The notes under the pieces: generated by a model
Database searches by the model: none
Told to the model about the DNA's origin: nothing
Seen by the model: the letters and a program-made list of their open reading frames with translations, nothing else
In this document: piece after piece, positions 1-64,000 of the stretch
Numbering within the stretch: the stretch's first letter is position 1
How the letters are laid out: every line of letters begins with the position of its first letter
Assembly (NCBI RefSeq): GCF_004340785.1
Contig: NZ_SLXS01000001.1
Location: forward strand, 558,001 to 622,000
Origin: Tumebacillus sp. BK434
Lineage (GTDB): Bacteria; Bacillota; Bacilli; Tumebacillales; Tumebacillaceae
Length of the DNA: 64,000 nucleotides
Reading direction: 5' to 3'
Made by a program: the position numbers and the translations under genes

Positions 1-1
1 C

Positions 2-337
2 TCGAACTACGGCGCGCTGCACATCCACGTCTCCGCACCGGGCGGCGACTACGGTCCGCTCTGGGCACCGGGTCTCGATCCGGCGCTGCGTGACGGCAAT
101 GCGCGCACCTTGTCCACCTACATGGGCGGCGGCTATGCGTGGATGATCGGCACCTCGATGGCTTCCCCGAAAGCGGCAGCCGTCGCCGGCGTGGTCATCG
201 CCAAAGCGGGCAAAGACAAGCTGACCCCGGCGCAGGTCAAATTGCAAGTCATGGGGACTGCGACCGATATTCAGGATGCCGGGTTCGACAAGTACTCCGG
301 ATTTGGTCTGGTCAACGCGAAGAAAGCTCTGAAATAA
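2..337 (+). CDS. Subtilisin-like (S8) serine protease, C-terminal part only
   Basis: The reading frame is open from the window edge to a TAA at 335-337; the N-terminus lies outside the window. The motif GTSMASP contains the catalytic serine of the S8 family. It is followed by the usual closing region (TPAQVKLQVMGTATD, then SGFGLVNAKKAL), so the protein ends normally right after the peptidase domain. The catalytic Asp and His cannot be seen here. The family is typically secreted. A strong hairpin terminator follows directly, so this gene is probably not co-transcribed with its right-hand neighbour. Two further S8 proteases occur at 29268-31652, so this protease type is abundant in the region. 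Confidence 0.9.
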   Translation, partial: SNYGALHIHVSAPGGDYGPLWAPGLDPALRDGNARTLSTYMGGGYAWMIGTSMASPKAAAVAGVVIAKAGKDKLTPAQVKLQVMGTATDIQDAGFDKYSGFGLVNAKKALK

Positions 338-344
338 CGGCAGG

Positions 345-380
345 AGGCACGCTTCAAGCAGAAGCGTGCCTTTTGTTTGT
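345..380 (+). terminator. Intrinsic terminator after the S8 protease gene
   Basis: An 11-bp perfect stem (345-355 with 361-371, loop AAGCA) is followed by a T-rich stretch. It sits 7 bases after the stop codon. Confidence 0.85.
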
Positions 381-447
381 TGCAGGAAATGAGCGGCGGG
401 GCAAGAATAGGTTCAGGGCGGATCTCAGATGGAAATGAGGGAACTTG

Positions 448-1074
448 GTGGAAGACATTCGCAACATTTATTGTGTAGGGCGCAATTATCGTTTGCACGC
501 GGCTGAACTTGGCAATGAAGTGCCGAAGTCGCCGTTTTTGTTTTCCAAGCCGACGCATGCGCAGGTCGCAGCGGACGGCGGGGAGATCGTGCTGCCGGCC
601 GGGCAGGGCGAGATTCACCATGAGCTGGAACTGGTCGTGCAGGTGAGCCGGCCGTTCGAGCCTGGCATGAAGGTGGATGACGCGGTGGGCTCGTTTGCGC
701 TGGGGCTGGATCTGACCTTGCGCGACGTGCAGTCCGAGCTGAAGCAAAAAGGCCACCCGTGGCTGCGGGCAAAAGGGTTTAAGAACTCGGCGGTGCTGAC
801 CGCCTCCCGTCCTTTCCCGGGCGTGGAAGCTGCCTTGCAGACCGAGTTTTACATGCTGAAAAACGGCGTGGAAGTCCAGCGCGGCAACATCGGTGACATG
901 GTGTTCGACCTGCAGGCGCTGTTTGATTTTACCGCTGAGCATTTCGGTCTCAGCACCGGCGACATTCTCTTTACCGGCACCCCGGCCGGTGTCGGTCCAT
1001 TGGCGGACGGCGACCTGCTGGAGCTGTTTTGGGGCGGGGAACGACTGGGCAGCTGCGCGATTCGGCTGCGTTAG
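448..1074 (+). CDS. Fumarylacetoacetate hydrolase (FAH) family protein
   Basis: A short protein of about 208 residues, the size of the minimal FAH fold. Members hydrolyse, decarboxylate or isomerise acylpyruvate-type compounds using a divalent metal. The expected metal ligands are visible as the two Glu of IHHELELVV and the Asp of GLDLTLRD; the C-terminal signature GTPAGVGP is also present. I chose GTG at 448 because GAGGGA at 437-442 is well spaced from it; a TTG at 445 is an alternative that adds one residue. The gene stands alone between two terminators, so context gives no pathway. The exact substrate cannot be decided from sequence (acylpyruvase, oxaloacetate decarboxylase and hydroxyheptadienedioate isomerase are all possible). 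Confidence 0.88.
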   Translation: MEDIRNIYCVGRNYRLHAAELGNEVPKSPFLFSKPTHAQVAADGGEIVLPAGQGEIHHELELVVQVSRPFEPGMKVDDAVGSFALGLDLTLRDVQSELKQKGHPWLRAKGFKNSAVLTASRPFPGVEAALQTEFYMLKNGVEVQRGNIGDMVFDLQALFDFTAEHFGLSTGDILFTGTPAGVGPLADGDLLELFWGGERLGSCAIRLR

Positions 1075-1087
1075 AGTTTGGAAGGGG

Positions 1088-1123
1088 AATCCCTTGTGCG
1101 CATATGGCACAAGGGATTTTTTT
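1088..1123 (+). terminator. Intrinsic terminator after the FAH gene
   Basis: A perfect 12-bp stem (1088-1099 with 1107-1118), 7-base loop and a T tract to 1123. It isolates the NRPS transcription unit from upstream genes. Confidence 0.9.
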
Positions 1124-1162
1124 ATTAGTCTGTTGTATTAGTTCAGAAATTGGTCTCATCAG

Positions 1163-1192
1163 TTGAATTCAGTGTTTCAAAGACTGTATAAT
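1163..1192 (+). promoter_or_regulatory. Likely sigma-A promoter of the P1-P4 NRPS genes
   Basis: TTGAAT at 1163-1168, an 18-base spacer and a perfect TATAAT at 1187-1192, in an AT-rich gap just after a terminator. The predicted start near 1199 leaves a leader of about 47 bases with a GGGAGGGCTGGAG ribosome-binding region before the ATG at 1246. No operator-like repeat was recognised. Confidence 0.6.
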
Positions 1193-1245
1193 TATAAATA
1201 AATTGAACTTCATTCGGGTTTTGTTTCTCTTCGGGAGGGCTGGAG

Positions 1246-4200
1246 ATGATTGATCATACTTTGGTCGGCTTGCTGCTGCGGCGGGCCGGGGAACAGCCGG
1301 GGTTGGCGGGCTATACGTTTTTGACGGATGACGGCGGGGAAGAGCGGTTGACGTACGCGGCTTTGGACCGCAAGGCGCGGGCGGTGGCCGCTTGGCTGCA
1401 GAACATCGGAGCTGCGGGTGAGCGGGCGCTGCTGTTGTACTCGCCGGGGATCGACTATCTTGCGGCGTTTTTCGGCTGTCTGTATGCGGGCGTGCTGGCG
1501 GTGCCGGCTTATCCGCCGCGACAGAATGGCAATCTGGAGCGGCTGCAGGCTGTGGCAACGGACGCCGACGCCCGCTTCGTGCTGACCACGTCAGGCATCG
1601 CTGCGGCGGTGGAGGAACGGTTTCACGGGGTGACTTGTGTGGTGACTGACGTGCTGAGTGAAGACCTGGCCGAGCTGTGGCTGATGCCGGATGTGGGCCG
1701 GGAGTCGCTGGCCTTTTTGCAGTATACGTCCGGGTCGACCTCGGCGCCGAAGGGCGTGATGTTGTCGCACGGGAACCTGCTGCACAACTTGAGCCTGATC
1801 GAGCAGCGCTTTGGCACGACAAAAGACAGCCGGGGCGTGGTCTGGCTGCCTCCTTATCATGACATGGGGCTGATCGGCGGGATCTTGAATCCGCTGTATA
1901 CGGGCTACCCGATGTCCCTGATGGCGCCTGTGTCGTTCATTCAGAAACCACTGCGCTGGCTGGAGGCGATCTCCAAGACGGGAGCGACGGTGAGCGGCGG
2001 GCCCAATTTTGCGTATGAGCTGTGTTTACAGAAGATTTCGGAAGCGCAGCGCGGTCTGCTGGACCTGTCGGCTTGGCAAACTGCGTTTTCGGGTGCGGAG
2101 CCGGTGCGGGCGGAGACGCTGGAGCGGTTTGCGGCGTTTTTTGGGTCGGCCGGCTTTCGGAAGGAAGCGTTTTTCCCGTGCTACGGTCTGGCGGAAGGGA
2201 CGCTGTTTGTGGCAGGCGGACGCATGGAAGACGCGCCGCGGGTGCGGACGTTTGCTGCTGAGGAACTGGAGCAGAACCGGGCGGTGGAAACGGCGGCCGG
2301 GGACGGCGCGCGGACGCTGGTCAGCAGCGGAACGGTCGGGCTGACGGAGCAGGACGTCTATGTGGCCGACCCGGAGACGGGCGAGCGCTGTGCGGACGGG
2401 GCGGTCGGCGAGATCTGCGTGCAGGGTGCGAGCGTGGCGCAGGGCTATTGGCAACAGGATGACTTGACGCAGGCGGCGTTTGGCGGCGGTGTGCTGCGGA
2501 CGGGAGACCTGGGGTTTGTGCTGAACGGGGAGCTGTTTGTCACCGGGCGATTGAAGGATTTGATCATCATTCGCGGGCGGAACTACTACCCGCAGGATGT
2601 CGAGTTTGCGGTGCAGGAGAGCCATCCGGCGGTGTGCAACCCGAACGGAGCAGCATTTTCGGTCGACGTGCAAGGAGAAGAGCGGCTGGTCGTCGTGCAG
2701 GAGATCGAGCGGGGGCACCGCAAAGGCGACCCGACGGCAGTGATCGCCGCGATCCGCCAACAGGTGGCGGCGGAGTACCAGTTGCAGGTGTATGGAGTGG
2801 TGCTGCTCCGTCCGGCGAGCATTCCCAAGACGTCAAGCGGAAAAGTGCAAAGGCACCAGTGCAAGCAGCGCTTCCTGGCCGGGACGCTGGAAGCGGTGGC
2901 AAGTTCGGTGCTGGATGGCGGAGTGATGGACAGTCGTTTTCATGAGGCAGGTCTGCCGATCGAAGGGTTTGCAGAGGGCACTGGGACGGCTGGAACGGCA
3001 GGAATGGCTGGGAGTTCGAAACGCAGTGTTGAAAACGCTGTTTCTCCTGTTGAGTTGGATCGGGAAGCACTACTGGGGTTGCCGTCTGCAGAGCGGTATG
3101 GGGCGCTGGTGATGTGGTTGCTGGCGGAAACTCGGAAGGCTGCCGGGGGCATGGCGGTCACGGCGGAGCAGGCGTTTGGTGCTCTGGGTTTTGACTCGCT
3201 GATGGCTGTGGAGCTGAAGCACACCTTGGCAGAGAAGTTCGGCGTGGAGGTCGAACTGGGGAGCTTGCTGGATGGCGAGACGGTAGCAGGATTGGCCGGG
3301 AAGGTGCTGCGGCAGGTGGAAGCGGCGGCTGAGACGGCACCGGTTGTGCAAGATGCGTTGCCCGCTGCCAAGCGAGAGGAGTACCCGCTGACGTATGGGC
3401 AGCGGGCGATGTGGTTTTTGCAACGGCTCGATCCGGGCAATGCGGCGTACAACGTGGCGCGGGCGGTGCGGATTCGCAGCGCGGTCAACTTGCAGGCCCT
3501 GCAGGACGCATTTAATGAATTGGTGAAACGTCATGCCGTCCTGCGCACGGTGTGCACGCTGGCAGACGGTGTGCCGGTGCAGCGCGTAACAGATGAGAAC
3601 CGCCCCGTCCTCTCAGTGCAGGACGCAGCGGCGTGGAGTGGCTTGGAACTTGCGGAAGTCGTCAGCGAAGCGGCGAACCGGCCGTTCGACCTGGAACACG
3701 GGCCGCTGCTGCGCGCGACCTTGTTCGCCCGTGGGGCGGAGGAAAGCGTGCTGCTGCTGACCCTGCATCACCTCGTCATCGACTTCTGGTCGCTGGAAGT
3801 GATGATGGAGGAACTGTGGACGGTGTACGAAGCAGAAGTTCATCGCCTCCCGCACCTTTTGGAGCAGCCAGTTGCAGAGTACGCAGATTATGTGAACTGG
3901 CAGCAAAAATTCCTCGGCGGCCCGCGCGGTGAACAACTGCTCTCCTATTGGAAGCAACGGCTGGCCGGAGCAGCTGCGGTGCTGCAACTGCCGACCGATC
4001 ATCCCCGTCCGGCGATACAGACCTATCGCGGCACCTCGCTGCGCTTTGAGCTGCCGGCAACGCTTAGCGAACGGGTGAAACGGCTGGCGCAGGAGCAGGG
4101 CGTGACGCTGTTCACGCTGCTGTTGACCGCCTACCAGGTTCTGCTTCACCGCTACAGCGGGCAGGAGGACATTCTGGTCGGCTCGCCGATGGCGGGGCGG

Positions 4201-7200
4201 AGCAACGGGCAGTTCGCCAAGACGGTCGGCTATTTCGCCAACCCGGTCGTGCTCCGTGCGCAACTGACCGGGGAGATGCGCTTTGCCGAGCTGCTCTCGC
4301 AAGGCAAACGCACGGTGCTGCAGGCGCTCGATCACCAAGCCTACCCGTTTGCTCTGCTCGTGGAACAGCTCCAACCGCCGCGCGACCCGAGCTGCTCGCC
4401 CTTGTTCCAAGTGACCTTCGCGCTGCAGAAATCGCATGTCCTCGGCGACGACGGCGTCGCTGCGCTGTCGATCGGCCAGTCCGGCGCAGAAGTGCAGGCG
4501 GGCGGTCTATTGCTGGAATCGATGGAGATCCCGCAAGCGTTCGTCCAGTTTGACCTCGCGCTCGCTGTCGCCGAGGTGGAGGGCAAGCTGAGCGGGACGT
4601 TCGAATACAACGCCGACCTGTTCGCAGCGTCGACGATCGAGCGCATGGCCGGGCACTTTGAAACGCTGCTCGCCGGCATCGTCCGCGACGCAGATCAAAA
4701 AGTCGCCGAGCTGCCGCTGCTCACCGAAGCGGAACGCCGGCAACTGCTCGTCGAATGGAACGCAACGGAGACCGCAGTGAACACGGGGCTCTGCATGCAT
4801 CAGCTCTTTGAAGCGCAAGCCGCCCTTGCTCCCGACCGGACAGCCGTCGTGTTCGAAGCGGACAGCATCTCGTACGGCGAACTGAACCGCCGCGCCAATC
4901 TCGCCGCGCATCATCTGCGCACGAAGGGCGTCGGCCCGGACGTATTGGTCGGGATCTGCATGGAGCGCTCGCTGGAGATGATGATCGGTCTGCTTGCGAT
5001 CCTGAAAGCAGGCGGTGCGTACGTTCCGCTCGACCCGACCTACCCGCAGGAGCGTCTCGCTTTCCTTTTGACAGACGCGCAAGTCCCCGTGCTGTTGACA
5101 CAGGAGCGTTTGCTCGATCGCCTGCCCGGGGGTTCGGCCGCGGTTCTCGCGCTCGATGCCTGGCTGCGAACGGCACAGGGGGACGATTCCAATCTGTCTA
5201 GCGGCGTCACCTCAGCAAACACCGCCTATGCGATCTACACCTCCGGAACGACCGGTCAGCCCAAAGGCGTGCTGGTCGAGCATCGCAACGCCGTGAACTT
5301 TTTTGCCGGAATGGATCAGCGCATCGGCTGCGCGGCGGAGGACACGCTGCTCGCCGTCACGTCGATCTGTTTTGACATCTCTGTGCTCGAGCTGTTCTGG
5401 ACGCTCGCCCGCGGCGCGAAAGTCGTGCTGCTCTCCGAAGCGGAAGCGGGCGGAGGCTTGGCCCGGGGGCAGAGGCAGCCAGGGAACGGGATGGATTTCT
5501 CCCTGTTCTATTTTGCCAACGACGAAGAGAACGCGACGGACGACAAATACCGCCTGCTGCTCGACGGGGCGAAATATGCAGATGCCAACGGGTTCAAAGC
5601 GGTCTGGACGCCGGAGCGCCATTTCCATCAGTTTGGCGGGCTGTACCCGAGCCCGGCGGTGATGAGTTCGGCGCTGGCGATGGTGACCGAGCGCGTTGAG
5701 CTGCGCGCCGGCAGCGTCGTCTTGCCGCTGCACCACCCGATCCGCGTGGCGGAGGAGTGGTCGGTGATCGACAACCTGTCCAAAGGGCGGGTCTCGCTGT
5801 CGTTTGCGTCCGGCTGGCATGCGGATGACTTCGTGTTTGCGCCGGAGAACTACCCGGCGCGTACAGACGTGATGTTCGACAACATCGAGCTGGTCAAAAA
5901 ACTCTGGCGCGGTGAAACGCACACTTTCACCGGCGGCGCAGGCAACGAGGTGAAGGTGAAAATCCTGCCCCGCCCGGTGCAACCGGAACTGCCGGTCTGG
6001 ATCACCAGCGGCGGGAACAAGGAGACGTTCATCCGCGCCGGACAGATCGGAGCGAACGTGTTGACGCACCTGCTCGGGCAGACGGTGGCAGAGGTCGCCG
6101 AGAAGATTCAGCTCTACCGTGAAGCACGCGCCCAACACGGACACGATCCGCAGTCTGGCCGCGTAGCTTTGATGCTGCATACGTTTGTCGGCGACAACAT
6201 GGACATGGTGCGCGAGACAGTGCGCGCCCCGTTCACCGCGTATCTGCGCACGTCGGTCGGGCTGATCGAGAATCTCGTGCGCGCGCTGAATCTCGACATC
6301 AACTTGAAAGACCTGTCGCCGGAAGACATGGACGGGCTGTTGAACATGGCGTTTGACCGCTATTTTGACACCGGGTCGCTGTTTGGCACGCCAGAGACGT
6401 GCCGCGCGACGGTCGACCGCTTGCAGCAGATCGGAGTAGATGAGATCGCCTGCCTGATCGACTTCGGCATCGCACAGGAAGCGGTGCTAAACGGGCTGGA
6501 AGCCCTGAACGGCCTGCGCGCCGCCTGCCTGGCGCACGGCGGAGGAGAGCAGACCGGCGACTACTCGATCGCGGCGCAGGCCAAGGCGCACGGGGCGACG
6601 ATGATGCAGTGCACGCCGTCCCTGATGCGCATCCTGACGGCCGACTCCAGCAATGTGGCGAGCCTGCAAGGCTTGCAGAAGCTGCTGCTCGGCGGAGAAG
6701 CGTTGCCGCCTGCGCAGGCAGCCGCGCTGCGGGCGGCCTTGCCGGCCAAGTTGGTCAACCTGTACGGGCCGACGGAAGCGACGGTGTGGGCGACGACCCA
6801 TGAGGTGCAGGCCGGAGCGCAGACGGTGCCGATCGGCAAGCCGTTTGCCAACATGCAGGCGTACGTGCTGGACGGAGCTCTGCAGCCGGTGCCTGCAGGC
6901 TTGCCGGGCGAATTGTTCATCGGCGGCGCGGGCGTGGCGCGGGGCTACCTGCGCCGCGACCAGCTGACGGCGGAGAGCTTCGTGCCGAATCCGTTTGGCC
7001 CAGGTCGGCTGTATCGCACCGGCGACCTCGCGACATGGTCGCAAGCAGGCGAGCTGCTTTTCCTCGGCCGGATCGACCATCAGGTCAAAGTGCGCGGCTT
7101 CCGCATCGAGCTCGGCGAGATCGAAGCAGCGCTGGAACAGCTGGCCGGGGTGCAGGAAGCGGTCGTCACGGCGCGTGAGGACGCAGCAGGCGAGAAATAC

Positions 7201-7749
7201 ATCGCAGCTTATGTCGTCAAAGCGGAGGCAGCAGCGCTGACAGCAAAAGACCTGCAAGACGCGCTTGCCGCACGGCTCCCGGCCTACATGGTGCCTGCTT
7301 CATTGATGTTCCTCGACGCGATGCCGCTCACGCCAAACGGCAAAGTTGACCGCAAAGCGCTGCCGAATCCGGTGCAGGAGCGCGCGCAGCTGCAGGCGGT
7401 CTACGCGGCGCCGCAGTCGAAGTTGGAGCAAACGCTGTCACAGATCTGGCAGGACGTGCTGCGCATCGACCGCGTTGGCGTGCACGACAACTTTTTTGAA
7501 CTGGGCGGACACTCGATCCTCGCCGTGCAGGTGCATGGCCAGATCAAGGCACAGCTCGGCGCCGACCTGCCGATCGTCCAGCTCTTCCAGTACCCGACGA
7601 TCGCGGGGCTGGCCAAATACTTGAATGAAACGGACAGCGGTGAGCAAGACCAGGCTCTCGTCCAAAAAGGGCTCGGGCGCGCCGAAAGCCGCCGCGAGTC
7701 GTTGAAACAGCGCAGCGCCGCACGGGCCACTACGCGGACGCGGCGATAA
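1246..7749 (+). CDS. NRPS P1: FAAL-ACP-C-A(Gly, embedded monooxygenase)-T, lipoinitiation protein
   Basis: 2167 residues. A fatty acyl-AMP ligase occupies about 10-560 (TSGSTSAPKG near 160, WLPPYHDMGL) and should load a fatty acid onto the ACP (GFDSLMA near 650). A condensation domain follows (about 713-1150, HHLVIDFWS near 841). The adenylation domain starts near 1182 (TSGTTGQPKG near 1331, FDISVLELF near 1373) and is interrupted at about 1415-1765 by a luciferase-like, FMN-dependent monooxygenase domain (NGMDFSLFYF, TPERHFHQFGG, ASGWHADDF). It resumes before LYGPTEATV (1838) and ends at NGKVDRK (2030). A carrier domain has its serine near 2088. The pocket code reads DILQLGLVWK, close to the remembered glycine code DILQLGLIWK. 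The protein ends in an arginine-rich tail and has no C-terminal C domain. It is the first gene of the unit. The domain calls are firm; the role of the oxygenase is inference. Confidence 0.93.
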   Translation: MIDHTLVGLLLRRAGEQPGLAGYTFLTDDGGEERLTYAALDRKARAVAAWLQNIGAAGERALLLYSPGIDYLAAFFGCLYAGVLAVPAYPPRQNGNLERLQAVATDADARFVLTTSGIAAAVEERFHGVTCVVTDVLSEDLAELWLMPDVGRESLAFLQYTSGSTSAPKGVMLSHGNLLHNLSLIEQRFGTTKDSRGVVWLPPYHDMGLIGGILNPLYTGYPMSLMAPVSFIQKPLRWLEAISKTGATVSGGPNFAYELCLQKISEAQRGLLDLSAWQTAFSGAEPVRAETLERFAAFFGSAGFRKEAFFPCYGLAEGTLFVAGGRMEDAPRVRTFAAEELEQNRAVETAAGDGARTLVSSGTVGLTEQDVYVADPETGERCADGAVGEICVQGASVAQGYWQQDDLTQAAFGGGVLRTGDLGFVLNGELFVTGRLKDLIIIRGRNYYPQDVEFAVQESHPAVCNPNGAAFSVDVQGEERLVVVQEIERGHRKGDPTAVIAAIRQQVAAEYQLQVYGVVLLRPASIPKTSSGKVQRHQCKQRFLAGTLEAVASSVLDGGVMDSRFHEAGLPIEGFAEGTGTAGTAGMAGSSKRSVENAVSPVELDREALLGLPSAERYGALVMWLLAETRKAAGGMAVTAEQAFGALGFDSLMAVELKHTLAEKFGVEVELGSLLDGETVAGLAGKVLRQVEAAAETAPVVQDALPAAKREEYPLTYGQRAMWFLQRLDPGNAAYNVARAVRIRSAVNLQALQDAFNELVKRHAVLRTVCTLADGVPVQRVTDENRPVLSVQDAAAWSGLELAEVVSEAANRPFDLEHGPLLRATLFARGAEESVLLLTLHHLVIDFWSLEVMMEELWTVYEAEVHRLPHLLEQPVAEYADYVNWQQKFLGGPRGEQLLSYWKQRLAGAAAVLQLPTDHPRPAIQTYRGTSLRFELPATLSERVKRLAQEQGVTLFTLLLTAYQVLLHRYSGQEDILVGSPMAGRSNGQFAKTVGYFANPVVLRAQLTGEMRFAELLSQGKRTVLQALDHQAYPFALLVEQLQPPRDPSCSPLFQVTFALQKSHVLGDDGVAALSIGQSGAEVQAGGLLLESMEIPQAFVQFDLALAVAEVEGKLSGTFEYNADLFAASTIERMAGHFETLLAGIVRDADQKVAELPLLTEAERRQLLVEWNATETAVNTGLCMHQLFEAQAALAPDRTAVVFEADSISYGELNRRANLAAHHLRTKGVGPDVLVGICMERSLEMMIGLLAILKAGGAYVPLDPTYPQERLAFLLTDAQVPVLLTQERLLDRLPGGSAAVLALDAWLRTAQGDDSNLSSGVTSANTAYAIYTSGTTGQPKGVLVEHRNAVNFFAGMDQRIGCAAEDTLLAVTSICFDISVLELFWTLARGAKVVLLSEAEAGGGLARGQRQPGNGMDFSLFYFANDEENATDDKYRLLLDGAKYADANGFKAVWTPERHFHQFGGLYPSPAVMSSALAMVTERVELRAGSVVLPLHHPIRVAEEWSVIDNLSKGRVSLSFASGWHADDFVFAPENYPARTDVMFDNIELVKKLWRGETHTFTGGAGNEVKVKILPRPVQPELPVWITSGGNKETFIRAGQIGANVLTHLLGQTVAEVAEKIQLYREARAQHGHDPQSGRVALMLHTFVGDNMDMVRETVRAPFTAYLRTSVGLIENLVRALNLDINLKDLSPEDMDGLLNMAFDRYFDTGSLFGTPETCRATVDRLQQIGVDEIACLIDFGIAQEAVLNGLEALNGLRAACLAHGGGEQTGDYSIAAQAKAHGATMMQCTPSLMRILTADSSNVASLQGLQKLLLGGEALPPAQAAALRAALPAKLVNLYGPTEATVWATTHEVQAGAQTVPIGKPFANMQAYVLDGALQPVPAGLPGELFIGGAGVARGYLRRDQLTAESFVPNPFGPGRLYRTGDLATWSQAGELLFLGRIDHQVKVRGFRIELGEIEAALEQLAGVQEAVVTAREDAAGEKYIAAYVVKAEAAALTAKDLQDALAARLPAYMVPASLMFLDAMPLTPNGKVDRKALPNPVQERAQLQAVYAAPQSKLEQTLSQIWQDVLRIDRVGVHDNFFELGGHSILAVQVHGQIKAQLGADLPIVQLFQYPTIAGLAKYLNETDSGEQDQALVQKGLGRAESRRESLKQRSAARATTRTRR

Positions 7750-7877
7750 TGACACGCTGCCCGTTTCCGCAGGAGACGGCAAAGAAGGATCTGCGTCCAT
7801 CTGAACCGATGCTGGGGTTGGCACAAGACCCGGAGCAGCGTCTGCCATGACGAGCTTTTCCAGGAGGAGGAAACGAT

Positions 7878-10800
7878 ATGGAACACACATTGCAAACATT
7901 GCCGTTGGTACAAGTGCCGTCCGATTTGCCGCGAGGAGGCGCACACACCTCAGCCGACTTTACGCTCAAGCTTTCTTCCGCCTTGCAACAGGAACTGAAG
8001 ACGTTTGCCGAAGCAGCCGGACTGTCCGAACTGCGCATCTTGCTCACGGTGTTTCAAATGCTGATTCACCGCTATACGGGCGAGGAGGAGATCGCCGTTC
8101 TCGCCCGCGGCGCTGAGAACGGAGTGACCGCGCTGGCCGGCGGCGTCTCGGCCGGGTCGACGCTTGGGGAAATGTTGCAGGCGGGGCGGTTGCACGAGAT
8201 GGAACTGTCCACAGAGTCCGCGCCGCCGATGCTGCTCGAGTTCACGGAGGGACAGGTGACGTGGACGTATGACGGCGCCCGCTATTCGCAGGAACTGATC
8301 GCGCGTATGGGCGGGCACTTCCTGCAGCTGCTGCAAGGCGCGCTGCAGGAGCCGGAGACGTTTGTGTGCCGCCTGCCGCTCTTGACCGCACAGGAGGAGC
8401 GCGAACTGACGGCCGACGAAAGCCCGTTGACCGGCGGGGACGCGGCGCTTTTGCACCTGCAGGTGGAAGCGCAGGCGCAGCGCTTTCCGGACAAGGTCGC
8501 GCTGGAGTTCCAAGGCAGCACGATGACGTACCGGGAGCTCAGCGAGCGCAGCAACCGGCTGGCGCACTATCTGCAGACGCTCGGCGTCGGGCCGGATGTG
8601 CTGGTCGGACTCTGTCTGGAACGCTCCCTCGACGTTGTCGTGGCGGTGCTCGGGATCTTGAAAGCGGGCGGGGCCTATGTGCCGCTCGACCCGAAACTGC
8701 CGCAGGAGCGCATTCGCTTCATGCTGGAAGATGCGGCGGCGAACGTGCTGGTCACGCGAAACAGCCTGCTGGCGCTCTTGCCGGAGACAGACAGCCGGGC
8801 GGTTGCGCTTGACGGTGATGCGGAGAAGATCGCCATAATGCCATCGACGCTGCCGGAGCGCGGCGCAGCAGGGCACCATCTGGCCTACTTGATCTACACG
8901 TCCGGCTCAACGGGCAAGCCGAAAGCGGTGATGGTCGAGCACCAGAACGTCATCTCGACGCTGGATGCGGCGATCGCGACGTTTGGCTATACACCGGATG
9001 ATGTGATGCCGTTCATCGCGTCGCTGGCGTTTGACGTGTCCGTGTTTGAAATGTTCAACCCGCTGATCACCGGCGGCAAGACTGTGATCCTGACGCAGGA
9101 AGAAGTGCTCGATTTCCCGCGCCTGATCGAGAAGCTGAAAGGCTACACCATCCTGCATACCGTGCCAAGCGTCATGCGCCAGATCTGCGACACGATCCTC
9201 GAACAGGGCGAACCGTCCGGCGAGTATCGCTCGATGCGGGTCCTGCTCGTCGGCGGCGATGTGGTGCCGCCCGACCTGTTGGAGCGCATGCATGCCGCGT
9301 TTCCCATGGCGAACGTGCATGTGATGTACGGTCCGACGGAAGGGGCGATCATCTGCTCGACCCACCCGGTCCGGCGCGGCGCGAAGCCGGACGGCTACCC
9401 GATCGGCACGCGGCTGACCAACGCCTGGCTGCGCATCTATGACGGGCAGAGGAATCTGTTGCCGCTTGGCATGCCGGGTGAGCTGTACATCGGCGGCCAC
9501 GGCGTAACGCGGGGCTATCGCGGCCGGGACGACCTCACCGCCGATAAATTCGTCGAGTTGGACGGCGTGCGCTGGTACCGCACGGGCGACCTGGTGCGCC
9601 GGATGGCCGACGGGACGATCGACTTCCTCGGCCGGATCGACAATCAGGTCAAGATCCGCGGCTTCCGCATCGAGATCGGAGAGATCGAAACGCAGCTCGC
9701 CGCACTTGAAGGGATCGCAGAGACGCTGGTCATGGCCCGCGACGATGCGGCCGGAGAGAAGCAACTGGTCGCCTATGTGGTGACCCATTCCGGCGCGCCG
9801 ATCCCGACGGCGGTGCTGCGCGAACATCTGCAGACGTCCTTGCCATACTATATGGTGCCTTCCGCCTTCGTCTTTCTTGAACGATTCCCGCTCAACGCCA
9901 ACGCAAAGATCGACCGCAAGCAGCTGCCCGATCCGGTCTGGATCTCCGAAGAGCCGTACGAAGCGGCCCGCAACGAGACGGAAGCGCTGTTGTGCAGCGT
10001 GTATTCCGAAGTGCTGCGCAGCGGGCGGATCGGGATTCACGACTCGTTCTTCGACCTCGGCGGCAACTCGCTGCTGGCGACACAGGTCATCTCCCGCGTT
10101 CGCCGCAGCTGCGGTGTCGAGCTGCAGCAGCAGCACGTGCTGGACGCGCCGACGGTGGCCGGGCTGGCCGAGACGGTGCAAAGCCTGCAGGACAGCGGGG
10201 CCGGGCTGAAGTTCCCGCCGATCGAACGGATGGCAAGGGGTGGCGCGTTGCCGCTGTCGTACGCCCAGCAGCGGATGTGGTTTTTGGATGAGATGGGCGG
10301 CGCAAGCGGGCTGTACAACGTGGCGTACGCGCTGCGGCTGAAAGGCGTGCCGGAGTTTACGGCGCTCCGCATGAGCCTGGCGACGGTGATCGCAAGGCAC
10401 GAACCGCTGCGCACCACCTATCAGGAGATCGAGGGCGTGCTGCAGCAGGTGATCGATCCGTGGGAGCGCTCCGAGCGCTTTGCCGTCGACATCCGCTTGC
10501 GGGGGGCTGCCGACTATCCGGCGGACGTGATGAAGTTTCTGACGGAGGAAGCACAGCGTCCGTTCGACTTGCAAACGGACCTCGCCCTGCGCGCCGTGTA
10601 TGTGGAGGTGGCGGAGGAAGAGTCGCTTTTGCTGCTGACCATGCCGCACATCGCGGCGGACGGCTGGTCGATGGGTGTGATCCTCGAAGAGTTCGCCGAG
10701 TCTTACGCCCATTTCCTGAACGGCGATACCCGGTCACATCAGCATGACATCGAGTATGTTGACTTCGCCGCTTGGCAGCGCGAATTTTTGCAAGGCGGCG

Positions 10801-13800
10801 TGATGGACGAGCAGCTCGCGTACTGGAAGCAAAAATTGCAAGGTGCGCCCGCCCTGCTCGAACTGCCGCTCGACAAGCCCCGTCCGGCTGTGCAGAGCCA
10901 TCGCGGCGCGGTGGAGTTCCTGCACCTCGAGGCGGAGCTGACCGCCAGGCTGGAAGCTCTGGCGCGCCAAGCCAACGCCACGTTGTATATGGTGCTGCTC
11001 GCGGCGTTCCAGACGCTCCTGTACCGCTACACGGGGCAGACCGATCTGCCCGTCGGCTCGCCGATCGCGGGCCGCCACTATCCGGGCGTGGAAAAGCTGG
11101 TCGGGCTGTTTGTCAACACGCTGGTCATGCGCGGCGACGTGTCGGGTGATCCGACCGCTTTTGAGCTGTTGTCGCGCGTGCGGGCGACGACGATGGAAGC
11201 GTACCAGCATCAGGATCTGCCGTTCGACAAGCTGGTCGAAGAGCTGCAGCCGGAGCGGGATCTGAGCTACCTGCCCTTGTGCCAGACGTTTTTTGCGCTG
11301 CAAAACATGCCGATGGCCGAGTTTTCCGCCCCGCGATTGACAGCAAGCCCGTTCGATCTGGAGCTGAGCGTCGCCAAATTCGACCTTGCCGTGGTCATGG
11401 AAGAGCGTCAGGGCGGGCTGATGGCACGATTCGAGTATGCGACCGATCTGTTTGATGCAAAGACGATCTGCCGGATGAAAGGTCACTTCGCCGAGCTGCT
11501 CCGCGGGATCGCCGCAGCGCCGGAGCGCCGCGTGTCGGAGCTGCCGATGCTGTCGCCGGCGGAACGGGCAGAACTACTGGCAGGAGAAGCGGAGTTTGCC
11601 GCGCCGGAGCATTGCGTATATCAGCTGTTCGAAGCGCAGGCGGAGCGGACGCCGGATGCTGTGGCGCTGCAGCTGGCAGGTGACACGATGAGCTACCGCG
11701 AGCTGAACGCGCGGGCGAACCGCTTGGCCCATCATCTGCTGGAGCTAGGCGTCACGGCCGAAACGCGGGTCGGCGTGTTCCTGCAGCGGTCGCCGGACGT
11801 TGCTGTCGCGCTGCTTGCGGTGCACAAGGCGGGCGGCGCGTATGTGCCGTTTGACCCGAAGCATCCGCAGGAGCGCATTCAATTCATGCTCGAAGACGCT
11901 GCAGCGCCGGTGGTGATCACGCAAGAAACGCTGGCCGGCCGACTCCCGCAGACAGATGCACATCTGGTGCGGATCGACCGGGACTGGAGCTGCATTTCCG
12001 CGCAGCCGGACCACAATCCGGAAGTTGAGACCGGGGGAGAGCAGCTCGCTTATCTCCTGTACACCTCCGGTTCGACCGGCCGTCCGAAAGCGGTGATGGT
12101 CGAGCACCGCAATCTGGCCTCGACGCTTATGGCGAGCGTGGAGGAGTTCGGCTTCCGGGCGGGCGATGTGATGCCTTGGACCGCATCGGTCGCGTTTGAC
12201 ATCGCGCAGTTTGAGCTGTTTTGCCCGCTGCTCGTCGGCGGCACGGCGGTGATTCTGCCGGAAGAGGTCTTGCTTGATTTCCCGCGCTTGGCCGATGAGG
12301 TGCAGCGCTGCACGGCGATGTTTGCCGTGCCGAGCCTGATGCGCCAGCTCGCGTTGTCGATGCGCGAAGAAGGGCGCGACCCGGCCGACTACGCCAAAAT
12401 GCGCCTGTTGTTCTGCGGCGGCGATGCGGTGTATGCAGATCTGCTGGCGATGCTGCACGAGTCCTTCCCGCAGGCGGATGCGTACGTGCTGTACGGGCCG
12501 ACCGAAGGCACGATCCTCTGCACGCAGTACCTCGCGCCGCGCGAAGCGCTGCCGGAGCGGGCGATGCTCGGCACGAACTTGAAAAACGCCAACATCCGTC
12601 TCTGCGACCCGCATGGCAACCTCGTTCCCACCGGCGTGCCGGGCGAACTGGTGCTGGGCGGAGCAGGCGTCGCGCGCGGCTATCAGGGGCAGGAGGCGCT
12701 GACCTCCGAAAAATTTGTAACGATGGACGGGACGCGCTGGTACCGCACCGGCGACGCGGTGCGCCGGCTCGCCGACGGGACGCTGGAGTTCCTCGGGCGT
12801 CTCGACAACCAGGTGAAGATCCGCGGCTTCCGCATCGAGATCGGCGAGATCGAAGCGGCGCTGGCCCGCCACGAGGCGGTCGGGGAAGCGGCGGTGATCG
12901 TCCGCGAAGACGCGCCGGGCGACAAGCGCCTGGCCGCTTATGTGGTTGGCCGCGATGAGGTGACGGCCGACGAGCTGCGCCGCCATTTGCAAGCGACGCT
13001 GCCGGAGTATATGGTGCCGTCCGGGTTCGTCTTCCTCGATGCCTTCCCGCTCAACCCGAACGGTAAGATCGACCGGAACAACCTGCCGCGCCCCGCGGAA
13101 GAGGACAGCGAGCACACGGCAGGAGTACAGGCGCGGACGCAAGAGGAAGAGCTGATCGGCGGCGTGTTTGCGCAAGTGCTCGACTTGCCGGGCGTCGGCC
13201 GCGACGACCATTTCTTTGCCCTCGGCGGCCACTCGCTGCTGGCGACACAGGCGGTATCCCGACTGCGCAAGCTGTTTGGCGTCGAGTTGCCGGTCAAAGC
13301 GCTGTTCCAAGCGCCGACGGTCGCCCAGATGGCGGTGGAGATCAAGCGCCTCGGACGCGGTGCGGATCTGCCGCCGATCACCCGCGCTGCGAGGGACGCA
13401 GCGCTGCCCTTGTCGTTCAACCAGCGCCGCTTGTGGTTCATCGAGCAGGTGCAGAACAGCGACGGGCTGTACCACATCCCGCTCCTGATCCGCATGCAAG
13501 GCGAGTTGGATCGTGCAGCTTTGCAGCACAGTTTGCAAAAGTTGGTGCGGCGCCATGAAGCGCTGCGCACCGTGTTTGTGGAAGTCGACGGCGAGCCGAT
13601 GCAGCAGGTGCTCGCCGATCTGGAGCTCCCGCTGCAGATCCACGGTGGCGTGGCGGAAGCGGAGTTGCTGCCGCTCGTCCGCGCAGAAGCCAAACTGCCG
13701 TTCGATCTCGTCCACGGCCCGCTGGTGCGCGCCGATCTCTATGAACGGCAAGACGGGGAGCAGTACCTGCTGCTCAATCTGCATCACATCATCGCCGACG

Positions 13801-14744
13801 GTTGGTCGGTCGAGTTTTTCATGCAGGAGCTGGCCGAAGTGTACACGGCGCACCTTGAGCACCGGGTACCGCAACTGCCTGAGGTGACGCTCGGCTTCGC
13901 CGACGTGGCCAAGTGGGAGCAGGACGCGTTGCAAGGCGACGTGTTGGAGCAAAAATGGGCGTACTGGAAACAAAAGCTGGCGGGTCACCTCGCCCCGCTC
14001 GACCTGCCGACCGACCGACCGCGACCGGAAGGGCAGACGCACGTCGGCGCACAGCACAAGCGCTGGTTGCCGGCCGAATTAGTGCCGCCGCTGCAGGAGT
14101 TGGCCCGACGGGAGGGGGTGTCGCTGTACATGCTCCTGCTCGCCGCTTTCAACGTCTTGCTGTTCCGCACGACCGGGCAGACCGACATCGCAGTCGGCTC
14201 GCCGAGCGCCGGACGCGAGCGGGCGGAAGTGGAGCGCGTGTTTGGCTTCTTCGTCAACACGCTGGTGCTGCGCAGCGATCTGTCGGGCAGCCCGCTGTTC
14301 ACCGAGCTGATGCACCGCGTGCGCGAAGTAACGCTCGATGCGCTGGCCCATCAGGAGGTGCCGTTTGAGCGCCTGTTAGAGTTGCAGCCACAGACCGACC
14401 GCCGCTATGCACCGCTGATTCAGGCGATGTTCGTGCTGCAGGATGTAGGCTTCTCGCAGCGGGAATTGCCTGGCATGGTCTGGGAGCTGGTAGAATTTGA
14501 CCTTGGCATCGCCAAGTTCGACCTCACGTTGTACGTGGAAGAGACGGAGGAAGGGCTGAAGGCGATGGCGGAGTACAACACCGATCTGTTCGACGCGGCG
14601 ACGATCGACCGTCTGCTGCAGCAATGGCAAGGCCTGCTGGAAAGCATCGCGGAAGACCCGCGCCGGTCGATCGGCGAGCTCCCGCTGCAAGGCGCGGCCG
14701 AGGTGTCGCTGTCGGAGGATGAGTTTGAGGAGTTGTTTCTGTAA
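7878..14744 (+). CDS. NRPS P2: (shrunken C)-A-T-C-A-T-C
   Basis: 2288 residues; ATG at 7878 follows AGGAGGAGG at 7862-7870. Residues 20-185 resemble only parts of the C-terminal half of a condensation domain (LLTVFQMLIHRYTGEEEIAV, later GGHFLQLLQGAL) and lack HHxxxDG. A1 runs about 190-690 (code DVFHLGMIIK, unassigned) and T1 has its serine near 731. C1 covers about 790-1230; its motif reads PHIAADG, so the first His is Pro but the second, catalytic His remains. A2 covers about 1246-1740 (code DIQFFGLILK, unassigned), with T2 near 1786. An intact C2 (HHIIADG near 1969) ends the protein, followed by the acidic tail SLSEDEFEELFL. A terminal C domain means the bond to the next residue is made by this protein while the next one supplies the A domain. 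No E, MT or TE domain was seen. Confidence 0.93.
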   Translation: MEHTLQTLPLVQVPSDLPRGGAHTSADFTLKLSSALQQELKTFAEAAGLSELRILLTVFQMLIHRYTGEEEIAVLARGAENGVTALAGGVSAGSTLGEMLQAGRLHEMELSTESAPPMLLEFTEGQVTWTYDGARYSQELIARMGGHFLQLLQGALQEPETFVCRLPLLTAQEERELTADESPLTGGDAALLHLQVEAQAQRFPDKVALEFQGSTMTYRELSERSNRLAHYLQTLGVGPDVLVGLCLERSLDVVVAVLGILKAGGAYVPLDPKLPQERIRFMLEDAAANVLVTRNSLLALLPETDSRAVALDGDAEKIAIMPSTLPERGAAGHHLAYLIYTSGSTGKPKAVMVEHQNVISTLDAAIATFGYTPDDVMPFIASLAFDVSVFEMFNPLITGGKTVILTQEEVLDFPRLIEKLKGYTILHTVPSVMRQICDTILEQGEPSGEYRSMRVLLVGGDVVPPDLLERMHAAFPMANVHVMYGPTEGAIICSTHPVRRGAKPDGYPIGTRLTNAWLRIYDGQRNLLPLGMPGELYIGGHGVTRGYRGRDDLTADKFVELDGVRWYRTGDLVRRMADGTIDFLGRIDNQVKIRGFRIEIGEIETQLAALEGIAETLVMARDDAAGEKQLVAYVVTHSGAPIPTAVLREHLQTSLPYYMVPSAFVFLERFPLNANAKIDRKQLPDPVWISEEPYEAARNETEALLCSVYSEVLRSGRIGIHDSFFDLGGNSLLATQVISRVRRSCGVELQQQHVLDAPTVAGLAETVQSLQDSGAGLKFPPIERMARGGALPLSYAQQRMWFLDEMGGASGLYNVAYALRLKGVPEFTALRMSLATVIARHEPLRTTYQEIEGVLQQVIDPWERSERFAVDIRLRGAADYPADVMKFLTEEAQRPFDLQTDLALRAVYVEVAEEESLLLLTMPHIAADGWSMGVILEEFAESYAHFLNGDTRSHQHDIEYVDFAAWQREFLQGGVMDEQLAYWKQKLQGAPALLELPLDKPRPAVQSHRGAVEFLHLEAELTARLEALARQANATLYMVLLAAFQTLLYRYTGQTDLPVGSPIAGRHYPGVEKLVGLFVNTLVMRGDVSGDPTAFELLSRVRATTMEAYQHQDLPFDKLVEELQPERDLSYLPLCQTFFALQNMPMAEFSAPRLTASPFDLELSVAKFDLAVVMEERQGGLMARFEYATDLFDAKTICRMKGHFAELLRGIAAAPERRVSELPMLSPAERAELLAGEAEFAAPEHCVYQLFEAQAERTPDAVALQLAGDTMSYRELNARANRLAHHLLELGVTAETRVGVFLQRSPDVAVALLAVHKAGGAYVPFDPKHPQERIQFMLEDAAAPVVITQETLAGRLPQTDAHLVRIDRDWSCISAQPDHNPEVETGGEQLAYLLYTSGSTGRPKAVMVEHRNLASTLMASVEEFGFRAGDVMPWTASVAFDIAQFELFCPLLVGGTAVILPEEVLLDFPRLADEVQRCTAMFAVPSLMRQLALSMREEGRDPADYAKMRLLFCGGDAVYADLLAMLHESFPQADAYVLYGPTEGTILCTQYLAPREALPERAMLGTNLKNANIRLCDPHGNLVPTGVPGELVLGGAGVARGYQGQEALTSEKFVTMDGTRWYRTGDAVRRLADGTLEFLGRLDNQVKIRGFRIEIGEIEAALARHEAVGEAAVIVREDAPGDKRLAAYVVGRDEVTADELRRHLQATLPEYMVPSGFVFLDAFPLNPNGKIDRNNLPRPAEEDSEHTAGVQARTQEEELIGGVFAQVLDLPGVGRDDHFFALGGHSLLATQAVSRLRKLFGVELPVKALFQAPTVAQMAVEIKRLGRGADLPPITRAARDAALPLSFNQRRLWFIEQVQNSDGLYHIPLLIRMQGELDRAALQHSLQKLVRRHEALRTVFVEVDGEPMQQVLADLELPLQIHGGVAEAELLPLVRAEAKLPFDLVHGPLVRADLYERQDGEQYLLLNLHHIIADGWSVEFFMQELAEVYTAHLEHRVPQLPEVTLGFADVAKWEQDALQGDVLEQKWAYWKQKLAGHLAPLDLPTDRPRPEGQTHVGAQHKRWLPAELVPPLQELARREGVSLYMLLLAAFNVLLFRTTGQTDIAVGSPSAGRERAEVERVFGFFVNTLVLRSDLSGSPLFTELMHRVREVTLDALAHQEVPFERLLELQPQTDRRYAPLIQAMFVLQDVGFSQRELPGMVWELVEFDLGIAKFDLTLYVEETEEGLKAMAEYNTDLFDAATIDRLLQQWQGLLESIAEDPRRSIGELPLQGAAEVSLSEDEFEELFL

Positions 14745-14750
14745 GTCAAT

Positions 14751-14797
14751 CGGTCATGAAGAGGAGCAGCCTGTGAAGGCTGCCCCTTTTATGACCG
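14751..14797 (+). terminator. Long hairpin after P2, possible (partial) terminator
   Basis: Outer arms CGGTCAT (14751-14757) and ATGACCG (14791-14797) enclose the GC-rich arms GCAGCC and GGCTGC. A TTTT follows the inner stem. The 148 AT-rich bases between here and P3 could hold a second promoter, but I could not find a convincing -35/-10 pair. P3 may therefore depend on read-through. Confidence 0.5.
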
Positions 14798-14945
14798 CAG
14801 GTACAATGTATATAAATAAGCGTCACTCATGTTGATTTAAACATTTTTAGCAGGTTTTCTATTAATGCTCGAAGAAGTATTATCGTCGACAAGTACAGTG
14901 AAAAATATACGGAAAATTATCGACATACTTCAAGGAGGCTGTACA

Positions 14946-17900
14946 ATGCCCACCGTTCGTAATCGAGCTGCGAACTTGCCTTATGCTGGAAAAACATATA
15001 TCCTACCCATCCCGAGCGAACTGTCGGCGCACCTGAGCGGACAGAACGGGGCTGCTTATCTGGCGTTGCTGCTGCACCGGTATACGGGTGAAGAGCAGGT
15101 TGAGATCGGCGTGCCAGGCGCTCGTCTGTCCTGGCAGATCGGCGGTGAGATGCCGGTGCGCGACGTGTTAGCATCTGCCAAACTGGCGGCGGATGGCGAC
15201 GACGAGCCTGTGCAGGCACAGTTTGGCTGCTTTGACGATGAAACGGATACAGCGGATCTCGCTTTTTATAGCAACGACGGGGAACTGGTGCTCACGTATA
15301 ACGCAGCGCGGTTTTCTGAACTGGCGGCAGTGCGGATGATGCAGCACTTTGTCGCGCTGGTGCAAGCGGCCGTCTCCGACCCGAAGCGGCAGGTACAACA
15401 CCTGTCCCTGCTGTCGGAGGACGAAAAGCAGCACATACTGACCGCTTGGAACAACACGGCGCTGGACATACCGCCGCTTTGCAACCTGCAGGAGCTGTTC
15501 ACCGAACAGGCCGTGCGTACGCCGGATGCGGTCGCCGCGGTCTGCGCGGGGCATGCGCTGACCTTCGCCGAGCTGAACGCACAGGCCAACCGGCTGGCGC
15601 ATCGCCTGCAGCGACTCGGCATCGGGCCGGAAAAGACGGTCGGCCTTTGTCTGAATACAGGGCTTGGGCTGATCACCGCCCTGCTTGCCGTCTGGAAGGC
15701 GGGCGGCGCGTACGTGCCGGTCGATCCGGCCTATCCGAAGGACCGCAAAGCATTTGTGCTCGCCGATGCGGCCGTCTCCGTCCTGCTCACCGAGAGCAGC
15801 TTGCAAAGCGCGCTGCCGGAGCATGGAGCGCATGAGCTGCACCTCGACCGGCTGGGGGACGAATTGGCGGCCGAATCGGCTGCCGACCCGATCTGTGCCG
15901 CACAGCCGCACCATCTGGCGTATATCATCTACACGTCCGGCTCCACCGGGCGGCCTAAAGGCGTGCTGATCGAACAAGCCGCCTTGTTCCACCATCTCCA
16001 CGCGCTGCACCACGCCATCTATCGCCACCACCCGGCGCGCCCGATGCAAGTGGCGCTGAACTCTTCGGTGGCGTTCGACGCGTCGCTGGCCCAGATCGAG
16101 CTGATGCTGCAGGGGCACACGCTGCACCTGCTGCCCGATGAGGTGCGCCATGATCCGCAGCAGCTCGTGAGCTATGTGCGCGATCATTCGATCGACGTGC
16201 TGGACGGAACACCGTCGCAGATCCGTCTGCTGCTGGCAGCCGGACTGCTGGAAGCGGGACAGCATGCGCCTTCGATCCTGCTGGTCGGCGGGGAAGCGAT
16301 GGACGAAGCGATGTGGGCGGCGTTTGCAGATGCGGACCATACGGTCTGCTACAACGTCTACGGCCCGACAGAAAACACGGTCGACGCTTTGTTCTGCCCG
16401 GTTTCGCACGAGCATGCCGAACCGACGCTCGGACGACCGATCCCCAATGTGCAAGCCTACATTCTCGACAGCGCGCTCAACCCGGTGCCGATCGGAGTGC
16501 CGGGCGAGCTGCACATCGGCGGCAAGGGGCTTGCCCGGGGCTACTTGAACCGCCCCGAACTGACGGCGGAGAAGTTCATCGCGCATCCGTTCTCCGCAGA
16601 AGCGGGCGCGCGCCTCTACAAGACGGGCGACCTGGCCTGCTGGCAGGAAGACGGCACCGTCTCCTTTCTCGGCCGGATCGACGATCAGGTCAAGCTGAAC
16701 GGCTTCCGCATCGAGTTGTCGGAGATCGAAGCGGTCACGGCGCAGCATCCGTCCGTCCGGGACGCGGTGGTGCTGGTGCGCGAAGACGAGCCGGGCTTGA
16801 AGCGTCTCGTCGCGTATGTGACGTCAGACGGGGCGGACCTGAACAGCCGCGGGCTGAAAGCGTATCTGCGCGACCGGCTGCCGAAATACATGGTGCCGTC
16901 CGCCTTCGTGATGCTGGACGCGCTGCCGCTCACCGTGAACGGCAAGCTTGATAAAAAAGCGCTGCCTGCACCCGACTTGACCCTGCTCGCCGACGAGGAG
17001 TTCGTCGCGCCGCGCAATCCGGCCGAAGAGCTGACCGCTGGCATTTTTGCCGAGCTGCTCGGGCTTGCGCATGTCGGCATCCATGACGACTTCTTCGAGC
17101 TCGGCGGCCACTCGCTTTCCGCCGCGCAAGCGGTGTCCCGCCTGCGCAGCGCGTTTGGCGTGGAGCTGTCTGTCCGCGCGCTGTTCGATGCGCCGACCGT
17201 CGCACAGTTGGCTGAGCAGGTGCAAGGGGAGTGGAGCGAAGCGACCCGCCTGCTGCTTCCGCCGCTCACCGCAGCCGAGCGAAGCGGCCCGCTGCCTTTG
17301 TCATTCGCCCAGCAGCGCATGTGGTTCCTCGACCAGCTGGAGCAGAACAGCGCCCTGTACAACATCCCGACGGCGATGCGGCTGACCGGACCGCTCGATG
17401 CGAACATTTTAGAGCAGAGCGTCCACCAGATCGTCGTGCGCCACGAAGGGCTGCGCACGACGTTTCAAATGGCCGGAGCAACACCGGTGCAGCAGATCGC
17501 ACCGCTGCCGTCTGCAGGGATTTTTGCGGTGACCGACCTGAGCGGGTTCACCGGCGACCGGGAAACGGAAGCTGTGCGCACGATCCAGGCGGCGGTCGAA
17601 GCGCCGTTCGATCTGCAACACGGCCCCTTGCTGCGCGTCGTGCTGGTGCGACTGGCGGCCGAAGAGCACCTTTTGCTCGTCAACATTCATCACAGCGTGG
17701 CGGATGGCTGGTCGCTCGGCGTGTTTACCGAAGAGCTGGCCGCGTTTTACAAAGCGTTGGCAACTGGCGGGGAAGCGAACCTGCCGCCCTTGCCCCTCCA
17801 GTACGCCGATTATGCGGTCTGGCAGCGCGAATGGCTGCAAGGAGCTGTGCTCGACGCGCAGATCGGCTACTGGAAACAGCAGCTCGACGGCGCGCCGCCC

Positions 17901-20900
17901 GTGTTCCAGATGCCGACCGACCGTCCCCGGCCGGCCGTGCAGTCCTATCGCGGGGCGACCGAGTGCTTTACCGTACCCCAAGACGTCCTGCAGCGCTTGA
18001 ATGTGCTGTCCAAGCGGGAAGGCGTCTCGCTGTACATGACCTTGCTCGCCGCGTTCCAAGCGCTTCTGTTCCGCTATTCGGGGCAGGATGACATTTCGGT
18101 CGGCTCGCCGGTCGCGGGACGCCACCGCGGGGAGATCGAAGAGCTGATCGGCTTTTTCGTCAACACCTTGGTCATGCGTACCCAACTGTCGGGCGATCTG
18201 TCGTTTGCACAGCTGCTGCAGCAGGTGCGCGAGGTGGCCTTGAACGCGTTTGCCCATCAGGATGTGCCGTTCGACAAGCTGGTCGAAGAGCTGGCCCCGG
18301 AGCGAGATCTGAGCTACTCGCCGCTGTTTCAAGTGCTGTTCGTGCTGCAAAACGCGAAGTACGAGACGGTACAGTTCCCCGGTCTTCAAACTGAGGAATT
18401 TTTCGTCGACAGCGGCACGGCCAAATTTGACCTGACCCTGCAGATGCAGGAGGAGGCGAACGGACTTGTCGCCACGCTGGAATACAGCACCGACCTGTAT
18501 GACTCGGCGACGATCAGGCGCATGGTCGTCCATTTCCAAAATCTGTTGGGGTCGATCGTGCTCATGCCTGAGCAAAAGATCGGCAAACTGCCGATGCTGA
18601 CGGCGGCGGAGGAGCACCAACTGCTCGTCGAGTGGAACGACACGGCGATGCCCTATCCGCAGGACAAATGCATCCATCAGCTGTTCGAAGCGTGCGCAGC
18701 GAAGACGCCTGAAGAGACGGCGCTGATCTTCCGCGACCAGACGATGTCCTACCGCGAGCTGAACGAGCGCTCCAACCAATTGGCCCATCATCTGCAAGGG
18801 CTCGGCGTGGGTCCGGAGACGATCGTTGGCATCTGTCTGGAGCGCTCGCTCGAGATGGTGGTCGGGCTGCTCGGCATCTTGAAGGCCGGCGGGGCGTTTG
18901 TCGCCCTCGACCCGGCGTATCCGAAAGACCGCCTCGCCTTGATCCTGGAGGACACGGCGATTCCGTTTGTCGTGACCCAGTCCACCGTGCAGGATGTGCT
19001 TCCGCCGCATGATGGCCGGCTGATCTTGCTCGATCAGCACCGCGCGCTGCTCGATGCGGAGCGCACCGCCAACCCGGACAGCGGAGTTGGCCCGGACAAT
19101 CTGATCTATCTGATCTACACGTCCGGCTCGACCGGCCGCCCGAAAGCGATCGCGATGCGCCATCAGCCGCTGACAAACATGACATGGTGGCAGATCGGGG
19201 CATTTATCGATCCGGGTCCGGCCCGCGTGCTGCAGTTCGCGTCGCTCAACTTCGACGTGTCCTACCAGGAGCTGTTCACGACGTTCTATCTCGGCGGCAC
19301 GGTGATCATCCCTGACGAGGAGACGCGCCGCGATTCGTACCAACTGCTGAACCTGATCGTCGAGCAGAAGATCGAGCGGATCTTCCTGCCGTTCATCCTG
19401 CTCACCCAGCTGGCTGAAGTCGGGGAGAGCGGCGGCCCGCTGCCGCATGACCTCAAGGAGATTATCACAGCCGGCGAACAGCTGCAGATGACCGCTCACA
19501 TCGTCTCTTGGCTGCGCAAGCTCGGCTGCCCGCTGCACAACCAGTATGGCCCGTCAGAAGCGCACGTCGTCACCTATCTCACCTTGACCGGTGATCCGGG
19601 CACGTGGCCGGCCTTGCCGCCGGTCGGCAAGCCGCTTGGCAACACGCAGATCTACGTGCTCGATCCCTATATGCGCCCGGTGCCGGTCGGCGTCGGCGGT
19701 GAAGTGTACGTCGGCGGCGACTGCCTCGCGCGCGGCTATCTCAACCGCGAGGAGCTGACCGCCGAGAAGTTCATCCCCGATCCGTTTTCCGGCCGCCCTG
19801 GCGCCCGCCTGTACCAGACGGGAGACATCGCGCGCTGGCTGCCGGACGGCAACCTCGAATACATGGGCCGCGCCGACGATCAGGTCAAAATCCGCGGCTT
19901 CCGCGTCGAACCGGGTGAGATCACGGCGGTGCTCGGCAAGCATCCCGACTTGAAAGAAGTGGCGGTGTTGGCCCGTGAGGACCAGCCGGGCAACAAGCGC
20001 CTCGTCGCTTATGTTGTGCCGCAGGAGCCCGACCGGGCGCCGACGATCGCCGAGATGTCAGCGTACATCCTCGAGACGCTGCCGAAGCACATGGTGCCGT
20101 CCGCTTTCGTGGTGATGGAAAAATTGCCCCTGACCCACAACGGCAAGCTGGAGCGGAAAGCTCTGCCCGTCCCGGAGCAGGTGCGCTCGGGACTCGACGC
20201 CGACTATAAAGCGCCGCGCACGCCGGTCGAAGAGATCGTCACCGGCATGTGGGCGCAAGTGCTGGGCTTTGAACAGGTCGGGATCGACGACAATTTCTTT
20301 GAACTCGGCGGGCATTCGCTATTGGCGACGCAAGTCGTCACGCGCATGCGCAACACCTTCAAGATCGATCTGCCCGTCCGTACGATCTTCCAGACTCCGA
20401 CCGTGGCCCAACTCGCCGAGAAGATCGAAGAGCTCGCGCGCGGCGGGGAAAAAGAGCTCCCTCCGCTGACGAAAGTCTCCCGCGACGGCGCTCTCGCCTT
20501 GTCGTATGCGCAGCAGCGGATGTGGTTTTTCGACCAGTTGGCGGAAGAAGGGGCGCTGTACAACGTCCCGACGGCGCTTCAGCTGTCCGGCACACTGCAC
20601 GTCGAAGCCATGCGATCGAGCCTTAACGAGATCGTGGCACGCCACGAATCTCTGCGCACGACCTTCCGGGAAGTGGACGGCCAGCCGGTGCAGGTGATTC
20701 ATCCGCCGCACGAGGCGCTTTTTGTCATCGAAGATCTGACGGGGCTGGGCAGCGGAGCGGAGGGTGAGGCTCTGCAGCGGGCGATAGCGGCGGCTGCGCT
20801 GCCGTTTGACTTGGAACGCGGCCCGGTGCTCCGGGTGCACGTGTACCGCACGGCACAGACGGAGCATCTGCTGCTGCTGAACATGCACCACATCGTGTCG

Positions 20901-21845
20901 GACGGCTGGTCGATCGGCGTCTTCCTGAACGAGCTGGCCGCGCTGTACGAAGCGCGTCTCAACGGGGACAAGTCGCCGCTGCCAGAGCCGGGACTGCAAT
21001 ACGCCGACTTCGCGGCGTGGCAGCGCAGCTGGCTGCGAGGCGACGTGCTGGAAGAGCAGATGAAATTCTGGCGCCAACAGCTGCAAGGGCCGCTGCCTGT
21101 GCTCGAGCTGCCGGCCGATTTCCCGCGCCAGGCATCGCCGACGTACAGCGGGCTGACCCGATCGCTGGTGCTGCCAGACGCGCTGCACGAAGCGCTGAAC
21201 GAGTTGGCGCAGCGCGAAGGTCTGTCCCTGTATATGCTGCTGCTCGCAGCATACAAGACGCTCTTGCACCGCCTGACAGGACAGCACGATCTGCTGGTCG
21301 GCTCGCCGATCGCCGGACGCAACCGGGAAGAGATCGAGCCGATGATCGGCTTCTTCGTGAACACGCTGGTCGTGCGCACGAGCCTTGCCGATAACCCGAC
21401 GTTTGCCGAAGTGGCGCAGAAGGTGCGGGATACAGCCCTGGAAGCGTATGCCTACCAGGACGTGCCGTTCGACAAGCTGGTCGAACTGCATCCAGACCGC
21501 GACCCGCGCTTCTCGCCTTTGTTCCAGACGATGTTCGTCCTGCAAAACACGCCGGCGCAAGTGACCGAACTGCCGGACTTGACGATGCGGCGGGTGACGC
21601 TCGACAACGACGTCGCCAAGTTCGACCTCACGTTGTACATGGAAGAAAAGGCGGACGGGCTGACGGCAGAACTGGAGTACAACACCGATCTGTTCGCAGA
21701 AGGCACGATTGTGCGCCTGCTCAAGCAGTGGCAGACGCTTTTGGAAGGCATCGTGGAAGATCCGCACCAGCGCATTCTGGCGCTGCCGCTCACCGCGGGC
21801 GACGAGATGCTGGATGAAGAAGAACTGGATGAGCTGTTCATTTAA
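14946..21845 (+). CDS. NRPS P3: (shrunken C)-A-T-C-A(Pro)-T-C
   Basis: 2299 residues from ATG 14946, chosen because AAGGAGG lies at 14932-14938; an in-frame ATG at 14865 has no such site. Residues 10-165 are a reduced condensation-like segment without HHxxxDG (GAAYLALLLHRYTGEEQVEI, then TYNAARFSELAAVRMMQHF). A1 covers about 170-675; its code reads DAADLGVVDK, nearest the remembered Glu/Gln codes (DAKDLGVVDK, DAQDLGVVDK). T1 lies near 720 and C1 has HHSVADG near 915. A2 covers about 1232-1745; its code reads DVQFIAQVVK, one or two positions from the remembered proline code, with the typical LPF and ITAGEQL stretches. T2 lies near 1790. The terminal C2 is intact (HHIVSDG near 1981) and is followed by the acidic tail DEEELDELFI. 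The build is the same as P2, so the two proteins probably arose by duplication or share a docking logic. Confidence 0.93.
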   Translation: MPTVRNRAANLPYAGKTYILPIPSELSAHLSGQNGAAYLALLLHRYTGEEQVEIGVPGARLSWQIGGEMPVRDVLASAKLAADGDDEPVQAQFGCFDDETDTADLAFYSNDGELVLTYNAARFSELAAVRMMQHFVALVQAAVSDPKRQVQHLSLLSEDEKQHILTAWNNTALDIPPLCNLQELFTEQAVRTPDAVAAVCAGHALTFAELNAQANRLAHRLQRLGIGPEKTVGLCLNTGLGLITALLAVWKAGGAYVPVDPAYPKDRKAFVLADAAVSVLLTESSLQSALPEHGAHELHLDRLGDELAAESAADPICAAQPHHLAYIIYTSGSTGRPKGVLIEQAALFHHLHALHHAIYRHHPARPMQVALNSSVAFDASLAQIELMLQGHTLHLLPDEVRHDPQQLVSYVRDHSIDVLDGTPSQIRLLLAAGLLEAGQHAPSILLVGGEAMDEAMWAAFADADHTVCYNVYGPTENTVDALFCPVSHEHAEPTLGRPIPNVQAYILDSALNPVPIGVPGELHIGGKGLARGYLNRPELTAEKFIAHPFSAEAGARLYKTGDLACWQEDGTVSFLGRIDDQVKLNGFRIELSEIEAVTAQHPSVRDAVVLVREDEPGLKRLVAYVTSDGADLNSRGLKAYLRDRLPKYMVPSAFVMLDALPLTVNGKLDKKALPAPDLTLLADEEFVAPRNPAEELTAGIFAELLGLAHVGIHDDFFELGGHSLSAAQAVSRLRSAFGVELSVRALFDAPTVAQLAEQVQGEWSEATRLLLPPLTAAERSGPLPLSFAQQRMWFLDQLEQNSALYNIPTAMRLTGPLDANILEQSVHQIVVRHEGLRTTFQMAGATPVQQIAPLPSAGIFAVTDLSGFTGDRETEAVRTIQAAVEAPFDLQHGPLLRVVLVRLAAEEHLLLVNIHHSVADGWSLGVFTEELAAFYKALATGGEANLPPLPLQYADYAVWQREWLQGAVLDAQIGYWKQQLDGAPPVFQMPTDRPRPAVQSYRGATECFTVPQDVLQRLNVLSKREGVSLYMTLLAAFQALLFRYSGQDDISVGSPVAGRHRGEIEELIGFFVNTLVMRTQLSGDLSFAQLLQQVREVALNAFAHQDVPFDKLVEELAPERDLSYSPLFQVLFVLQNAKYETVQFPGLQTEEFFVDSGTAKFDLTLQMQEEANGLVATLEYSTDLYDSATIRRMVVHFQNLLGSIVLMPEQKIGKLPMLTAAEEHQLLVEWNDTAMPYPQDKCIHQLFEACAAKTPEETALIFRDQTMSYRELNERSNQLAHHLQGLGVGPETIVGICLERSLEMVVGLLGILKAGGAFVALDPAYPKDRLALILEDTAIPFVVTQSTVQDVLPPHDGRLILLDQHRALLDAERTANPDSGVGPDNLIYLIYTSGSTGRPKAIAMRHQPLTNMTWWQIGAFIDPGPARVLQFASLNFDVSYQELFTTFYLGGTVIIPDEETRRDSYQLLNLIVEQKIERIFLPFILLTQLAEVGESGGPLPHDLKEIITAGEQLQMTAHIVSWLRKLGCPLHNQYGPSEAHVVTYLTLTGDPGTWPALPPVGKPLGNTQIYVLDPYMRPVPVGVGGEVYVGGDCLARGYLNREELTAEKFIPDPFSGRPGARLYQTGDIARWLPDGNLEYMGRADDQVKIRGFRVEPGEITAVLGKHPDLKEVAVLAREDQPGNKRLVAYVVPQEPDRAPTIAEMSAYILETLPKHMVPSAFVVMEKLPLTHNGKLERKALPVPEQVRSGLDADYKAPRTPVEEIVTGMWAQVLGFEQVGIDDNFFELGGHSLLATQVVTRMRNTFKIDLPVRTIFQTPTVAQLAEKIEELARGGEKELPPLTKVSRDGALALSYAQQRMWFFDQLAEEGALYNVPTALQLSGTLHVEAMRSSLNEIVARHESLRTTFREVDGQPVQVIHPPHEALFVIEDLTGLGSGAEGEALQRAIAAAALPFDLERGPVLRVHVYRTAQTEHLLLLNMHHIVSDGWSIGVFLNELAALYEARLNGDKSPLPEPGLQYADFAAWQRSWLRGDVLEEQMKFWRQQLQGPLPVLELPADFPRQASPTYSGLTRSLVLPDALHEALNELAQREGLSLYMLLLAAYKTLLHRLTGQHDLLVGSPIAGRNREEIEPMIGFFVNTLVVRTSLADNPTFAEVAQKVRDTALEAYAYQDVPFDKLVELHPDRDPRFSPLFQTMFVLQNTPAQVTELPDLTMRRVTLDNDVAKFDLTLYMEEKADGLTAELEYNTDLFAEGTIVRLLKQWQTLLEGIVEDPHQRILALPLTAGDEMLDEEELDELFI

Positions 21846-21862
21846 TAGAAGGGGGTTTCCCG

Positions 21863-24800
21863 GTGAACTATTTGTCAAAGGAAAACGTACAAGAAGTCCT
21901 CGACCTGTCGCTGTTGCAGACCAAGATCTACAGCCAAGAGAACCCGGAGCAGGCTGAGCTGCACATCGCGCAAGTTCGACTGCAGCTCAGCGGCGCCCTC
22001 GATCCTGCGAAGTTCGCGGCGGCCGTACAGCACGTGATCGCACAAAATCCGCTCCTGCGCACCGTGTTTCGCCCGGTGCGCGGGCGCGTGGTGCAGGTGC
22101 TATTGAAAAACCGCCCGATCGACGTGGCGGTGCTCGACCTGACCGGACAGGACGCAGTTGCGCAAGCGGCCGCGCTGGATCAGGCGGCGCGGGAAGCGCG
22201 CGCGCCGTTCCACCTCAACGAAGGCCCGCTCCTGCGGGTGAGCCTCGTCGTGCTCGATGCCGAACGCGCCGTCGCGCTCTGGACGCATCACGGCATGATC
22301 CTCGACGAGACGAGCCGCCGTTTGCTGCAAGCCGAACTGCTCACCGCGTATGACGCGCTTGTGAGCGGAACAGCCTTGCCGACGGCGAACCGGTCCTCTT
22401 TTAAAGACTACCTCAACTGGCTGAACGCGCAGGACCGCTCGGCGGCCCGCGAATTCTGGTCGCAGCATCTCGCCGGGTTCGAAGCGGCGACGCCGCTGCT
22501 CAACCAGCGCGAAGGAGACGGGGAGCCTGGCGTCCGCGCGCGCGCGTTCTCTGCGGAGCTGTCCCGCGCCTTGGAAGCGCTGGCACAGGCGCAAGGCGTG
22601 AAAGCGGAAACGCTGGTGCAGGCGGCTTGGGCGTTTTTGCTCAACTTGTACTCCCGTGAAGACGCGGTGACGTTTGGCGCCGGGTTTACCGGGCGTCCGG
22701 CGACCTTGTCCGGCGCAGAGGCGATGGTCGGGCGTTTCGCGAACACCTTGCCGCTGCATCTGGCGGTTGACGGGGAAACGGAGGTTGCGGAGTTCTTGCG
22801 GCAACTGGACGGGCTGACTGCGACGATGGAAAGCTTTGCGGTGATTCCGCTGGCAGAAGTGCGCAACTATGCCGGGCTTGGCGAGCAGCAGGAGCTGTTC
22901 ACCAGCGCGGTCAACGTCTACGCAGGCGCAGCGTCTGCTGCCGGCGTCCTGCGCACGGAGCTGGCAGCGAAGCAGGAAGGGGCAGGCCTTGCGCTGGCGC
23001 TCGATGTGGAGACGGGCGAGACATGGATCGCGCGCGCCGCGTTCTCGGGTGACCGCTTGTCGGGGGAGACGGCCGAAGCGCTGCTCACTCATCTGGAGAC
23101 GGTGCTGGCAAGCATGACCCTGCTGCCGCACGCGCGCATCCGCGAGCTGAACGTCTTGCCTTCCACTGAGCGCGAACCGCTGTTTGGCGCGTTTACGGCG
23201 ACCCGACTGCAAGCGTATCCGCTCGACCGCCTGGCGCATCAGGTGATCGAAGACCAAGTGGCGAAGACGCCGGAGCAGATCGCGGCGATTTTTGAAGGTG
23301 CACAGATCACCTATGCCGAGCTGAACGCACGCGCGAACCGCCTGGCGCATTTCCTGCGCGAAAACGGGTTTGGCCGCGATGACCTGGCCGCTCTGTTCGC
23401 TGAGCGCGGCATCGACATGCTGACGGCGATCGTCGCCGTGATGAAAGCGGGCGGGGCGTATGTGCCGCTCGACTCGGCGCACCCGGATGCGCGCCTGTCC
23501 ACGATCATCGAGACGGCAGGCGCCAAAGTCATCCTGACGCAAGGCCCGCTCTTGGAGCGCAGCCGTGGGCTGTCCGACCAGGCGCTGGTCTTCTCGCTGG
23601 ATGAGCTGGACGGGCTGGCGAACTACCCGGATGTGAATCTGGAATTCGTTAACGTTCCGCATGACCTCGCCAACGTCTTCTTCACCTCCGGCTCGACCGG
23701 TCTGCCGAAAGGGGCGATGGTCGAACACGTCGGCATGCTCAACCACCTGTACGCTAAGATCGACCTGCTGGAGTTGACTTCGTCCTCGATCGTCGTGCAA
23801 AACGCGTCGCACTGCTTTGACATCTCCGTCTGGCAGTTCCTCGCCCCGCTGATGGTCGGCGGCACGGTCGTCATCTACGGCAACGACATCGCGATGGACC
23901 CGAACGCGCTGCTCGCATCGGTCCAGCGCGACAACGTCACGATCCTCGAGATGGTGCCGGCGGTGATCGAAATGTTCCTGCAGGCGGTCGCCGAACATGC
24001 AGAAGCGGCGGCGTTGCCGGAACTGCGCTACATGCTGTCGACCGGGGAAGGCTTGCGCAGCGGCCTCTGCGAGCGCTGGCTGGAAGCGTACCCGCATGTC
24101 AAAGCGGTCAACACGTACGGCGCGACCGAATGCTCGGACGACACCTCGCACAAAGTCGTGACTGCCGCGAACCGCGACGAGTGGGACCTCGACCGCGACT
24201 TCGTGACGCTGGGCACCCCGATCCCGAATTTTAACGTCTATGTGCTCGACAAGTGGAACCGTCCCGTGCCGATCGGCTGCACCGGCGAGATCTGCATGAC
24301 CGGCGTCGGCGTAGGGCGCGGCTATCTGAACGACCCGGAGCGCACGGCGCAGGCGTTTGTGCCGAATCCGTTTGACGACGGCCGGGGCGAACGCATGTAC
24401 AAAACGGGCGACCTCGGGCGCTTCCTGCCGGACGGGCGGCTGGAGTTTGTCTCCCGCGCCGACTTCCAAGTCAAAGTCCGCGGCCACCGCATCGAGCTCG
24501 GCGAGGTGGAAGCGGCGATCCTGAGCCACCCGTCCGCGGAGCAGACGATCGCCATCGTCCGCCCGGACAGCGCGGGCCAGAACCGCATCCTCGCCTATGT
24601 CATCGTCTCGGAAGCGGTCGACATGGACGCGTGGCGAGAGTACCTGCATGACCGCCTGCCGGAATACATGATCCCGGAGCACATTCTGACGCTGGACAGC
24701 TTCCCGCTCAACCGCAACGGCAAAATCGACCGCAAAGCGCTGCCGGAGCCGGAAGCGGCCGAGCGCGGCGCACACGCTTTTGCCGCGCCGCGCAATGAGC

Positions 24801-27800
24801 TGGAACAGGCGCTGGCCGACATCTGGGGCGAGATTTTGGAGCGCGGAGATATCGGGATTGATGACAGCTTCTTCCACCTCGGCGGGCACTCGCTGAAGAT
24901 GATCCAGATCCGCTCGCGGATCAAGCAGAAGCTCGGCCTCGACGTGCCGCTGAAAGTGCTGTTCGAAAATCTCACCTTGCGCGACCTCGCGCCGCACGTG
25001 GGGCTGCTGCAAGGGGAAGACGGCGTGTCGCAAACGATTCCGGCCCTGCCGGACGCCGAGTTCTACCCGATGTCGCACGCCCAGCGCCGCCTGTATTTCA
25101 TCCAGCGCCTGACGCCGGCCAACACGGCGTACAACATGCTGGAAGCGCATGAGGTGGCAGGCGAGATGAACCGGGACGCGCTGGTGCGCGCTTTCCAGAC
25201 GATCATCGACCGCCATGCGGTGCTGCGCACCACCTTCACGATGCAAGACGGCGAGCCGGTGCAGCAGATCGCCGCCAGCGTTCAGCTGAACGTGCCGCTC
25301 GAAGATCTGTCCGCGCTGCCGGAAGCGGAGCGCGAAGCAGAGCTGCACGCGCGCATCCTCGCCGAACAGGATCTGCCGTTCGATCTCGAGCAGGGCCCGG
25401 TGATCCGCCTGCGCCTGCTCAAGCTGGCCGAACTGCGCCACGTGCTGCTGATCTCCAAGCATCACATCGTCACCGACTTCTGGTCGTGGGGCGTGCTGCA
25501 TCAGGAGTTCTACGCGCTGTACACCGCCTATGCGAACGGGGAGGACAGCCCGCTTTCGCCGCTGCCGATCCAATACCGCGACTACGCGAGCTGGCAAAAC
25601 GACCGTCTGCATACCGGCCAGCTGGCCGAGTCGGAAGCGTACTGGAAGCAGCAGCTGTCGGGCGATCTGCCGGTGCTCGACCTCCCGACCGACCATCCGC
25701 GTCCGGCGCTGCAGCAGTTTGCGGGCCAGAACATCCGCCGCCTGCTCGACGGCGAGCTGTCCGGCCGCATCCACGAGCTGGGCGCCCGGCATGAAGCGAC
25801 CTTGTTCATGGTGCTGCTCGGCGCGCTGGGCACGTTCCTGTCCCGCATGAGCGGCCAGCAGGACATCGTGATCGGCACCCCGGAAGCGGGCCGCAACGTG
25901 ATGGAGCTGGAAGAGCTGATCGGCTTCTTCATCAACACCTTGCCGCTGCGCCTCGACCTGTCCGGCAATCCGGCGTTTGCCGAGATGCTGGAACGGGCGA
26001 AACAAGTGGCGCTGGACGCCTACGCGCACCATGAGTATCCGTTCGACAAGCTCGTCGAACTGGCCAAGCAGGAGCGCGACTTGAGCCGCTCGCCGCTGTT
26101 CTCCGTGATGTTCCAAGTGGTGCGCCGTCCCGATCAAGTCGAGACGGGCGGCCTCAGCCTGTCGCCGGTGCCGATGAGCGCGACGACGACCGCCTTCGAC
26201 CTCGCCGTGACGTTCGTCGAGCGCGAAGAAGGCTTGGAGCTGAACTTCGACTACCGCTCCGACCTGTTCGAGCAGGCGACGATGGAACGCTGGATGGGGC
26301 ACTTCGAGACGTTGCTCCGCGCGATCGTCGCACAGCCGGAACAGCAGCTCGCTCAACTGCAGTTGCTCACCTCCGCAGACCTCGCACCGGTGCTCGGCGC
26401 CTGGAACCAAATCAGCGCAGAGCCCGATCCGATGCTGCGCATTCACCACCTGTTCGAAGCGCAGGTCGACCGCACGCCGGATGCGACCGCCGTCGTCTGT
26501 GCAGGCGAGTCGCTGACCTACCGCGAGCTGAATGCTCGCGCCAACCGTCTGGCCCGCTATCTGCAAAGCCTTGGCGCAGGGCCGGAGAAGCTGGTCGGAC
26601 TTTGCTTGGACCGCAACCTCGATCTGGTGACGGCGCTCTTGGCCGTGCTGAAGGCGGGCAGCGCGTTCGTGCCGCTCGATCCGGCGTATCCGCAGGAGCG
26701 TCTGGCGCTGATCCTCGAAGACACCAGCATGCCGCTGCTCGTGACCGGCACATCGCTGATCGCCATGCTGCCGCCGCACGGCGCGCAGACGGTGCTGATC
26801 GACGCCGATCGTGAAAAATGGGCCGGGGAAGCGGACGGCAACGTCCCGTCGCCGGTGCGGCCGGACAGCCTGGCCTACCTGATCTACACATCGGGCTCGA
26901 CCGGGCGTCCGAAAGCGGTCATGGTCGAACATCGCCACCTGATCGCGACGCTTCTGGCCAGTCAGCAGCACTTCAGGTTCTCCCAGAACGATGTGTTCCC
27001 GTGGATCGCTTCGTTCGCCTTTGACATCGCGTACTTCGAACTGCTCAACCCGCTGATCGCAGGCGGCACTTCGGTCGTGCTGTCCAAAGACCATCTGCTC
27101 GACCTCCCGGGCCTCGTCTGCGATCTGGAAGGCTACACGATGATCCACACCGTGCCGAGCCTGATGCGCCAGATCGTCGAGATGATCGCCAGCCAAGAGA
27201 TCGACACCACCCGCTTCGACGGGCTGCGCATGATCTTCATCGGCGGCGACGCCGTTCCGCCGGAGCTGCTCAACATCATGCACCGCACCTTCCGCAACGC
27301 CGAAGTGCGCGTGCTTTACGGGCCGACCGAAGCGGCGATCATCTGCGCGCAGTACCCGGTGCCGCGCGGAGCGAAAATGGAGCGCTTTATGATCGGCTCC
27401 TCAATGAATCACGCGAAGATCCGCATCTACGACGCGCACGGCAACCTCGTGCCGACCGGTGTGCCGGGCGAGCTGTACATCGGCGGCTGCGGCGTCTCCC
27501 GCGGCTACTTCGGCCGTCCGGAGCTGACCGCCGCGCAGTTCGTCGTCCTCGACGGCGAGCGCTGGTACAAGTCGGGCGACCTCGCCCGCTACATGGCGGA
27601 CGGGACGATCGACTTCCTCGGCCGGATTGACAACCAGATCAAGATCCGCGGCTTCCGCATCGAGCTCGGCGAGATCGAAGCGGCGCTCGGCAAGCACCCG
27701 TCCATCTCGGAAGTGGTCGTGCTCGCCCGCGAGATCAACCAAGGCGACAAACAGCTCGTCGCCTACGTGTCGCCGAAAGAAAACGCCGCACTGTCGTCCG

Positions 27801-29029
27801 CCGAGCTGCGCAGCGCACTGCAGGCCCATCTGCCAGAGCATATGGTGCCGTCGTTCTTCGTGCTGCTCGACGCGATGCCGATGACGCCGACCGGCAAGAT
27901 CGACCGCAAGCAACTGCCGCTCCCGCAGACTGCCGGCGAGAGCAGCTACGCGGCGCCGCGCGACGGCGTCGAATTGGCGCTGGCACAGGTGTTCGAAGAG
28001 GTGCTGGGCACGAGCGGCGTCGGCTTGTATGACAACTTCTTTGAGATCGGCGGGCACTCGCTGAAAGCGGTGGCGCTGATCGAAGCGATCCGCAAAAGAT
28101 GCGGCGTGTCTGTACCGCTGACGGCGCTGTTCCAGGCGCCGACCGTCGCCAACCTGGGCCGCATTCTGCGCGGCGAGCAGGCTGCGGACCGCCAAGTCGT
28201 GCTCGTGCTCTTGCAAAAAGGGGACAACACGCGCCCGCCGCTCTTCCTGCTGCCTCCGCAAGGCGGCGGTGTGATGAGCTACCTGCCGCTGGTCAAAGGG
28301 CTGGACGGCGAAACGGTCTACGGCCTGCAGTCGGCAGGCTTCGAGTCGGATGAAACGCCGTTCTCGACGATGGAAGCGATCTCCGAGCGCTTCCTGGCGG
28401 AGATCCGCTCGGTGCAGCCGGAAGGGCCGTACCGCCTCGCAGGCTGGTCGTTCGGCGGCGTGGCGGCGTACGATCTGGCGCTGCGCCTGGAAGGGCAGGG
28501 GCAGGAAGTGGAGTTCCTCGGCCTGTTTGACGTCATGCCGATCGACCCGGACAACGGGGAAGCGCATGCGCAGGCGCAGACGGAAGAGGTGGCGCTGCTT
28601 CATCAGGCGGCGCAGCTCGACATGGACCTGTCGCTTGTGCAAGGCTTGCCGGTGGAGGAAGGCCTCGACCTCGTCCTGCGCCGCGCCGATGAGCTGAACC
28701 GTTTGCCGGAAGGGACAACGCCGGAGTCGATGCGCCAAAAAATGCGCGTCATGATCAACAACGGCATCGCCGGATTCTCCTACGTCCCGCCGGGGAAAGT
28801 ACGGGCCGATCTGACGCTGTTCCGCTGCTCTGAAGAGCCCAAGCAGCCGGAACTGGCGCACCCGCTCGTCGATCCGGAGCTGTGGAGCCCGTACACGCTG
28901 GGGGCGGTCAACGTGATCCCGGTGCCGGGTGACCATCACAGCCTGTTCCACCCACCGCATGTGCACAAATTGGCGGAGCAGATGAAACCGCTCTTGCGCG
29001 TTGTCATACGAGCAGGGCAAGAGGTGTAG
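21863..29029 (+). CDS. NRPS P4: (degenerate C)-A-T-C-A-T-TE, release protein
   Basis: 2388 residues; GTG start at 21863 after GAAGGGGG, 17 bases behind the P3 stop. The first C domain (1-440) is full length but its active site reads THHGMILDETS, with one extra residue and no DG, so it is probably inactive; the terminal C of P3 would replace it. A1 covers about 456-965. Its code reads DIWELTTDDK, whose acidic residues suggest a basic side chain. T1 lies near 1009. C2 has HHIVTDFWS near 1201, the same HHxxxDF variant as in P1. A2 covers about 1515-2020 (code DIYHFGLIIK, unassigned) and T2 lies near 2066. The thioesterase covers about 2120-2385, with GWSFGG (serine near 2196) and GDHHSLF (His near 2357). 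It is the only TE in the window and should hydrolyse or cyclise the finished chain. A bidirectional terminator follows. Confidence 0.93.
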   Translation: MNYLSKENVQEVLDLSLLQTKIYSQENPEQAELHIAQVRLQLSGALDPAKFAAAVQHVIAQNPLLRTVFRPVRGRVVQVLLKNRPIDVAVLDLTGQDAVAQAAALDQAAREARAPFHLNEGPLLRVSLVVLDAERAVALWTHHGMILDETSRRLLQAELLTAYDALVSGTALPTANRSSFKDYLNWLNAQDRSAAREFWSQHLAGFEAATPLLNQREGDGEPGVRARAFSAELSRALEALAQAQGVKAETLVQAAWAFLLNLYSREDAVTFGAGFTGRPATLSGAEAMVGRFANTLPLHLAVDGETEVAEFLRQLDGLTATMESFAVIPLAEVRNYAGLGEQQELFTSAVNVYAGAASAAGVLRTELAAKQEGAGLALALDVETGETWIARAAFSGDRLSGETAEALLTHLETVLASMTLLPHARIRELNVLPSTEREPLFGAFTATRLQAYPLDRLAHQVIEDQVAKTPEQIAAIFEGAQITYAELNARANRLAHFLRENGFGRDDLAALFAERGIDMLTAIVAVMKAGGAYVPLDSAHPDARLSTIIETAGAKVILTQGPLLERSRGLSDQALVFSLDELDGLANYPDVNLEFVNVPHDLANVFFTSGSTGLPKGAMVEHVGMLNHLYAKIDLLELTSSSIVVQNASHCFDISVWQFLAPLMVGGTVVIYGNDIAMDPNALLASVQRDNVTILEMVPAVIEMFLQAVAEHAEAAALPELRYMLSTGEGLRSGLCERWLEAYPHVKAVNTYGATECSDDTSHKVVTAANRDEWDLDRDFVTLGTPIPNFNVYVLDKWNRPVPIGCTGEICMTGVGVGRGYLNDPERTAQAFVPNPFDDGRGERMYKTGDLGRFLPDGRLEFVSRADFQVKVRGHRIELGEVEAAILSHPSAEQTIAIVRPDSAGQNRILAYVIVSEAVDMDAWREYLHDRLPEYMIPEHILTLDSFPLNRNGKIDRKALPEPEAAERGAHAFAAPRNELEQALADIWGEILERGDIGIDDSFFHLGGHSLKMIQIRSRIKQKLGLDVPLKVLFENLTLRDLAPHVGLLQGEDGVSQTIPALPDAEFYPMSHAQRRLYFIQRLTPANTAYNMLEAHEVAGEMNRDALVRAFQTIIDRHAVLRTTFTMQDGEPVQQIAASVQLNVPLEDLSALPEAEREAELHARILAEQDLPFDLEQGPVIRLRLLKLAELRHVLLISKHHIVTDFWSWGVLHQEFYALYTAYANGEDSPLSPLPIQYRDYASWQNDRLHTGQLAESEAYWKQQLSGDLPVLDLPTDHPRPALQQFAGQNIRRLLDGELSGRIHELGARHEATLFMVLLGALGTFLSRMSGQQDIVIGTPEAGRNVMELEELIGFFINTLPLRLDLSGNPAFAEMLERAKQVALDAYAHHEYPFDKLVELAKQERDLSRSPLFSVMFQVVRRPDQVETGGLSLSPVPMSATTTAFDLAVTFVEREEGLELNFDYRSDLFEQATMERWMGHFETLLRAIVAQPEQQLAQLQLLTSADLAPVLGAWNQISAEPDPMLRIHHLFEAQVDRTPDATAVVCAGESLTYRELNARANRLARYLQSLGAGPEKLVGLCLDRNLDLVTALLAVLKAGSAFVPLDPAYPQERLALILEDTSMPLLVTGTSLIAMLPPHGAQTVLIDADREKWAGEADGNVPSPVRPDSLAYLIYTSGSTGRPKAVMVEHRHLIATLLASQQHFRFSQNDVFPWIASFAFDIAYFELLNPLIAGGTSVVLSKDHLLDLPGLVCDLEGYTMIHTVPSLMRQIVEMIASQEIDTTRFDGLRMIFIGGDAVPPELLNIMHRTFRNAEVRVLYGPTEAAIICAQYPVPRGAKMERFMIGSSMNHAKIRIYDAHGNLVPTGVPGELYIGGCGVSRGYFGRPELTAAQFVVLDGERWYKSGDLARYMADGTIDFLGRIDNQIKIRGFRIELGEIEAALGKHPSISEVVVLAREINQGDKQLVAYVSPKENAALSSAELRSALQAHLPEHMVPSFFVLLDAMPMTPTGKIDRKQLPLPQTAGESSYAAPRDGVELALAQVFEEVLGTSGVGLYDNFFEIGGHSLKAVALIEAIRKRCGVSVPLTALFQAPTVANLGRILRGEQAADRQVVLVLLQKGDNTRPPLFLLPPQGGGVMSYLPLVKGLDGETVYGLQSAGFESDETPFSTMEAISERFLAEIRSVQPEGPYRLAGWSFGGVAAYDLALRLEGQGQEVEFLGLFDVMPIDPDNGEAHAQAQTEEVALLHQAAQLDMDLSLVQGLPVEEGLDLVLRRADELNRLPEGTTPESMRQKMRVMINNGIAGFSYVPPGKVRADLTLFRCSEEPKQPELAHPLVDPELWSPYTLGAVNVIPVPGDHHSLFHPPHVHKLAEQMKPLLRVVIRAGQEV

Positions 29030-29060
29030 CAACACTTGTAAACAACAAGAACTACGCTGA

Positions 29061-29091
29061 AAAAGGAGCAGCCAGAATGGCTGCTCCTTTT
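29061..29091. terminator. Bidirectional intrinsic terminator between P4 and the protease genes
   Basis: A perfect 13-bp stem (29061-29073 with 29079-29091, loop AGAAT) with A-rich and T-rich ends in both directions. It can end both the plus-strand NRPS transcript and the minus-strand protease transcript. No gene was seen in 29092-29267. Confidence 0.88.
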
Positions 29092-29267
29092 GATTGTGCC
29101 GCGGGTCACTGTGTGCAGGCTCAGAGGGCATGAACGGGGCTGCAGCGCTGAGATGTCCCCAGACCAGACCGTGGACGACCGATGCTCTGGATAACGAGGT
29201 GCCGGACGCATCAGGCTTTACTATTTGGCAGGTGATACGGGCTGGGGAAAGGCATCCTTTGTCTGTG

Positions 29268-30431
29268 TTACTGCACGGAGCGGTACGCGTTGACGCGGCC
29301 ACAGTTTGTGCCGAGGTTGATGATCTTGTCGGCGGAGGAACAGATTCGATCCACAACTGTCGCAGGTGAAACGGAATAGCCAAAGCGCTCGATCGTCAGC
29401 GCGGCGACGCCGGAGACGATCGGCGTGGCCATCGAGGTGCCTGACATCGTGGTCATACCGCCGCCGTTGGCGGTGGAGTAGATGTTCAGCCCTGGCGCTG
29501 CGATGTCGACCCAGGTGCCGTAGTTGGAGAAGGAGCATTTGGCATCGGTGGACGTGGTGCAAGCGACCGAGAAGACATTGTTGTAGCCGGCCGGATATTG
29601 CACGGTGGTGTTGCCGTTGTTGCCGGCCGCCGCGACGATCACGGCGCCTTTGTTCCACGCGTAATTGACCGCGTTTTGGAAGGCCGAGCTGTAGGCGCCT
29701 CCGCCCATTGAGAGGTTGATCACCTTCGCACCGTTGTCGGCCGCGAAGAACAGTCCGCTGATGATGTCGGAGGTGTAGCCGGAGCCGGAGTAGTTGAGCA
29801 CTTTGACCGGCATGATTCGCGCGTTCGGCGCGACGCCCGAGCCATTGAGCCCGTTGTTGCCGCTCGCCGCTGCGATCCCGGCGACGTGCGTGCCGTGACC
29901 CTGGTCGTCGTCGGCGTCGGTGTCGTTGTTGACAAAATCATACCCGGCGACGATCTTGCTGGACAGGTCGGGGTGCTGGATGTCTACGCCGGTGTCGATG
30001 ATGGCGATCGTGACCCCGGTGCCGAGGGCATAATCCCAAGCTTGCGGGGCTTGGATTTTGGTCAGGTGCCATTGGTTCACGAAGGACGGGTCGTTCGGAA
30101 TGAAGTTGACGCTGTACACCGCGTCGAGCTCTGCCGTTTCCACCGCCGGGTCGGCCTGCAGCTCGGCGAGCAGCGCTTCCGCCGATTGGCCGGTCGGAAC
30201 TTTCAGCACCTGATAGCCCGCTTGGGTCAGGTTCTTCTTCAGCTTGGCGCCGTGCTTGGCGGCGACGTCGGTCCCGGCTTTGCCCGGTTTGACTTTGACC
30301 ATGATCTGGTCGGTGGAAGCGGTCACCCCCGGCTTGTCCTGCTGTACGGCAGAAGCGGCGGCTGCCGGAAGCAGGGCGGAAGTCAAAGCGACCGTCATCA
30401 GGATTTTCATCAGTTTGTTAGAAATTTTCAT
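29268..30431 (-). CDS. Secreted subtilisin/thermitase-like S8 protease
   Basis: 387 residues. A signal peptide (residues 1 to about 27, ending AAAASA) is followed by a prodomain-like segment (about 38-110, TDQIMVKVKPG). The mature S8 domain has all three catalytic residues: Asp146 in IIDTGVD, His179 in GHGTHVAG and a Ser near 333 in SGTSMATP; AAAGNNGN carries the oxyanion Asn. It ends without an extra C-terminal domain. It shares its architecture and long stretches with the protease at 30465-31652, so the two are tandem paralogues, 33 bases apart and likely on one transcript. The family is extracellular. Lying between two arms of a biosynthetic locus on the opposite strand, it may be an unrelated insertion or may trim a product or protect the cell; the sequence does not decide. 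Confidence 0.94.
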   Translation of the reverse strand: MKISNKLMKILMTVALTSALLPAAAASAVQQDKPGVTASTDQIMVKVKPGKAGTDVAAKHGAKLKKNLTQAGYQVLKVPTGQSAEALLAELQADPAVETAELDAVYSVNFIPNDPSFVNQWHLTKIQAPQAWDYALGTGVTIAIIDTGVDIQHPDLSSKIVAGYDFVNNDTDADDDQGHGTHVAGIAAASGNNGLNGSGVAPNARIMPVKVLNYSGSGYTSDIISGLFFAADNGAKVINLSMGGGAYSSAFQNAVNYAWNKGAVIVAAAGNNGNTTVQYPAGYNNVFSVACTTSTDAKCSFSNYGTWVDIAAPGLNIYSTANGGGMTTMSGTSMATPIVSGVAALTIERFGYSVSPATVVDRICSSADKIINLGTNCGRVNAYRSVQ

Positions 30432-30464
30432 TTGGAAAACCTCCCGTATGGTAATGGGGTGTCG

Positions 30465-31652
30465 TTATTGCGTGCAGGCTTTGTATGCATTGACGCGTCC
30501 GTAGACCCAGTAACTGCCGGTGCCTGAGATCGCATCTGCTGTCGAGGTGATTTTATAGACGATCATTGACGGGCTTGCGGTGCTGTATCCGGGACGGCCT
30601 TTGACCAGACCGGCGACGCCCGCGACGATCGGAGCGGCCATCGAGGAGCCGGACATGGTGATCATCCCGCCGCCCTTGGCCGTGGAATAGATGTTTTGGC
30701 CGGGCGCTGCGATGTCGACCCAGGTTCCGTAGCTTGAGAAGGATGCTTTTGCATCGGTGCTGGTGGTGGCGGCGACAGACAAAACGTTCGTGTATGCGGC
30801 CGGATAAGTTACCGTTGTGTTGCCGTTATTGCCTGCTGCCGCGACGATCACCACCCCTCTGTTCCAGGCGTAGTTGACCACGTCTTGGAAAGCTGCCGAG
30901 TAAGAGCTTCCGCCGAGCGACATGTTGATGATGCTGGCGCCGTTGTCGGCCGCATAGTACACGCCGCTAATAATATCGGACGTGTAGCCAGCGCCGGTCG
31001 AATCGAGCACTTTGACCGGCATGAGCCGGGCGTTCCAGTCGACGCCTGCCCCGTGACTGGAATTATTCGTAAGCGCCGTTGCTGTTCCGGCGACGTGGGT
31101 GCCGTGGCCATGATCGTCATCCGCGATAGAGTCACTGTTGACGAAGTCGTAGCCGGGGACGATTTTGGCGGCAAGGTCCGGGTGCAGCAGATCGATGCCG
31201 GTGTCAAGGATGGCGATCCTCGTCGAGGATGATCCGCGACAGTAGTCCCACGCATAGTTCGCTTGAATTTTCGGCAGGTGGTACTGCGAAGGGTAGGCGG
31301 GGTCGTTCGGCGTGGTGACGTCTGCGTAGAGAATCTCATCGAGCTCCGCCGCTTCCACATGCGGGTCGGCCAACAGCCGGGTCAGTACTTCCTGCGCTTT
31401 GCCAGCCGGCACTTTCAGTGTTTTGTAACCGGAATTAGACAGGGCTTTCTTGAATTTCGCGCCATGTTTGGCGGCGATGGCGTTGATGTCTTGGCCCGCT
31501 TTGACTTTGACTATCAACTGATCGGTCTCCGCTTTGACTTTGACCGCCGGAACGGGCTCGGTTTGAGCGGCTGCAGCAGCTGATCCCGGAAGCAGAGCGG
31601 CAGAGACTGCGAGGATGGCGAAGGCGCCTGTGAATCGAGTGAATGTTGCCAT
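30465..31652 (-). CDS. Secreted subtilisin/thermitase-like S8 protease, upstream paralogue
   Basis: 395 residues, ATG start preceded by AAGGAGG on the minus strand. There is a signal peptide (1 to about 28, AAAAAQ region), a prodomain-like segment and an S8 domain with Asp150 (ILDTGID), His183 (GHGTHVAG) and the catalytic Ser near 337. The serine motif reads SGSSMAAP instead of the usual SGTSMATP, a conservative change that keeps the nucleophile. It is the first gene of a two-gene minus-strand unit with a good sigma-A-type promoter upstream. It is most similar to its neighbour at 29268, which points to local duplication. Confidence 0.94.
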   Translation of the reverse strand: MATFTRFTGAFAILAVSAALLPGSAAAAAQTEPVPAVKVKAETDQLIVKVKAGQDINAIAAKHGAKFKKALSNSGYKTLKVPAGKAQEVLTRLLADPHVEAAELDEILYADVTTPNDPAYPSQYHLPKIQANYAWDYCRGSSSTRIAILDTGIDLLHPDLAAKIVPGYDFVNSDSIADDDHGHGTHVAGTATALTNNSSHGAGVDWNARLMPVKVLDSTGAGYTSDIISGVYYAADNGASIINMSLGGSSYSAAFQDVVNYAWNRGVVIVAAAGNNGNTTVTYPAAYTNVLSVAATTSTDAKASFSSYGTWVDIAAPGQNIYSTAKGGGMITMSGSSMAAPIVAGVAGLVKGRPGYSTASPSMIVYKITSTADAISGTGSYWVYGRVNAYKACTQ

Positions 31653-31682
31653 TTGATGGCCTCCTTTTTCTTTTATAAATTA

Positions 31683-31711
31683 AGTATAAAATTAAACACA
31701 GAAATTTGCAA
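31683..31711 (-). promoter_or_regulatory. Likely sigma-A promoter of the two protease genes
   Basis: On the minus strand, TTGCAA (31706-31711), a 17-base spacer and TATACT (31683-31688). The -10 matches five of six consensus bases and the -35 four. The start codon lies about 30 bases further on at 31652. Confidence 0.5.
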
Positions 31712-31732
31712 ATCTTTCCCATATGCCTTATG

Positions 31733-31738
31733 TATAAT
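31733..31738 (+). promoter_or_regulatory. Possible -10 box for the P5-P7 unit
   Basis: A perfect TATAAT preceded directly by TG, facing P5. No good -35 hexamer lies 16-18 bases upstream. The leader would be about 150 bases and AT-rich. This is the only place I see where transcription of P5 could start, because the genes to the left run the other way. Confidence 0.3.
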
Positions 31739-31892
31739 TTTTTTCGACAACTTTGTAATAAATTAAGTGTTTTAAGAAGGGTTCTTATTTTACAACCAGA
31801 ATATGAAAAGAAGAGAAACTAATTCGATTCGCCCCAATATTCACTGTCATTAACCGCTAGAGCAAGGCAGTCATAAGGAGGTATTCTTCACG

Positions 31893-34800
31893 ATGAGCCA
31901 TGAGGATCAACCGTTGGAAGGGATTGCTGTCGTCGGCCTGTCCGGACGTTTCCCGGGAGCGAAAAATATTGAGGAATTTTGGAACAATCTGCGCGAAGGT
32001 GTCGAGTCGGTGCGATTTTTCTCCGATGAAGAACTGCTGGCGGCAGGAGTGAGCCCGGCCAAGCTGCAGGACCCGAATTTTGTTAAAGCCGGGGCGACGC
32101 TGGACGGAGTGGCGGAGTTTGACGCCGCCTTTTTTGGATTTAACCCCCGAGAAGCGGAGATCATGGACCCGCAGCACCGCCTGTTTTTAGAATCGGCGTG
32201 GTCAGCGCTGGAGCATGCGGGCTACGACCCGGACCGCTATGACGGCACCATCTCCGTGTTTGCAGGCACGGGCATTTCCCGCTACATGCTGTTCAACCTG
32301 CTGCCGAACCGTGAGCTGGTCGAGTCGGTCGGGCAAGTCCAGCTGATGATCACCAACGACAAAGACTATGTTGCCACCCGCACGTCGCACAAGTTGAACT
32401 TGAAAGGCGCGAGCGTTTCGCTGTCCACGGCCTGCTCGACGTCGCTTACGGCGGTGCATCTGGCCTGCCAAAGCCTGCTGATCGGCGAGACGGACATGGC
32501 GCTGGCGGGCGGCGTGTCGATCGCCGTGCCGCAGACGGCCGGCTACACCTATGTCAACGGCTCGATCCTGTCCCCGGACGGGCATTGCCGCGCCTTTGAT
32601 GACAACGCCAAAGGCACCGTGCCGGGCAGCGGTCTCGGCGTCGTTGTGCTCAAGCGTCTGGAGGACGCCGTGCAGGACGGCGACACGATCTATGCGGTGA
32701 TCAAAGGCACGGCGATCTCTAACGACGGCGCGCAAAAAGTCGGCTTCACTGCGCCGGGCGTCGAAGGACAGTCACAAGCGATCGCCGAAGCGCTGGCCAT
32801 CGCCGACGTCGAGCCGGACACGGTCACTTACATCGAAGCGCACGGCACGGGCACGGAGCTTGGCGATCCGATCGAAATCTCGGCGCTGACCCAGGCTTTC
32901 CAGCTCAGCACCGACCGCACCGGGTACTGCAAAATCGGCTCGGTGAAAACGAACGTCGGCCATCTCGACGCCGCAGCAGGTGTGACCGGACTGATCAAAA
33001 CGGTGCTCAGCCTGCAGCATGGCGAGATCCCGCCGACGCTGAATTTTGAAAAGGCAAACGCCAAGATCGATTTTGAAAATTCTCCGTTTGTGGTGAACAC
33101 GGAGCTGACCCCTTGGGAGACGGACGGCCAGCCGCGCCGCGCCGGGGTGTCCTCGTTCGGACTTGGCGGCACGAACGTCCACGCCGTGCTCGAAGAAGCG
33201 CCGGTCCAAGCGAGCGAAGACGCAGCCCGACCGTGGCAACTGCTGCTCCTCTCGGCGAAGACCGACGCGGCGCTGGAAAGCGCGACCGACAACCTCGCCG
33301 CCCATCTGACGGCGCATCCGGAGCAAAAGCTGGCCGATATCGCTTACACGCTGCAAGTGGGCCGCAAAGGGTTCGCCTCCCGCCGCGCCCTCGTTGTGAA
33401 AGACCATGCTGAGGCGGCCGACCTCCTCGCCGGACGCGATCCGCAAAAGCTGATGAGCCGCACCTTGCCGATGCAGGAGCGCCCGGTGGCCTTTTTGTTC
33501 ACCGGCGTCGGCGACCAGTACGTGAACATGGGCTATGAGCTGTACCAGACGGAAGCGCTGTTCCAAGAGACGGTCGACGAGTGCTGTGAGCTCTTGAAAC
33601 CGCACCTCGGGGCTGACCTGCGCGACCTGCTGTTCGACCCGGAGCGGGCGGCGACAGGGCAAGGACAGGCAGCGCAAGCGTTCGACCTGCGGAAGATGCT
33701 CCGCCGCGATGAGACGGCCGACCCGCAGGCGCAACAATTGAACGAGACCGTCTACGCACAGCCGGCGATGTTCGTGATCGAATACGCGCTGAGCCGCCTG
33801 CTGATGGCATGGGGCATGCAACCGCAGGCGATGATCGGCCATTCGCTCGGGGAGTATGTCGCCGCTTGCCATGCCGGGGTGTTTGAGCTGGAAGATGCTT
33901 TGCTGCTCGTCGCCAAGCGTGCGCAGCTGATTCAGGAGCTGCCCGGCGGGGCGATGCTCGCCGTGCCGATGAGCGCGGAGGAAGCGCAAGGCTGGTTGGC
34001 CGACGGGCTGTACCTCGCAACGGTCAACGCGCCGAAGCACTGTGTCATCTCCGGCACGGAGGAGGCGATCGCCGCACTGGAAGCGCGCCTGCAAGGGCAA
34101 GGCGTCGCCTGCTCCCGCGTCGCCTCGACCCATCCGTTCCATTCGCCGCTGATGCAGCCGATCGCCGAGCGGCTGACCGAACTGGTGCGTCAAGCCGGAC
34201 CGCAAGCGCCGCAGATTCCGTTCCTTTCCAACGTGACCGGGACGTGGGCGAGCGCCGAAGACGTGACCGACCCGGCGTACTGGGCGCGCCACCTCTGCCA
34301 GACGGTGCACTTTGCCGACGGCGTCCGCGCGCTGGCGGAAGACCCCAATCTGCTCCTGCTCGAAGTCGGCCCGGGGCAGACGCTGTCCAGTTTTGCCGCG
34401 CAGACATTGACCGGCCGCACGGTGCTGCCGACGTTGCGCGCGTCGTTCGACCAGCGCTCCGATGCTGCGTTTTTGCTCAGCACGCTGGGCCAGCTCTGGC
34501 TGGAAGGCGTGGAGATCGACTGGAGAGCCTTCACAGGGGATGAGCGCCGTCTGCGCGTACCGCTGCCGACCTATCCGTTTGAACATCACCGCTACTGGAT
34601 CGAACCGCTCGCAGGCGCCAGCGCCCCATCCGCCGGGCAAGAGGTGAAGGCGGACATCGCCGACTGGTTCTCGCTTCCGGTGTGGAAGCGGACGCTGGCG
34701 CAATTGCCGACAGCCGAACAGGAAGCGGCACGCTGGCTGGTCTTCGCCGACGAGCACGGGCTCGGCCAGCAGCTCGCCAAGCGACTGACCGCACTCGGCC

Positions 34801-36461
34801 ATGAAGTGTTCGCCGTGACGGCAGGGGAGAGCTATCAGAAAGACGGCACCCACCGCTACGTGATCGACCCGGCCAGCACATCCGACTATGAAAGCGTCAT
34901 GCGCGACCTGCTTCAGCAGGACAAGACGCCATCCAAGCTGCTCCATCTGTTCAGCGTGACCGGCGACCGCGACCTGAGCGGAGACTTCGACACGGCGCAG
35001 ACGCTCGGCTTCTACTCGTTGTTGAACATCGCCAAGGCGGTCTCCCGCCTCCACCTCGCCGATCCGCTCGAACTCTGGGTCGTGGTCGACCACCTGAGCG
35101 AGATCGAAAGCGCCGATGCGCCTTGTGCAGAAAAAGCGACCTTGCTCGCCGCCTGCAAAGTCATCCCGCAGGAATATGCCAACATCACCTGCCGCGCTCT
35201 CGAAGTGCGCGTGCCGCATGCGAACTCCCGCCAAGCGGAGCGCCTGTTGACGCAGCTCACAAACGAGCTTGCGGCAGGCAGTGCGGACCGGCTCGTCGGC
35301 TTCCGCGGGCAGCACCGCTTTGTGCAGACGTTTGAGCCGCACCCGCTGCCGCAAGCGGAAGGGCGTCCGGCGCGCCTGCGCGACAACGGTGTCTACCTGA
35401 TCACCGGCGGACTCGGTGCGTTTGGCACCTGGTACGCCGAGTACCTCGCGCAGACGGTGCAAGCGAAGCTCGTCCTCGTCACCCGCACGCCGCTTCCACA
35501 CCGCGACCAGTGGGCCGATCCGCTGGCTGCCGAGCACGGAGAAGACAAGCTCAGCGCGCGCACCTACAACGTGCGCCGTCTGGAAGCGCTCGGGGCAGAA
35601 GTGCGCGTCGTCAACGCGGATGTCGCGGATGAAGCGCAGATGTGCGCTGTGATCGCTGCTACCGAAGCGGAGTGGGGTCCGATCCACGGCGTGATCCATG
35701 CCGCAGGGCTGGTCGACCCGGACTCGATGACGACGATCGCCGAGACGACCACAGCCGAATGCGAGCCGCATTTCCGCCCGCGCGTCGGCGGTGCGTACGT
35801 GCTGCAGCGCCTGTTCGCTGCCAAGCCGCTCGACTTCTGTCTGATCAACTCCTCGCTGTCCTCCGTCCTCGGGGGTATCGGCCTCGTCGCGCCGACGGCG
35901 GCGCACCTGTTCCTCGACGCCTTTGCTCTCAACCAGCAGCGCGAAGGGGACTTCCCGTGGCTGCTCATCAATTGGGAGCCGGGCACCGGCCCGCAGATGC
36001 TCGACGCCATCGGTCGGGTCTTGGCGATGGAACCGGCCGTCCCGGTGGTCGCATCGCCCAAAGACCTGCATCTGGCGCTGAAAAAATGGATTCAGTTCGA
36101 CGCCAAGAGCGGCCAGCAGGACGCGGTGCATGAAAAGCTGTCCGGCCAGGCGCACGCACGCCCCAACCTGCATACGGCCTATGTCGCGCCGCGCGATGAG
36201 GGGGAGGAGCTGATCGCCGCGATCTTCCAAGAGCTGCTCGGCATCGAAACGGTCGGCGTGCACGACTCCTTCTTCCAGCTCGGCGGCAACTCGCTGCTCG
36301 GCACGCAGCTGATCACCAGGCTGCGCAGCTCGTTCCAAGTCGACCTGCCCCTGCGCATTCTCTTCGAAGCGTCGACGGTCGCTGAGCTGTCGGTGATCAT
36401 CGAAGAGCTGATCATCGAAGAGATCTCCAAGCTGAGCGATGAAGAAGCTTTGAGCTATTAG
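31893..36461 (+). CDS. Type I PKS P5: KS-AT(malonyl)-KR(defective)-ACP
   Basis: 1522 residues; ATG 31893 follows AAGGAGGT at 31875-31882. The ketosynthase (8-435) has its active Cys near 180 (TACSTSLT) and both His (EAHGTGT, NVGHLD). The acyltransferase (about 530-850) has GHSLGEY near 650 and HPFHSPLM near 747; the HxFHS form is typical of malonyl-CoA specificity. A ketoreductase region (about 890-1345) has an intact cofactor loop TGGLGAFG near 1172. Its catalytic segment, however, reads GLVAPTAAHLFLDAF where family members have a Tyr-x3-Asn pattern: Tyr is Pro and Asn is His. The carrier domain follows (LGGNSLL near 1466). The C-terminus KLSDEEALSY looks like a docking tail for P6. There is no DH, ER or MT. 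It should add one two-carbon unit, probably left as a beta-ketone. Confidence 0.93.
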   Translation: MSHEDQPLEGIAVVGLSGRFPGAKNIEEFWNNLREGVESVRFFSDEELLAAGVSPAKLQDPNFVKAGATLDGVAEFDAAFFGFNPREAEIMDPQHRLFLESAWSALEHAGYDPDRYDGTISVFAGTGISRYMLFNLLPNRELVESVGQVQLMITNDKDYVATRTSHKLNLKGASVSLSTACSTSLTAVHLACQSLLIGETDMALAGGVSIAVPQTAGYTYVNGSILSPDGHCRAFDDNAKGTVPGSGLGVVVLKRLEDAVQDGDTIYAVIKGTAISNDGAQKVGFTAPGVEGQSQAIAEALAIADVEPDTVTYIEAHGTGTELGDPIEISALTQAFQLSTDRTGYCKIGSVKTNVGHLDAAAGVTGLIKTVLSLQHGEIPPTLNFEKANAKIDFENSPFVVNTELTPWETDGQPRRAGVSSFGLGGTNVHAVLEEAPVQASEDAARPWQLLLLSAKTDAALESATDNLAAHLTAHPEQKLADIAYTLQVGRKGFASRRALVVKDHAEAADLLAGRDPQKLMSRTLPMQERPVAFLFTGVGDQYVNMGYELYQTEALFQETVDECCELLKPHLGADLRDLLFDPERAATGQGQAAQAFDLRKMLRRDETADPQAQQLNETVYAQPAMFVIEYALSRLLMAWGMQPQAMIGHSLGEYVAACHAGVFELEDALLLVAKRAQLIQELPGGAMLAVPMSAEEAQGWLADGLYLATVNAPKHCVISGTEEAIAALEARLQGQGVACSRVASTHPFHSPLMQPIAERLTELVRQAGPQAPQIPFLSNVTGTWASAEDVTDPAYWARHLCQTVHFADGVRALAEDPNLLLLEVGPGQTLSSFAAQTLTGRTVLPTLRASFDQRSDAAFLLSTLGQLWLEGVEIDWRAFTGDERRLRVPLPTYPFEHHRYWIEPLAGASAPSAGQEVKADIADWFSLPVWKRTLAQLPTAEQEAARWLVFADEHGLGQQLAKRLTALGHEVFAVTAGESYQKDGTHRYVIDPASTSDYESVMRDLLQQDKTPSKLLHLFSVTGDRDLSGDFDTAQTLGFYSLLNIAKAVSRLHLADPLELWVVVDHLSEIESADAPCAEKATLLAACKVIPQEYANITCRALEVRVPHANSRQAERLLTQLTNELAAGSADRLVGFRGQHRFVQTFEPHPLPQAEGRPARLRDNGVYLITGGLGAFGTWYAEYLAQTVQAKLVLVTRTPLPHRDQWADPLAAEHGEDKLSARTYNVRRLEALGAEVRVVNADVADEAQMCAVIAATEAEWGPIHGVIHAAGLVDPDSMTTIAETTTAECEPHFRPRVGGAYVLQRLFAAKPLDFCLINSSLSSVLGGIGLVAPTAAHLFLDAFALNQQREGDFPWLLINWEPGTGPQMLDAIGRVLAMEPAVPVVASPKDLHLALKKWIQFDAKSGQQDAVHEKLSGQAHARPNLHTAYVAPRDEGEELIAAIFQELLGIETVGVHDSFFQLGGNSLLGTQLITRLRSSFQVDLPLRILFEASTVAELSVIIEELIIEEISKLSDEEALSY

Positions 36462-36482
36462 TCCCGGAGGTGTAAGCAAACG

Positions 36483-39400
36483 ATGGACCACAACAAAGAG
36501 AACATCTTAGAGAAGCGCTCCAGCCTGTCTGCCGCCCAGCGCGAACTGCTCAAGCGGCGGATGCGCGGGGATGCGACCGCTCCGGCTGCCGTCAAGCCGA
36601 GCGGCATTCCGCGACGCCCGGCCGGCGACATTCCGCTCAGCTCCTCTCAGCAGCGGGTCTGGCTGCTCGACCAGTTGGAACCGGGGACGGCGACGTACAA
36701 CATCCCCTACGCCGTGCAGATGACGGGCGACTTGCGCCTCGACGTGCTGGAACGGGCATTGAATGAGATCGCCGCCCGTCACGAAGCGCTGCGCAGCGTG
36801 TTCACCGCCGGGGAAGCGGATGCGGTGCAGACGGTGTTGCCGCATCTGTCGCTGACCGTTCCGCTGATCGACCTGTCGCATCTTCCGTCCGCAGAGCGCG
36901 CTGCCGAAACCGCGCGGCTCACCGAGGAAGAATCGAAGCGCCCGTTCGATCTGGCCCACGGCCCGCTCTTGCGGGCGACCGTCCTGCAGCACGGAGCGGA
37001 CGCTTATACCCTCGTGCTGGTCATCCACCACATCATCGGGGACGGCTGGTCGTTTGGCGTGCTGACCCGCGAGATGGCAGCGCTGTACGATGCCTTTTTG
37101 GCCGGCCGACCTTCTCCGCTCCCGGCACTGCCTGTGCAGTACGGCGATTTTGCCCACTGGCAGCGGGCGTGGATGCAAGGGGACGTCCTGCAAAAGCAGC
37201 TCGGCTACTGGAAAGAGCAGTTGGGCCAAGAGCTGACCACCCTGCACCTGCCGACCGACCGGCCGCGCCCGGCGATGCAGACCTTTTCCGGCGCCCTGTA
37301 CGATTTCTGGCTGCCCAAAGAGCTGGAACATCGTCTGGAAGCGCTGAGCAAAGCGGAAGGCGCCACGCTCTACATGACCCTGCTCGCCGCTTTCAAAACG
37401 CTGCTCTACCGCTACACGATGCAGGAAGACATCACCGTCGGCTCCCCGATCGCCAACCGCAATCAAGCGGAGATCGAAGGGCTGATCGGCTTTTTCGTCA
37501 ACACGCTCGTCATGCGTACCGGTGTGCACGGTGAACTGTCCTTCCGCGACGTGCTGGCCCGCGTGAAAGAGACGGCGGTGGGAGCGTTTGCCAACCAGGA
37601 TCTGCCGTTCGAAAAGCTCGTCGAAGAGCTCCAGCCGGAGCGCAACATGAGCTACTCGCCGTTGTTCCAAGTGATGTTCGCACTGCAAAACGCGCCGGTG
37701 CCGGAGCTAAAGCTCCCCGGACTGCATTTGCAGGCGCAAGAGTTGGACAGCGGCACCTCCAAATTTGACCTGTCGCTCTATATGATGCAAAAAGACAACG
37801 GGCTGCTGGCCCGCTTCGAATACAACACCGACCTGTTCGACCGCGCCACGATGGAGCGGATGGGGGAACATCTGCACAACCTGCTGCAAAGCATCTTGAA
37901 CGACGCGGGGCAAAAGATCGCCGTGCTGCCCCTGCTCACTCCGCAGGAAGCGTCATTGTTTGCAGGGGAGTGGAACGGTCCGCAAGCCGACTTCCCGCAG
38001 GACGAGACGATCTACAGCCTGTTCGAGCAGCAGGCCGCCCGCACGCCAGATGCGCCGGCGATCCTGTACGAACAACAGGCGTTGACCTTCGGCGAGCTGA
38101 ACGCCCGCGCAAACCAAGTGGCGCGCTTCCTGCAAAAACAAGGCGTGACGCCGCAAGGGCTGGTCGGGATCTCGATGGAGCGCACACCGGAGATGATCAT
38201 CGGCTTGCTCGGCATCATGAAGGCGGGCGCAGCGTACGTGCCGGTCGACCCCGGTTACCCGGAAGAGCGCAAAGCGTATATGCTCGCAGACTCCGGCGTG
38301 AACCTTTTGCTCACCCAGTCCCGGGTGCTGGCCACCTTGCCCGCACACTCCGCCCAAGTGGTATGCCTCGACACCGGATGGGCGGAGATCGCCGAGGAGC
38401 GCACCGACAACCTCGGCATCGCCCTCGACCCGTCCAGCATCTGGTATGTGCTCTACACGTCCGGCTCGACCGGCAAACCGAAAGGCGTCGAAGGCCCGTA
38501 CGGAGCGATGGTCAACCGCTTCCAGTGGATGTGGAACCGTTACCCGTTCGCGACAGGCGACGTCTGCTCACAGAAGACCTCGCTCAACTTCGGCGACTCG
38601 GTCTGGGAGATCTGGGGCCCGCTCCTGCAAGGGGTGCCGCTGGTGATCTTCAGCGACCTGACCGTCAAAGACATCGAGCAGTTCGTGCCGGCCCTGCGCA
38701 GCCACAAGGTGACGCGGATCGTGCTCGTGCCGTCCCTGCTGCGCGCCTTGCTCGACACGTACGACGATCTGCAGCAGGAACTGCCCGACCTGAAATTCTG
38801 GGTCTGCTCCGGCGAGGCGCTGACGGTCGAACTGACCCAGCGCTTCCAAAAAGCGCTGCCCGACGCCTTGCTGCTCAACCTCTACGGCTCGACGGAAGTG
38901 GCGGCAGACGTCACGTACTACGAGACGGAGCAGGTGCCGCAAAGCGCGGTGAACATCCCGATCGGGCGGCCGATCGCCAACGCCAAGCTGTACATTCTCG
39001 ACCGCAACCTGCAGCAGGTGCCGATCGGCGTGCCGGGCGAGCTGTGCGCAGGCGGGGCGGTGCTGGCCCGCGGCTACTATTTGCGGCCCGATCTGACGGC
39101 GGAGCGCTTTTTGCCCAATCCGTACGGCGACGGCCGCCTGTTCAAGACGGGCGATGTCGTGCGCTGGCTGCCGGACGGCAACATCGAGTTCCTCGGCCGC
39201 GTCGACAACCAGGTCAAGGTCCGCGGGTTCCGCATCGAGCTCGGCGAGATCGAAGCGGCGCTGATCCAGCATGACGCCGTGCATTCGACGATCGTCACGG
39301 TGCGCGAAGACATTCCGGGCGACAAACGCCTCGTCGCCTACTCGGTGCCACATGCGGACACAGAGGTGAGCGCAGGCGACCTGCGCCAGTTTTTGCAAAA

Positions 39401-42400
39401 CAAGCTGCCGGAGTACATGGTGCCGTCGGCGTTTGTGATGCTCGACGCGCTGCCGCTCACGCCGAGCGGCAAAGTCAACCGTGTGGCACTGCCGGCACCG
39501 GATGCGGCAACCGGGCAGGCGGAGCGGCCGTATGTCGCGCCCCGCACCGAAGTGGAAGCGAGGCTGGCCGCGATCTGGCAGGAAGTGCTGCGCCTTGAAC
39601 GGGTCAGCGCCGATGCCCATTTCTTCGAACTCGGCGGGCACTCGCTGCTGGCGACGCAGATCTTGTCCCGCGTGCGCAAGGCGTTCGACGTGAACTTGCC
39701 GTTGAAGCTGTTCTTCGAAACGCCGAAGCTGGACGCGCTGGCCGACCGGATCGAAGCGGCCCGCCGCGAAGGTCAAAGCACAGGCGAGCCGATCCTGCCG
39801 CAGCCGCGCGACGAGTACATGCCGATGTCCTCGTCGCAGGAGCGCTTGTGGTTCTTCGAGCAGTTCCAGCCGGGCACGCCGACCTATAACATTCCGGAAG
39901 TGGTGCGCATCGAAGGGGCGGTCAACCTCGAAGCGCTGCAGGCGACATTCGATGAGCTGGTACGCCGCCATGAGAACCTGCGGACCTCGTTCCACATGGT
40001 CGACGGCAACCCGGTGCAAAAAATCGAGCCGTTCGCGCCGCGCCCGCTCCCGGTGATCGACCTGCAAGGCTTGCCCGATGCAGAACGCTTCCCGCGCGCG
40101 ATGGAGCTGGTGACCGAGCTGTATCAAAAACCGTTCACGCTCTCCGACGGCGCTCCGTTTTCGCTGACGCTGCTGCGTTTGTCGGAGCAAGATCACATTT
40201 TGTCCTTGATGATGCACCACATCATCACCGACGGCTGGTCGATGAGCCGGATCTATCAGGAGACGCTTGCGATGTACGAGCGCTTCTCACAAGGCGGACT
40301 GTCTGCGCTGCCGGAACTGCCCGTCCAATATGCCGACTACGCGGTTTGGCAGCGGGACTGGCTGAACGGGGAAGGGCTGACCGACCAGCTGACGTACTGG
40401 CGGGAGCAGTTGCAAGGCCCGCTGCCGGTGCTGCAGCTGCCGACCGACCGTCCGCGTCCGGCGCAGCAGACTTTCCGGGGCCGCTCGTTCTCGTTCGAAG
40501 TGCCGCGCGGCTTGTCGGACGAGCTGCACAAGCTCTGCCGTCAGGAAGGCGTCACCTTGTACATGCTGCTCTTGGCGGCGTTTAACACGCTGCTTTCGCG
40601 CTACTCCGGGCAACAGGACATCCTGCTCGGCTCGCCGGTCGCCAACCGCACCCGCGAAGAGGTGGAAGGGCTGATCGGATTTTTCGTCAACACGCTCGTG
40701 CTGCGCACCGACCTGTCGGGCGAGCCGACCTTCCGCGAACTGCTCGCGCGCGTCAAGCAGACCACGCTCGATGCCTACGCGCATCAGGATGTGCCGTTTG
40801 AACGCCTCGTCGAAGCGGTGAAGCCGGAGCGCAGCACCTCGCACGCCACGCTGGTGCAGGCGGTGTTCGCCCTGCTCAACACGCCGGGCTCCGCCTTGCA
40901 GGTGGAAGGGCTGAAGGTCGAAATGCCGGGCATGATGCTGACCCGCCTCGGCGTGCAAAAAGAGTCGATCGATTATGATCTTGTGATCAACATGCTCGAC
41001 AACGAAAACGGTCTGCGCGGGGTGTTCGAATACAACACCGATCTGTTCGACACGGAGACGATGCAGCGCATGCTCCGCCATTTCATCGCGCTGCTCGGTG
41101 CGATTCTCGAAGCTCCGGAGCGGAAGATCCACGAGATCCCGTTCTTGTCAGATGCGGAGCAGGCAGAACTGCTCGCCATCGGCCGCAGCAGCGGGACGCT
41201 CTCCGTGCAGGACGCCTGCCTCCACCACAGCTTCGAGCGCCAAGCCGCTCTCACCCCCGATGCGACCGCGCTGGTCGCCGGGGAGTCGCGCCTGACCTAC
41301 CGCGAGCTGAACCGCCAGGCCAATGCGGTGGCCGCTCGTCTGCAGGTGCTCGGCGTCGGGCCGGACGGGCTGGTCGGGATCTACATGGACCGCTCGGCCG
41401 ACATGGTGACCGGCATGCTCGGCGTGTTAAAGGCGGGCGGTGCTTATGTGCCGCTCGACCCGGCATACCCGCAGGAGCGCATCCTGTACACGATGGAAGA
41501 CGCCAAGCTGACGGTGCTGCTGACCCAGGCCCACCTGCTCGGCGACCTCCCGGAGCATGGCGCGGAAAAAGTGTGTCTGCCGCTCACAGACACCGATCAG
41601 GCGGTCGATGACAACCCGACGTCTTTTGTGACAGAAAGAGATCTGGCGTACGTCATCTACACGTCCGGCTCCACCGGGCGGCCGAAAGGGGTGGCGATCG
41701 AACATCGCAGCGCCGCCACGCTGATCGAATGGGCCAAAGCCGAATATTCCAAGCAAGATCTGTCCGGCGTGCTGTTCGCCACCTCGATCTGCTTCGACCT
41801 GTCCGTCTTCGAGCTGTTCGTGACGCTGGCAGCTGGCGGAACCGTTCTGCTCGCCGAAAACGCGCTGCATCTGCCCGATCTGCCCGCCCGCGACGAGGTG
41901 ACCTTGATCAATACTGTGCCCTCGGCGATCGCCGAGCTCTTGCGCCTGCAAGCGATCCCGGCTTCGGTGCGCACCGTCAACCTGGCCGGGGAAGCGCTGC
42001 CGCTACACCTCGTGCAGAAGCTGTACCGGCTCGGCACGGTGGAGAAAGTTTACAACTTGTACGGCCCGTCGGAAGATACGACGTACTCGACGTACGCTTT
42101 GATCGACCGCGAAGAAGCGACAGCGCCGGTGATCGGACGCCCGTTGCCAAATACCGAGGCCTACCTGCTCGATGCGCACCTGCAGCCGGTGCCGCTCGGA
42201 GTGGCCGGACAGCTGTTCCTCGCCGGCGACGGGCTGGCGCGGGGTTACTTGGGCCGTGACGATCTCACCGCCGAGAAATTCATTCCGAATCCGTTCGCCG
42301 CTGAGCCAGGTGCCCGCATGTATGCGACCGGCGACTTGGTGCGCTGGCTGCCGGACGGGACTCTGGACTACCTCGGCCGCCTCGATCATCAGGTCAAGCT

Positions 42401-43019
42401 GCGCGGTTTCCGCATCGAGACCGGGGAGATCGAAACGCTGCTCCTCCGCCACGGGGCGGTGCGGGAAGCGCTCGTGATTCTGCGCGAAGACGCACCCGGC
42501 CAGGCCAGCCTGACCGCGTACCTCGTCACCGCGCCGGAAGTGGAGACGCCGGAGCCGAACGAACTGCGGGCCTTGCTCAAGCAGCACCTGCCGGAATACA
42601 TGGTGCCGGGTCACTTTGTCTACCTGCCCGCGTTCCCGCTGTCGCCAAACGGCAAAGTCGACCGCAAGCGCCTGCCCGCGCCGGAGCAAAGCCTCGGGAG
42701 CAAGCAGGAGTTCGTGGCGCCGCGCAATGAGACGGAAGCGAAGCTCGCCGCGATCTGGCAGGAGCTGCTCGGGATCGAACAGGTCGGCGTGCAGGACAGC
42801 TTCTTCGAAATCGGCGGGCACTCGCTGATCGCCACCCGGATGGCAGCTGTGATCCAAGCGCAGTTCGGCATCCATGTTCCGCTGAAGCAGCTGTTTGAAG
42901 CGGTGACGATCTCCGAGCTGGCCACCCTGATCGAACAGGTGCAGTTGACCGGTGGTCAAGAGTTCGAGCAGCCGGGGATCAAGGCGGTCAGACGCACCGC
43001 CCGTAAGCGGCGCTCCTAA
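36483..43019 (+). CDS. NRPS P6: C-A(beta-Ala)-T-C-A(Ala)-T
   Basis: 2178 residues; ATG 36483 after GGAGGTG. The first 40 residues (NILEKRSSLSAAQRELLKRR) form a helical docking-like leader seen on C domains that follow PKS modules. C1 has HHIIGDG near 182. A1 covers about 505-1000; its A4 motif is FGDSVWE, so the Asp that normally binds the alpha-amino group is shifted by one. The full code reads GDWVVSLADK, against VDWVISLADK for beta-alanine, and the stretch LYGSTEVAADVT also fits beta-amino-acid domains. T1 lies near 1054. C2 has HHIITDG near 1245. A2 covers about 1575-2060; its code DLFNNALTYK equals the remembered alanine code. T2 lies near 2114. The tail is basic (RRTARKRRS) and there is no TE. 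It lies between P5 and P7 in one tight unit. Confidence 0.93.
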   Translation: MDHNKENILEKRSSLSAAQRELLKRRMRGDATAPAAVKPSGIPRRPAGDIPLSSSQQRVWLLDQLEPGTATYNIPYAVQMTGDLRLDVLERALNEIAARHEALRSVFTAGEADAVQTVLPHLSLTVPLIDLSHLPSAERAAETARLTEEESKRPFDLAHGPLLRATVLQHGADAYTLVLVIHHIIGDGWSFGVLTREMAALYDAFLAGRPSPLPALPVQYGDFAHWQRAWMQGDVLQKQLGYWKEQLGQELTTLHLPTDRPRPAMQTFSGALYDFWLPKELEHRLEALSKAEGATLYMTLLAAFKTLLYRYTMQEDITVGSPIANRNQAEIEGLIGFFVNTLVMRTGVHGELSFRDVLARVKETAVGAFANQDLPFEKLVEELQPERNMSYSPLFQVMFALQNAPVPELKLPGLHLQAQELDSGTSKFDLSLYMMQKDNGLLARFEYNTDLFDRATMERMGEHLHNLLQSILNDAGQKIAVLPLLTPQEASLFAGEWNGPQADFPQDETIYSLFEQQAARTPDAPAILYEQQALTFGELNARANQVARFLQKQGVTPQGLVGISMERTPEMIIGLLGIMKAGAAYVPVDPGYPEERKAYMLADSGVNLLLTQSRVLATLPAHSAQVVCLDTGWAEIAEERTDNLGIALDPSSIWYVLYTSGSTGKPKGVEGPYGAMVNRFQWMWNRYPFATGDVCSQKTSLNFGDSVWEIWGPLLQGVPLVIFSDLTVKDIEQFVPALRSHKVTRIVLVPSLLRALLDTYDDLQQELPDLKFWVCSGEALTVELTQRFQKALPDALLLNLYGSTEVAADVTYYETEQVPQSAVNIPIGRPIANAKLYILDRNLQQVPIGVPGELCAGGAVLARGYYLRPDLTAERFLPNPYGDGRLFKTGDVVRWLPDGNIEFLGRVDNQVKVRGFRIELGEIEAALIQHDAVHSTIVTVREDIPGDKRLVAYSVPHADTEVSAGDLRQFLQNKLPEYMVPSAFVMLDALPLTPSGKVNRVALPAPDAATGQAERPYVAPRTEVEARLAAIWQEVLRLERVSADAHFFELGGHSLLATQILSRVRKAFDVNLPLKLFFETPKLDALADRIEAARREGQSTGEPILPQPRDEYMPMSSSQERLWFFEQFQPGTPTYNIPEVVRIEGAVNLEALQATFDELVRRHENLRTSFHMVDGNPVQKIEPFAPRPLPVIDLQGLPDAERFPRAMELVTELYQKPFTLSDGAPFSLTLLRLSEQDHILSLMMHHIITDGWSMSRIYQETLAMYERFSQGGLSALPELPVQYADYAVWQRDWLNGEGLTDQLTYWREQLQGPLPVLQLPTDRPRPAQQTFRGRSFSFEVPRGLSDELHKLCRQEGVTLYMLLLAAFNTLLSRYSGQQDILLGSPVANRTREEVEGLIGFFVNTLVLRTDLSGEPTFRELLARVKQTTLDAYAHQDVPFERLVEAVKPERSTSHATLVQAVFALLNTPGSALQVEGLKVEMPGMMLTRLGVQKESIDYDLVINMLDNENGLRGVFEYNTDLFDTETMQRMLRHFIALLGAILEAPERKIHEIPFLSDAEQAELLAIGRSSGTLSVQDACLHHSFERQAALTPDATALVAGESRLTYRELNRQANAVAARLQVLGVGPDGLVGIYMDRSADMVTGMLGVLKAGGAYVPLDPAYPQERILYTMEDAKLTVLLTQAHLLGDLPEHGAEKVCLPLTDTDQAVDDNPTSFVTERDLAYVIYTSGSTGRPKGVAIEHRSAATLIEWAKAEYSKQDLSGVLFATSICFDLSVFELFVTLAAGGTVLLAENALHLPDLPARDEVTLINTVPSAIAELLRLQAIPASVRTVNLAGEALPLHLVQKLYRLGTVEKVYNLYGPSEDTTYSTYALIDREEATAPVIGRPLPNTEAYLLDAHLQPVPLGVAGQLFLAGDGLARGYLGRDDLTAEKFIPNPFAAEPGARMYATGDLVRWLPDGTLDYLGRLDHQVKLRGFRIETGEIETLLLRHGAVREALVILREDAPGQASLTAYLVTAPEVETPEPNELRALLKQHLPEYMVPGHFVYLPAFPLSPNGKVDRKRLPAPEQSLGSKQEFVAPRNETEAKLAAIWQELLGIEQVGVQDSFFEIGGHSLIATRMAAVIQAQFGIHVPLKQLFEAVTISELATLIEQVQLTGGQEFEQPGIKAVRRTARKRRS

Positions 43020-43061
43020 TGCAGGCCGCAGCTCAACACGAGAAGAGAGGACGATGAAAAC

Positions 43062-46000
43062 ATGACCACTTGGGATACAACCTCACAGACAGAAGCTGAA
43101 GTCTATGTGCTTCGCGCCTCATTCGCCCAGCAGCGGATGTGGATTCTCGACCAACTGGCGCCGGGCAATCCGTTTTACAACATGCCCAACGCCGTGCGCC
43201 TGACTGGAAAGCTCGATGCAGCTTTGCTGACCGACACGATCAACGAAGTGATCTACCGCCACGAGACGCTGCGCACGTCCTTTGAGATGCAGGAAGACGG
43301 CTTAAAGCAGATTGTGCGCGCGGAGCTCTTCATCGACATCCCGCTGACCGACCTGCAACATCTCCCGGAAGCGGAGCGCTTCGAGAAAGCGATGGAGCTG
43401 GCGCGGGACGAGGAGTTCAAGCGCCCGTTCGACCTCAGTCAGGCGCCGTTCATCCGCGCCCGCCTGCTGCGCCTGGCCGACCACGACCACGTGCTGTTGA
43501 TCACGTTGCACCACATCATCTCGGACGGCTGGTCGATGGGCGTGTTTTTCACTGAGCTGTCGGCGATCTACGACGCGTTTGCCAAAGACCAGCCGGTGCC
43601 GCTGCCGGAGCTGTCGATCCAATACGCCGACTTCGCGGAGTGGCAGCACGACTACCTGAGCGGTCAGGTGCTGGAAGACCAGCTGGGCTACTGGAAAAAC
43701 CGGCTCAGCGGCTCGATTCCCGTCCTGCAGCTGCCGGCCGACAAGCCGCGCCCGGCCCTGCAGTCGCACAACGGCCGGACGTACAACCACTTCCTGTCCC
43801 CGGAAGTCACGCAGAAGCTGCAAGCGTTCAATCAGCAGGAGCGCGCCACGATGTTCATGACCTTGCTCGCCGCCTATCAGGTGCTGCTCTCCCGCTGGAC
43901 GGGGCAGGAGGACATCTGGGTCGGCACGCCGATCGCCGGACGTAACGTCAAAGGCATCGAGCAATTGATCGGCTTTTTCGTCAACACGCTGGTCATGCGC
44001 AGCGACCTGTCCGGCAACCCGACGTTCCGCGAGTTGCTGCGCACCGTGCAGACCAACGCCCTCGATGCGTTTGCCCATCAGGACCTGCCCTTTGAAAAGC
44101 TGGTCGAAGAGCTGTCACCCGACCGCAACCGCAGCCATTCGCCGCTGTTCCAGGTGATGTTTGCCCTGCAAAACACGCCGCGCGAAGTGGTGCATCTGCA
44201 AGACCTGACCATGTCGCCCGTCCGCTATGACAACGGCACCTCCAAGTTTGACATCTCGTTCAACTGTGTGGAGCGGCCGGAAGGGTTGCTCTGCGCGATC
44301 GAATATTGCAGCGACCTGTTTGAGGAAGCGACGATCGTGCGCATGGCCGAACACTTCGAGAACCTCGTCACCGCGCTGATCGACAACCCGGAGCAGAAGG
44401 TGTTCGAACTGCCGATGCTGACCAAAGCCGAGCAGGAGCAGATGCGCCTGTTGAACGGCGAGCTGTCCGCGCCGGCCGACGATTGCCTGCACCGGAAATT
44501 CGAAGCGCAGGCGGCCCGCACGCCGGACAACGTCGCCGTGGAATATGCCGGGGAGACGCTGACCTATCGCGAGCTGAACGCCCGCGCCAACCAGTTGGCG
44601 CGCCACCTGCAAGCGCTGGGCGTCGGCCCTGAATCGCTGGTCACGATGTGCGTGGAGCGCTCGCTCGATCTTGTCATCGCCCAGCTCGGCATTCAAAAGG
44701 CGGGCGGCGCGTACGTGCCGGTCGATCCGGGCAACCCGGCGGAGCGCACCGCGTTCATCCTGCAGGACACCAGCGCTGCGGTGATGGTCACGACGTCCGA
44801 TCTGGCCCAAGGGCTCCCGGCGCATTCTGCGCAGCTCGTCTGCCTCGACACCGACCGCGAGCGATTGGCAAGCTACGGGGAAGAGAACGTGGAGAGCGGT
44901 GTCGCGCCGGACAACCTTGTCTATCTGATCTACACCTCCGGCTCGACCGGCACGCCGAAGGCGGTCGCCGTCGAACACCGCCACGTCCTGTCCACGCTGC
45001 TGGCGACACAGAAGGAGTACGGGTTCAATGAGGACGATGTGGTACCTTGGATCGCGTCGGCGGCGTTTGACATTGCGGTCTTTGAACTGATGAGCCCGCT
45101 GCTGGCCGGGGGTCGCGCTGTGATCATGTCGCGTGACCACATTTTGAACATGGAGAGCCTGCTGCGCGACCTGCAGCGCGTCACAGTGATGCACTGCGTG
45201 CCGAGCCTGATGCGCCGCATCGTCGACGGGGCAAAGCTTGTGTTGCAGCACGGCGTCCGGTATGACAAGCTGCGCCTGCTGTTCAGCGGCGGGGACACCG
45301 TGCCGCCGCAATTGCTGCATGACCTGAATGACACCTTCCAATCGGCCGACGTGCATGTGCTGTACGGCCCGACCGAAGCGTCGATCCTCGCGACTGCTCA
45401 TCATTTCAAGCGCGGGGCCGGCGGGGAAGACCGCAACTGGATCGGCCAGCGTTACCAAAATGCACAGCTCTACGTCTGTGATGCATACGGTCAGCAGGTG
45501 CCGCTTGGCGTGCCGGGCGAGCTGCACATCGGTGGGCGCGGCGTGGCGCGCGGCTATTTTGGCCGCGACGAGCTGACCGGCGAGAAGTTCATCACCGTCG
45601 ACGGTCAGCGCCGATACAAGTCGGGCGACCTCGTGCGCTATCTGCCGGACGGGAGCTTGGAGTTCCTCGGCCGCATCGACGGTCAGGTCAAGATCCGCGG
45701 CTTCCGCGTTGAGCTCGGCGAGATCGAAACGGTGCTCGCTCAGCACCCGGCGGTCAAGCAGGCCGTCCTCGCCGTCTTCGAGCACCAAGGCGACAAAAAC
45801 CTCGCCGCCTATCTCGTGCCGGAGCCGGGGCAGACGGCAGAGGAAACGGCTCTGCGCGACTACCTCAAAGAAAAGCTGCCCGAGTACATGGTGCCGGCCG
45901 CGATCGTGATCATGGACGCCTTGCCGCTCAATCAAAACGGCAAGATCGACCGCAAAGCGCTGCCCGCGCCCGATGCGGTGCTGACGGCGGCGACCACCCC

Positions 46001-46304
46001 GTATGTCGAGCCGCGCACGCCGCTCGAAGAGCAGATCGCCAAGATTTTTGCCGACTTGCTCGGCGTAGAGCAGGTCGGGGCGGAGGACAACTTCTTTGAC
46101 CGCGGCGGCCACTCGCTGCTGGCGACGATGGCGGTGTCGCGGGTGAAAGACGCGTTCAAGGTCGAATTCACCCTCGCCGATCTGTTTGAGACGGCGACCG
46201 TCGCAGGCATCGCCGCCAAGGTCGAAGCGAAGCAAGGCACCGCGACCGGCGGCGCTTCGGCGATCAAGCGCGTGGACAGAAGCCAGCTGAGAGGAGGCAG
46301 ATGA
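43062..46304 (+). CDS. NRPS P7: single module C-A-T
   Basis: 1080 residues, one elongation module. C covers about 15-450 with an intact HHIISDG near 150. A covers about 470-970, with TSGSTGTPKA near 625 and NGKIDRK near 959. The pocket code reads DIFHFGLILK, which I cannot assign; it groups with P2-A1, P2-A2 and P4-A2, all of which have GGDxV in place of the usual GGE stretch. T lies near 1018 in DRGGHSLLA, with Arg where Leu is usual. The protein stops after T with no TE or reductase, so the chain must pass to another protein. Its TGA overlaps the ATG of preT (ATGA at 46301-46304), which ties it to the pyrimidine operon. Confidence 0.93.
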   Translation: MTTWDTTSQTEAEVYVLRASFAQQRMWILDQLAPGNPFYNMPNAVRLTGKLDAALLTDTINEVIYRHETLRTSFEMQEDGLKQIVRAELFIDIPLTDLQHLPEAERFEKAMELARDEEFKRPFDLSQAPFIRARLLRLADHDHVLLITLHHIISDGWSMGVFFTELSAIYDAFAKDQPVPLPELSIQYADFAEWQHDYLSGQVLEDQLGYWKNRLSGSIPVLQLPADKPRPALQSHNGRTYNHFLSPEVTQKLQAFNQQERATMFMTLLAAYQVLLSRWTGQEDIWVGTPIAGRNVKGIEQLIGFFVNTLVMRSDLSGNPTFRELLRTVQTNALDAFAHQDLPFEKLVEELSPDRNRSHSPLFQVMFALQNTPREVVHLQDLTMSPVRYDNGTSKFDISFNCVERPEGLLCAIEYCSDLFEEATIVRMAEHFENLVTALIDNPEQKVFELPMLTKAEQEQMRLLNGELSAPADDCLHRKFEAQAARTPDNVAVEYAGETLTYRELNARANQLARHLQALGVGPESLVTMCVERSLDLVIAQLGIQKAGGAYVPVDPGNPAERTAFILQDTSAAVMVTTSDLAQGLPAHSAQLVCLDTDRERLASYGEENVESGVAPDNLVYLIYTSGSTGTPKAVAVEHRHVLSTLLATQKEYGFNEDDVVPWIASAAFDIAVFELMSPLLAGGRAVIMSRDHILNMESLLRDLQRVTVMHCVPSLMRRIVDGAKLVLQHGVRYDKLRLLFSGGDTVPPQLLHDLNDTFQSADVHVLYGPTEASILATAHHFKRGAGGEDRNWIGQRYQNAQLYVCDAYGQQVPLGVPGELHIGGRGVARGYFGRDELTGEKFITVDGQRRYKSGDLVRYLPDGSLEFLGRIDGQVKIRGFRVELGEIETVLAQHPAVKQAVLAVFEHQGDKNLAAYLVPEPGQTAEETALRDYLKEKLPEYMVPAAIVIMDALPLNQNGKIDRKALPAPDAVLTAATTPYVEPRTPLEEQIAKIFADLLGVEQVGAEDNFFDRGGHSLLATMAVSRVKDAFKVEFTLADLFETATVAGIAAKVEAKQGTATGGASAIKRVDRSQLRGGR

Positions 46305-46306
46305 TG
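46291..46306 (+). promoter_or_regulatory. Coupled stop/start and ribosome binding site joining P7 to preT
   Basis: GAGGAGG at 46291-46297 is followed by ATGATGA. The first ATG (46301) overlaps the P7 stop TGA (46302-46304); a second ATG at 46304 overlaps it by one base. Either choice implies translational coupling of the NRPS and the pyrimidine reductase subunit. Confidence 0.8.
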
Positions 46307-47647
46307 AACCTCAACGTCAACTTTTATGAAGTGATGCCGGCTTTGAATCGGAAAGAAGTGCTGGATGAAGCGAACCGCTGCCTGTACTGCTATGACGCAC
46401 CTTGTGTGCAGGCCTGCCCGACCGGCATCGACATCCCGTCGTTCATCAAAAAAATCGCCTCGGGCAACCTGCTCGGCTCGGCGCGCACGATCATGGAAGC
46501 CAACCCGGTCGGCGCGTCCTGCGCCCGGGTCTGCCCGACATCGGAGCTGTGCGAAGGCGCTTGCGTTCTGAACGGCGAATCGGACAAAGCGATCCTGATC
46601 GGCTTGCTCCAGCGCCACGTTACCGACTGGGCGATCGAGACGAAAGCTCCGCTGTTCAGCGCCGGGGAGAAAAACGGCCGCACGGCAGCGATCGTAGGCG
46701 CAGGGCCGGCCGGACTGTCGGCCGCCCGCGAGCTGGCGCGCTTTGGATACGCCGTCACCGTCTATGAAGCGAAGGAGCAGGCGGGCGGCTTGAACACTTA
46801 TGGTATCGTTTCCTTCCGCCTGCCGCAGGAGATTCCGCAGTGGGAGGTCGAGCAGGTCGAAGCGCTCGGCGTCGAGTTCCGCTACGGCGTGCGCGTCGGC
46901 ACTGACATCTCCTCCGAAGAGCTACTGGCCAACTATGACGCCGTACTGCTCGCGCCTGGCATGGGCGCGGTGCCGCAGCTGAACATCGAAGGCGAAACGC
47001 TCGACGGGGTGCTCGATGCCATCGCGTTTGTCGAAGCAACAAAAACGCAGCCGCTGCGCCAAGACTTGATCGGCAAAAAAGTCGCGGTTATCGGCGCCGG
47101 CAACACGGCGATCGACGCCGCGACCTGCTCCAAGCGCCTCGGCGCGGAGGTGGTGCAGATTCACTACCGCCGCACGGCGCAGGAGATGACCGCGTATGAG
47201 TTTGAGTATGAATTTGCCAAGCAGGACGGTGTCGAGTTCCGCTGGCTGACCGCGCCGACCCGCATTTTGGGGGAAGACGGCCGGGTGACCGGGCTTGAGA
47301 TGATCGCGATGGAGCTCGGCGAGCCGGATGAAAAAGGCCGCCGCCGTCCGTCGCCGGTGGCGGGTAGCGAGCAGGTGGTCGAGGTCGATTATGTGATCAG
47401 AGCGATCGGCCAGACCCGGCTCCTGCCGCTGATCGAAGCGTTCGGACTCGCGCATGACAACGGCATCCCGACACTCGATCCGGCGACCTTGCTGACGTCC
47501 CGCGAGCGCGTCTACGCGGCGGGCGACTTTATCTTCGGCGGGCAGGGCGGAACGGACGCGATGGTCGTCTCCGCAGCCCAGCAAGGCAAATTGGCAGCGC
47601 GCGCGATGCATGAAGCTCTGCAGCACCAAGCCGCGCAGTCGGTATAA
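46301..47647 (+). CDS. preT: NAD(P)-dependent dihydropyrimidine dehydrogenase, subunit PreT
   Basis: 448 residues, resembling the flavin/iron-sulfur subunit of bacterial dihydropyrimidine dehydrogenase. It passes electrons from NAD(P)H to PreA, which reduces uracil or thymine to the dihydro form. An N-terminal cysteine-rich segment (CLYCYDAPCVQACPTG near 28-43, then ARVCPTSELCEGAC) should bind [4Fe-4S] clusters. GAGPAGL near 130 binds FAD, GAGNTAID near 267 binds NAD(P), and YAAGDFIFGGQGGTDA closes the fold. It is followed by preA after 17 bases with an AAAGGAGG site. The glutamate synthase small subunit shares this fold, but the direct preA neighbour settles the identity. Confidence 0.93.
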   Translation: MMNLNVNFYEVMPALNRKEVLDEANRCLYCYDAPCVQACPTGIDIPSFIKKIASGNLLGSARTIMEANPVGASCARVCPTSELCEGACVLNGESDKAILIGLLQRHVTDWAIETKAPLFSAGEKNGRTAAIVGAGPAGLSAARELARFGYAVTVYEAKEQAGGLNTYGIVSFRLPQEIPQWEVEQVEALGVEFRYGVRVGTDISSEELLANYDAVLLAPGMGAVPQLNIEGETLDGVLDAIAFVEATKTQPLRQDLIGKKVAVIGAGNTAIDAATCSKRLGAEVVQIHYRRTAQEMTAYEFEYEFAKQDGVEFRWLTAPTRILGEDGRVTGLEMIAMELGEPDEKGRRRPSPVAGSEQVVEVDYVIRAIGQTRLLPLIEAFGLAHDNGIPTLDPATLLTSRERVYAAGDFIFGGQGGTDAMVVSAAQQGKLAARAMHEALQHQAAQSV

Positions 47648-47664
47648 CAAAGGAGGCCTTTGCA

Positions 47665-48930
47665 ATGGCGGATTTACGTATTGAACTGGGCGGCATCAAG
47701 TCGCCCAACCCGTTCTGGCTGGCCTCTGCGCCGCCGACCAACACCGGCTATCAAGTCCTGCGCGCCTTTGAAGCGGGCTGGGGCGGCGCGGTCTGGAAGA
47801 CGCTGGGCGATCCGATCGTCAACGTCTCCTCCCGCTACGGCGGCTACCGCGTCGGCAACCAGCGCCTGCTGGGGCTGAACAACATCGAGCTGATCACCGA
47901 CCGTCCCTTGGAGGTCAACCTGAAAGAGATGGAAGACGTGAAAAAGCGCTTCCCCGATCGTGCCTTGATCGCCTCCTTGATGGTCGATCCGGTGCGCGAA
48001 GTCTGGCACGAGATCGTCAAAAAGGTCGAAGCGGCCGGCGTTGACGGGCTGGAGATCAACTTCGGCTGCCCGCATGGCATGGCTGAGCGCGGCATGGGTG
48101 CCGCCGTCGGACAGCACCCGGAGCTGGTCCGCCAGCAGACGGAGTGGATCAAAGAGGTGGCGACGACGCCGGTGATCGTCAAACTGACGCCGAACATCAC
48201 CGACATCCGCTTCACCGCCCGCGCGGCGCGCGAAGGAGGGGCGGACGCCATCTCGATGATCAACACGATCAACTCGCTGATGGGCGTCGACATCGACACC
48301 TGGATTCCAGAGCCGCACGTCGACGGCAAAGCGGCGCATGGCGGCTACTGCGGCCCGGCGGTCAAACCGATCGCCTTGAACATGGTCGCCGAATGTGCGG
48401 CCGACGGGCAGATCGGCTTGCCGATCTCCGGCATCGGCGGCATCTCGACGTGGCGCGACGCGGTGGAGTTCCTGCTGATGGGCGCCTCGAACGTGCAGGT
48501 CTGCACGGCGGTCATGCACCACGGTTTCCGCATCGTCGAGGACATGATCGACGGGCTGAACCTCTACCTCGATCAGAAAGGAATCGCCTCGGTGACGGAG
48601 CTGACCGGGAAGTCGGTCGACAAGCTGTCCGACTGGGGGTCCCTGAACCTGAACTACAAAGTCGCAGCCCGCATCAACACCGAGACCTGCATCAACTGCA
48701 ACAAATGCTACATCTCCTGCGAAGATGCTTCCCACCAGTGCATCGACCGCGTGGAGGACCCGGCGACCGGCAAGCAGATCCTGCAGGTGCGCGAAGACGA
48801 CTGTGTCGGCTGCAACCTCTGCTCGCTGGTCTGCCCGGTGGACGGCGCGATCGAAATGATTCAGATTGACACCGGCAAGCCGCACCAGACGTGGGGCGAT
48901 CTGGTACTCGAAAGGGGAACTGCGCGATGA
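47665..48930 (+). CDS. preA: NAD-dependent dihydropyrimidine dehydrogenase, subunit PreA
   Basis: 421 residues. The FMN-barrel part (about 5-320) carries the family segments NFGCPHGMAERGMG, KLTPNITDIR and HGGYCGPAVKPIALNMVAE. A ferredoxin part follows with two [4Fe-4S] motifs, CINCNKCYISC near 343 and CVGCNLCSLVCPV near 382. It catalyses the reduction of uracil and thymine at the 5,6 double bond. It follows preT, and its TGA overlaps the start codon of the dihydropyrimidinase gene, so all three are expressed together. Length and order match the E. coli PreTA pair. Confidence 0.95.
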   Translation: MADLRIELGGIKSPNPFWLASAPPTNTGYQVLRAFEAGWGGAVWKTLGDPIVNVSSRYGGYRVGNQRLLGLNNIELITDRPLEVNLKEMEDVKKRFPDRALIASLMVDPVREVWHEIVKKVEAAGVDGLEINFGCPHGMAERGMGAAVGQHPELVRQQTEWIKEVATTPVIVKLTPNITDIRFTARAAREGGADAISMINTINSLMGVDIDTWIPEPHVDGKAAHGGYCGPAVKPIALNMVAECAADGQIGLPISGIGGISTWRDAVEFLLMGASNVQVCTAVMHHGFRIVEDMIDGLNLYLDQKGIASVTELTGKSVDKLSDWGSLNLNYKVAARINTETCINCNKCYISCEDASHQCIDRVEDPATGKQILQVREDDCVGCNLCSLVCPVDGAIEMIQIDTGKPHQTWGDLVLERGTAR

Positions 48931-50312
48931 AAAAGCTGATCCAAAACGGCACTGTCGTCACGGCGGCCGACACCTACCAGGCGGACGTGCTGATCGAAGG
49001 CGAGCGCGTGATCGCGATCGGGCAACAACTTGCAGCGGACGGAGCGGAAGTGGTCGACGCGACCGGGTGCTATCTCTTCCCGGGCGGCATCGATCCGCAC
49101 ACGCATCTCGACATGCCGTTTGGCGGCACGACGACCGCCGACGATTTTGAGACGGGCACCCGCGCGGCAGCATTCGGCGGCACGACGACAATCGTCGACT
49201 TTTGCTTGACTTCGAAAGGTCAGACCTTGTCTGATGCGATCAAAATCTGGCACAACAAAGCGGACAGCAAAGCGGTGGTCGACTACGGCTTCCACCTGAT
49301 GATCGCCGAAGCGAACGACAGCGTGCTCGAACAGCTGGAGCAAGTGGTGAACGAAGAAGGGATCACGTCGCTGAAAGTGTTCATGGCCTACAAAAACGTC
49401 TTCCAGGCGGACGATGAAACGCTGTTCAAAACACTGATCCGCGCCAAAGAGCTCGGAGCACTCGTCCAAGTCCACGCCGAAAACGGCGACGTGATCGACT
49501 ACCTGATCAAACAGGCGCTCGACAATGGCAACACCGACCCGATCTACCACGCGCACACCCGCCCGCCGGTGGCGGAAGGGGAGGCGACAGGGCGCGCGAT
49601 CGCCTTGACGGCGCTGGCCGACTCGCAGCTGTACGTGGTGCACGTCTCCTGCGCCGAAGCGGTGCAGCGCATCGCCGAAGCCCGCGAGCGCGGCTTGAAC
49701 GTCTACGGCGAGACCTGCCCGCAGTATCTGGCGCTCGACATCTCCTATCTGGAGCGGCCGGACTTCGAAGGCGCCAAATACGTCTGGTCGCCGCCGCTGC
49801 GTGAGAAGTGGAACCAAGAAGTGCTGTGGAGCGCGCTGAAAAACGGCATTCTGCAGACGGTCGGCTCCGACCAGTGCTCGTTTAACTTCACAGGGCAAAA
49901 AGACCTCGGCAAAGGCGATTTCACGAAGATCCCCAACGGCGGTCCGCTGATCGAAGACCGTTTCAGCATTCTGTACTCCGAAGGGGCGCACAAAGGGCGC
50001 ATCTCGCTGAACCAGTTTGTCGACATCACCTCGACCAAGTCGGCCAAGCTGTTCGGCATGTTCCCGAAAAAAGGCACCATCGCTGTCGGCTCCGACGCGG
50101 ACATCGTCATCTTCAACCCGAATGCGACCCGCACGATCTCGGCGAAAACGCATCATATGAACGTCGACTACAACCCGTTTGAAGGTATGGAAGTGCACGG
50201 GGAGGTCGTCTCTGTGCTCTCGCGCGGCAGCTTCGTCATCCGCGATCAGGAATATGTCGGCGCGGCAGGCAATGGCCGCTTCATCCGCCGCAACAAATTT
50301 CAGCGTCCCTAG
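48927..50312 (+). CDS. hydA: Dihydropyrimidinase (D-hydantoinase family)
   Basis: 461 residues. It opens dihydrouracil to N-carbamoyl-beta-alanine (or dihydrothymine to the methyl analogue). The metal-binding residues are present: HTH in DPHTHLDMP near 58-60, the carbamylated Lys in SLKVFMAYK near 148, His in VHAENGD and VHVSCAEA, and Asp in GSDQCSF. I chose ATG 48927 rather than an in-frame ATG at 48891 because it overlaps the preA stop (ATGA) and has AAAGGGGA at 48911-48918. Hydantoinases from the same family act on other cyclic ureides, but preT/preA before it and the amidohydrolase after it make the pyrimidine role clear. Confidence 0.94.
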   Translation: MKKLIQNGTVVTAADTYQADVLIEGERVIAIGQQLAADGAEVVDATGCYLFPGGIDPHTHLDMPFGGTTTADDFETGTRAAAFGGTTTIVDFCLTSKGQTLSDAIKIWHNKADSKAVVDYGFHLMIAEANDSVLEQLEQVVNEEGITSLKVFMAYKNVFQADDETLFKTLIRAKELGALVQVHAENGDVIDYLIKQALDNGNTDPIYHAHTRPPVAEGEATGRAIALTALADSQLYVVHVSCAEAVQRIAEARERGLNVYGETCPQYLALDISYLERPDFEGAKYVWSPPLREKWNQEVLWSALKNGILQTVGSDQCSFNFTGQKDLGKGDFTKIPNGGPLIEDRFSILYSEGAHKGRISLNQFVDITSTKSAKLFGMFPKKGTIAVGSDADIVIFNPNATRTISAKTHHMNVDYNPFEGMEVHGEVVSVLSRGSFVIRDQEYVGAAGNGRFIRRNKFQRP

Positions 50313-50326
50313 GAGGTACCAACACC

Positions 50327-51211
50327 ATGCAGAAAGTCAAAATCGGCCTCATCCAAGCGAAACATGAGATCCACGGCGACGAACCGGTCGCCGTGCACAA
50401 AGAAGCGGCGATCGAAAAGCACATCGCCATGGTGCGCGATGCTGCCAAGCAGGGCGCGAAGATCATCTGCCTGCAGGAGATCTTCTACGGTCCGTATTTC
50501 TGCTCCGAGCAGAACCCGAAATGGTACGAAGCGGCCGAAGAGATCCCGCACGGCCCGACCACGCAGCTGTTCATGCAGCTGGCGAAAGAGCTGGAAGTGG
50601 TGATCATCCTGCCGATCTATGAACGGGAAGGGATCGGCACCCTTTACAACACGGCGGCGGTGATCGACGCGGACGGCAGCTACCTCGGCAAATACCGCAA
50701 GCATCATATCCCGCACGTGGAAGCGGGCGAGCCGCCGCACGGGTTTTGGGAGAAGTTCTACTTCAAGCCGGGCAACCTCGGCTACAACGTGTTTGACACC
50801 AAATACGCCAAAGTCGGCGTCTACATCTGCTATGACCGCCACTTCCCGGAAGGGGCGCGCATCCTCGGCCTGAAAGGGGCGGAGATCGTGTTCAATCCGT
50901 CGGCGACCGTCGCCGGCACGTCGGAGTACCTTTGGAAGCTGGAGCAGCCGGCGCATGCGGTGGCCAATGGCTACTACATCGCGGCGATCAACCGCGTCGG
51001 TATGGAAGCGCCGTGGAACATGGGCGAATTTTACGGTCAGTCCTATCTCGCCGACCCGCGCGGCGCGATGGTGGCGGTGGCGTCCCGCGACGAGGATGAA
51101 GTGCTGGTCGCGGAGATGGACAAGCAAGTGATCTATGAAGTCCGCCAAAAATGGCAATTTTACCGCGACCGCCGTCCGGAGACGTACGGCGAGATGGCAG
51201 AGCTGCTGTAG
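50327..51211 (+). CDS. Beta-ureidopropionase / N-carbamoyl-beta-alanine amidohydrolase (nitrilase superfamily)
   Basis: 294 residues with the nitrilase catalytic triad: Glu in CLQEIFYGPYF, Lys in KYRKHHIPH and Cys168 in YICYDRHFPEG. It hydrolyses N-carbamoyl-beta-alanine to beta-alanine, CO2 and ammonia, the last step of the reductive pyrimidine pathway. ATG 50327 follows TAGGAGGT, 14 bases behind the previous stop. In this locus its product is the predicted substrate of P6-A1. An N-carbamoylputrescine amidase would look similar, but the operon argues for the pyrimidine enzyme. Confidence 0.92.
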   Translation: MQKVKIGLIQAKHEIHGDEPVAVHKEAAIEKHIAMVRDAAKQGAKIICLQEIFYGPYFCSEQNPKWYEAAEEIPHGPTTQLFMQLAKELEVVIILPIYEREGIGTLYNTAAVIDADGSYLGKYRKHHIPHVEAGEPPHGFWEKFYFKPGNLGYNVFDTKYAKVGVYICYDRHFPEGARILGLKGAEIVFNPSATVAGTSEYLWKLEQPAHAVANGYYIAAINRVGMEAPWNMGEFYGQSYLADPRGAMVAVASRDEDEVLVAEMDKQVIYEVRQKWQFYRDRRPETYGEMAELL

Positions 51212-51235
51212 GCGGGAAAAGGGAGGAGCTCCTAC

Positions 51236-52750
51236 ATGGCGACACAAAGAGAAGAGAACGGCATCGTCACCTTAACGGAGTCAGGCACGGCACAAGTGCA
51301 GGACTCGCCGCTTTGGAACGATGACCTGCGTCCGACCACGCGTGCTGAGCACAACTGGTCGGGCTGGAGTTTTGCGACCCTGTGGGTCGGGATGTGCATC
51401 TGCATCCCGACTTACACGCTGGCCGCCGGTTTGATTGGATTGGGCATGAGCGTATGGCAATCGATCTTTACTATTTTCCTAGGCAACTTGATCATCATGG
51501 TCCCGATTCTGTTAAATGCGCACGCCGGCACCAAGTTTGGCATTCCGTACCCGGTGTTCGCCCGGCTGTGGTTTGGCTCGAAAGGCGCACATTTCCCGGC
51601 GCTGGCCCGCGCTTTGGTCGGCGCCGGCTGGTTTGGCATCAACGCCTGGATCGGCGGGGCGGCGCTCGACACCCTGTTGGTCGCTTTCTATTCAGACTGG
51701 GGCAATGTGCCGATGCACACCGGGATCGTGTTCATGCTGTTCTGGGTGCTGACGATGGTCATCGCCTACCGCGGTCCGCAAGCGGTGAAGAAGCTGGGGG
51801 CGTTTTCTGCGCCGACCTTGGCGATCCTCGCCGTGGCCCTGTTCATCTGGGCGTATGTGAAAGCGGACGGCTTGGGGCCGATGCTGGCCACCCCGTCCAA
51901 GTTTGCGACGACCGGCGAATTTTTGAACGTGTTTTGGCCGGCGCTGACCGGCGTCATCGCCTTCTGGGCGACGCTGGCGCTGAACATTCCTGATTTCTGC
52001 CGCTACGCCGTTTCGCAAAAATCGCAGGCGAGAGCGCAGCTGCTGACGATGCCGGTGACGATGGCGATCTTCTCCTTCATCGGAGTCGCGGTCACTTCCG
52101 CGACGGTGGTCATCTTCGGAGAAGCGATCTGGGACCCGGTGGCGCTCTTGGCGAAATTCCCGCCGTACGTCGTCCTGATCGGCGCGATCGGCATCGTGCT
52201 GGCGTCGATCACGGTCAACGTCTCGGCCAACCTTGTCGCTCCGGCCCGCGCGATCGAAAACCTCTGGCCGCGCCGCATCACCTTTGGCGTCGGGGCGGTG
52301 ATCACCGGCCTGATCGGGATCGCGATGCAGCCGTGGTTTATCCTTGACAACTTCGGCAATTACATCTTCGGCTGGCTTGGCACTTACGGTGCTCTGCTCG
52401 GCCCGATCGACGGCATCGCGGTCGCCGATTACTGGATGGTGCGCAAGCGCCGCCTCGATCTGGTTGAGTTGTACAAGCCGGGCGGCAAATATTCCTACGC
52501 GGGCGGCTTCAACATGAAGTCGATGTACGCGCTGGTTGCCGGTCTTGTCGCATCGCTGCTCGGGCTGGTCGTTCCGGGCTTGTCCTTCCTCTGGGAGAAC
52601 GCCTGGACGGTCGGGCTGTTCGTCTCGATGTTTGCATACTGGTGGCTGATGCGCACCGATGCCAGCCTGCTGTCGCAGACCGAGTATGAGCACATCACCG
52701 AACTGAAGCAAAACGCGAAAGTGCAGGGCGATGTCAACGTAACCGCATAA
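51236..52750 (+). CDS. NCS1-family nucleobase permease (uracil/allantoin/hydantoin type)
   Basis: 504 residues with about 12 hydrophobic segments. The N-terminal DLRPTTRAEHNWSGWSFATLWVG and the later GIPYPVFARLWFG and GWFGINAWIGG stretches are typical of the NCS1 family (Mhp1-like). It should import the pyrimidine or a related ring using a cation gradient. It is the last gene of the P5-to-permease unit, 24 bases behind the amidohydrolase gene, and a strong terminator follows. Cytosine, allantoin and hydantoin are alternative substrates; uracil is favoured by the neighbouring enzymes. Confidence 0.92.
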   Translation: MATQREENGIVTLTESGTAQVQDSPLWNDDLRPTTRAEHNWSGWSFATLWVGMCICIPTYTLAAGLIGLGMSVWQSIFTIFLGNLIIMVPILLNAHAGTKFGIPYPVFARLWFGSKGAHFPALARALVGAGWFGINAWIGGAALDTLLVAFYSDWGNVPMHTGIVFMLFWVLTMVIAYRGPQAVKKLGAFSAPTLAILAVALFIWAYVKADGLGPMLATPSKFATTGEFLNVFWPALTGVIAFWATLALNIPDFCRYAVSQKSQARAQLLTMPVTMAIFSFIGVAVTSATVVIFGEAIWDPVALLAKFPPYVVLIGAIGIVLASITVNVSANLVAPARAIENLWPRRITFGVGAVITGLIGIAMQPWFILDNFGNYIFGWLGTYGALLGPIDGIAVADYWMVRKRRLDLVELYKPGGKYSYAGGFNMKSMYALVAGLVASLLGLVVPGLSFLWENAWTVGLFVSMFAYWWLMRTDASLLSQTEYEHITELKQNAKVQGDVNVTA

Positions 52751-52752
52751 GA

Positions 52753-52788
52753 CAAAACACCCTCGGGAATGTGCCCGAGGGTGTTTTG
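52753..52788 (+). terminator. Strong intrinsic terminator ending the P5-permease unit
   Basis: A perfect 15-bp stem (52753-52767 with 52774-52788, loop AATGTG); the right arm ends in GTTTTG. It begins two bases after the permease stop codon and may also serve the convergent gene at 52857. Confidence 0.92.
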
Positions 52789-52856
52789 CATGTTGAGGGT
52801 GGAATGACTGCGGGCTCAGGCTACGCTTTCTTGTTTGCCAAGGAAAGCCGAACGCC

Positions 52857-53492
52857 TTAACCGCGTCCGCCGGAGCCGGAGCGATTGCCGGAGCCAGACC
52901 GATTGCGGCGGCGTCTGCCAGAGCCGGAGCGATTGCCGGAGCCAGACCGATTGCGGCGGCGTCTGCTGGAGCCGGAGCGATTGCCGGAGCCAGACCGGTT
53001 ACGCCGTCTGCCGGAGCCGGAGCGATTGCCGGAGCCAGACCGGTTACGCCGTCTGCCGGAACCAGAGCGATTACCGGAACCAGAGCGATTACCGGAGCCA
53101 GAGCGATTGCCGGAACCGGAGCGATTGCCGGAGCCGGAGCGATTGCCGGAACCGGAGCGGTTGCCGGAACCGGAGCGGTTGCCGGAACCGGAGCGATTGC
53201 CGGAACCGGAGCGATTGCCGGAACCGGAGCGGTTGCCGGAACCGGAGCGGTTGCCGGAACCGGAGCGGTTGCCGGAACCGGAGCGGTTGCCGGAACCGGA
53301 GCGGTTGCCGGAACCGGAGCGATTGCCGGAGCCGGAGCGGTTGCCGGAGCCGGAGCGGTTGCCGGAGCCTTCCAGGGAGACGGTCACCAGATCATGATCG
53401 ACCGGGTCATTCCGTAAAAAGTCTTCGGAGCTGTTCATCTCACATGCAAGGTTGACAAGTCCTGCGATCTCCGTTTTGCTCAGTCTTTTCAA
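52857..53492 (-). CDS. GSGNRS-repeat protein, putative CotG-like spore coat protein and CotH substrate
   Basis: 211 residues. A unique N-terminal part (about 1-41, [29 protein letters not shown]) is followed by some twenty tandem copies of GSGNRS, later mixed with RRRNRSGSG variants, to the stop. The start is TTG at 53492, preceded by GGGGTGAT on the minus strand; no ATG is available. The opposite strand is also open through the repeat, but only this frame has a non-repetitive head and a start facing the divergent cotH gene. Serine- and arginine-rich repeat proteins next to CotH (CotG, CotB) are known as targets of the CotH coat kinase, which is why I propose a coat role. The function is inferred from composition and position, not from homology. 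Confidence 0.7.
52862..53370. repeat. Tandem 18-bp repeat encoding GSGNRS
   Basis: The unit is about GAGCGGTTGCCGGAACCG on the plus strand, with scattered third-position changes (gcgatt/gcggtt, ggagcc/ggaacc) and 30-to-60-bp longer variants at the left end. The array is direct, without spacers, and stays in frame. Such an array should expand and contract between strains. Confidence 0.95.
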
Positions 53493-53606
53493 TATAGATC
53501 ACCCCATCGAGTAAGTTGTTTTACATCGTATGGTCGAAACCCGTCACTTGCTGTAGACGTTTTCACATATCTTGACAAGAAAGGCACTTAGAGAAGGAGG
53601 TTCCAA

Positions 53607-54698
53607 ATGGAAAAAAGCACAGCCCTCCCAGTCTGCTCGCTGTTCATTCACCCCGCTGATCTCCAGGCTCTGCGCAGCGACAGCGAGTCGGACGATCCCG
53701 TTCCCGCACGTTTGAAACTGGGCGGCCGCGCTTATCAGACAGACATCTCCTACCGTGGGGCCTACACCCGCCGCTTCAAGAAAAAATCTTACTGTCTCAC
53801 CTTCCGCTCCCCAAACATCTGCCAAGGTGCCCGCGAATGGCATCTCAACGCTGAATACGCCGACCCCTCGATGATCCGCAACAAATTATCATTCGACTTC
53901 TTCCATCAGCTCGGCCACCTCGCTCCCGACAGTCGCTACATCCAGTTGAAACTAAACGGCGTGAACCAAGGCGTCTACCTGCAGCTCGAATCGGTCGATG
54001 ACCTCTTTTTGAAAAAACGCAGCCTGCCGCCGGGAATTCTCTATTATGCTGTCGACAACGACGCCAACTTTTCCTTGCTCAGCCCGATCGACGAAGACGT
54101 CAAAGCCGCACTCGAAGACGGTTACAAACTGAAAACGGGGGAGAAGGGCGACTTTCGCCACCTGCGCGAGCTCGTCTACACCATCAATACCACGCCGCAA
54201 GCCGATTTTGCCAAAGTGATCGCCACTCGGCTTGAAATCGAACCCTACTTCAACTGGCTGGCCGGTGTGGTTTGCACCCAAAACTTCGATGCGTTCATCC
54301 AAAACTACGCGCTCTACCGCAACGGAGAAACAGGCAAGTTCCTCCTCATCCCGTGGGACTTTGACGGCACCTGGGGGCGCAATCTGCGGGGGAAGCGGCT
54401 GCGCCATGATTTTGTGCCGATCACCGGCTACAACACGCTGACCGCCCGACTGCTCGCCGTCCCGGCATACAGAAGCATGTACCGCGAGCGAATGACCCGT
54501 ATTTTGGAGACCGACTTCACGCCCGAGACGCTTGAACCGACCGTGCAGAAGCTCCTGCAGACCATCCGTCCCGCCATCGCCGCCGATCCTTATCTACAAG
54601 GGCGCCTCGAGCGCTTTGACGCCGAATATGACGTCATCCTGGCGTACATTCGCAACCGCAACGCCTTCTTGCGCGAACAGCTGCCCACGCTTTCCTAA
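53607..54698 (+). CDS. cotH: CotH-family spore coat protein kinase
   Basis: 363 residues, within the usual CotH size. Recognisable stretches are ISYRGAYTRRFKKKSYCLTF, the kinase-like LNAEYADPSMIRNKLSFDFF, the VNQGVYLQLESVDD region and the metal-binding LIPWDFDGTWGRN. CotH proteins are atypical kinases that phosphorylate serines in repetitive coat proteins such as CotB and CotG during sporulation. ATG 53607 follows AAGGAGG at 53594-53600. It is divergent to the GSGNRS-repeat gene with a 114-base gap, as cotG and cotH are in B. subtilis. There is no signal peptide, as expected for a mother-cell protein. A CATATCTTG at 53566-53574 resembles a sigma-K -10 box but lacks a well-spaced -35. Confidence 0.9.
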   Translation: MEKSTALPVCSLFIHPADLQALRSDSESDDPVPARLKLGGRAYQTDISYRGAYTRRFKKKSYCLTFRSPNICQGAREWHLNAEYADPSMIRNKLSFDFFHQLGHLAPDSRYIQLKLNGVNQGVYLQLESVDDLFLKKRSLPPGILYYAVDNDANFSLLSPIDEDVKAALEDGYKLKTGEKGDFRHLRELVYTINTTPQADFAKVIATRLEIEPYFNWLAGVVCTQNFDAFIQNYALYRNGETGKFLLIPWDFDGTWGRNLRGKRLRHDFVPITGYNTLTARLLAVPAYRSMYRERMTRILETDFTPETLEPTVQKLLQTIRPAIAADPYLQGRLERFDAEYDVILAYIRNRNAFLREQLPTLS

Positions 54699-54705
54699 AA
54701 CATGC

Positions 54706-54743
54706 AACAGCCGGATCGCTTGATGATCAGGCTGTTTTCTTAT
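54706..54743 (+). terminator. Intrinsic terminator after cotH
   Basis: AACAGCC (54706-54712) pairs with GGCTGTT (54730-54736), an inner GATC/GATC pair extends the hairpin, and TTTTCTTATTT follows. The remaining 160 bases to the next gene hold no gene that I can see. Confidence 0.65.
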
Positions 54744-54907
54744 TTCTCGACATTTCCTGTCGGATCAAACGTTGGTCTAGTACATGCTCTCCTGCTCAAC
54801 CGTACGATAATGTACAACTCAAGCTGCTGGACAAACATCCTCTCGTGATCGATGTCCGGTGTGTACAAGCGCGGACAAGCAGCTTGGAAAAGGAGTGGTA
54901 GAATGCA

Positions 54908-56233
54908 ATGCCCACGTCTATGATCATATTGACCGGTTGCACGTTCGCCGTGATGACGCTGCTGATGTTTTGGCGGCCGCATCAGGTGAACGAAGCGGTC
55001 CCTGCCGTCGCAGGGGCGGCGCTCATGCTCTTGATCGGATCGGTGCCGCTGTCCGATCTGGGGCAGATCCTGCAGACGGTGAGCGGGGCGGCCGTAACGA
55101 TCATCGCCACCATCGTCATGGCCAACGTACTGGAAAGCCTCGCCTTTTTTTCCTGGATCGCCGACCGTCTGGCGGTACGGGCCCGCGGCTCCGGTCTGCG
55201 GCTGTTTTGGTACACCAATCTGCTCTGTTTCATGATGACCCTGTTTTTTAACAACGACGGCAGCATCCTGATCACAACGCCGATCCTGCTGATCCTGCTG
55301 AAACAGCTCGGCCTGAAAACGCATCAGCAGATCCCGTACCTGATCAGCGGAGCCTTGGTCGCCACCGCCTCCAGTGCGCCGATCGGCGTCAGCAACATCG
55401 TCAACCTGATTGCGCTGAAAGTGGTGGGGATGGATCTGTACATGCAGACGGCGATGATGTTCGTCCCCGCCACGCTCGGGCTGCTGCTGATGGTGCTGCT
55501 GCTGCTTGCCGTCTTTCATCACGACATCCCGAAACAGCTGCGTCCGCTTCCTCCGCACATCGCCATGCGCCTGACAGCTCCCAAACAAAAAGAAACGAGC
55601 CGCTATATGGTAAAAATCTTTCTCTTTGTCATGCTCGTGCGTGCCAGTTTGTTTGCCGGCTCCTATTTTGGCATCCCTGTCGAAGTGATGGCGGCGGCCG
55701 GGGCCATCCTCTTGCTGATCTGGCGCTGGATCTATGTGAAAATACCGCCGCGCGATCTCTGGCACAAGACGCCATGGCACATCTTCGCTTTCGCTTTTGG
55801 GATGTATGTGCAGATCTACGCGCTGCATAACATCGGCCTGACGCAGCTGATCATCGATCACTTGCAGCCGCTGATGCTGGACAACCGTCTCGATGCTGTG
55901 CTGATCATGGGCGGGCTGACGACGGCGATGTCCAGCCTGTTTAACAACCATCCGGCGCTGATGATCGGCACGCTCGCACTGACCGGGATGAGCCTCGACG
56001 CGCTGACGATGCAGCTTGCGTACATGGCCGGTGTCATCGGCAGCGATGTTGGTTCGCTGCTCGTGCCGATCGGTACGCTGGCGACGCTGATCTGGATGCA
56101 TCTGCTGCGCCGGTCACAAGTCAAATTTTCTTGGTGGAGCTATCTTCGCGTCACCATGCTCGTCATACCGCCCACTCTGATTTTCACATTGGTTTGCCTA
56201 CAGGTCTGGGTCGAGTGGTTGTTTGTCAAGTAA
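54908..56233 (+). CDS. ArsB/NhaD-type (ion transporter superfamily) membrane transporter
   Basis: 441 residues, about 11 hydrophobic segments. Two paired half-helix motifs mark the superfamily: FFNNDGSILITTPI near 115 and FNNHPALMIG near 345, together with SSAPIGVSNIVNL near 158. Members export arsenite or exchange Na+ and H+; which applies here is not visible, and there is no arsR, arsC or other arsenic gene nearby. ATG 54908 follows AAAAGGAGTGG. The CotB-like gene starts 18 bases after the stop, so the two may be co-transcribed, which would be an odd pairing of a transporter with a coat gene. Confidence 0.85.
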   Translation: MPTSMIILTGCTFAVMTLLMFWRPHQVNEAVPAVAGAALMLLIGSVPLSDLGQILQTVSGAAVTIIATIVMANVLESLAFFSWIADRLAVRARGSGLRLFWYTNLLCFMMTLFFNNDGSILITTPILLILLKQLGLKTHQQIPYLISGALVATASSAPIGVSNIVNLIALKVVGMDLYMQTAMMFVPATLGLLLMVLLLLAVFHHDIPKQLRPLPPHIAMRLTAPKQKETSRYMVKIFLFVMLVRASLFAGSYFGIPVEVMAAAGAILLLIWRWIYVKIPPRDLWHKTPWHIFAFAFGMYVQIYALHNIGLTQLIIDHLQPLMLDNRLDAVLIMGGLTTAMSSLFNNHPALMIGTLALTGMSLDALTMQLAYMAGVIGSDVGSLLVPIGTLATLIWMHLLRRSQVKFSWWSYLRVTMLVIPPTLIFTLVCLQVWVEWLFVK

Positions 56234-56251
56234 AAAGGAGGTTGTGGACAA

Positions 56252-56920
56252 TTGAACAGATTTCGAGCCTATCTGGGAAGCCAGGTGCAAGTGGAAATTT
56301 CGGGTGGAAAGCGGCTGTCGGGAACTTTGGCTGAAGTTGGAGGTGACTTGCTGGTCCTGCTGATCGGGGACCGCTATACCTACATCCCGTTTGTGCACGT
56401 CCAAAAGCTGAAAGCATGTCTGACCTGCGGCGAAGCGTACGCCTCGACCGAGCTGGCCCGACCGGTGCACGTCGAGGCGGCCAGCCTGTCGTATCGCAAT
56501 CTGCTCATGCATGTGCGCGGGCAATTCGTGGAGATCTACGTGTCGGGGAAGGAAAACGTGCACGGGTATCTGACCAGCGTGATGAACAATTATTTTGTGT
56601 TTTATTCGCCGGTCTACAAGACGATCTATATCTCGCTGGAGCATCTGAAATGGCTGATCCCATATCCGCCGAACCTCACGCCCTATTCCTTGGCCCAGAG
56701 CTTGCTGCCGGTCAATCCGAATCCGCTGCCGCTGGCCCGCTCGTTTGATGAGCAGTGTAAAAAGCTGGTCGGGCAGCTCGTCGTCTTTGATTTTGGCGAC
56801 AAAGAAGACAAGATCGGGCTGCTCAAACAGGTGGAGCATAGCCGCATCGAGCTGATCAATGCGGGCGGGGAGTCTTGTCATTTGAATCTGCAGCATTTAA
56901 AAGCGGTGCATCTGCCGTAA
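56252..56920 (+). CDS. CotB-like protein built of Sm-like repeats
   Basis: 222 residues; TTG start at 56252 after AAAAAGGAGG. The protein contains three Sm-like beta repeats of about 55 residues, each opening with a line such as GSQVQVEISGGKRLSGTL, RGQFVEIYVSGKENVHGYL or VGQLVVFDFGDKEDKIGLL and closing with an HVQKLK, EHLKWL or QHLKAV stretch. This is the fold pattern of the N-terminal half of CotB. It lacks the charged, serine-rich tail of CotB, so it would be a structural coat protein and not a CotH substrate. It is close to two more CotB-like genes on the other strand, which supports a coat role. Confidence 0.7.
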   Translation: MNRFRAYLGSQVQVEISGGKRLSGTLAEVGGDLLVLLIGDRYTYIPFVHVQKLKACLTCGEAYASTELARPVHVEAASLSYRNLLMHVRGQFVEIYVSGKENVHGYLTSVMNNYFVFYSPVYKTIYISLEHLKWLIPYPPNLTPYSLAQSLLPVNPNPLPLARSFDEQCKKLVGQLVVFDFGDKEDKIGLLKQVEHSRIELINAGGESCHLNLQHLKAVHLP

Positions 56921-56923
56921 TGC

Positions 56924-56957
56924 AAAAACAGGCCTTGTAGGGAAGAGGCCTGTTTTT
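56924..56957 (+). terminator. Intrinsic terminator after the 56252 gene
   Basis: A perfect 12-bp stem (56924-56935 with 56946-56957) with A and T ends; it begins four bases after the stop codon. Confidence 0.9.
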
Positions 56958-57008
56958 GTTATGGGTAGCGACGGCGGTAGACCTATTCGCTGGCGGGACA
57001 AAGAAAGA

Positions 57009-57034
57009 CACGGCCTGCGAAGTAGCAGGCCGTG
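57009..57034 (-). terminator. Intrinsic terminator of the minus-strand CotB-like genes
   Basis: A 10-bp perfect stem (57009-57018 with 57025-57034, loop GAAGTA); on the minus strand it is followed by TCTTTCTTT. It lies 11 bases beyond the stop codon at 57046. Confidence 0.85.
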
Positions 57035-57045
57035 CAGACAGATCG

Positions 57046-58269
57046 TTAGGTAAAACGCTTGTTTTTCATGGAGGCGATGGTGAGGGAGATGCTGGAGAGG
57101 AAGAGAGAACTCAGCAGTTTTTGCATTTCCTCCCGATGACAGGTGGAGTTGGGTCTGGATAAGCGGTTCAGGTTGGCTTGTTGAAGGGCTTGCAGCGTCT
57201 GCCGATACTCCTCCTCCGGAGACAGGCTGGAAGCAGTGCCGGTGAGCTGAGCATCGGAGACAGAGTCCGAGACATGCACGGAAGCATCTGCAGATTCAAC
57301 AGCTTCAGGCGCATGATCGGAAGCTGTAGTGTCGGTCAGATCGTCAGACACCTTGTCAGACACCTCGTCGGACACCTCGTCAGACACCTCGTCAGACACC
57401 TCGTCAGACACCTCGTCAGACACCTCGTCAGACACCTCGTCAGACACCTCGTCAGACACCTCGTCGGACACCTCGTCAGACAATTCGTCAGACAATTCGT
57501 CAGACGCCTCGTCAGACTTATCGTCGGAGCCGTCGTCGGAGCCATCGTCGGAGTCGTCGTCGGAGTCATCGTCGGAGTCGTCGTCGGAGTCGTCGTCGGA
57601 GTCGGAGTCGTCGTTGGAGTCATCGGCGGAGTCATCGTCGGAGTCATCGTCAGACGCTTCGTCAGACTCACCAACAGAGGCATCTTCAGAAGTAGCCGAC
57701 CGTTGCTCCCCGGACTGCGTTTCGGAGCTTGCTGCAGCTGTACTTGCGGCGCCTTCTGCACTTGCTTCGGCGGTGGCCGCGGCAGTTGCGTTGTTTCCGG
57801 ATTTGCCGCCGGCAGCTGCTGACGAGTCCGCATTTTGGGCAGATGCCTCGCCGCTCTGCTGCATCCGAACGACTGGAGAGATGTTCAGGATCTGCTCAAT
57901 CTGGTAATAAATCATCTCTTTCACCGTCTTCGCGATCTGAACATGCTCATCGGTCACCGCAAAGACAACACCGGTAACGGCACCTTCGCCGTTCTCCACT
58001 TTGACCATCTTCGTGTAATAGGAAGCCATCAACTCGCGGTACGTAGCAGGAAGAGGCTCTTCCAAGACGGGGAGTTTCACCCCATGCACCGAAATGTCGG
58101 TGGACATCGATTTGATGTGGGCGAGGGGATAGTGCACCAGTTGCCCTTGTGTGGTGAATAGCGTGGCGTAATCCGACTGCACGCTCACCAGCAGCCCCAA
58201 TACCGCCGTATCACCTGTTTGGTCAATCCGTACCGAATGACCGACCCATTGTCCCAACAGGGTACGCAC
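57046..58269 (-). CDS. CotB-like coat protein with a long Asp/Ser-rich repeat region
   Basis: 407 residues. The N-terminal part (1 to about 135) holds Sm-like segments (VGHSVRIDQTGDTAVLGLLV with YPLAHIKSM; MVKVENGEGAVTGVVF with YYQIEQILNI), as in CotB. An Ala/Ser-rich linker follows. Residues about 200-310 then consist of DDDS units and about ten SDEV units. The C-terminus (about 345-407) returns to ordinary sequence (LSPEEEYRQTLQALQQANLNRL) and ends in a basic stretch. The start is GTG at 58269, 15 bases behind the stop of the upstream CotB-like gene, so the two form an operon. The serine-rich repeats are plausible CotH targets but are acidic, whereas the B. subtilis CotB tail is basic. Confidence 0.75.
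   Translation of the reverse strand: MRTLLGQWVGHSVRIDQTGDTAVLGLLVSVQSDYATLFTTQGQLVHYPLAHIKSMSTDISVHGVKLPVLEEPLPATYRELMASYYTKMVKVENGEGAVTGVVFAVTDEHVQIAKTVKEMIYYQIEQILNISPVVRMQQSGEASAQNADSSAAAGGKSGNNATAAATAEASAEGAASTAAASSETQSGEQRSATSEDASVGESDEASDDDSDDDSADDSNDDSDSDDDSDDDSDDDSDDDSDDGSDDGSDDKSDEASDELSDELSDEVSDEVSDEVSDEVSDEVSDEVSDEVSDEVSDEVSDEVSDKVSDDLTDTTASDHAPEAVESADASVHVSDSVSDAQLTGTASSLSPEEEYRQTLQALQQANLNRLSRPNSTCHREEMQKLLSSLFLSSISLTIASMKNKRFT
57345..57670. repeat. Low-complexity tandem repeats encoding SDEV and DDDS units
   Basis: A 12-bp unit (about CAGACACCTCGT on the plus strand) repeats some ten times at 57345-57490. It is followed by a looser array based on TCGTCGGAG to about 57670. Both arrays are in frame within the 57046-58269 gene. 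Confidence 0.92.
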
Positions 58270-58284
58270 AGTTCATCGCCTCGC

Positions 58285-58800
58285 TCATTTTTTATCTCCC
58301 GACTTGTTCTCTTTCTTCTGTTCTTGTTTCTCTTGCTTCTGTTCTTGCTTCTCTTGCTTCGGAGCGTTGATGATCCACGTGATCGATTTGATGTGATAGA
58401 TCGGGTAGTGGACATAGTCTTCCATCTTGTGCACGATCGTCACGGCGCCTTCGCGCTGCAACAGCACCACACCGTCTAAAGCATTCGGCCCGCCTTGGTT
58501 GATCTGGACGTATTTGTGCTCCAGCAAGCCAATCAGAGTCGCGAAATCATCCGATTCCAACACGACGGGCGGCGTAACGGCAACTTCGGGCTGCACAGAG
58601 TTCTCTGCCCGTTGCTCGACGACGATCGGCTCGGAGATCGTCTTGACATGCGGAGTATGGACATAGGCCACGCCTTTCTCCGTTTCGACCATGATGAAAT
58701 CGGACTTGATGCCCAGCAGTTTGCCTTTGATCTTGTCAGGACCGCCGCGTTCCACTTGAATCCATTTGCCAACTGAATCGTTCAAGAAACTGAAATCCAT
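58285..58800 (-). CDS. cotB: Spore coat protein CotB-like
   Basis: 171 residues with two Sm-like repeats of the CotB type: KWIQVERGGPDKIKGKLLGI ending in HTPHVKTIS, and KYVQINQGGPNALDGVVLL ending in YPIYHIKSI. The xxRGGPxxxxG pattern is what CotB of B. subtilis shows. A lysine/glutamine-rich tail (KQEKQEQKQ and similar) takes the place of the long serine tail. Coat proteins of this kind are made in the mother cell late in sporulation. ATG 58800 follows AGGAGGG on the minus strand; a sigma-K-like promoter lies upstream. It is the first gene of a two-gene unit with 57046-58269. Confidence 0.85.
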   Translation of the reverse strand: MDFSFLNDSVGKWIQVERGGPDKIKGKLLGIKSDFIMVETEKGVAYVHTPHVKTISEPIVVEQRAENSVQPEVAVTPPVVLESDDFATLIGLLEHKYVQINQGGPNALDGVVLLQREGAVTIVHKMEDYVHYPIYHIKSITWIINAPKQEKQEQKQEKQEQKKENKSGDKK

Positions 58801-58873
58801 GCATGTACCCTCCTGCTCATGATGTCTTTCCCGTACGATTGACCAAGGTTAACAGATGTCTTGCTGATACCTA

Positions 58874-58900
58874 CACCATATGTTGCAGGGAAGGACAGGT
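58874..58900 (-). promoter_or_regulatory. Possible sigma-K (late sporulation) promoter of the CotB-like operon
   Basis: On the minus strand, AC (58899-58900), a 16-base spacer and CATATGGTG (58874-58882), against the remembered consensus AC-N16-CATANNNTA; only the last base differs. It lies about 65 bases before the start codon, and the expected timing fits a coat gene. Confidence 0.45.
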
Positions 58901-59056
58901 GTTAGGGTATCGTCCATCTTGTCGAAAAATGGAGCGATACCCAATAGAAGTAATCGTCCCTTTACAGAATAGGGAAATTATTGATAATATAGAAGTTGTT
59001 AAATCTAATAAAATTATTTTTGTTGCGCATGACACGTTCAGGGATGAGGTGTAGAG

Positions 59057-59311
59057 ATGAAGGGGCTGACTCAGTTTAGCAAAGAGGAAGAAGTGGATGA
59101 CCTGTTGGCGATCGACTATGCGGAAGAGCAGCTCTCCCTGTCTGACGTTCAGGAACTGCTGCACGAATGCAGGCACTCGCGCGTACTGCTGCATCGTGTT
59201 CCAAGCAAGTTGCCTTGGGGTCGGCTCGGTGCTTTGCTGGGCTGGAAAGTTCATGTACAAGCCTCGCCGCATGACGAAGAAGCAAGCGATGTCTGCTTTT
59301 ACCGACTGTAA
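59057..59311 (+). CDS. Small hypothetical protein
   Basis: 84 residues, not recognised. It is acidic at the N-terminus (FSKEEEVDDLLAIDYAEEQ) and more basic later (HSRVLLHRVPSKLPWGRLGALLGWKVHV), with no signal peptide or membrane segment. A GATGAGGTG stretch precedes the ATG at suitable spacing. It ends 54 bases before the lipoprotein gene and may share its transcript. The codon pattern looks coding, but the gene is short. Confidence 0.55.
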   Translation: MKGLTQFSKEEEVDDLLAIDYAEEQLSLSDVQELLHECRHSRVLLHRVPSKLPWGRLGALLGWKVHVQASPHDEEASDVCFYRL

Positions 59312-59364
59312 TAATCAGAACATTTCGTGATAAAATGAATGAAATTGGCATTGGAGGTGGTTGA

Positions 59365-59817
59365 ATGAAACGAGGACCGATGGTGGCAATCATACTGAGT
59401 TGCTTGCTCCTGAGCGGATGCGAGGAAACGGAGGAACAGCGCCAGTATAAAGCGATCAGCGCGGCCAAAGACTTCAACATGGCCATCCTTGACTATCAGC
59501 ACCGCACCTCCAACGATGATATTCAGGGTCTTGAACTGGCGACAGAGTCTGCTCAAAACATTGTGCAGCAGCAGTTGAAGACTCCTGACGAGATCGCCAG
59601 GCTCAAAGGGGATCAAGAGATGCCGGAAGTCGTCAACGTGGCGATCTTAGCGGCCAACCCGATCGGCGACGGCGGGAAAGCAGGCTATATCGTCAACACC
59701 CGCATCCAGTATTACCCAAACTGTTACCGCTACGTCGACATCGTCGGTCTGAAAGTCATCCCCACGCCAAGCGGAGAGTGGAAGGTAGACAACGTGAAGC
59801 TAGGAGAGAAGCTGTGA
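59365..59817 (+). CDS. Putative lipoprotein of unknown function
   Basis: 150 residues. A type II signal peptide (KRGPMVAIILSCLLLSGC) has a lipobox LLSGC, so the mature protein would begin at Cys19 and be anchored to the outer face of the membrane. The mature part starts acidic and helical (EETEEQRQYKAISAAKDFNMAI), then has a beta-like section (AGYIVNTRIQYYPNCYRYVDIVGLKVIP). I do not recognise the family. ATG 59365 follows GGAGGTGG. Confidence 0.8.
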   Translation: MKRGPMVAIILSCLLLSGCEETEEQRQYKAISAAKDFNMAILDYQHRTSNDDIQGLELATESAQNIVQQQLKTPDEIARLKGDQEMPEVVNVAILAANPIGDGGKAGYIVNTRIQYYPNCYRYVDIVGLKVIPTPSGEWKVDNVKLGEKL

Positions 59818-59917
59818 GTAAATCATCAGCCTGCACCGCTGATGACGGAAGCGGGAAGAGCGTGGCTGTCAGGAGATCTGGAAAAACATCTGTCCAGGCA
59901 GCACTGGCTTTCTGTGC

Positions 59918-59947
59918 TTGACAGAATCGTACCGTAAATGTGACAAT
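59918..59947 (+). promoter_or_regulatory. Possible hut promoter
   Basis: A perfect TTGACA at 59918-59923, an 18-base spacer and GACAAT (59942-59947), which matches four of six bases of the -10 consensus. Transcripts from here would carry a leader of about 175 bases including the hairpin at 60052. Confidence 0.35.
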
Positions 59948-60051
59948 ACTAAGTAAGCAACATTAAAACAGTAATTGCAAAGGCGCGTGATTGAGATGAG
60001 GCACTTGAATAAGCGACACTCTGACAATCGCATATTTGCCTCTTTTGTAAA

Positions 60052-60098
60052 AAAGGGACCGTGTGGAAGCGAATGACTTCCGCCCGGTCCCTTTCTTT
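60052..60098 (+). terminator. Terminator-like hairpin in the hut leader
   Basis: AAAGGGACCG (60052-60061) pairs with CGGTCCCTTT (60085-60094). An inner GGAAG/CTTCC stem extends it and TTTCTTTT follows. It lies only 30 bases before the hutH start, so it may attenuate hut transcription, or it may simply end the upstream transcript. Confidence 0.7.
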
Positions 60099-60100
60099 TG

Positions 60101-60114
60101 CTAAAGCGCTGAAA
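60101..60114 (+). promoter_or_regulatory. Possible catabolite-responsive element (cre)
   Basis: CTAAAGCGCTGAAA shares the AAnCGnT core of CcpA operators (TGWAANCGNTNWCA) but misses the first two bases and the C near the end. A roadblock just before the hutH ribosome binding site would fit carbon control of histidine use, known for B. subtilis hut. Confidence 0.25.
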
Positions 60115-60128
60115 GGGGAACGTGAAGA

Positions 60129-61664
60129 ATGGTAGAGACGACTTCCGTATTGTTAGACGGAGAGCATGTGACCGCACAGGATGTGGCGCGCGTTGCATTT
60201 GAAGGTGCGGGCGTGGCGGTGGCCGATGCCGCATGGCAGCGGGTAAAGGACTGTCGGGAGATGGTCGAGGAACTGGTGCAGACCGGCAAAGTGGTCTATG
60301 GGGTCACCACCGGGTTTGGCAAGTTCAGCGATGTGCACATTTCGCCGGAGGACGCGGCGCAGCTGCAGGTCAACCTGATCCGCTCGCACGCCTGCGCCGT
60401 CGGCCAGCCGATGGCGATCCCGGCGGTGCGCGCGCTGATGATGCTGCGCGCCAACGCCTTGTCAAAAGGTTACTCGGGCATCCGCACCGAGACGTTGCAG
60501 CTGTTGATCGACTGCCTCAACCACGAGGTGCATCCGGTGGTGCCGGAGCAGGGCTCGCTCGGAGCATCGGGCGACCTCGCACCGTTGTCCCATCTGGCGC
60601 TCGTTCTCATGGGCGAAGGGGAAGCGTTTTATAAAGGAGAGCGCCTCCCGGGCGGCGAAGCGCTGCAAAAAGCCGGCCTGACGCCGATCCAGCTCCAAGC
60701 CAAGGAAGGCCTGGCCCTGATCAACGGCACGCAGATCATGACGTCGATCGGTACCTTGACCTATGTCAAAGCGGAACGTCTCGCCAAAGCGGCCGACATG
60801 ATCGCCGCGCTCACCGTCGAAGTGCTGCGCGGCATCCCGGAAGCTTTTTCCGAAGAGGTGCACCGCGTGCGCCCGTACCCGGAGCAGATCGGCGTGGCGA
60901 GCAACTTGCGCAAGCTGCTCACAGGCAGCAAGCTCACCACCGGTCAAGGCGAGATCCGCGTTCAGGACGCCTACTCGCTGCGCTGCCTGCCGCAGGTGCA
61001 CGGCGCTTCGCGCCAAGTGCTGACCTATGTCGCTGACAAGATCGCCATCGAGATCAACTCCGCGACCGACAACCCGCTGCTCTTCCTCGAAGAAGGCAAA
61101 GTCATCTCCGGAGGCAACTTCCACGGGCAGCCGATCGCCTTTGCGATGGATTTCTTGAAAATCGGGATGAGCGAACTCGCCAATATCTCCGAGCGTCGCA
61201 CAGAGCGCCTGGTCAACCCGGCTCTGTCCGAACTGCCGGCGTTTCTGAGTCACAATCCGGGCATGGAGTCCGGCATGATGATCCCGCAGTATGTCGCTGC
61301 TTCGCTGGTCTCCGAGAACAAAGTTCTCGCCCATCCGGCTTCCGTCGATTCGATCCCGTCTTCCGCTAACCAGGAAGACCATGTCTCGATGGGCACCACC
61401 GCCGCTCGCCACGCGGCGCAAGTCATCGACAACGTATCGAAAGTGCTGGCGATCGAGCTGATCTGCGCAGGCGAAGCGGCCGAGTTCGTCGGCGCCGACG
61501 GCCTGGCTCCGGCGACGCGCAAGCTGTATGACCTGCTGCGCGGCATCGTCCCGCCGGTGCTGACCGACCGCTCGACCAGCGACGATATTGAAAACGTGGC
61601 TGCAGCGCTGCTCCAAGGCGAGTGGATTCAAGAAGTGCAAAAAATTTCCGGCGAACTCATGTAG
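60129..61664 (+). CDS. hutH: Histidine ammonia-lyase
   Basis: 511 residues, full length for the family. It deaminates L-histidine to urocanate, the first step of histidine degradation. The tripeptide Ala-Ser-Gly that forms the MIO cofactor is at 146-148 in GSLGASGDLAPL. Further marks are YGVTTGFGKF near 57, NGTQIMTS, and the SSANQEDHVSMG stretch. ATG 60129 follows AAAGGGG. It is the first of three consecutive hut genes in pathway order. Confidence 0.97.
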   Translation: MVETTSVLLDGEHVTAQDVARVAFEGAGVAVADAAWQRVKDCREMVEELVQTGKVVYGVTTGFGKFSDVHISPEDAAQLQVNLIRSHACAVGQPMAIPAVRALMMLRANALSKGYSGIRTETLQLLIDCLNHEVHPVVPEQGSLGASGDLAPLSHLALVLMGEGEAFYKGERLPGGEALQKAGLTPIQLQAKEGLALINGTQIMTSIGTLTYVKAERLAKAADMIAALTVEVLRGIPEAFSEEVHRVRPYPEQIGVASNLRKLLTGSKLTTGQGEIRVQDAYSLRCLPQVHGASRQVLTYVADKIAIEINSATDNPLLFLEEGKVISGGNFHGQPIAFAMDFLKIGMSELANISERRTERLVNPALSELPAFLSHNPGMESGMMIPQYVAASLVSENKVLAHPASVDSIPSSANQEDHVSMGTTAARHAAQVIDNVSKVLAIELICAGEAAEFVGADGLAPATRKLYDLLRGIVPPVLTDRSTSDDIENVAAALLQGEWIQEVQKISGELM

Positions 61665-61701
61665 GTGCGAGATCGCCTTTACTTAAAGGAGGAAACTACG
61701 A

Positions 61702-63369
61702 ATGACCACCCAACAAAAACGTGAAATCCGCGCCCCGCGCGGCACCGAACTGAACGCAAAAGGCTGGGTCCAGGAAGCGGCTCTGCGCATGCTGATGAAC
61801 AACCTCGACCCGGAAGTGGCCGAGCGCCCGGAAGACCTCGTCGTCTATGGCGGCATCGGCAAAGCGGCCCGCAACTGGCCGGCGTTTGACGCGATCGTCC
61901 GCGAACTGAAGCGCCTGGAGAGCGATGAGACCTTGCTCGTGCAGTCCGGCAAGCCGGTCGGCGTGTTCAAGACGCATGAGCGCGCACCGCGCGTGCTGCT
62001 CTCCAACTCCGTGCTCGTTCCGGCGTGGGCGAACTGGGAGCACTTCCGCGAGCTGGAGCAAAAGGGCCTGATGATGTACGGCCAGATGACCGCCGGCTCC
62101 TGGATCTACATCGGTACCCAAGGCATCCTGCAAGGCACCTATGAGACGTTTGCCGAAGCGGGCCGCCAGCAGACGGGCGGGACGCTCAAAGGCACTCTGA
62201 CCCTGACCGCGGGCCTCGGCGGCATGGGCGGCGCGCAGCCGCTGGCCGTGACGATGAACGAAGGCGTCGTCATCGCCGTCGAGATCGACCCGACCCGCAT
62301 CGAACGCCGCATCCAGCACCGCTACTGCGACGTGATGGCGACCACGCTCGACGAAGCGCTGGAACTGGCGAACGCCGCGAAAGCGGAAGGCCGCCCGCTG
62401 TCGATCGGACTGCTTGGCAACGCGGCTGAGATCTACCCGGAATTTGTGCGCCGCGGCATCAAGCCGGATTTTGTCACCGACCAGACGTCGGCGCATGACC
62501 CGCTGAACGGCTACGTCCCGGCCGGCTACACGCTGGAAGAGGCGGAAGCGCTCCGCAAGTCCGACCCGGACAAATTGATCGCGCTGGCGAAGCAAAGCAT
62601 GGCGGTGCACGTCCAAGCGATGCTCGATCTGCAAAAGCTCGGCTGCACCGTGTTCGACTACGGCAACAACATCCGCCAAGTGGCGTTCGATGAAGGCGTG
62701 AAAGACGCGTTTAACTTCCCGGGCTTCGTGCCGGCTTACATCCGCCCGCTGTTCTGCGAAGGCAAAGGCCCGTTCCGCTGGGCGGCGCTGTCCGGCGATC
62801 CGGAAGACATCAAGAAGACGGACGAACTGATTCTCAAGCTGTTCCCGGAAAATGACCACCTGCGCCGCTGGATCACCATGGCGGGCGAGAAGATCGCCTT
62901 CCAAGGTCTGCCGGCCCGCATCTGCTGGCTCGGCTATGGCGAGCGCGCGAAGTTCGGCCTCGCGATCAATGAGATGGTCAAAAACGGCGAGCTGAAAGCG
63001 CCGATCGTCATCGGCCGCGACCACCTCGACTGCGGTTCGGTCGCATCCCCGAACCGCGAGACGGAAGCGATGAAGGACGGCTCCGACGCTGTCGGCGACT
63101 GGGCGATCCTCAATGCGCTGATCAACACTTCCGCAGGCGCCTCCTGGGTATCCGTGCACCACGGCGGCGGTGTCGGCATGGGCTACTCGCTGCACGCAGG
63201 CATGGTCGTCGTCGCGGACGGCACCGACGCGGCGGCGGAACGCTTGCAGGCGGTCCTGACCTCCGACCCGGGCATGGGCGTCATTCGGCACGTGGACGCA
63301 GGCTATGACGAGGCGATCGAAACGGCAGAAGCACACGGCATCCGCATCCCGATGCACGCACAGGACTAA
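61702..63369 (+). CDS. hutU: Urocanate hydratase
   Basis: 555 residues, standard length. It converts urocanate to imidazolonepropionate with a tightly bound NAD+. It shows the opening [29 protein letters not shown] in pieces typical of the family, the NAD-contact region [16 protein letters not shown] near 173-188 and the conserved cysteine stretch [11 protein letters not shown] near 405. It starts 37 bases after hutH with an AAAGGAGG site and is followed by hutI. Confidence 0.97.
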
Positions 63370-63402
63370 TTCCACAAGCAGCACAGAGCGAGGAGGATGA
63401 GC

Positions 63403-64000
63403 ATGGAACAATTGGATCTGCTGGTCAAAGGCATCGGGCGGCTGGTGACGCCGCAAGGCGTTGCCCCGCGCTTTGGCCGGGAAATGAATGAAGTGACCGA
63501 GATCGAGAACGCGGCAGTGGCGATTCACGAAGGCCGGTTCGTCCTGATCGGCACGGAAGCGGACGTGCTGGAGCAACTGACAGGCACCGTCATCCAAGAG
63601 ACGATCGACGTCGGCGGACGGCTCGTCACGCCGGGTCTCGTCGATCCGCACACACACCTCGTGCACGGCGGCTCGCGTGAACATGAGCTGGCGTTGAAGC
63701 GCTCCGGCGTGCCGTACCTGGAGATCCTCGCCCAAGGCGGCGGGATTCTCTCCACGGTCAAAGCCACCCGCGCAGCTTCCGAAGAAGAGCTGTACATCAA
63801 GGCGCGCAAGAGCCTCAATGAGATGCTGCTCAACGGCGTGACCACCGTCGAAGCGAAAAGTGGCTACGGCTTGACCACCGCAGATGAGCTGAAGCAGCTG
63901 CGCGTTGCGAAACGCCTGCATGACACCCATCCGGTCGACATCGTCTCGACCTTCATGGGCGGGCATGCGGTGCCGCCGGAGTACAAAGGCCGCACCGACG
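63403..64000 (+). CDS. hutI: Imidazolonepropionase, N-terminal part (runs off the window)
   Basis: The first 199 codons are present; the gene continues past the edge. The metal-binding DPHTHLVHGGSRE motif, GGGILSTVKATRAA and VEAKSGYGLT are typical of HutI, which opens imidazolonepropionate to formiminoglutamate. I chose ATG 63403 because AGGAGG at 63391-63396 is well spaced from it; an in-frame ATG at 63397 is too close. It is the third gene of the hut operon; hutG or another last step would be expected beyond the window. Confidence 0.95.
   Translation, partial: MEQLDLLVKGIGRLVTPQGVAPRFGREMNEVTEIENAAVAIHEGRFVLIGTEADVLEQLTGTVIQETIDVGGRLVTPGLVDPHTHLVHGGSREHELALKRSGVPYLEILAQGGGILSTVKATRAASEEELYIKARKSLNEMLLNGVTTVEAKSGYGLTTADELKQLRVAKRLHDTHPVDIVSTFMGGHAVPPEYKGRTD

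Follow-up and report, generated by a model that had tools for sequence, protein, structure and literature searches.

Background

The closest described relatives of the arrangement reported here are the COM pairs of NRPSs (TycA/TycB, SrfA-B/SrfA-C and the cis-COM of BacC; PMC9113145, PMC12402864). In these pairs, as proposed for our locus, the acceptor lies in the N-lobe of an N-terminal condensation (C) domain, and the partner protein ends in a short amphipathic donor stretch with a hydrophobic spacing. A 2025 structural paper explains COM domains as E-C scaffolds that strictly co-occur with E domains (PMC12402864). Degenerate C folds are also on record. ThdA, of thermoactinoamide biosynthesis in Thermoactinomyces, has a truncated, probably inactive starter C* that its authors suggest may influence the A domain (PMC7253712). 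VibF C1, which serves dimerisation (cited in PMC8795117), and the X domain of glycopeptide NRPSs (PMC1894796; PDB 4tx2, 4tx3) are C folds without condensation activity that are kept for protein contacts. Engineering has produced the type S NRPSs, in which the C-A linker is severed and the parts are joined by synthetic zippers, so that the upstream protein ends in a C domain (PMC8362031).

We analysed a window of 64,000 nucleotides from Tumebacillus sp. BK434 that holds the genes P1 to P4; all coordinates below are window positions. Compared with the COM pairs (PMC9113145, PMC12402864), the upstream domain here is a C rather than an E domain, the putative acceptor C domain of P4 is dead, the charges are reversed, with a basic finger and an acidic tail, and the seam/lid part of COM donors is missing from the tail. 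P2 and P3 resemble ThdA in carrying an N-terminal truncated C in front of an A domain. The ThdA C*, however, belongs to a first module (PMC7253712), whereas the C* of P3 sits on an internal subunit and a C domain ends the preceding protein; P2 has an internal place in T. avium and comes first in line only in a third Tumebacillus species. VibF C1 and the X domain contact themselves or oxygenases (PMC8795117, PMC1894796), while here the dead C domain stands at the start of a subunit, opposite a relocated C. The cut itself is natural, unlike that of the type S NRPSs (PMC8362031), and comes with an acidic tail and either a dead C or a miniature C. A preliminary description of this DNA knew no described class of this kind. 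A truncated C ahead of a starter A domain is already in print for ThdA; for the pairing of a terminal C with a degenerate N-terminal C, word searches of the accessible literature found no description.

Results

Truncated starts and complete ends of P2 and P3

P2 (7878-14744) and the P3 ORF (14865-21845) lie on the + strand; the most likely start of P3 is 14946, behind AAGGAGG, rather than 14865. Pfam, our own HMM and motifs agree with the preliminary description that both proteins start with a truncated C-terminal half of a C domain and end in a complete C domain and an acidic tail. The shrunken segments (C*) occupy 7878..8450 (+) in P2, a miniature C-lobe without N-lobe by Pfam, own HMM, AlphaFold and structure match, and 14946..15482 (+) in P3, counted from the revised start and based on Pfam, own HMM and the T. 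avium orthologue. Against PF00668, the P2 start matched best at profile positions 204-274, with one other stretch in addition, and the P3 start at 405-456; the part with HHxxxDG falls outside the best match in both. A C-domain HMM of 448 positions built in this analysis placed P2 at 204-273 and 396-447 and P3 at 380-448. The earlier account was thus right about a C-terminal-half match without HHxxxDG, but not about scattered parts, as the P2 segment is predicted to form one compact miniature C-lobe.

The terminal C domains lie at 13398..14702 (+) in P2, with LHHIIADGWS, and at 20490..21806 (+) in P3, with MHHIVSDGWS (own C-domain HMM and motif). Both are full length with HHxxxDG, spanning model positions 2-443 and 3-443 of 448 with scores of 563 and 625, and by sequence they fit an active condensation domain. 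E-type ends score about 110-146 on the same HMM, versus 625 for the terminal C of P3, whose nearest neighbours are its orthologue, then the terminal C of P2 and the internal C domains of P3. The acidic tails follow at 14703..14741 (+; ending SEDEFEELFL) in P2 and 21807..21842 (+; ending LDEEELDELFI) in P3 (domain table, tail survey and charge count).

The deleted gene between P1 and P2

In the domain table, the first A-PCP unit of P2 (8451..10223, +) has no complete C domain directly before it within P2 or at the end of P1. That each downstream protein has its C domain attached to the end of its predecessor, as the preliminary description claimed, stands as anatomy, but not for P2, as P1 ends in a carrier protein. 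P1 (1246..7749, +) reads as FAAL-like acyl-AMP ligase-ACP-C-A-PCP with a basic C-terminal tail (Pfam, NCBIfam and domain table). The best NCBIfam matches of its first 700 residues were mostly fatty-acid--AMP ligase models, all under their cut-offs, and its A domain is interrupted by a luciferase-like monooxygenase insertion (Pfam, domain table). Neither Pfam nor the domain table placed a C domain at its end, and the PCP and basic tail found there rule out P1 as supplier of the C domain of P2.

Alignment to the 3' end of q7, an open frame in Tumebacillus avium AR23208, revealed a non-coding scar at 7754..7860 (+) corresponding to the end of a terminal C domain and a DELF tail; the remnant of that tail, GACGAGCTTTTC, lies within the scar at 7849-7860 (position checked). 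Judging from this alignment, q7 has been deleted from between P1 and P2 in the window genome, and the missing C domain of P2 was on the q7 protein, kept in T. avium, which retains all five genes. With the protein that fed P2 gone, P1-P4 contain no C domain dedicated to the P1-P2 step. In T. avium, the protein preceding P2 begins with a shrunken ketosynthase, to which a shortened C-lobe is fused.

A dead N-terminal C domain in P4

P4 (21863-29029, +) starts inside the span covered by the preliminary description and belongs to the displaced-C pattern, although it was missing there. Its N-terminal C domain (21863..23182, +; motif, tree and alignment) is full length and catalytically dead by sequence. 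Its motif reads HHGMILDE at about 22286-22309, with Gly at the position of the catalytic second His, so the HHxxxDG expected of active condensation is absent. In a tree that left out domains covering <320 of 448 model positions or scoring <90 bits, it falls with support 1.0 into a clade of 13 N-terminal C domains from four genera and three families. The catalytic His is missing in all 13, replaced by G, N, D, E, A, P or T; HHxxxDG is retained by seven of the eight other domains in the next enclosing clade (support 0.92). These intact relatives are probably of D-C-L type, given their position after E-type ends (o499/o489, s238/s239). The protein preceding a member of the dead clade carries a C domain with HHxxxDG and ends in an acidic, DELF-like tail in 13/13 cases, which are not 13 independent events, since they come from four genus groups only. 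A search for the clade returned at least 16 genomes above 350 bits, the next match listed scoring 290.6; 13 of the 16 were examined (all but G185, G302 and G231).

Conservation, computed on seven of the 13 sequences as representatives, is 0.77 over P4 residues 1-20 (21863..21922, +), the thumb-like part of the docking hand and the most conserved stretch of the clade, and 0.74 over residues 64-88 (22052..22126, +), with the palm strands and finger turn (conservation, alignment and a charge of +3), against a mean of 0.54. In sequence alignments, P4 matches SrfA-C (2vsq) 1-343 and 9bfd_B 2-346, starting at residue 1 of SrfA-C and residue 2 of TycB1, and its residues 64-88 align to the palm/finger stretch of BacC (PMC12402864). 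By sequence, the domain carries the thumb, palm and finger of a COM acceptor. The hand has a basic finger in 13/13 members (charge +3 to +4), with partner tails of -3 to -8, and of 160 C domains scored in the stretches examined of the window genome, P4's alone has a finger of at least +2. As to a beta-hairpin docking domain with SLiM, no separate small N-terminal domain was seen before the C in P4 or P3: the Pfam C match of P4 begins at residue 10, and P3 runs from its revised start straight into C-lobe sequence.

Acidic tails behind terminal C domains

We surveyed the tails of 174 ORFs, excluding 20 whose stop codon lay outside the stretch examined. The tail pattern, which was defined after inspecting tails, occurs in 28/55 ORFs ending in a C-family domain (E-type ends included) and in 0/99 other ORFs, so it is not a generic protein ending. 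Where a tail-bearing subunit has a close downstream NRPS gene (≤1.5 kb, same strand, within the stretches examined), a degenerate N-terminal C comes next in 20/20 cases. Within a 17-member clade of terminal C domains, all 11 with a next NRPS gene keep HHxxxDG; the catalytic His is gone from all six whose protein has no NRPS gene close downstream.

The LDELF-like hydrophobic/acidic spacing of the tails matches the pattern of the COM donor helix; a TPSDFP-like stretch, as at E-domain ends, was not seen in the tails compared. We take the DELF-like tail to resemble the C-terminal helix of tyrocidine synthetase 1. The domain upstream at P3 is a C rather than an E domain, so P3 falls outside COM donors as defined by an upstream E. 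In the third species, where P3 is lost and P4 follows P2 directly, the P2 tail reads EEELDELFI, as that of P3 does elsewhere, while its C domain remains P2-like. A docking role of the dead full-length C domain of P4 is well supported by these sequence features but not proven.

Structure and constraint of the shrunken segments

AlphaFold predicted the P2 C* as a compact miniature C-lobe (pLDDT 84.1, pTM 0.82), which matched residues 200-459 of SrfA-C (2vsq; Z 16.0) and TycC6 (2jgp; Z 16.6, 162 aligned, 2.7 Å). A full C fold, one of two outcomes that the preliminary description had named against itself, is ruled out for P2 by this model. C* and the A domain superpose as a single unit on C-A pairs (9be3_A, 580 aligned, 2.3 Å; 6p1j_A, 584 aligned, 2.5 Å; 2vsq, 584 aligned, 2.8 Å), C* being placed on the A domain of the P2 model as in ordinary pairs.

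C* orthologues in T. avium share 62% (P2) and 57% (P3), and that of P2 in the third species 51%, which goes beyond chance. The remnant is retained in frame, as the preliminary description has it. The second outcome, sequencing errors or a frameshift hiding an N-lobe, did not occur: the orthologues are truncated alike, which speaks against error, and the P2 C* shows no indel across 186 codons in two species pairs. Against T. avium, pN/pS is 0.53 (P2) and 0.52 (P3) for C* and 0.11-0.29 for the other domains of these proteins. Within the P2 C*, it is 0.33 over the last 53 residues, beside the A domain, set beside 0.19-0.29 for other domains, and 0.79 in the middle, which is near-neutral, so that simple decay may account for some of C*. 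In the comparison with the third species, C* (0.49) evolves more slowly than a 75-residue PCP stretch of P2 (0.65). The fold, the C-A placement and the constraint on the last 53 residues favour the A-domain support module of the preliminary description, and we read the P2 C* as a remnant that carries the A domain, catalysis having shifted to the preceding protein. The docking role also suggested there is unsupported for the shrunken pieces because the N-lobe, with its COM docking hand, is absent; for the same reason, the two types of junction do not fit a single docking model.

A mini-C profile matched 118/398 genomes, with most strong matches among those listed having an ordinary C-lobe span. 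Twenty short-span matches were chosen by eye among those listed; 17 are C-lobe remnants at an N-terminus before an A domain, under several family labels, and three (L112, L118, L123) sit inside intact C domains.

Discussion

We propose that the junctions are NRPS modules split between C and A across two proteins. Anatomically, the catalytic C of the downstream first module lies at the upstream C-terminus, from where it would act in trans. The former N-terminal C of the downstream protein would persist in two non-catalytic states. P4 and its clade have it at full length, with the catalytic His gone but the COM thumb, palm and basic finger retained, and the acidic DELF-like tail that ends the preceding protein may dock on this dead hand. 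P2 and P3 would have lost parts of it through in-frame deletions, leaving a miniature C-lobe that could serve as a structural platform for the A domain. We favour this explanation as a whole, a relocated C with either a dead C acceptor or a C-lobe platform, with some reserve. Evenly balanced, in our judgement, is the more specific claim that a C|A split occurs in nature under a docking code of its own, in which the dead C is a charge-inverted COM acceptor for the acidic tail behind a relocated active C, with no E domain, and a C-lobe platform takes its place elsewhere in the same lines.

The shrunken segments might instead be roleless leftovers, kept as the start of the ORF and in the course of being lost. 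Their faster evolution fits this, with pN/pS near 0.5 and about 0.8 in the middle, as do the loss of entire genes from this cluster and the shrunken ketosynthase and shortened C-lobe of T. avium, which look as if inactive N-terminal domains erode in frame. Yet pN/pS stays below 1, and the indel-free P2 C*, its compact predicted fold and the recurrence of such remnants before A domains in 17/20 chosen loci leave this reading doubtful. That the miniature C-lobe itself docks the upstream tail is unlikely: it has no thumb, palm or finger and also occurs in genes, such as the q53 family, without an upstream NRPS partner in the stretches examined, even though the tail is acidic (net charge -4 to -7) for 7/7 C-lobe remnants that directly follow a tail-bearing subunit, and two species share part of the basic N-terminal sequence of P3.

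The cluster as a whole could be decaying, its terminal C domains being release or relic domains that condense nothing, as the P1-P2 step without a C domain, the deleted intervening gene, the P1 pseudogene of the third species and the six terminal C domains that lost the catalytic His might suggest. We hold this improbable, however, given that P2-P3-P4 are intact ORFs under purifying selection, that the 11 members of the same clade with a next NRPS gene all keep HHxxxDG, and that P4 ends in a thioesterase domain (PF00975). Circular use, in which the terminal C of P2 or P3 serves its own first module, would give the first module of P2 its missing C domain, but would leave P3-P4 without catalysis because the C of P4 is dead. 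It is disfavoured by the gene order of the third species, whose line is complete under a linear reading only, because P2 directly precedes P4 and P1 is a pseudogene; the same argument applies at the step from mini-C to dead C in G003, G004 and G006, and we consider circular use highly improbable.

If the docking-code claim is true, a COM-like surface on a dead C would break the rule, stated in PMC12402864, that COM domains strictly co-occur with E domains; such a surface would put this rule to a direct test and show the re-use of a docking interface. The split would also be a natural counterpart of the engineers' zipper-joined C|A cut (PMC8362031), offering a genetically simple pair of tail and hand with a clear charge signature. 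Product prediction would have to take note as well, since in such clusters modules are misassigned when N-terminal C domains are simply tallied. Five g27 genomes have an extra C domain between two subunits and a tail behind a mini-C, an arrangement that the simple split-junction scheme does not explain.

Results and discussion

The consecutive NRPS proteins P2 (7878-14744) and P3, which likely starts at 14946, downstream of AAGGAGG, share the domain order remnant-A-PCP-C-A-PCP-C, followed by an acidic tail. In profile scans of the translations, the first 180 residues of P2 matched the condensation (C) domain family only in its C-terminal half, with the middle absent (model positions 204-273 and 396-447), and the N-terminal segment of P3 matched only at positions 380-448. 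HHxxxDG is present in the last C domain of both proteins. The preliminary description had given each protein an N-terminal segment matching parts of the C-terminal half of a C domain, and a complete C domain plus acidic tail at the end, a layout that these matches bear out. P4 (21863-29029) carries a full-length N-terminal C domain and ends in a thioesterase domain (PF00975). Its C motif reads HHGMILDE, with Gly in place of the second, catalytic His and DE in place of DG (HHNMILDE and YHNMILDE in orthologues), which, judging from sequence, places P4 in the same pattern: it would have lost the active site alone, whereas P2 and P3 lost half of the N-terminal C domain.

The P2 remnant (C*) is kept in two congeneric genomes at 62 and 51% identity, and the P3 remnant in one of them, Tumebacillus avium AR23208 (NZ_CP021434.1), at 57%. 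In T. avium an extra gene, q7, separates P1 from P2; its product closes with a C domain and DMIDELF. The start of q7 (L074, L084) lacks a complete C domain and reads as a ketosynthase that has shrunk by internal deletions and is joined to a shortened C-lobe, which points to in-frame deletion as the way in which inactive N-terminal domains of the genus become smaller. The 128-base gap that separates P1 from P2 in the window (7750-7877) aligns with the 3' end of q7, and a remnant of its tail, GACGAGCTTTTC (DELF; 7849-7860), now lies outside any gene. This gap is the scar of a deleted NRPS gene, recognised through the T. avium copy; the deletion explains why the P1-P2 step has no C domain. In a third Tumebacillus species, P3 is absent and P1 and q7 are lost save for traces upstream of P2 (SILDELF beside stops). 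P1 itself (1246-7749) has a luciferase-like monooxygenase domain (PF00296, residues 1420-1733) that interrupts its A domain. The internal C domain of P2 (about 10245-11579) reads MPHIAADGWS, in which Pro replaces the first His of HHxxxDG; T. avium shares this Pro, and the third species has His.

We searched 398 genomes of the class with the dead C domain of P4; among the matches listed, 16 genomes stood well above the remainder. The 13 examined fall into only four lineages: Tumebacillus (three genomes, one being T. avium), another genus of its family (three), g95 in family f33 (two) and g27 in family f26 (five). Their N-terminal C domains form one clade (support 1.0) and lack the catalytic His in 13/13, while in the next larger clade (support 0.92) seven of the eight other members have HHxxxDG, o128 being the exception. 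In all 13 cases the protein immediately upstream bears a tail, and its C domain has HHxxxDG. In g27 this protein consists of C plus a mini-C-lobe (about 680 residues), with the tail after the mini-C, in 5/5 genomes. These proteins (G249, G275, G311, G346, G213; L125-L132, L144) combine an intact C, the mini-C-lobe and the tail directly upstream of the dead-C subunit in all five examined, and a search of them for an A domain found none. Four of these genomes (G249, G275, G311, G346) also have C and A divided between subunits with no remnant left: the first subunit stops at an ordinary C-A linker, and A opens the one after it. In G003, G004 and G006 (L111, L114, L133), a subunit of ~1,103 residues carries a vestigial module: its degenerate C is followed by C-terminal pieces of an A domain only, then by an intact C with tail. 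The dead-C subunit at G212 C1:1357169-1364323 (L107) has an in-frame stop within its first A domain.

We then counted tails in the 154 NRPS ORFs whose stop codon lay inside the stretches analysed, searching for [DE]xLF close to the C-terminus, a pattern chosen after tails were seen. It occurred in 28 of 55 ORFs ending in a C-family domain vs 0 of 99 others. An NRPS gene followed within 1.5 kb for 20 of the 28 and for none of the other eight, and the downstream subunit opened with a degenerate C in 20/20 (13 dead full-length domains, seven C-lobe remnants). Five g27 subunits ending in NELFS miss the pattern; next after them come the 680-residue proteins, whose first domain is an intact C. Tails directly before P4 share EEELDELFI (P3's in two species, P2's in the third), and P2 tails preceding P3 read EDEFEELFL and DDEFDELFM. 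The terminal C of the third species' P2 still clusters with P2 despite its P4-facing tail, so tail and partner change together. The seam/lid part of the COM donor, looked for in the tails, was absent. A corresponding split runs through a different clade of terminal C domains (support 1.0, 17 members): HHxxxDG is intact in the 11 with an NRPS gene next, and the six that lack such a neighbour no longer carry the catalytic His. The tail can outlive the condensation function or serve something else, because DDLF-/IDLF-like tails follow terminal C domains that have lost this His and have no close downstream NRPS gene (o139, o145, o397, q53 family). Loci of this kind in genome G000, whose terminal C domains belong to the 17-member clade, are C1:625067-631471, C1:642893-655642, C2:339820-344451 and C5:201687-208826 (HP, YQ or HA at the active site).

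The dead clade seems to have lost its chemistry and kept a charge-reversed docking hand, the COM-type thumb/palm/finger surface of the N-lobe. In a profile from seven representatives, the best-conserved parts are residues 1-20 (0.77) and 64-88 (0.74; mean 0.54), values reached by fewer than 1% of equal-length windows, vs 11% for the former catalytic stretch. The alignment of P4 with SrfA-C (2vsq 1-343) begins at residue 1 of P4, and that with TycB1 (9bfd_B) at residue 2. The part of BacC aligned to residues 64-88, matched by its letters, contains S5148, E5150, E5152, D5155 and V5160, named as palm and finger residues in PMC12402864. Finger charge is +3 to +4 in 13/13 dead-clade domains, with partner tails at -3 to -8; six intact relatives have fingers of -2 to +2, and the E-type tails ahead of such domains (three scored) carry -1 to +5. 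The window genome (4.65 Mb) is very NRPS-rich, with 164 C pieces above 25 bits in the stretches scanned; finger charge was scored for 160 C domains there, and P4's alone is +2 or higher.

Structure prediction of the P2 N-terminal segment, proposed as a check in the preliminary description, returned a C-lobe fold. The model (15-row alignment; pLDDT 84.1, pTM 0.82) matched C-domain proteins in Foldseek (best 6p4u, E 2.5e-9) and in VIA-align superposed on the C-lobe of 5u89_A (182 residues, Z 16.8, 2.8 Å) and on SrfA-C residues 200-459 (Z 16.0, 3.4 Å). A C*-A model (pLDDT 83.1, pTM 0.77) superposed as one piece on the C-A pairs of 9be3_A (580 residues, 2.3 Å) and SrfA-C (584 residues, 2.8 Å), which indicates compatibility rather than proof because AlphaFold was trained on such structures. 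From these models we read C* as the portion of the C domain on which A domains lean.

C* is under relaxed but real constraint that peaks at its A-facing end. In the comparison with T. avium, the pN/pS of C* was 0.53 in P2 and 0.52 in P3, and the remaining domains of the two proteins gave 0.11-0.29; within P2 C* it was 0.33 in the last 53 residues, adjoining the A domain, and a near-neutral 0.79 in the middle. Against the third species, P2 C* gave 0.49, compared with 0.27-0.44 for the A and C domains and 0.65 for 75 residues of a PCP. P2 C* has no alignment gaps in either species pair, and P3 C* has one. The dead C of P4 evolves moderately fast (0.31 vs 0.12-0.23).

In a profile search with the mini-C, 20 loci were picked by eye among the matches listed, and 17 of these 20 have an N-terminal C-lobe remnant ahead of an A domain. 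Some resemble first genes of a line, like the truncated C* already described at the starter module of ThdA (PMC7253712); others repeat the junction described here. In other families, mini-C and A follow each other in single genes, either as 1254-aa ORFs in several genomes of one genus label (L119, L120, L124) or as C*-A proteins of 747-854 aa ending at the A domain (L115, L121, L122).

In the literature consulted, PMC12402864 describes COM domains as occurring strictly together with E domains, a truncated C is known at a starter module (PMC7253712), inactive C-type domains have structural roles in VibF C1 (cited in PMC8795117) and the X domain (PMC1894796), engineered NRPSs are cut between C and A (PMC8362031), and the parts of the review PMC9113145 consulted list no docking type for junctions from C to A. 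Against this background we file the P2-P3-P4 arrangement as a new form of NRPS subunit junction. Building on the established anatomy, conservation, dead versus intact active sites and tail-partner association, the terminal C of P3 would condense the last carrier of P3 with the first carrier of P4 while the P3 tail would sit in the P4 hand, and C* would act as an A-domain platform. Several results count against this reading: the tail lacks a seam/lid part, the 13 cases reduce to four lineages, the middle of C* is near neutral, similar tails follow terminal C domains with a lost catalytic His, and plain C|A splits occur with no remnant.

Elsewhere in the window, two ORFs on the minus strand (52857-53438 and 57046-58269) are highly repetitive, with SGSGNR repeats and SDEV/DDDS repeats.
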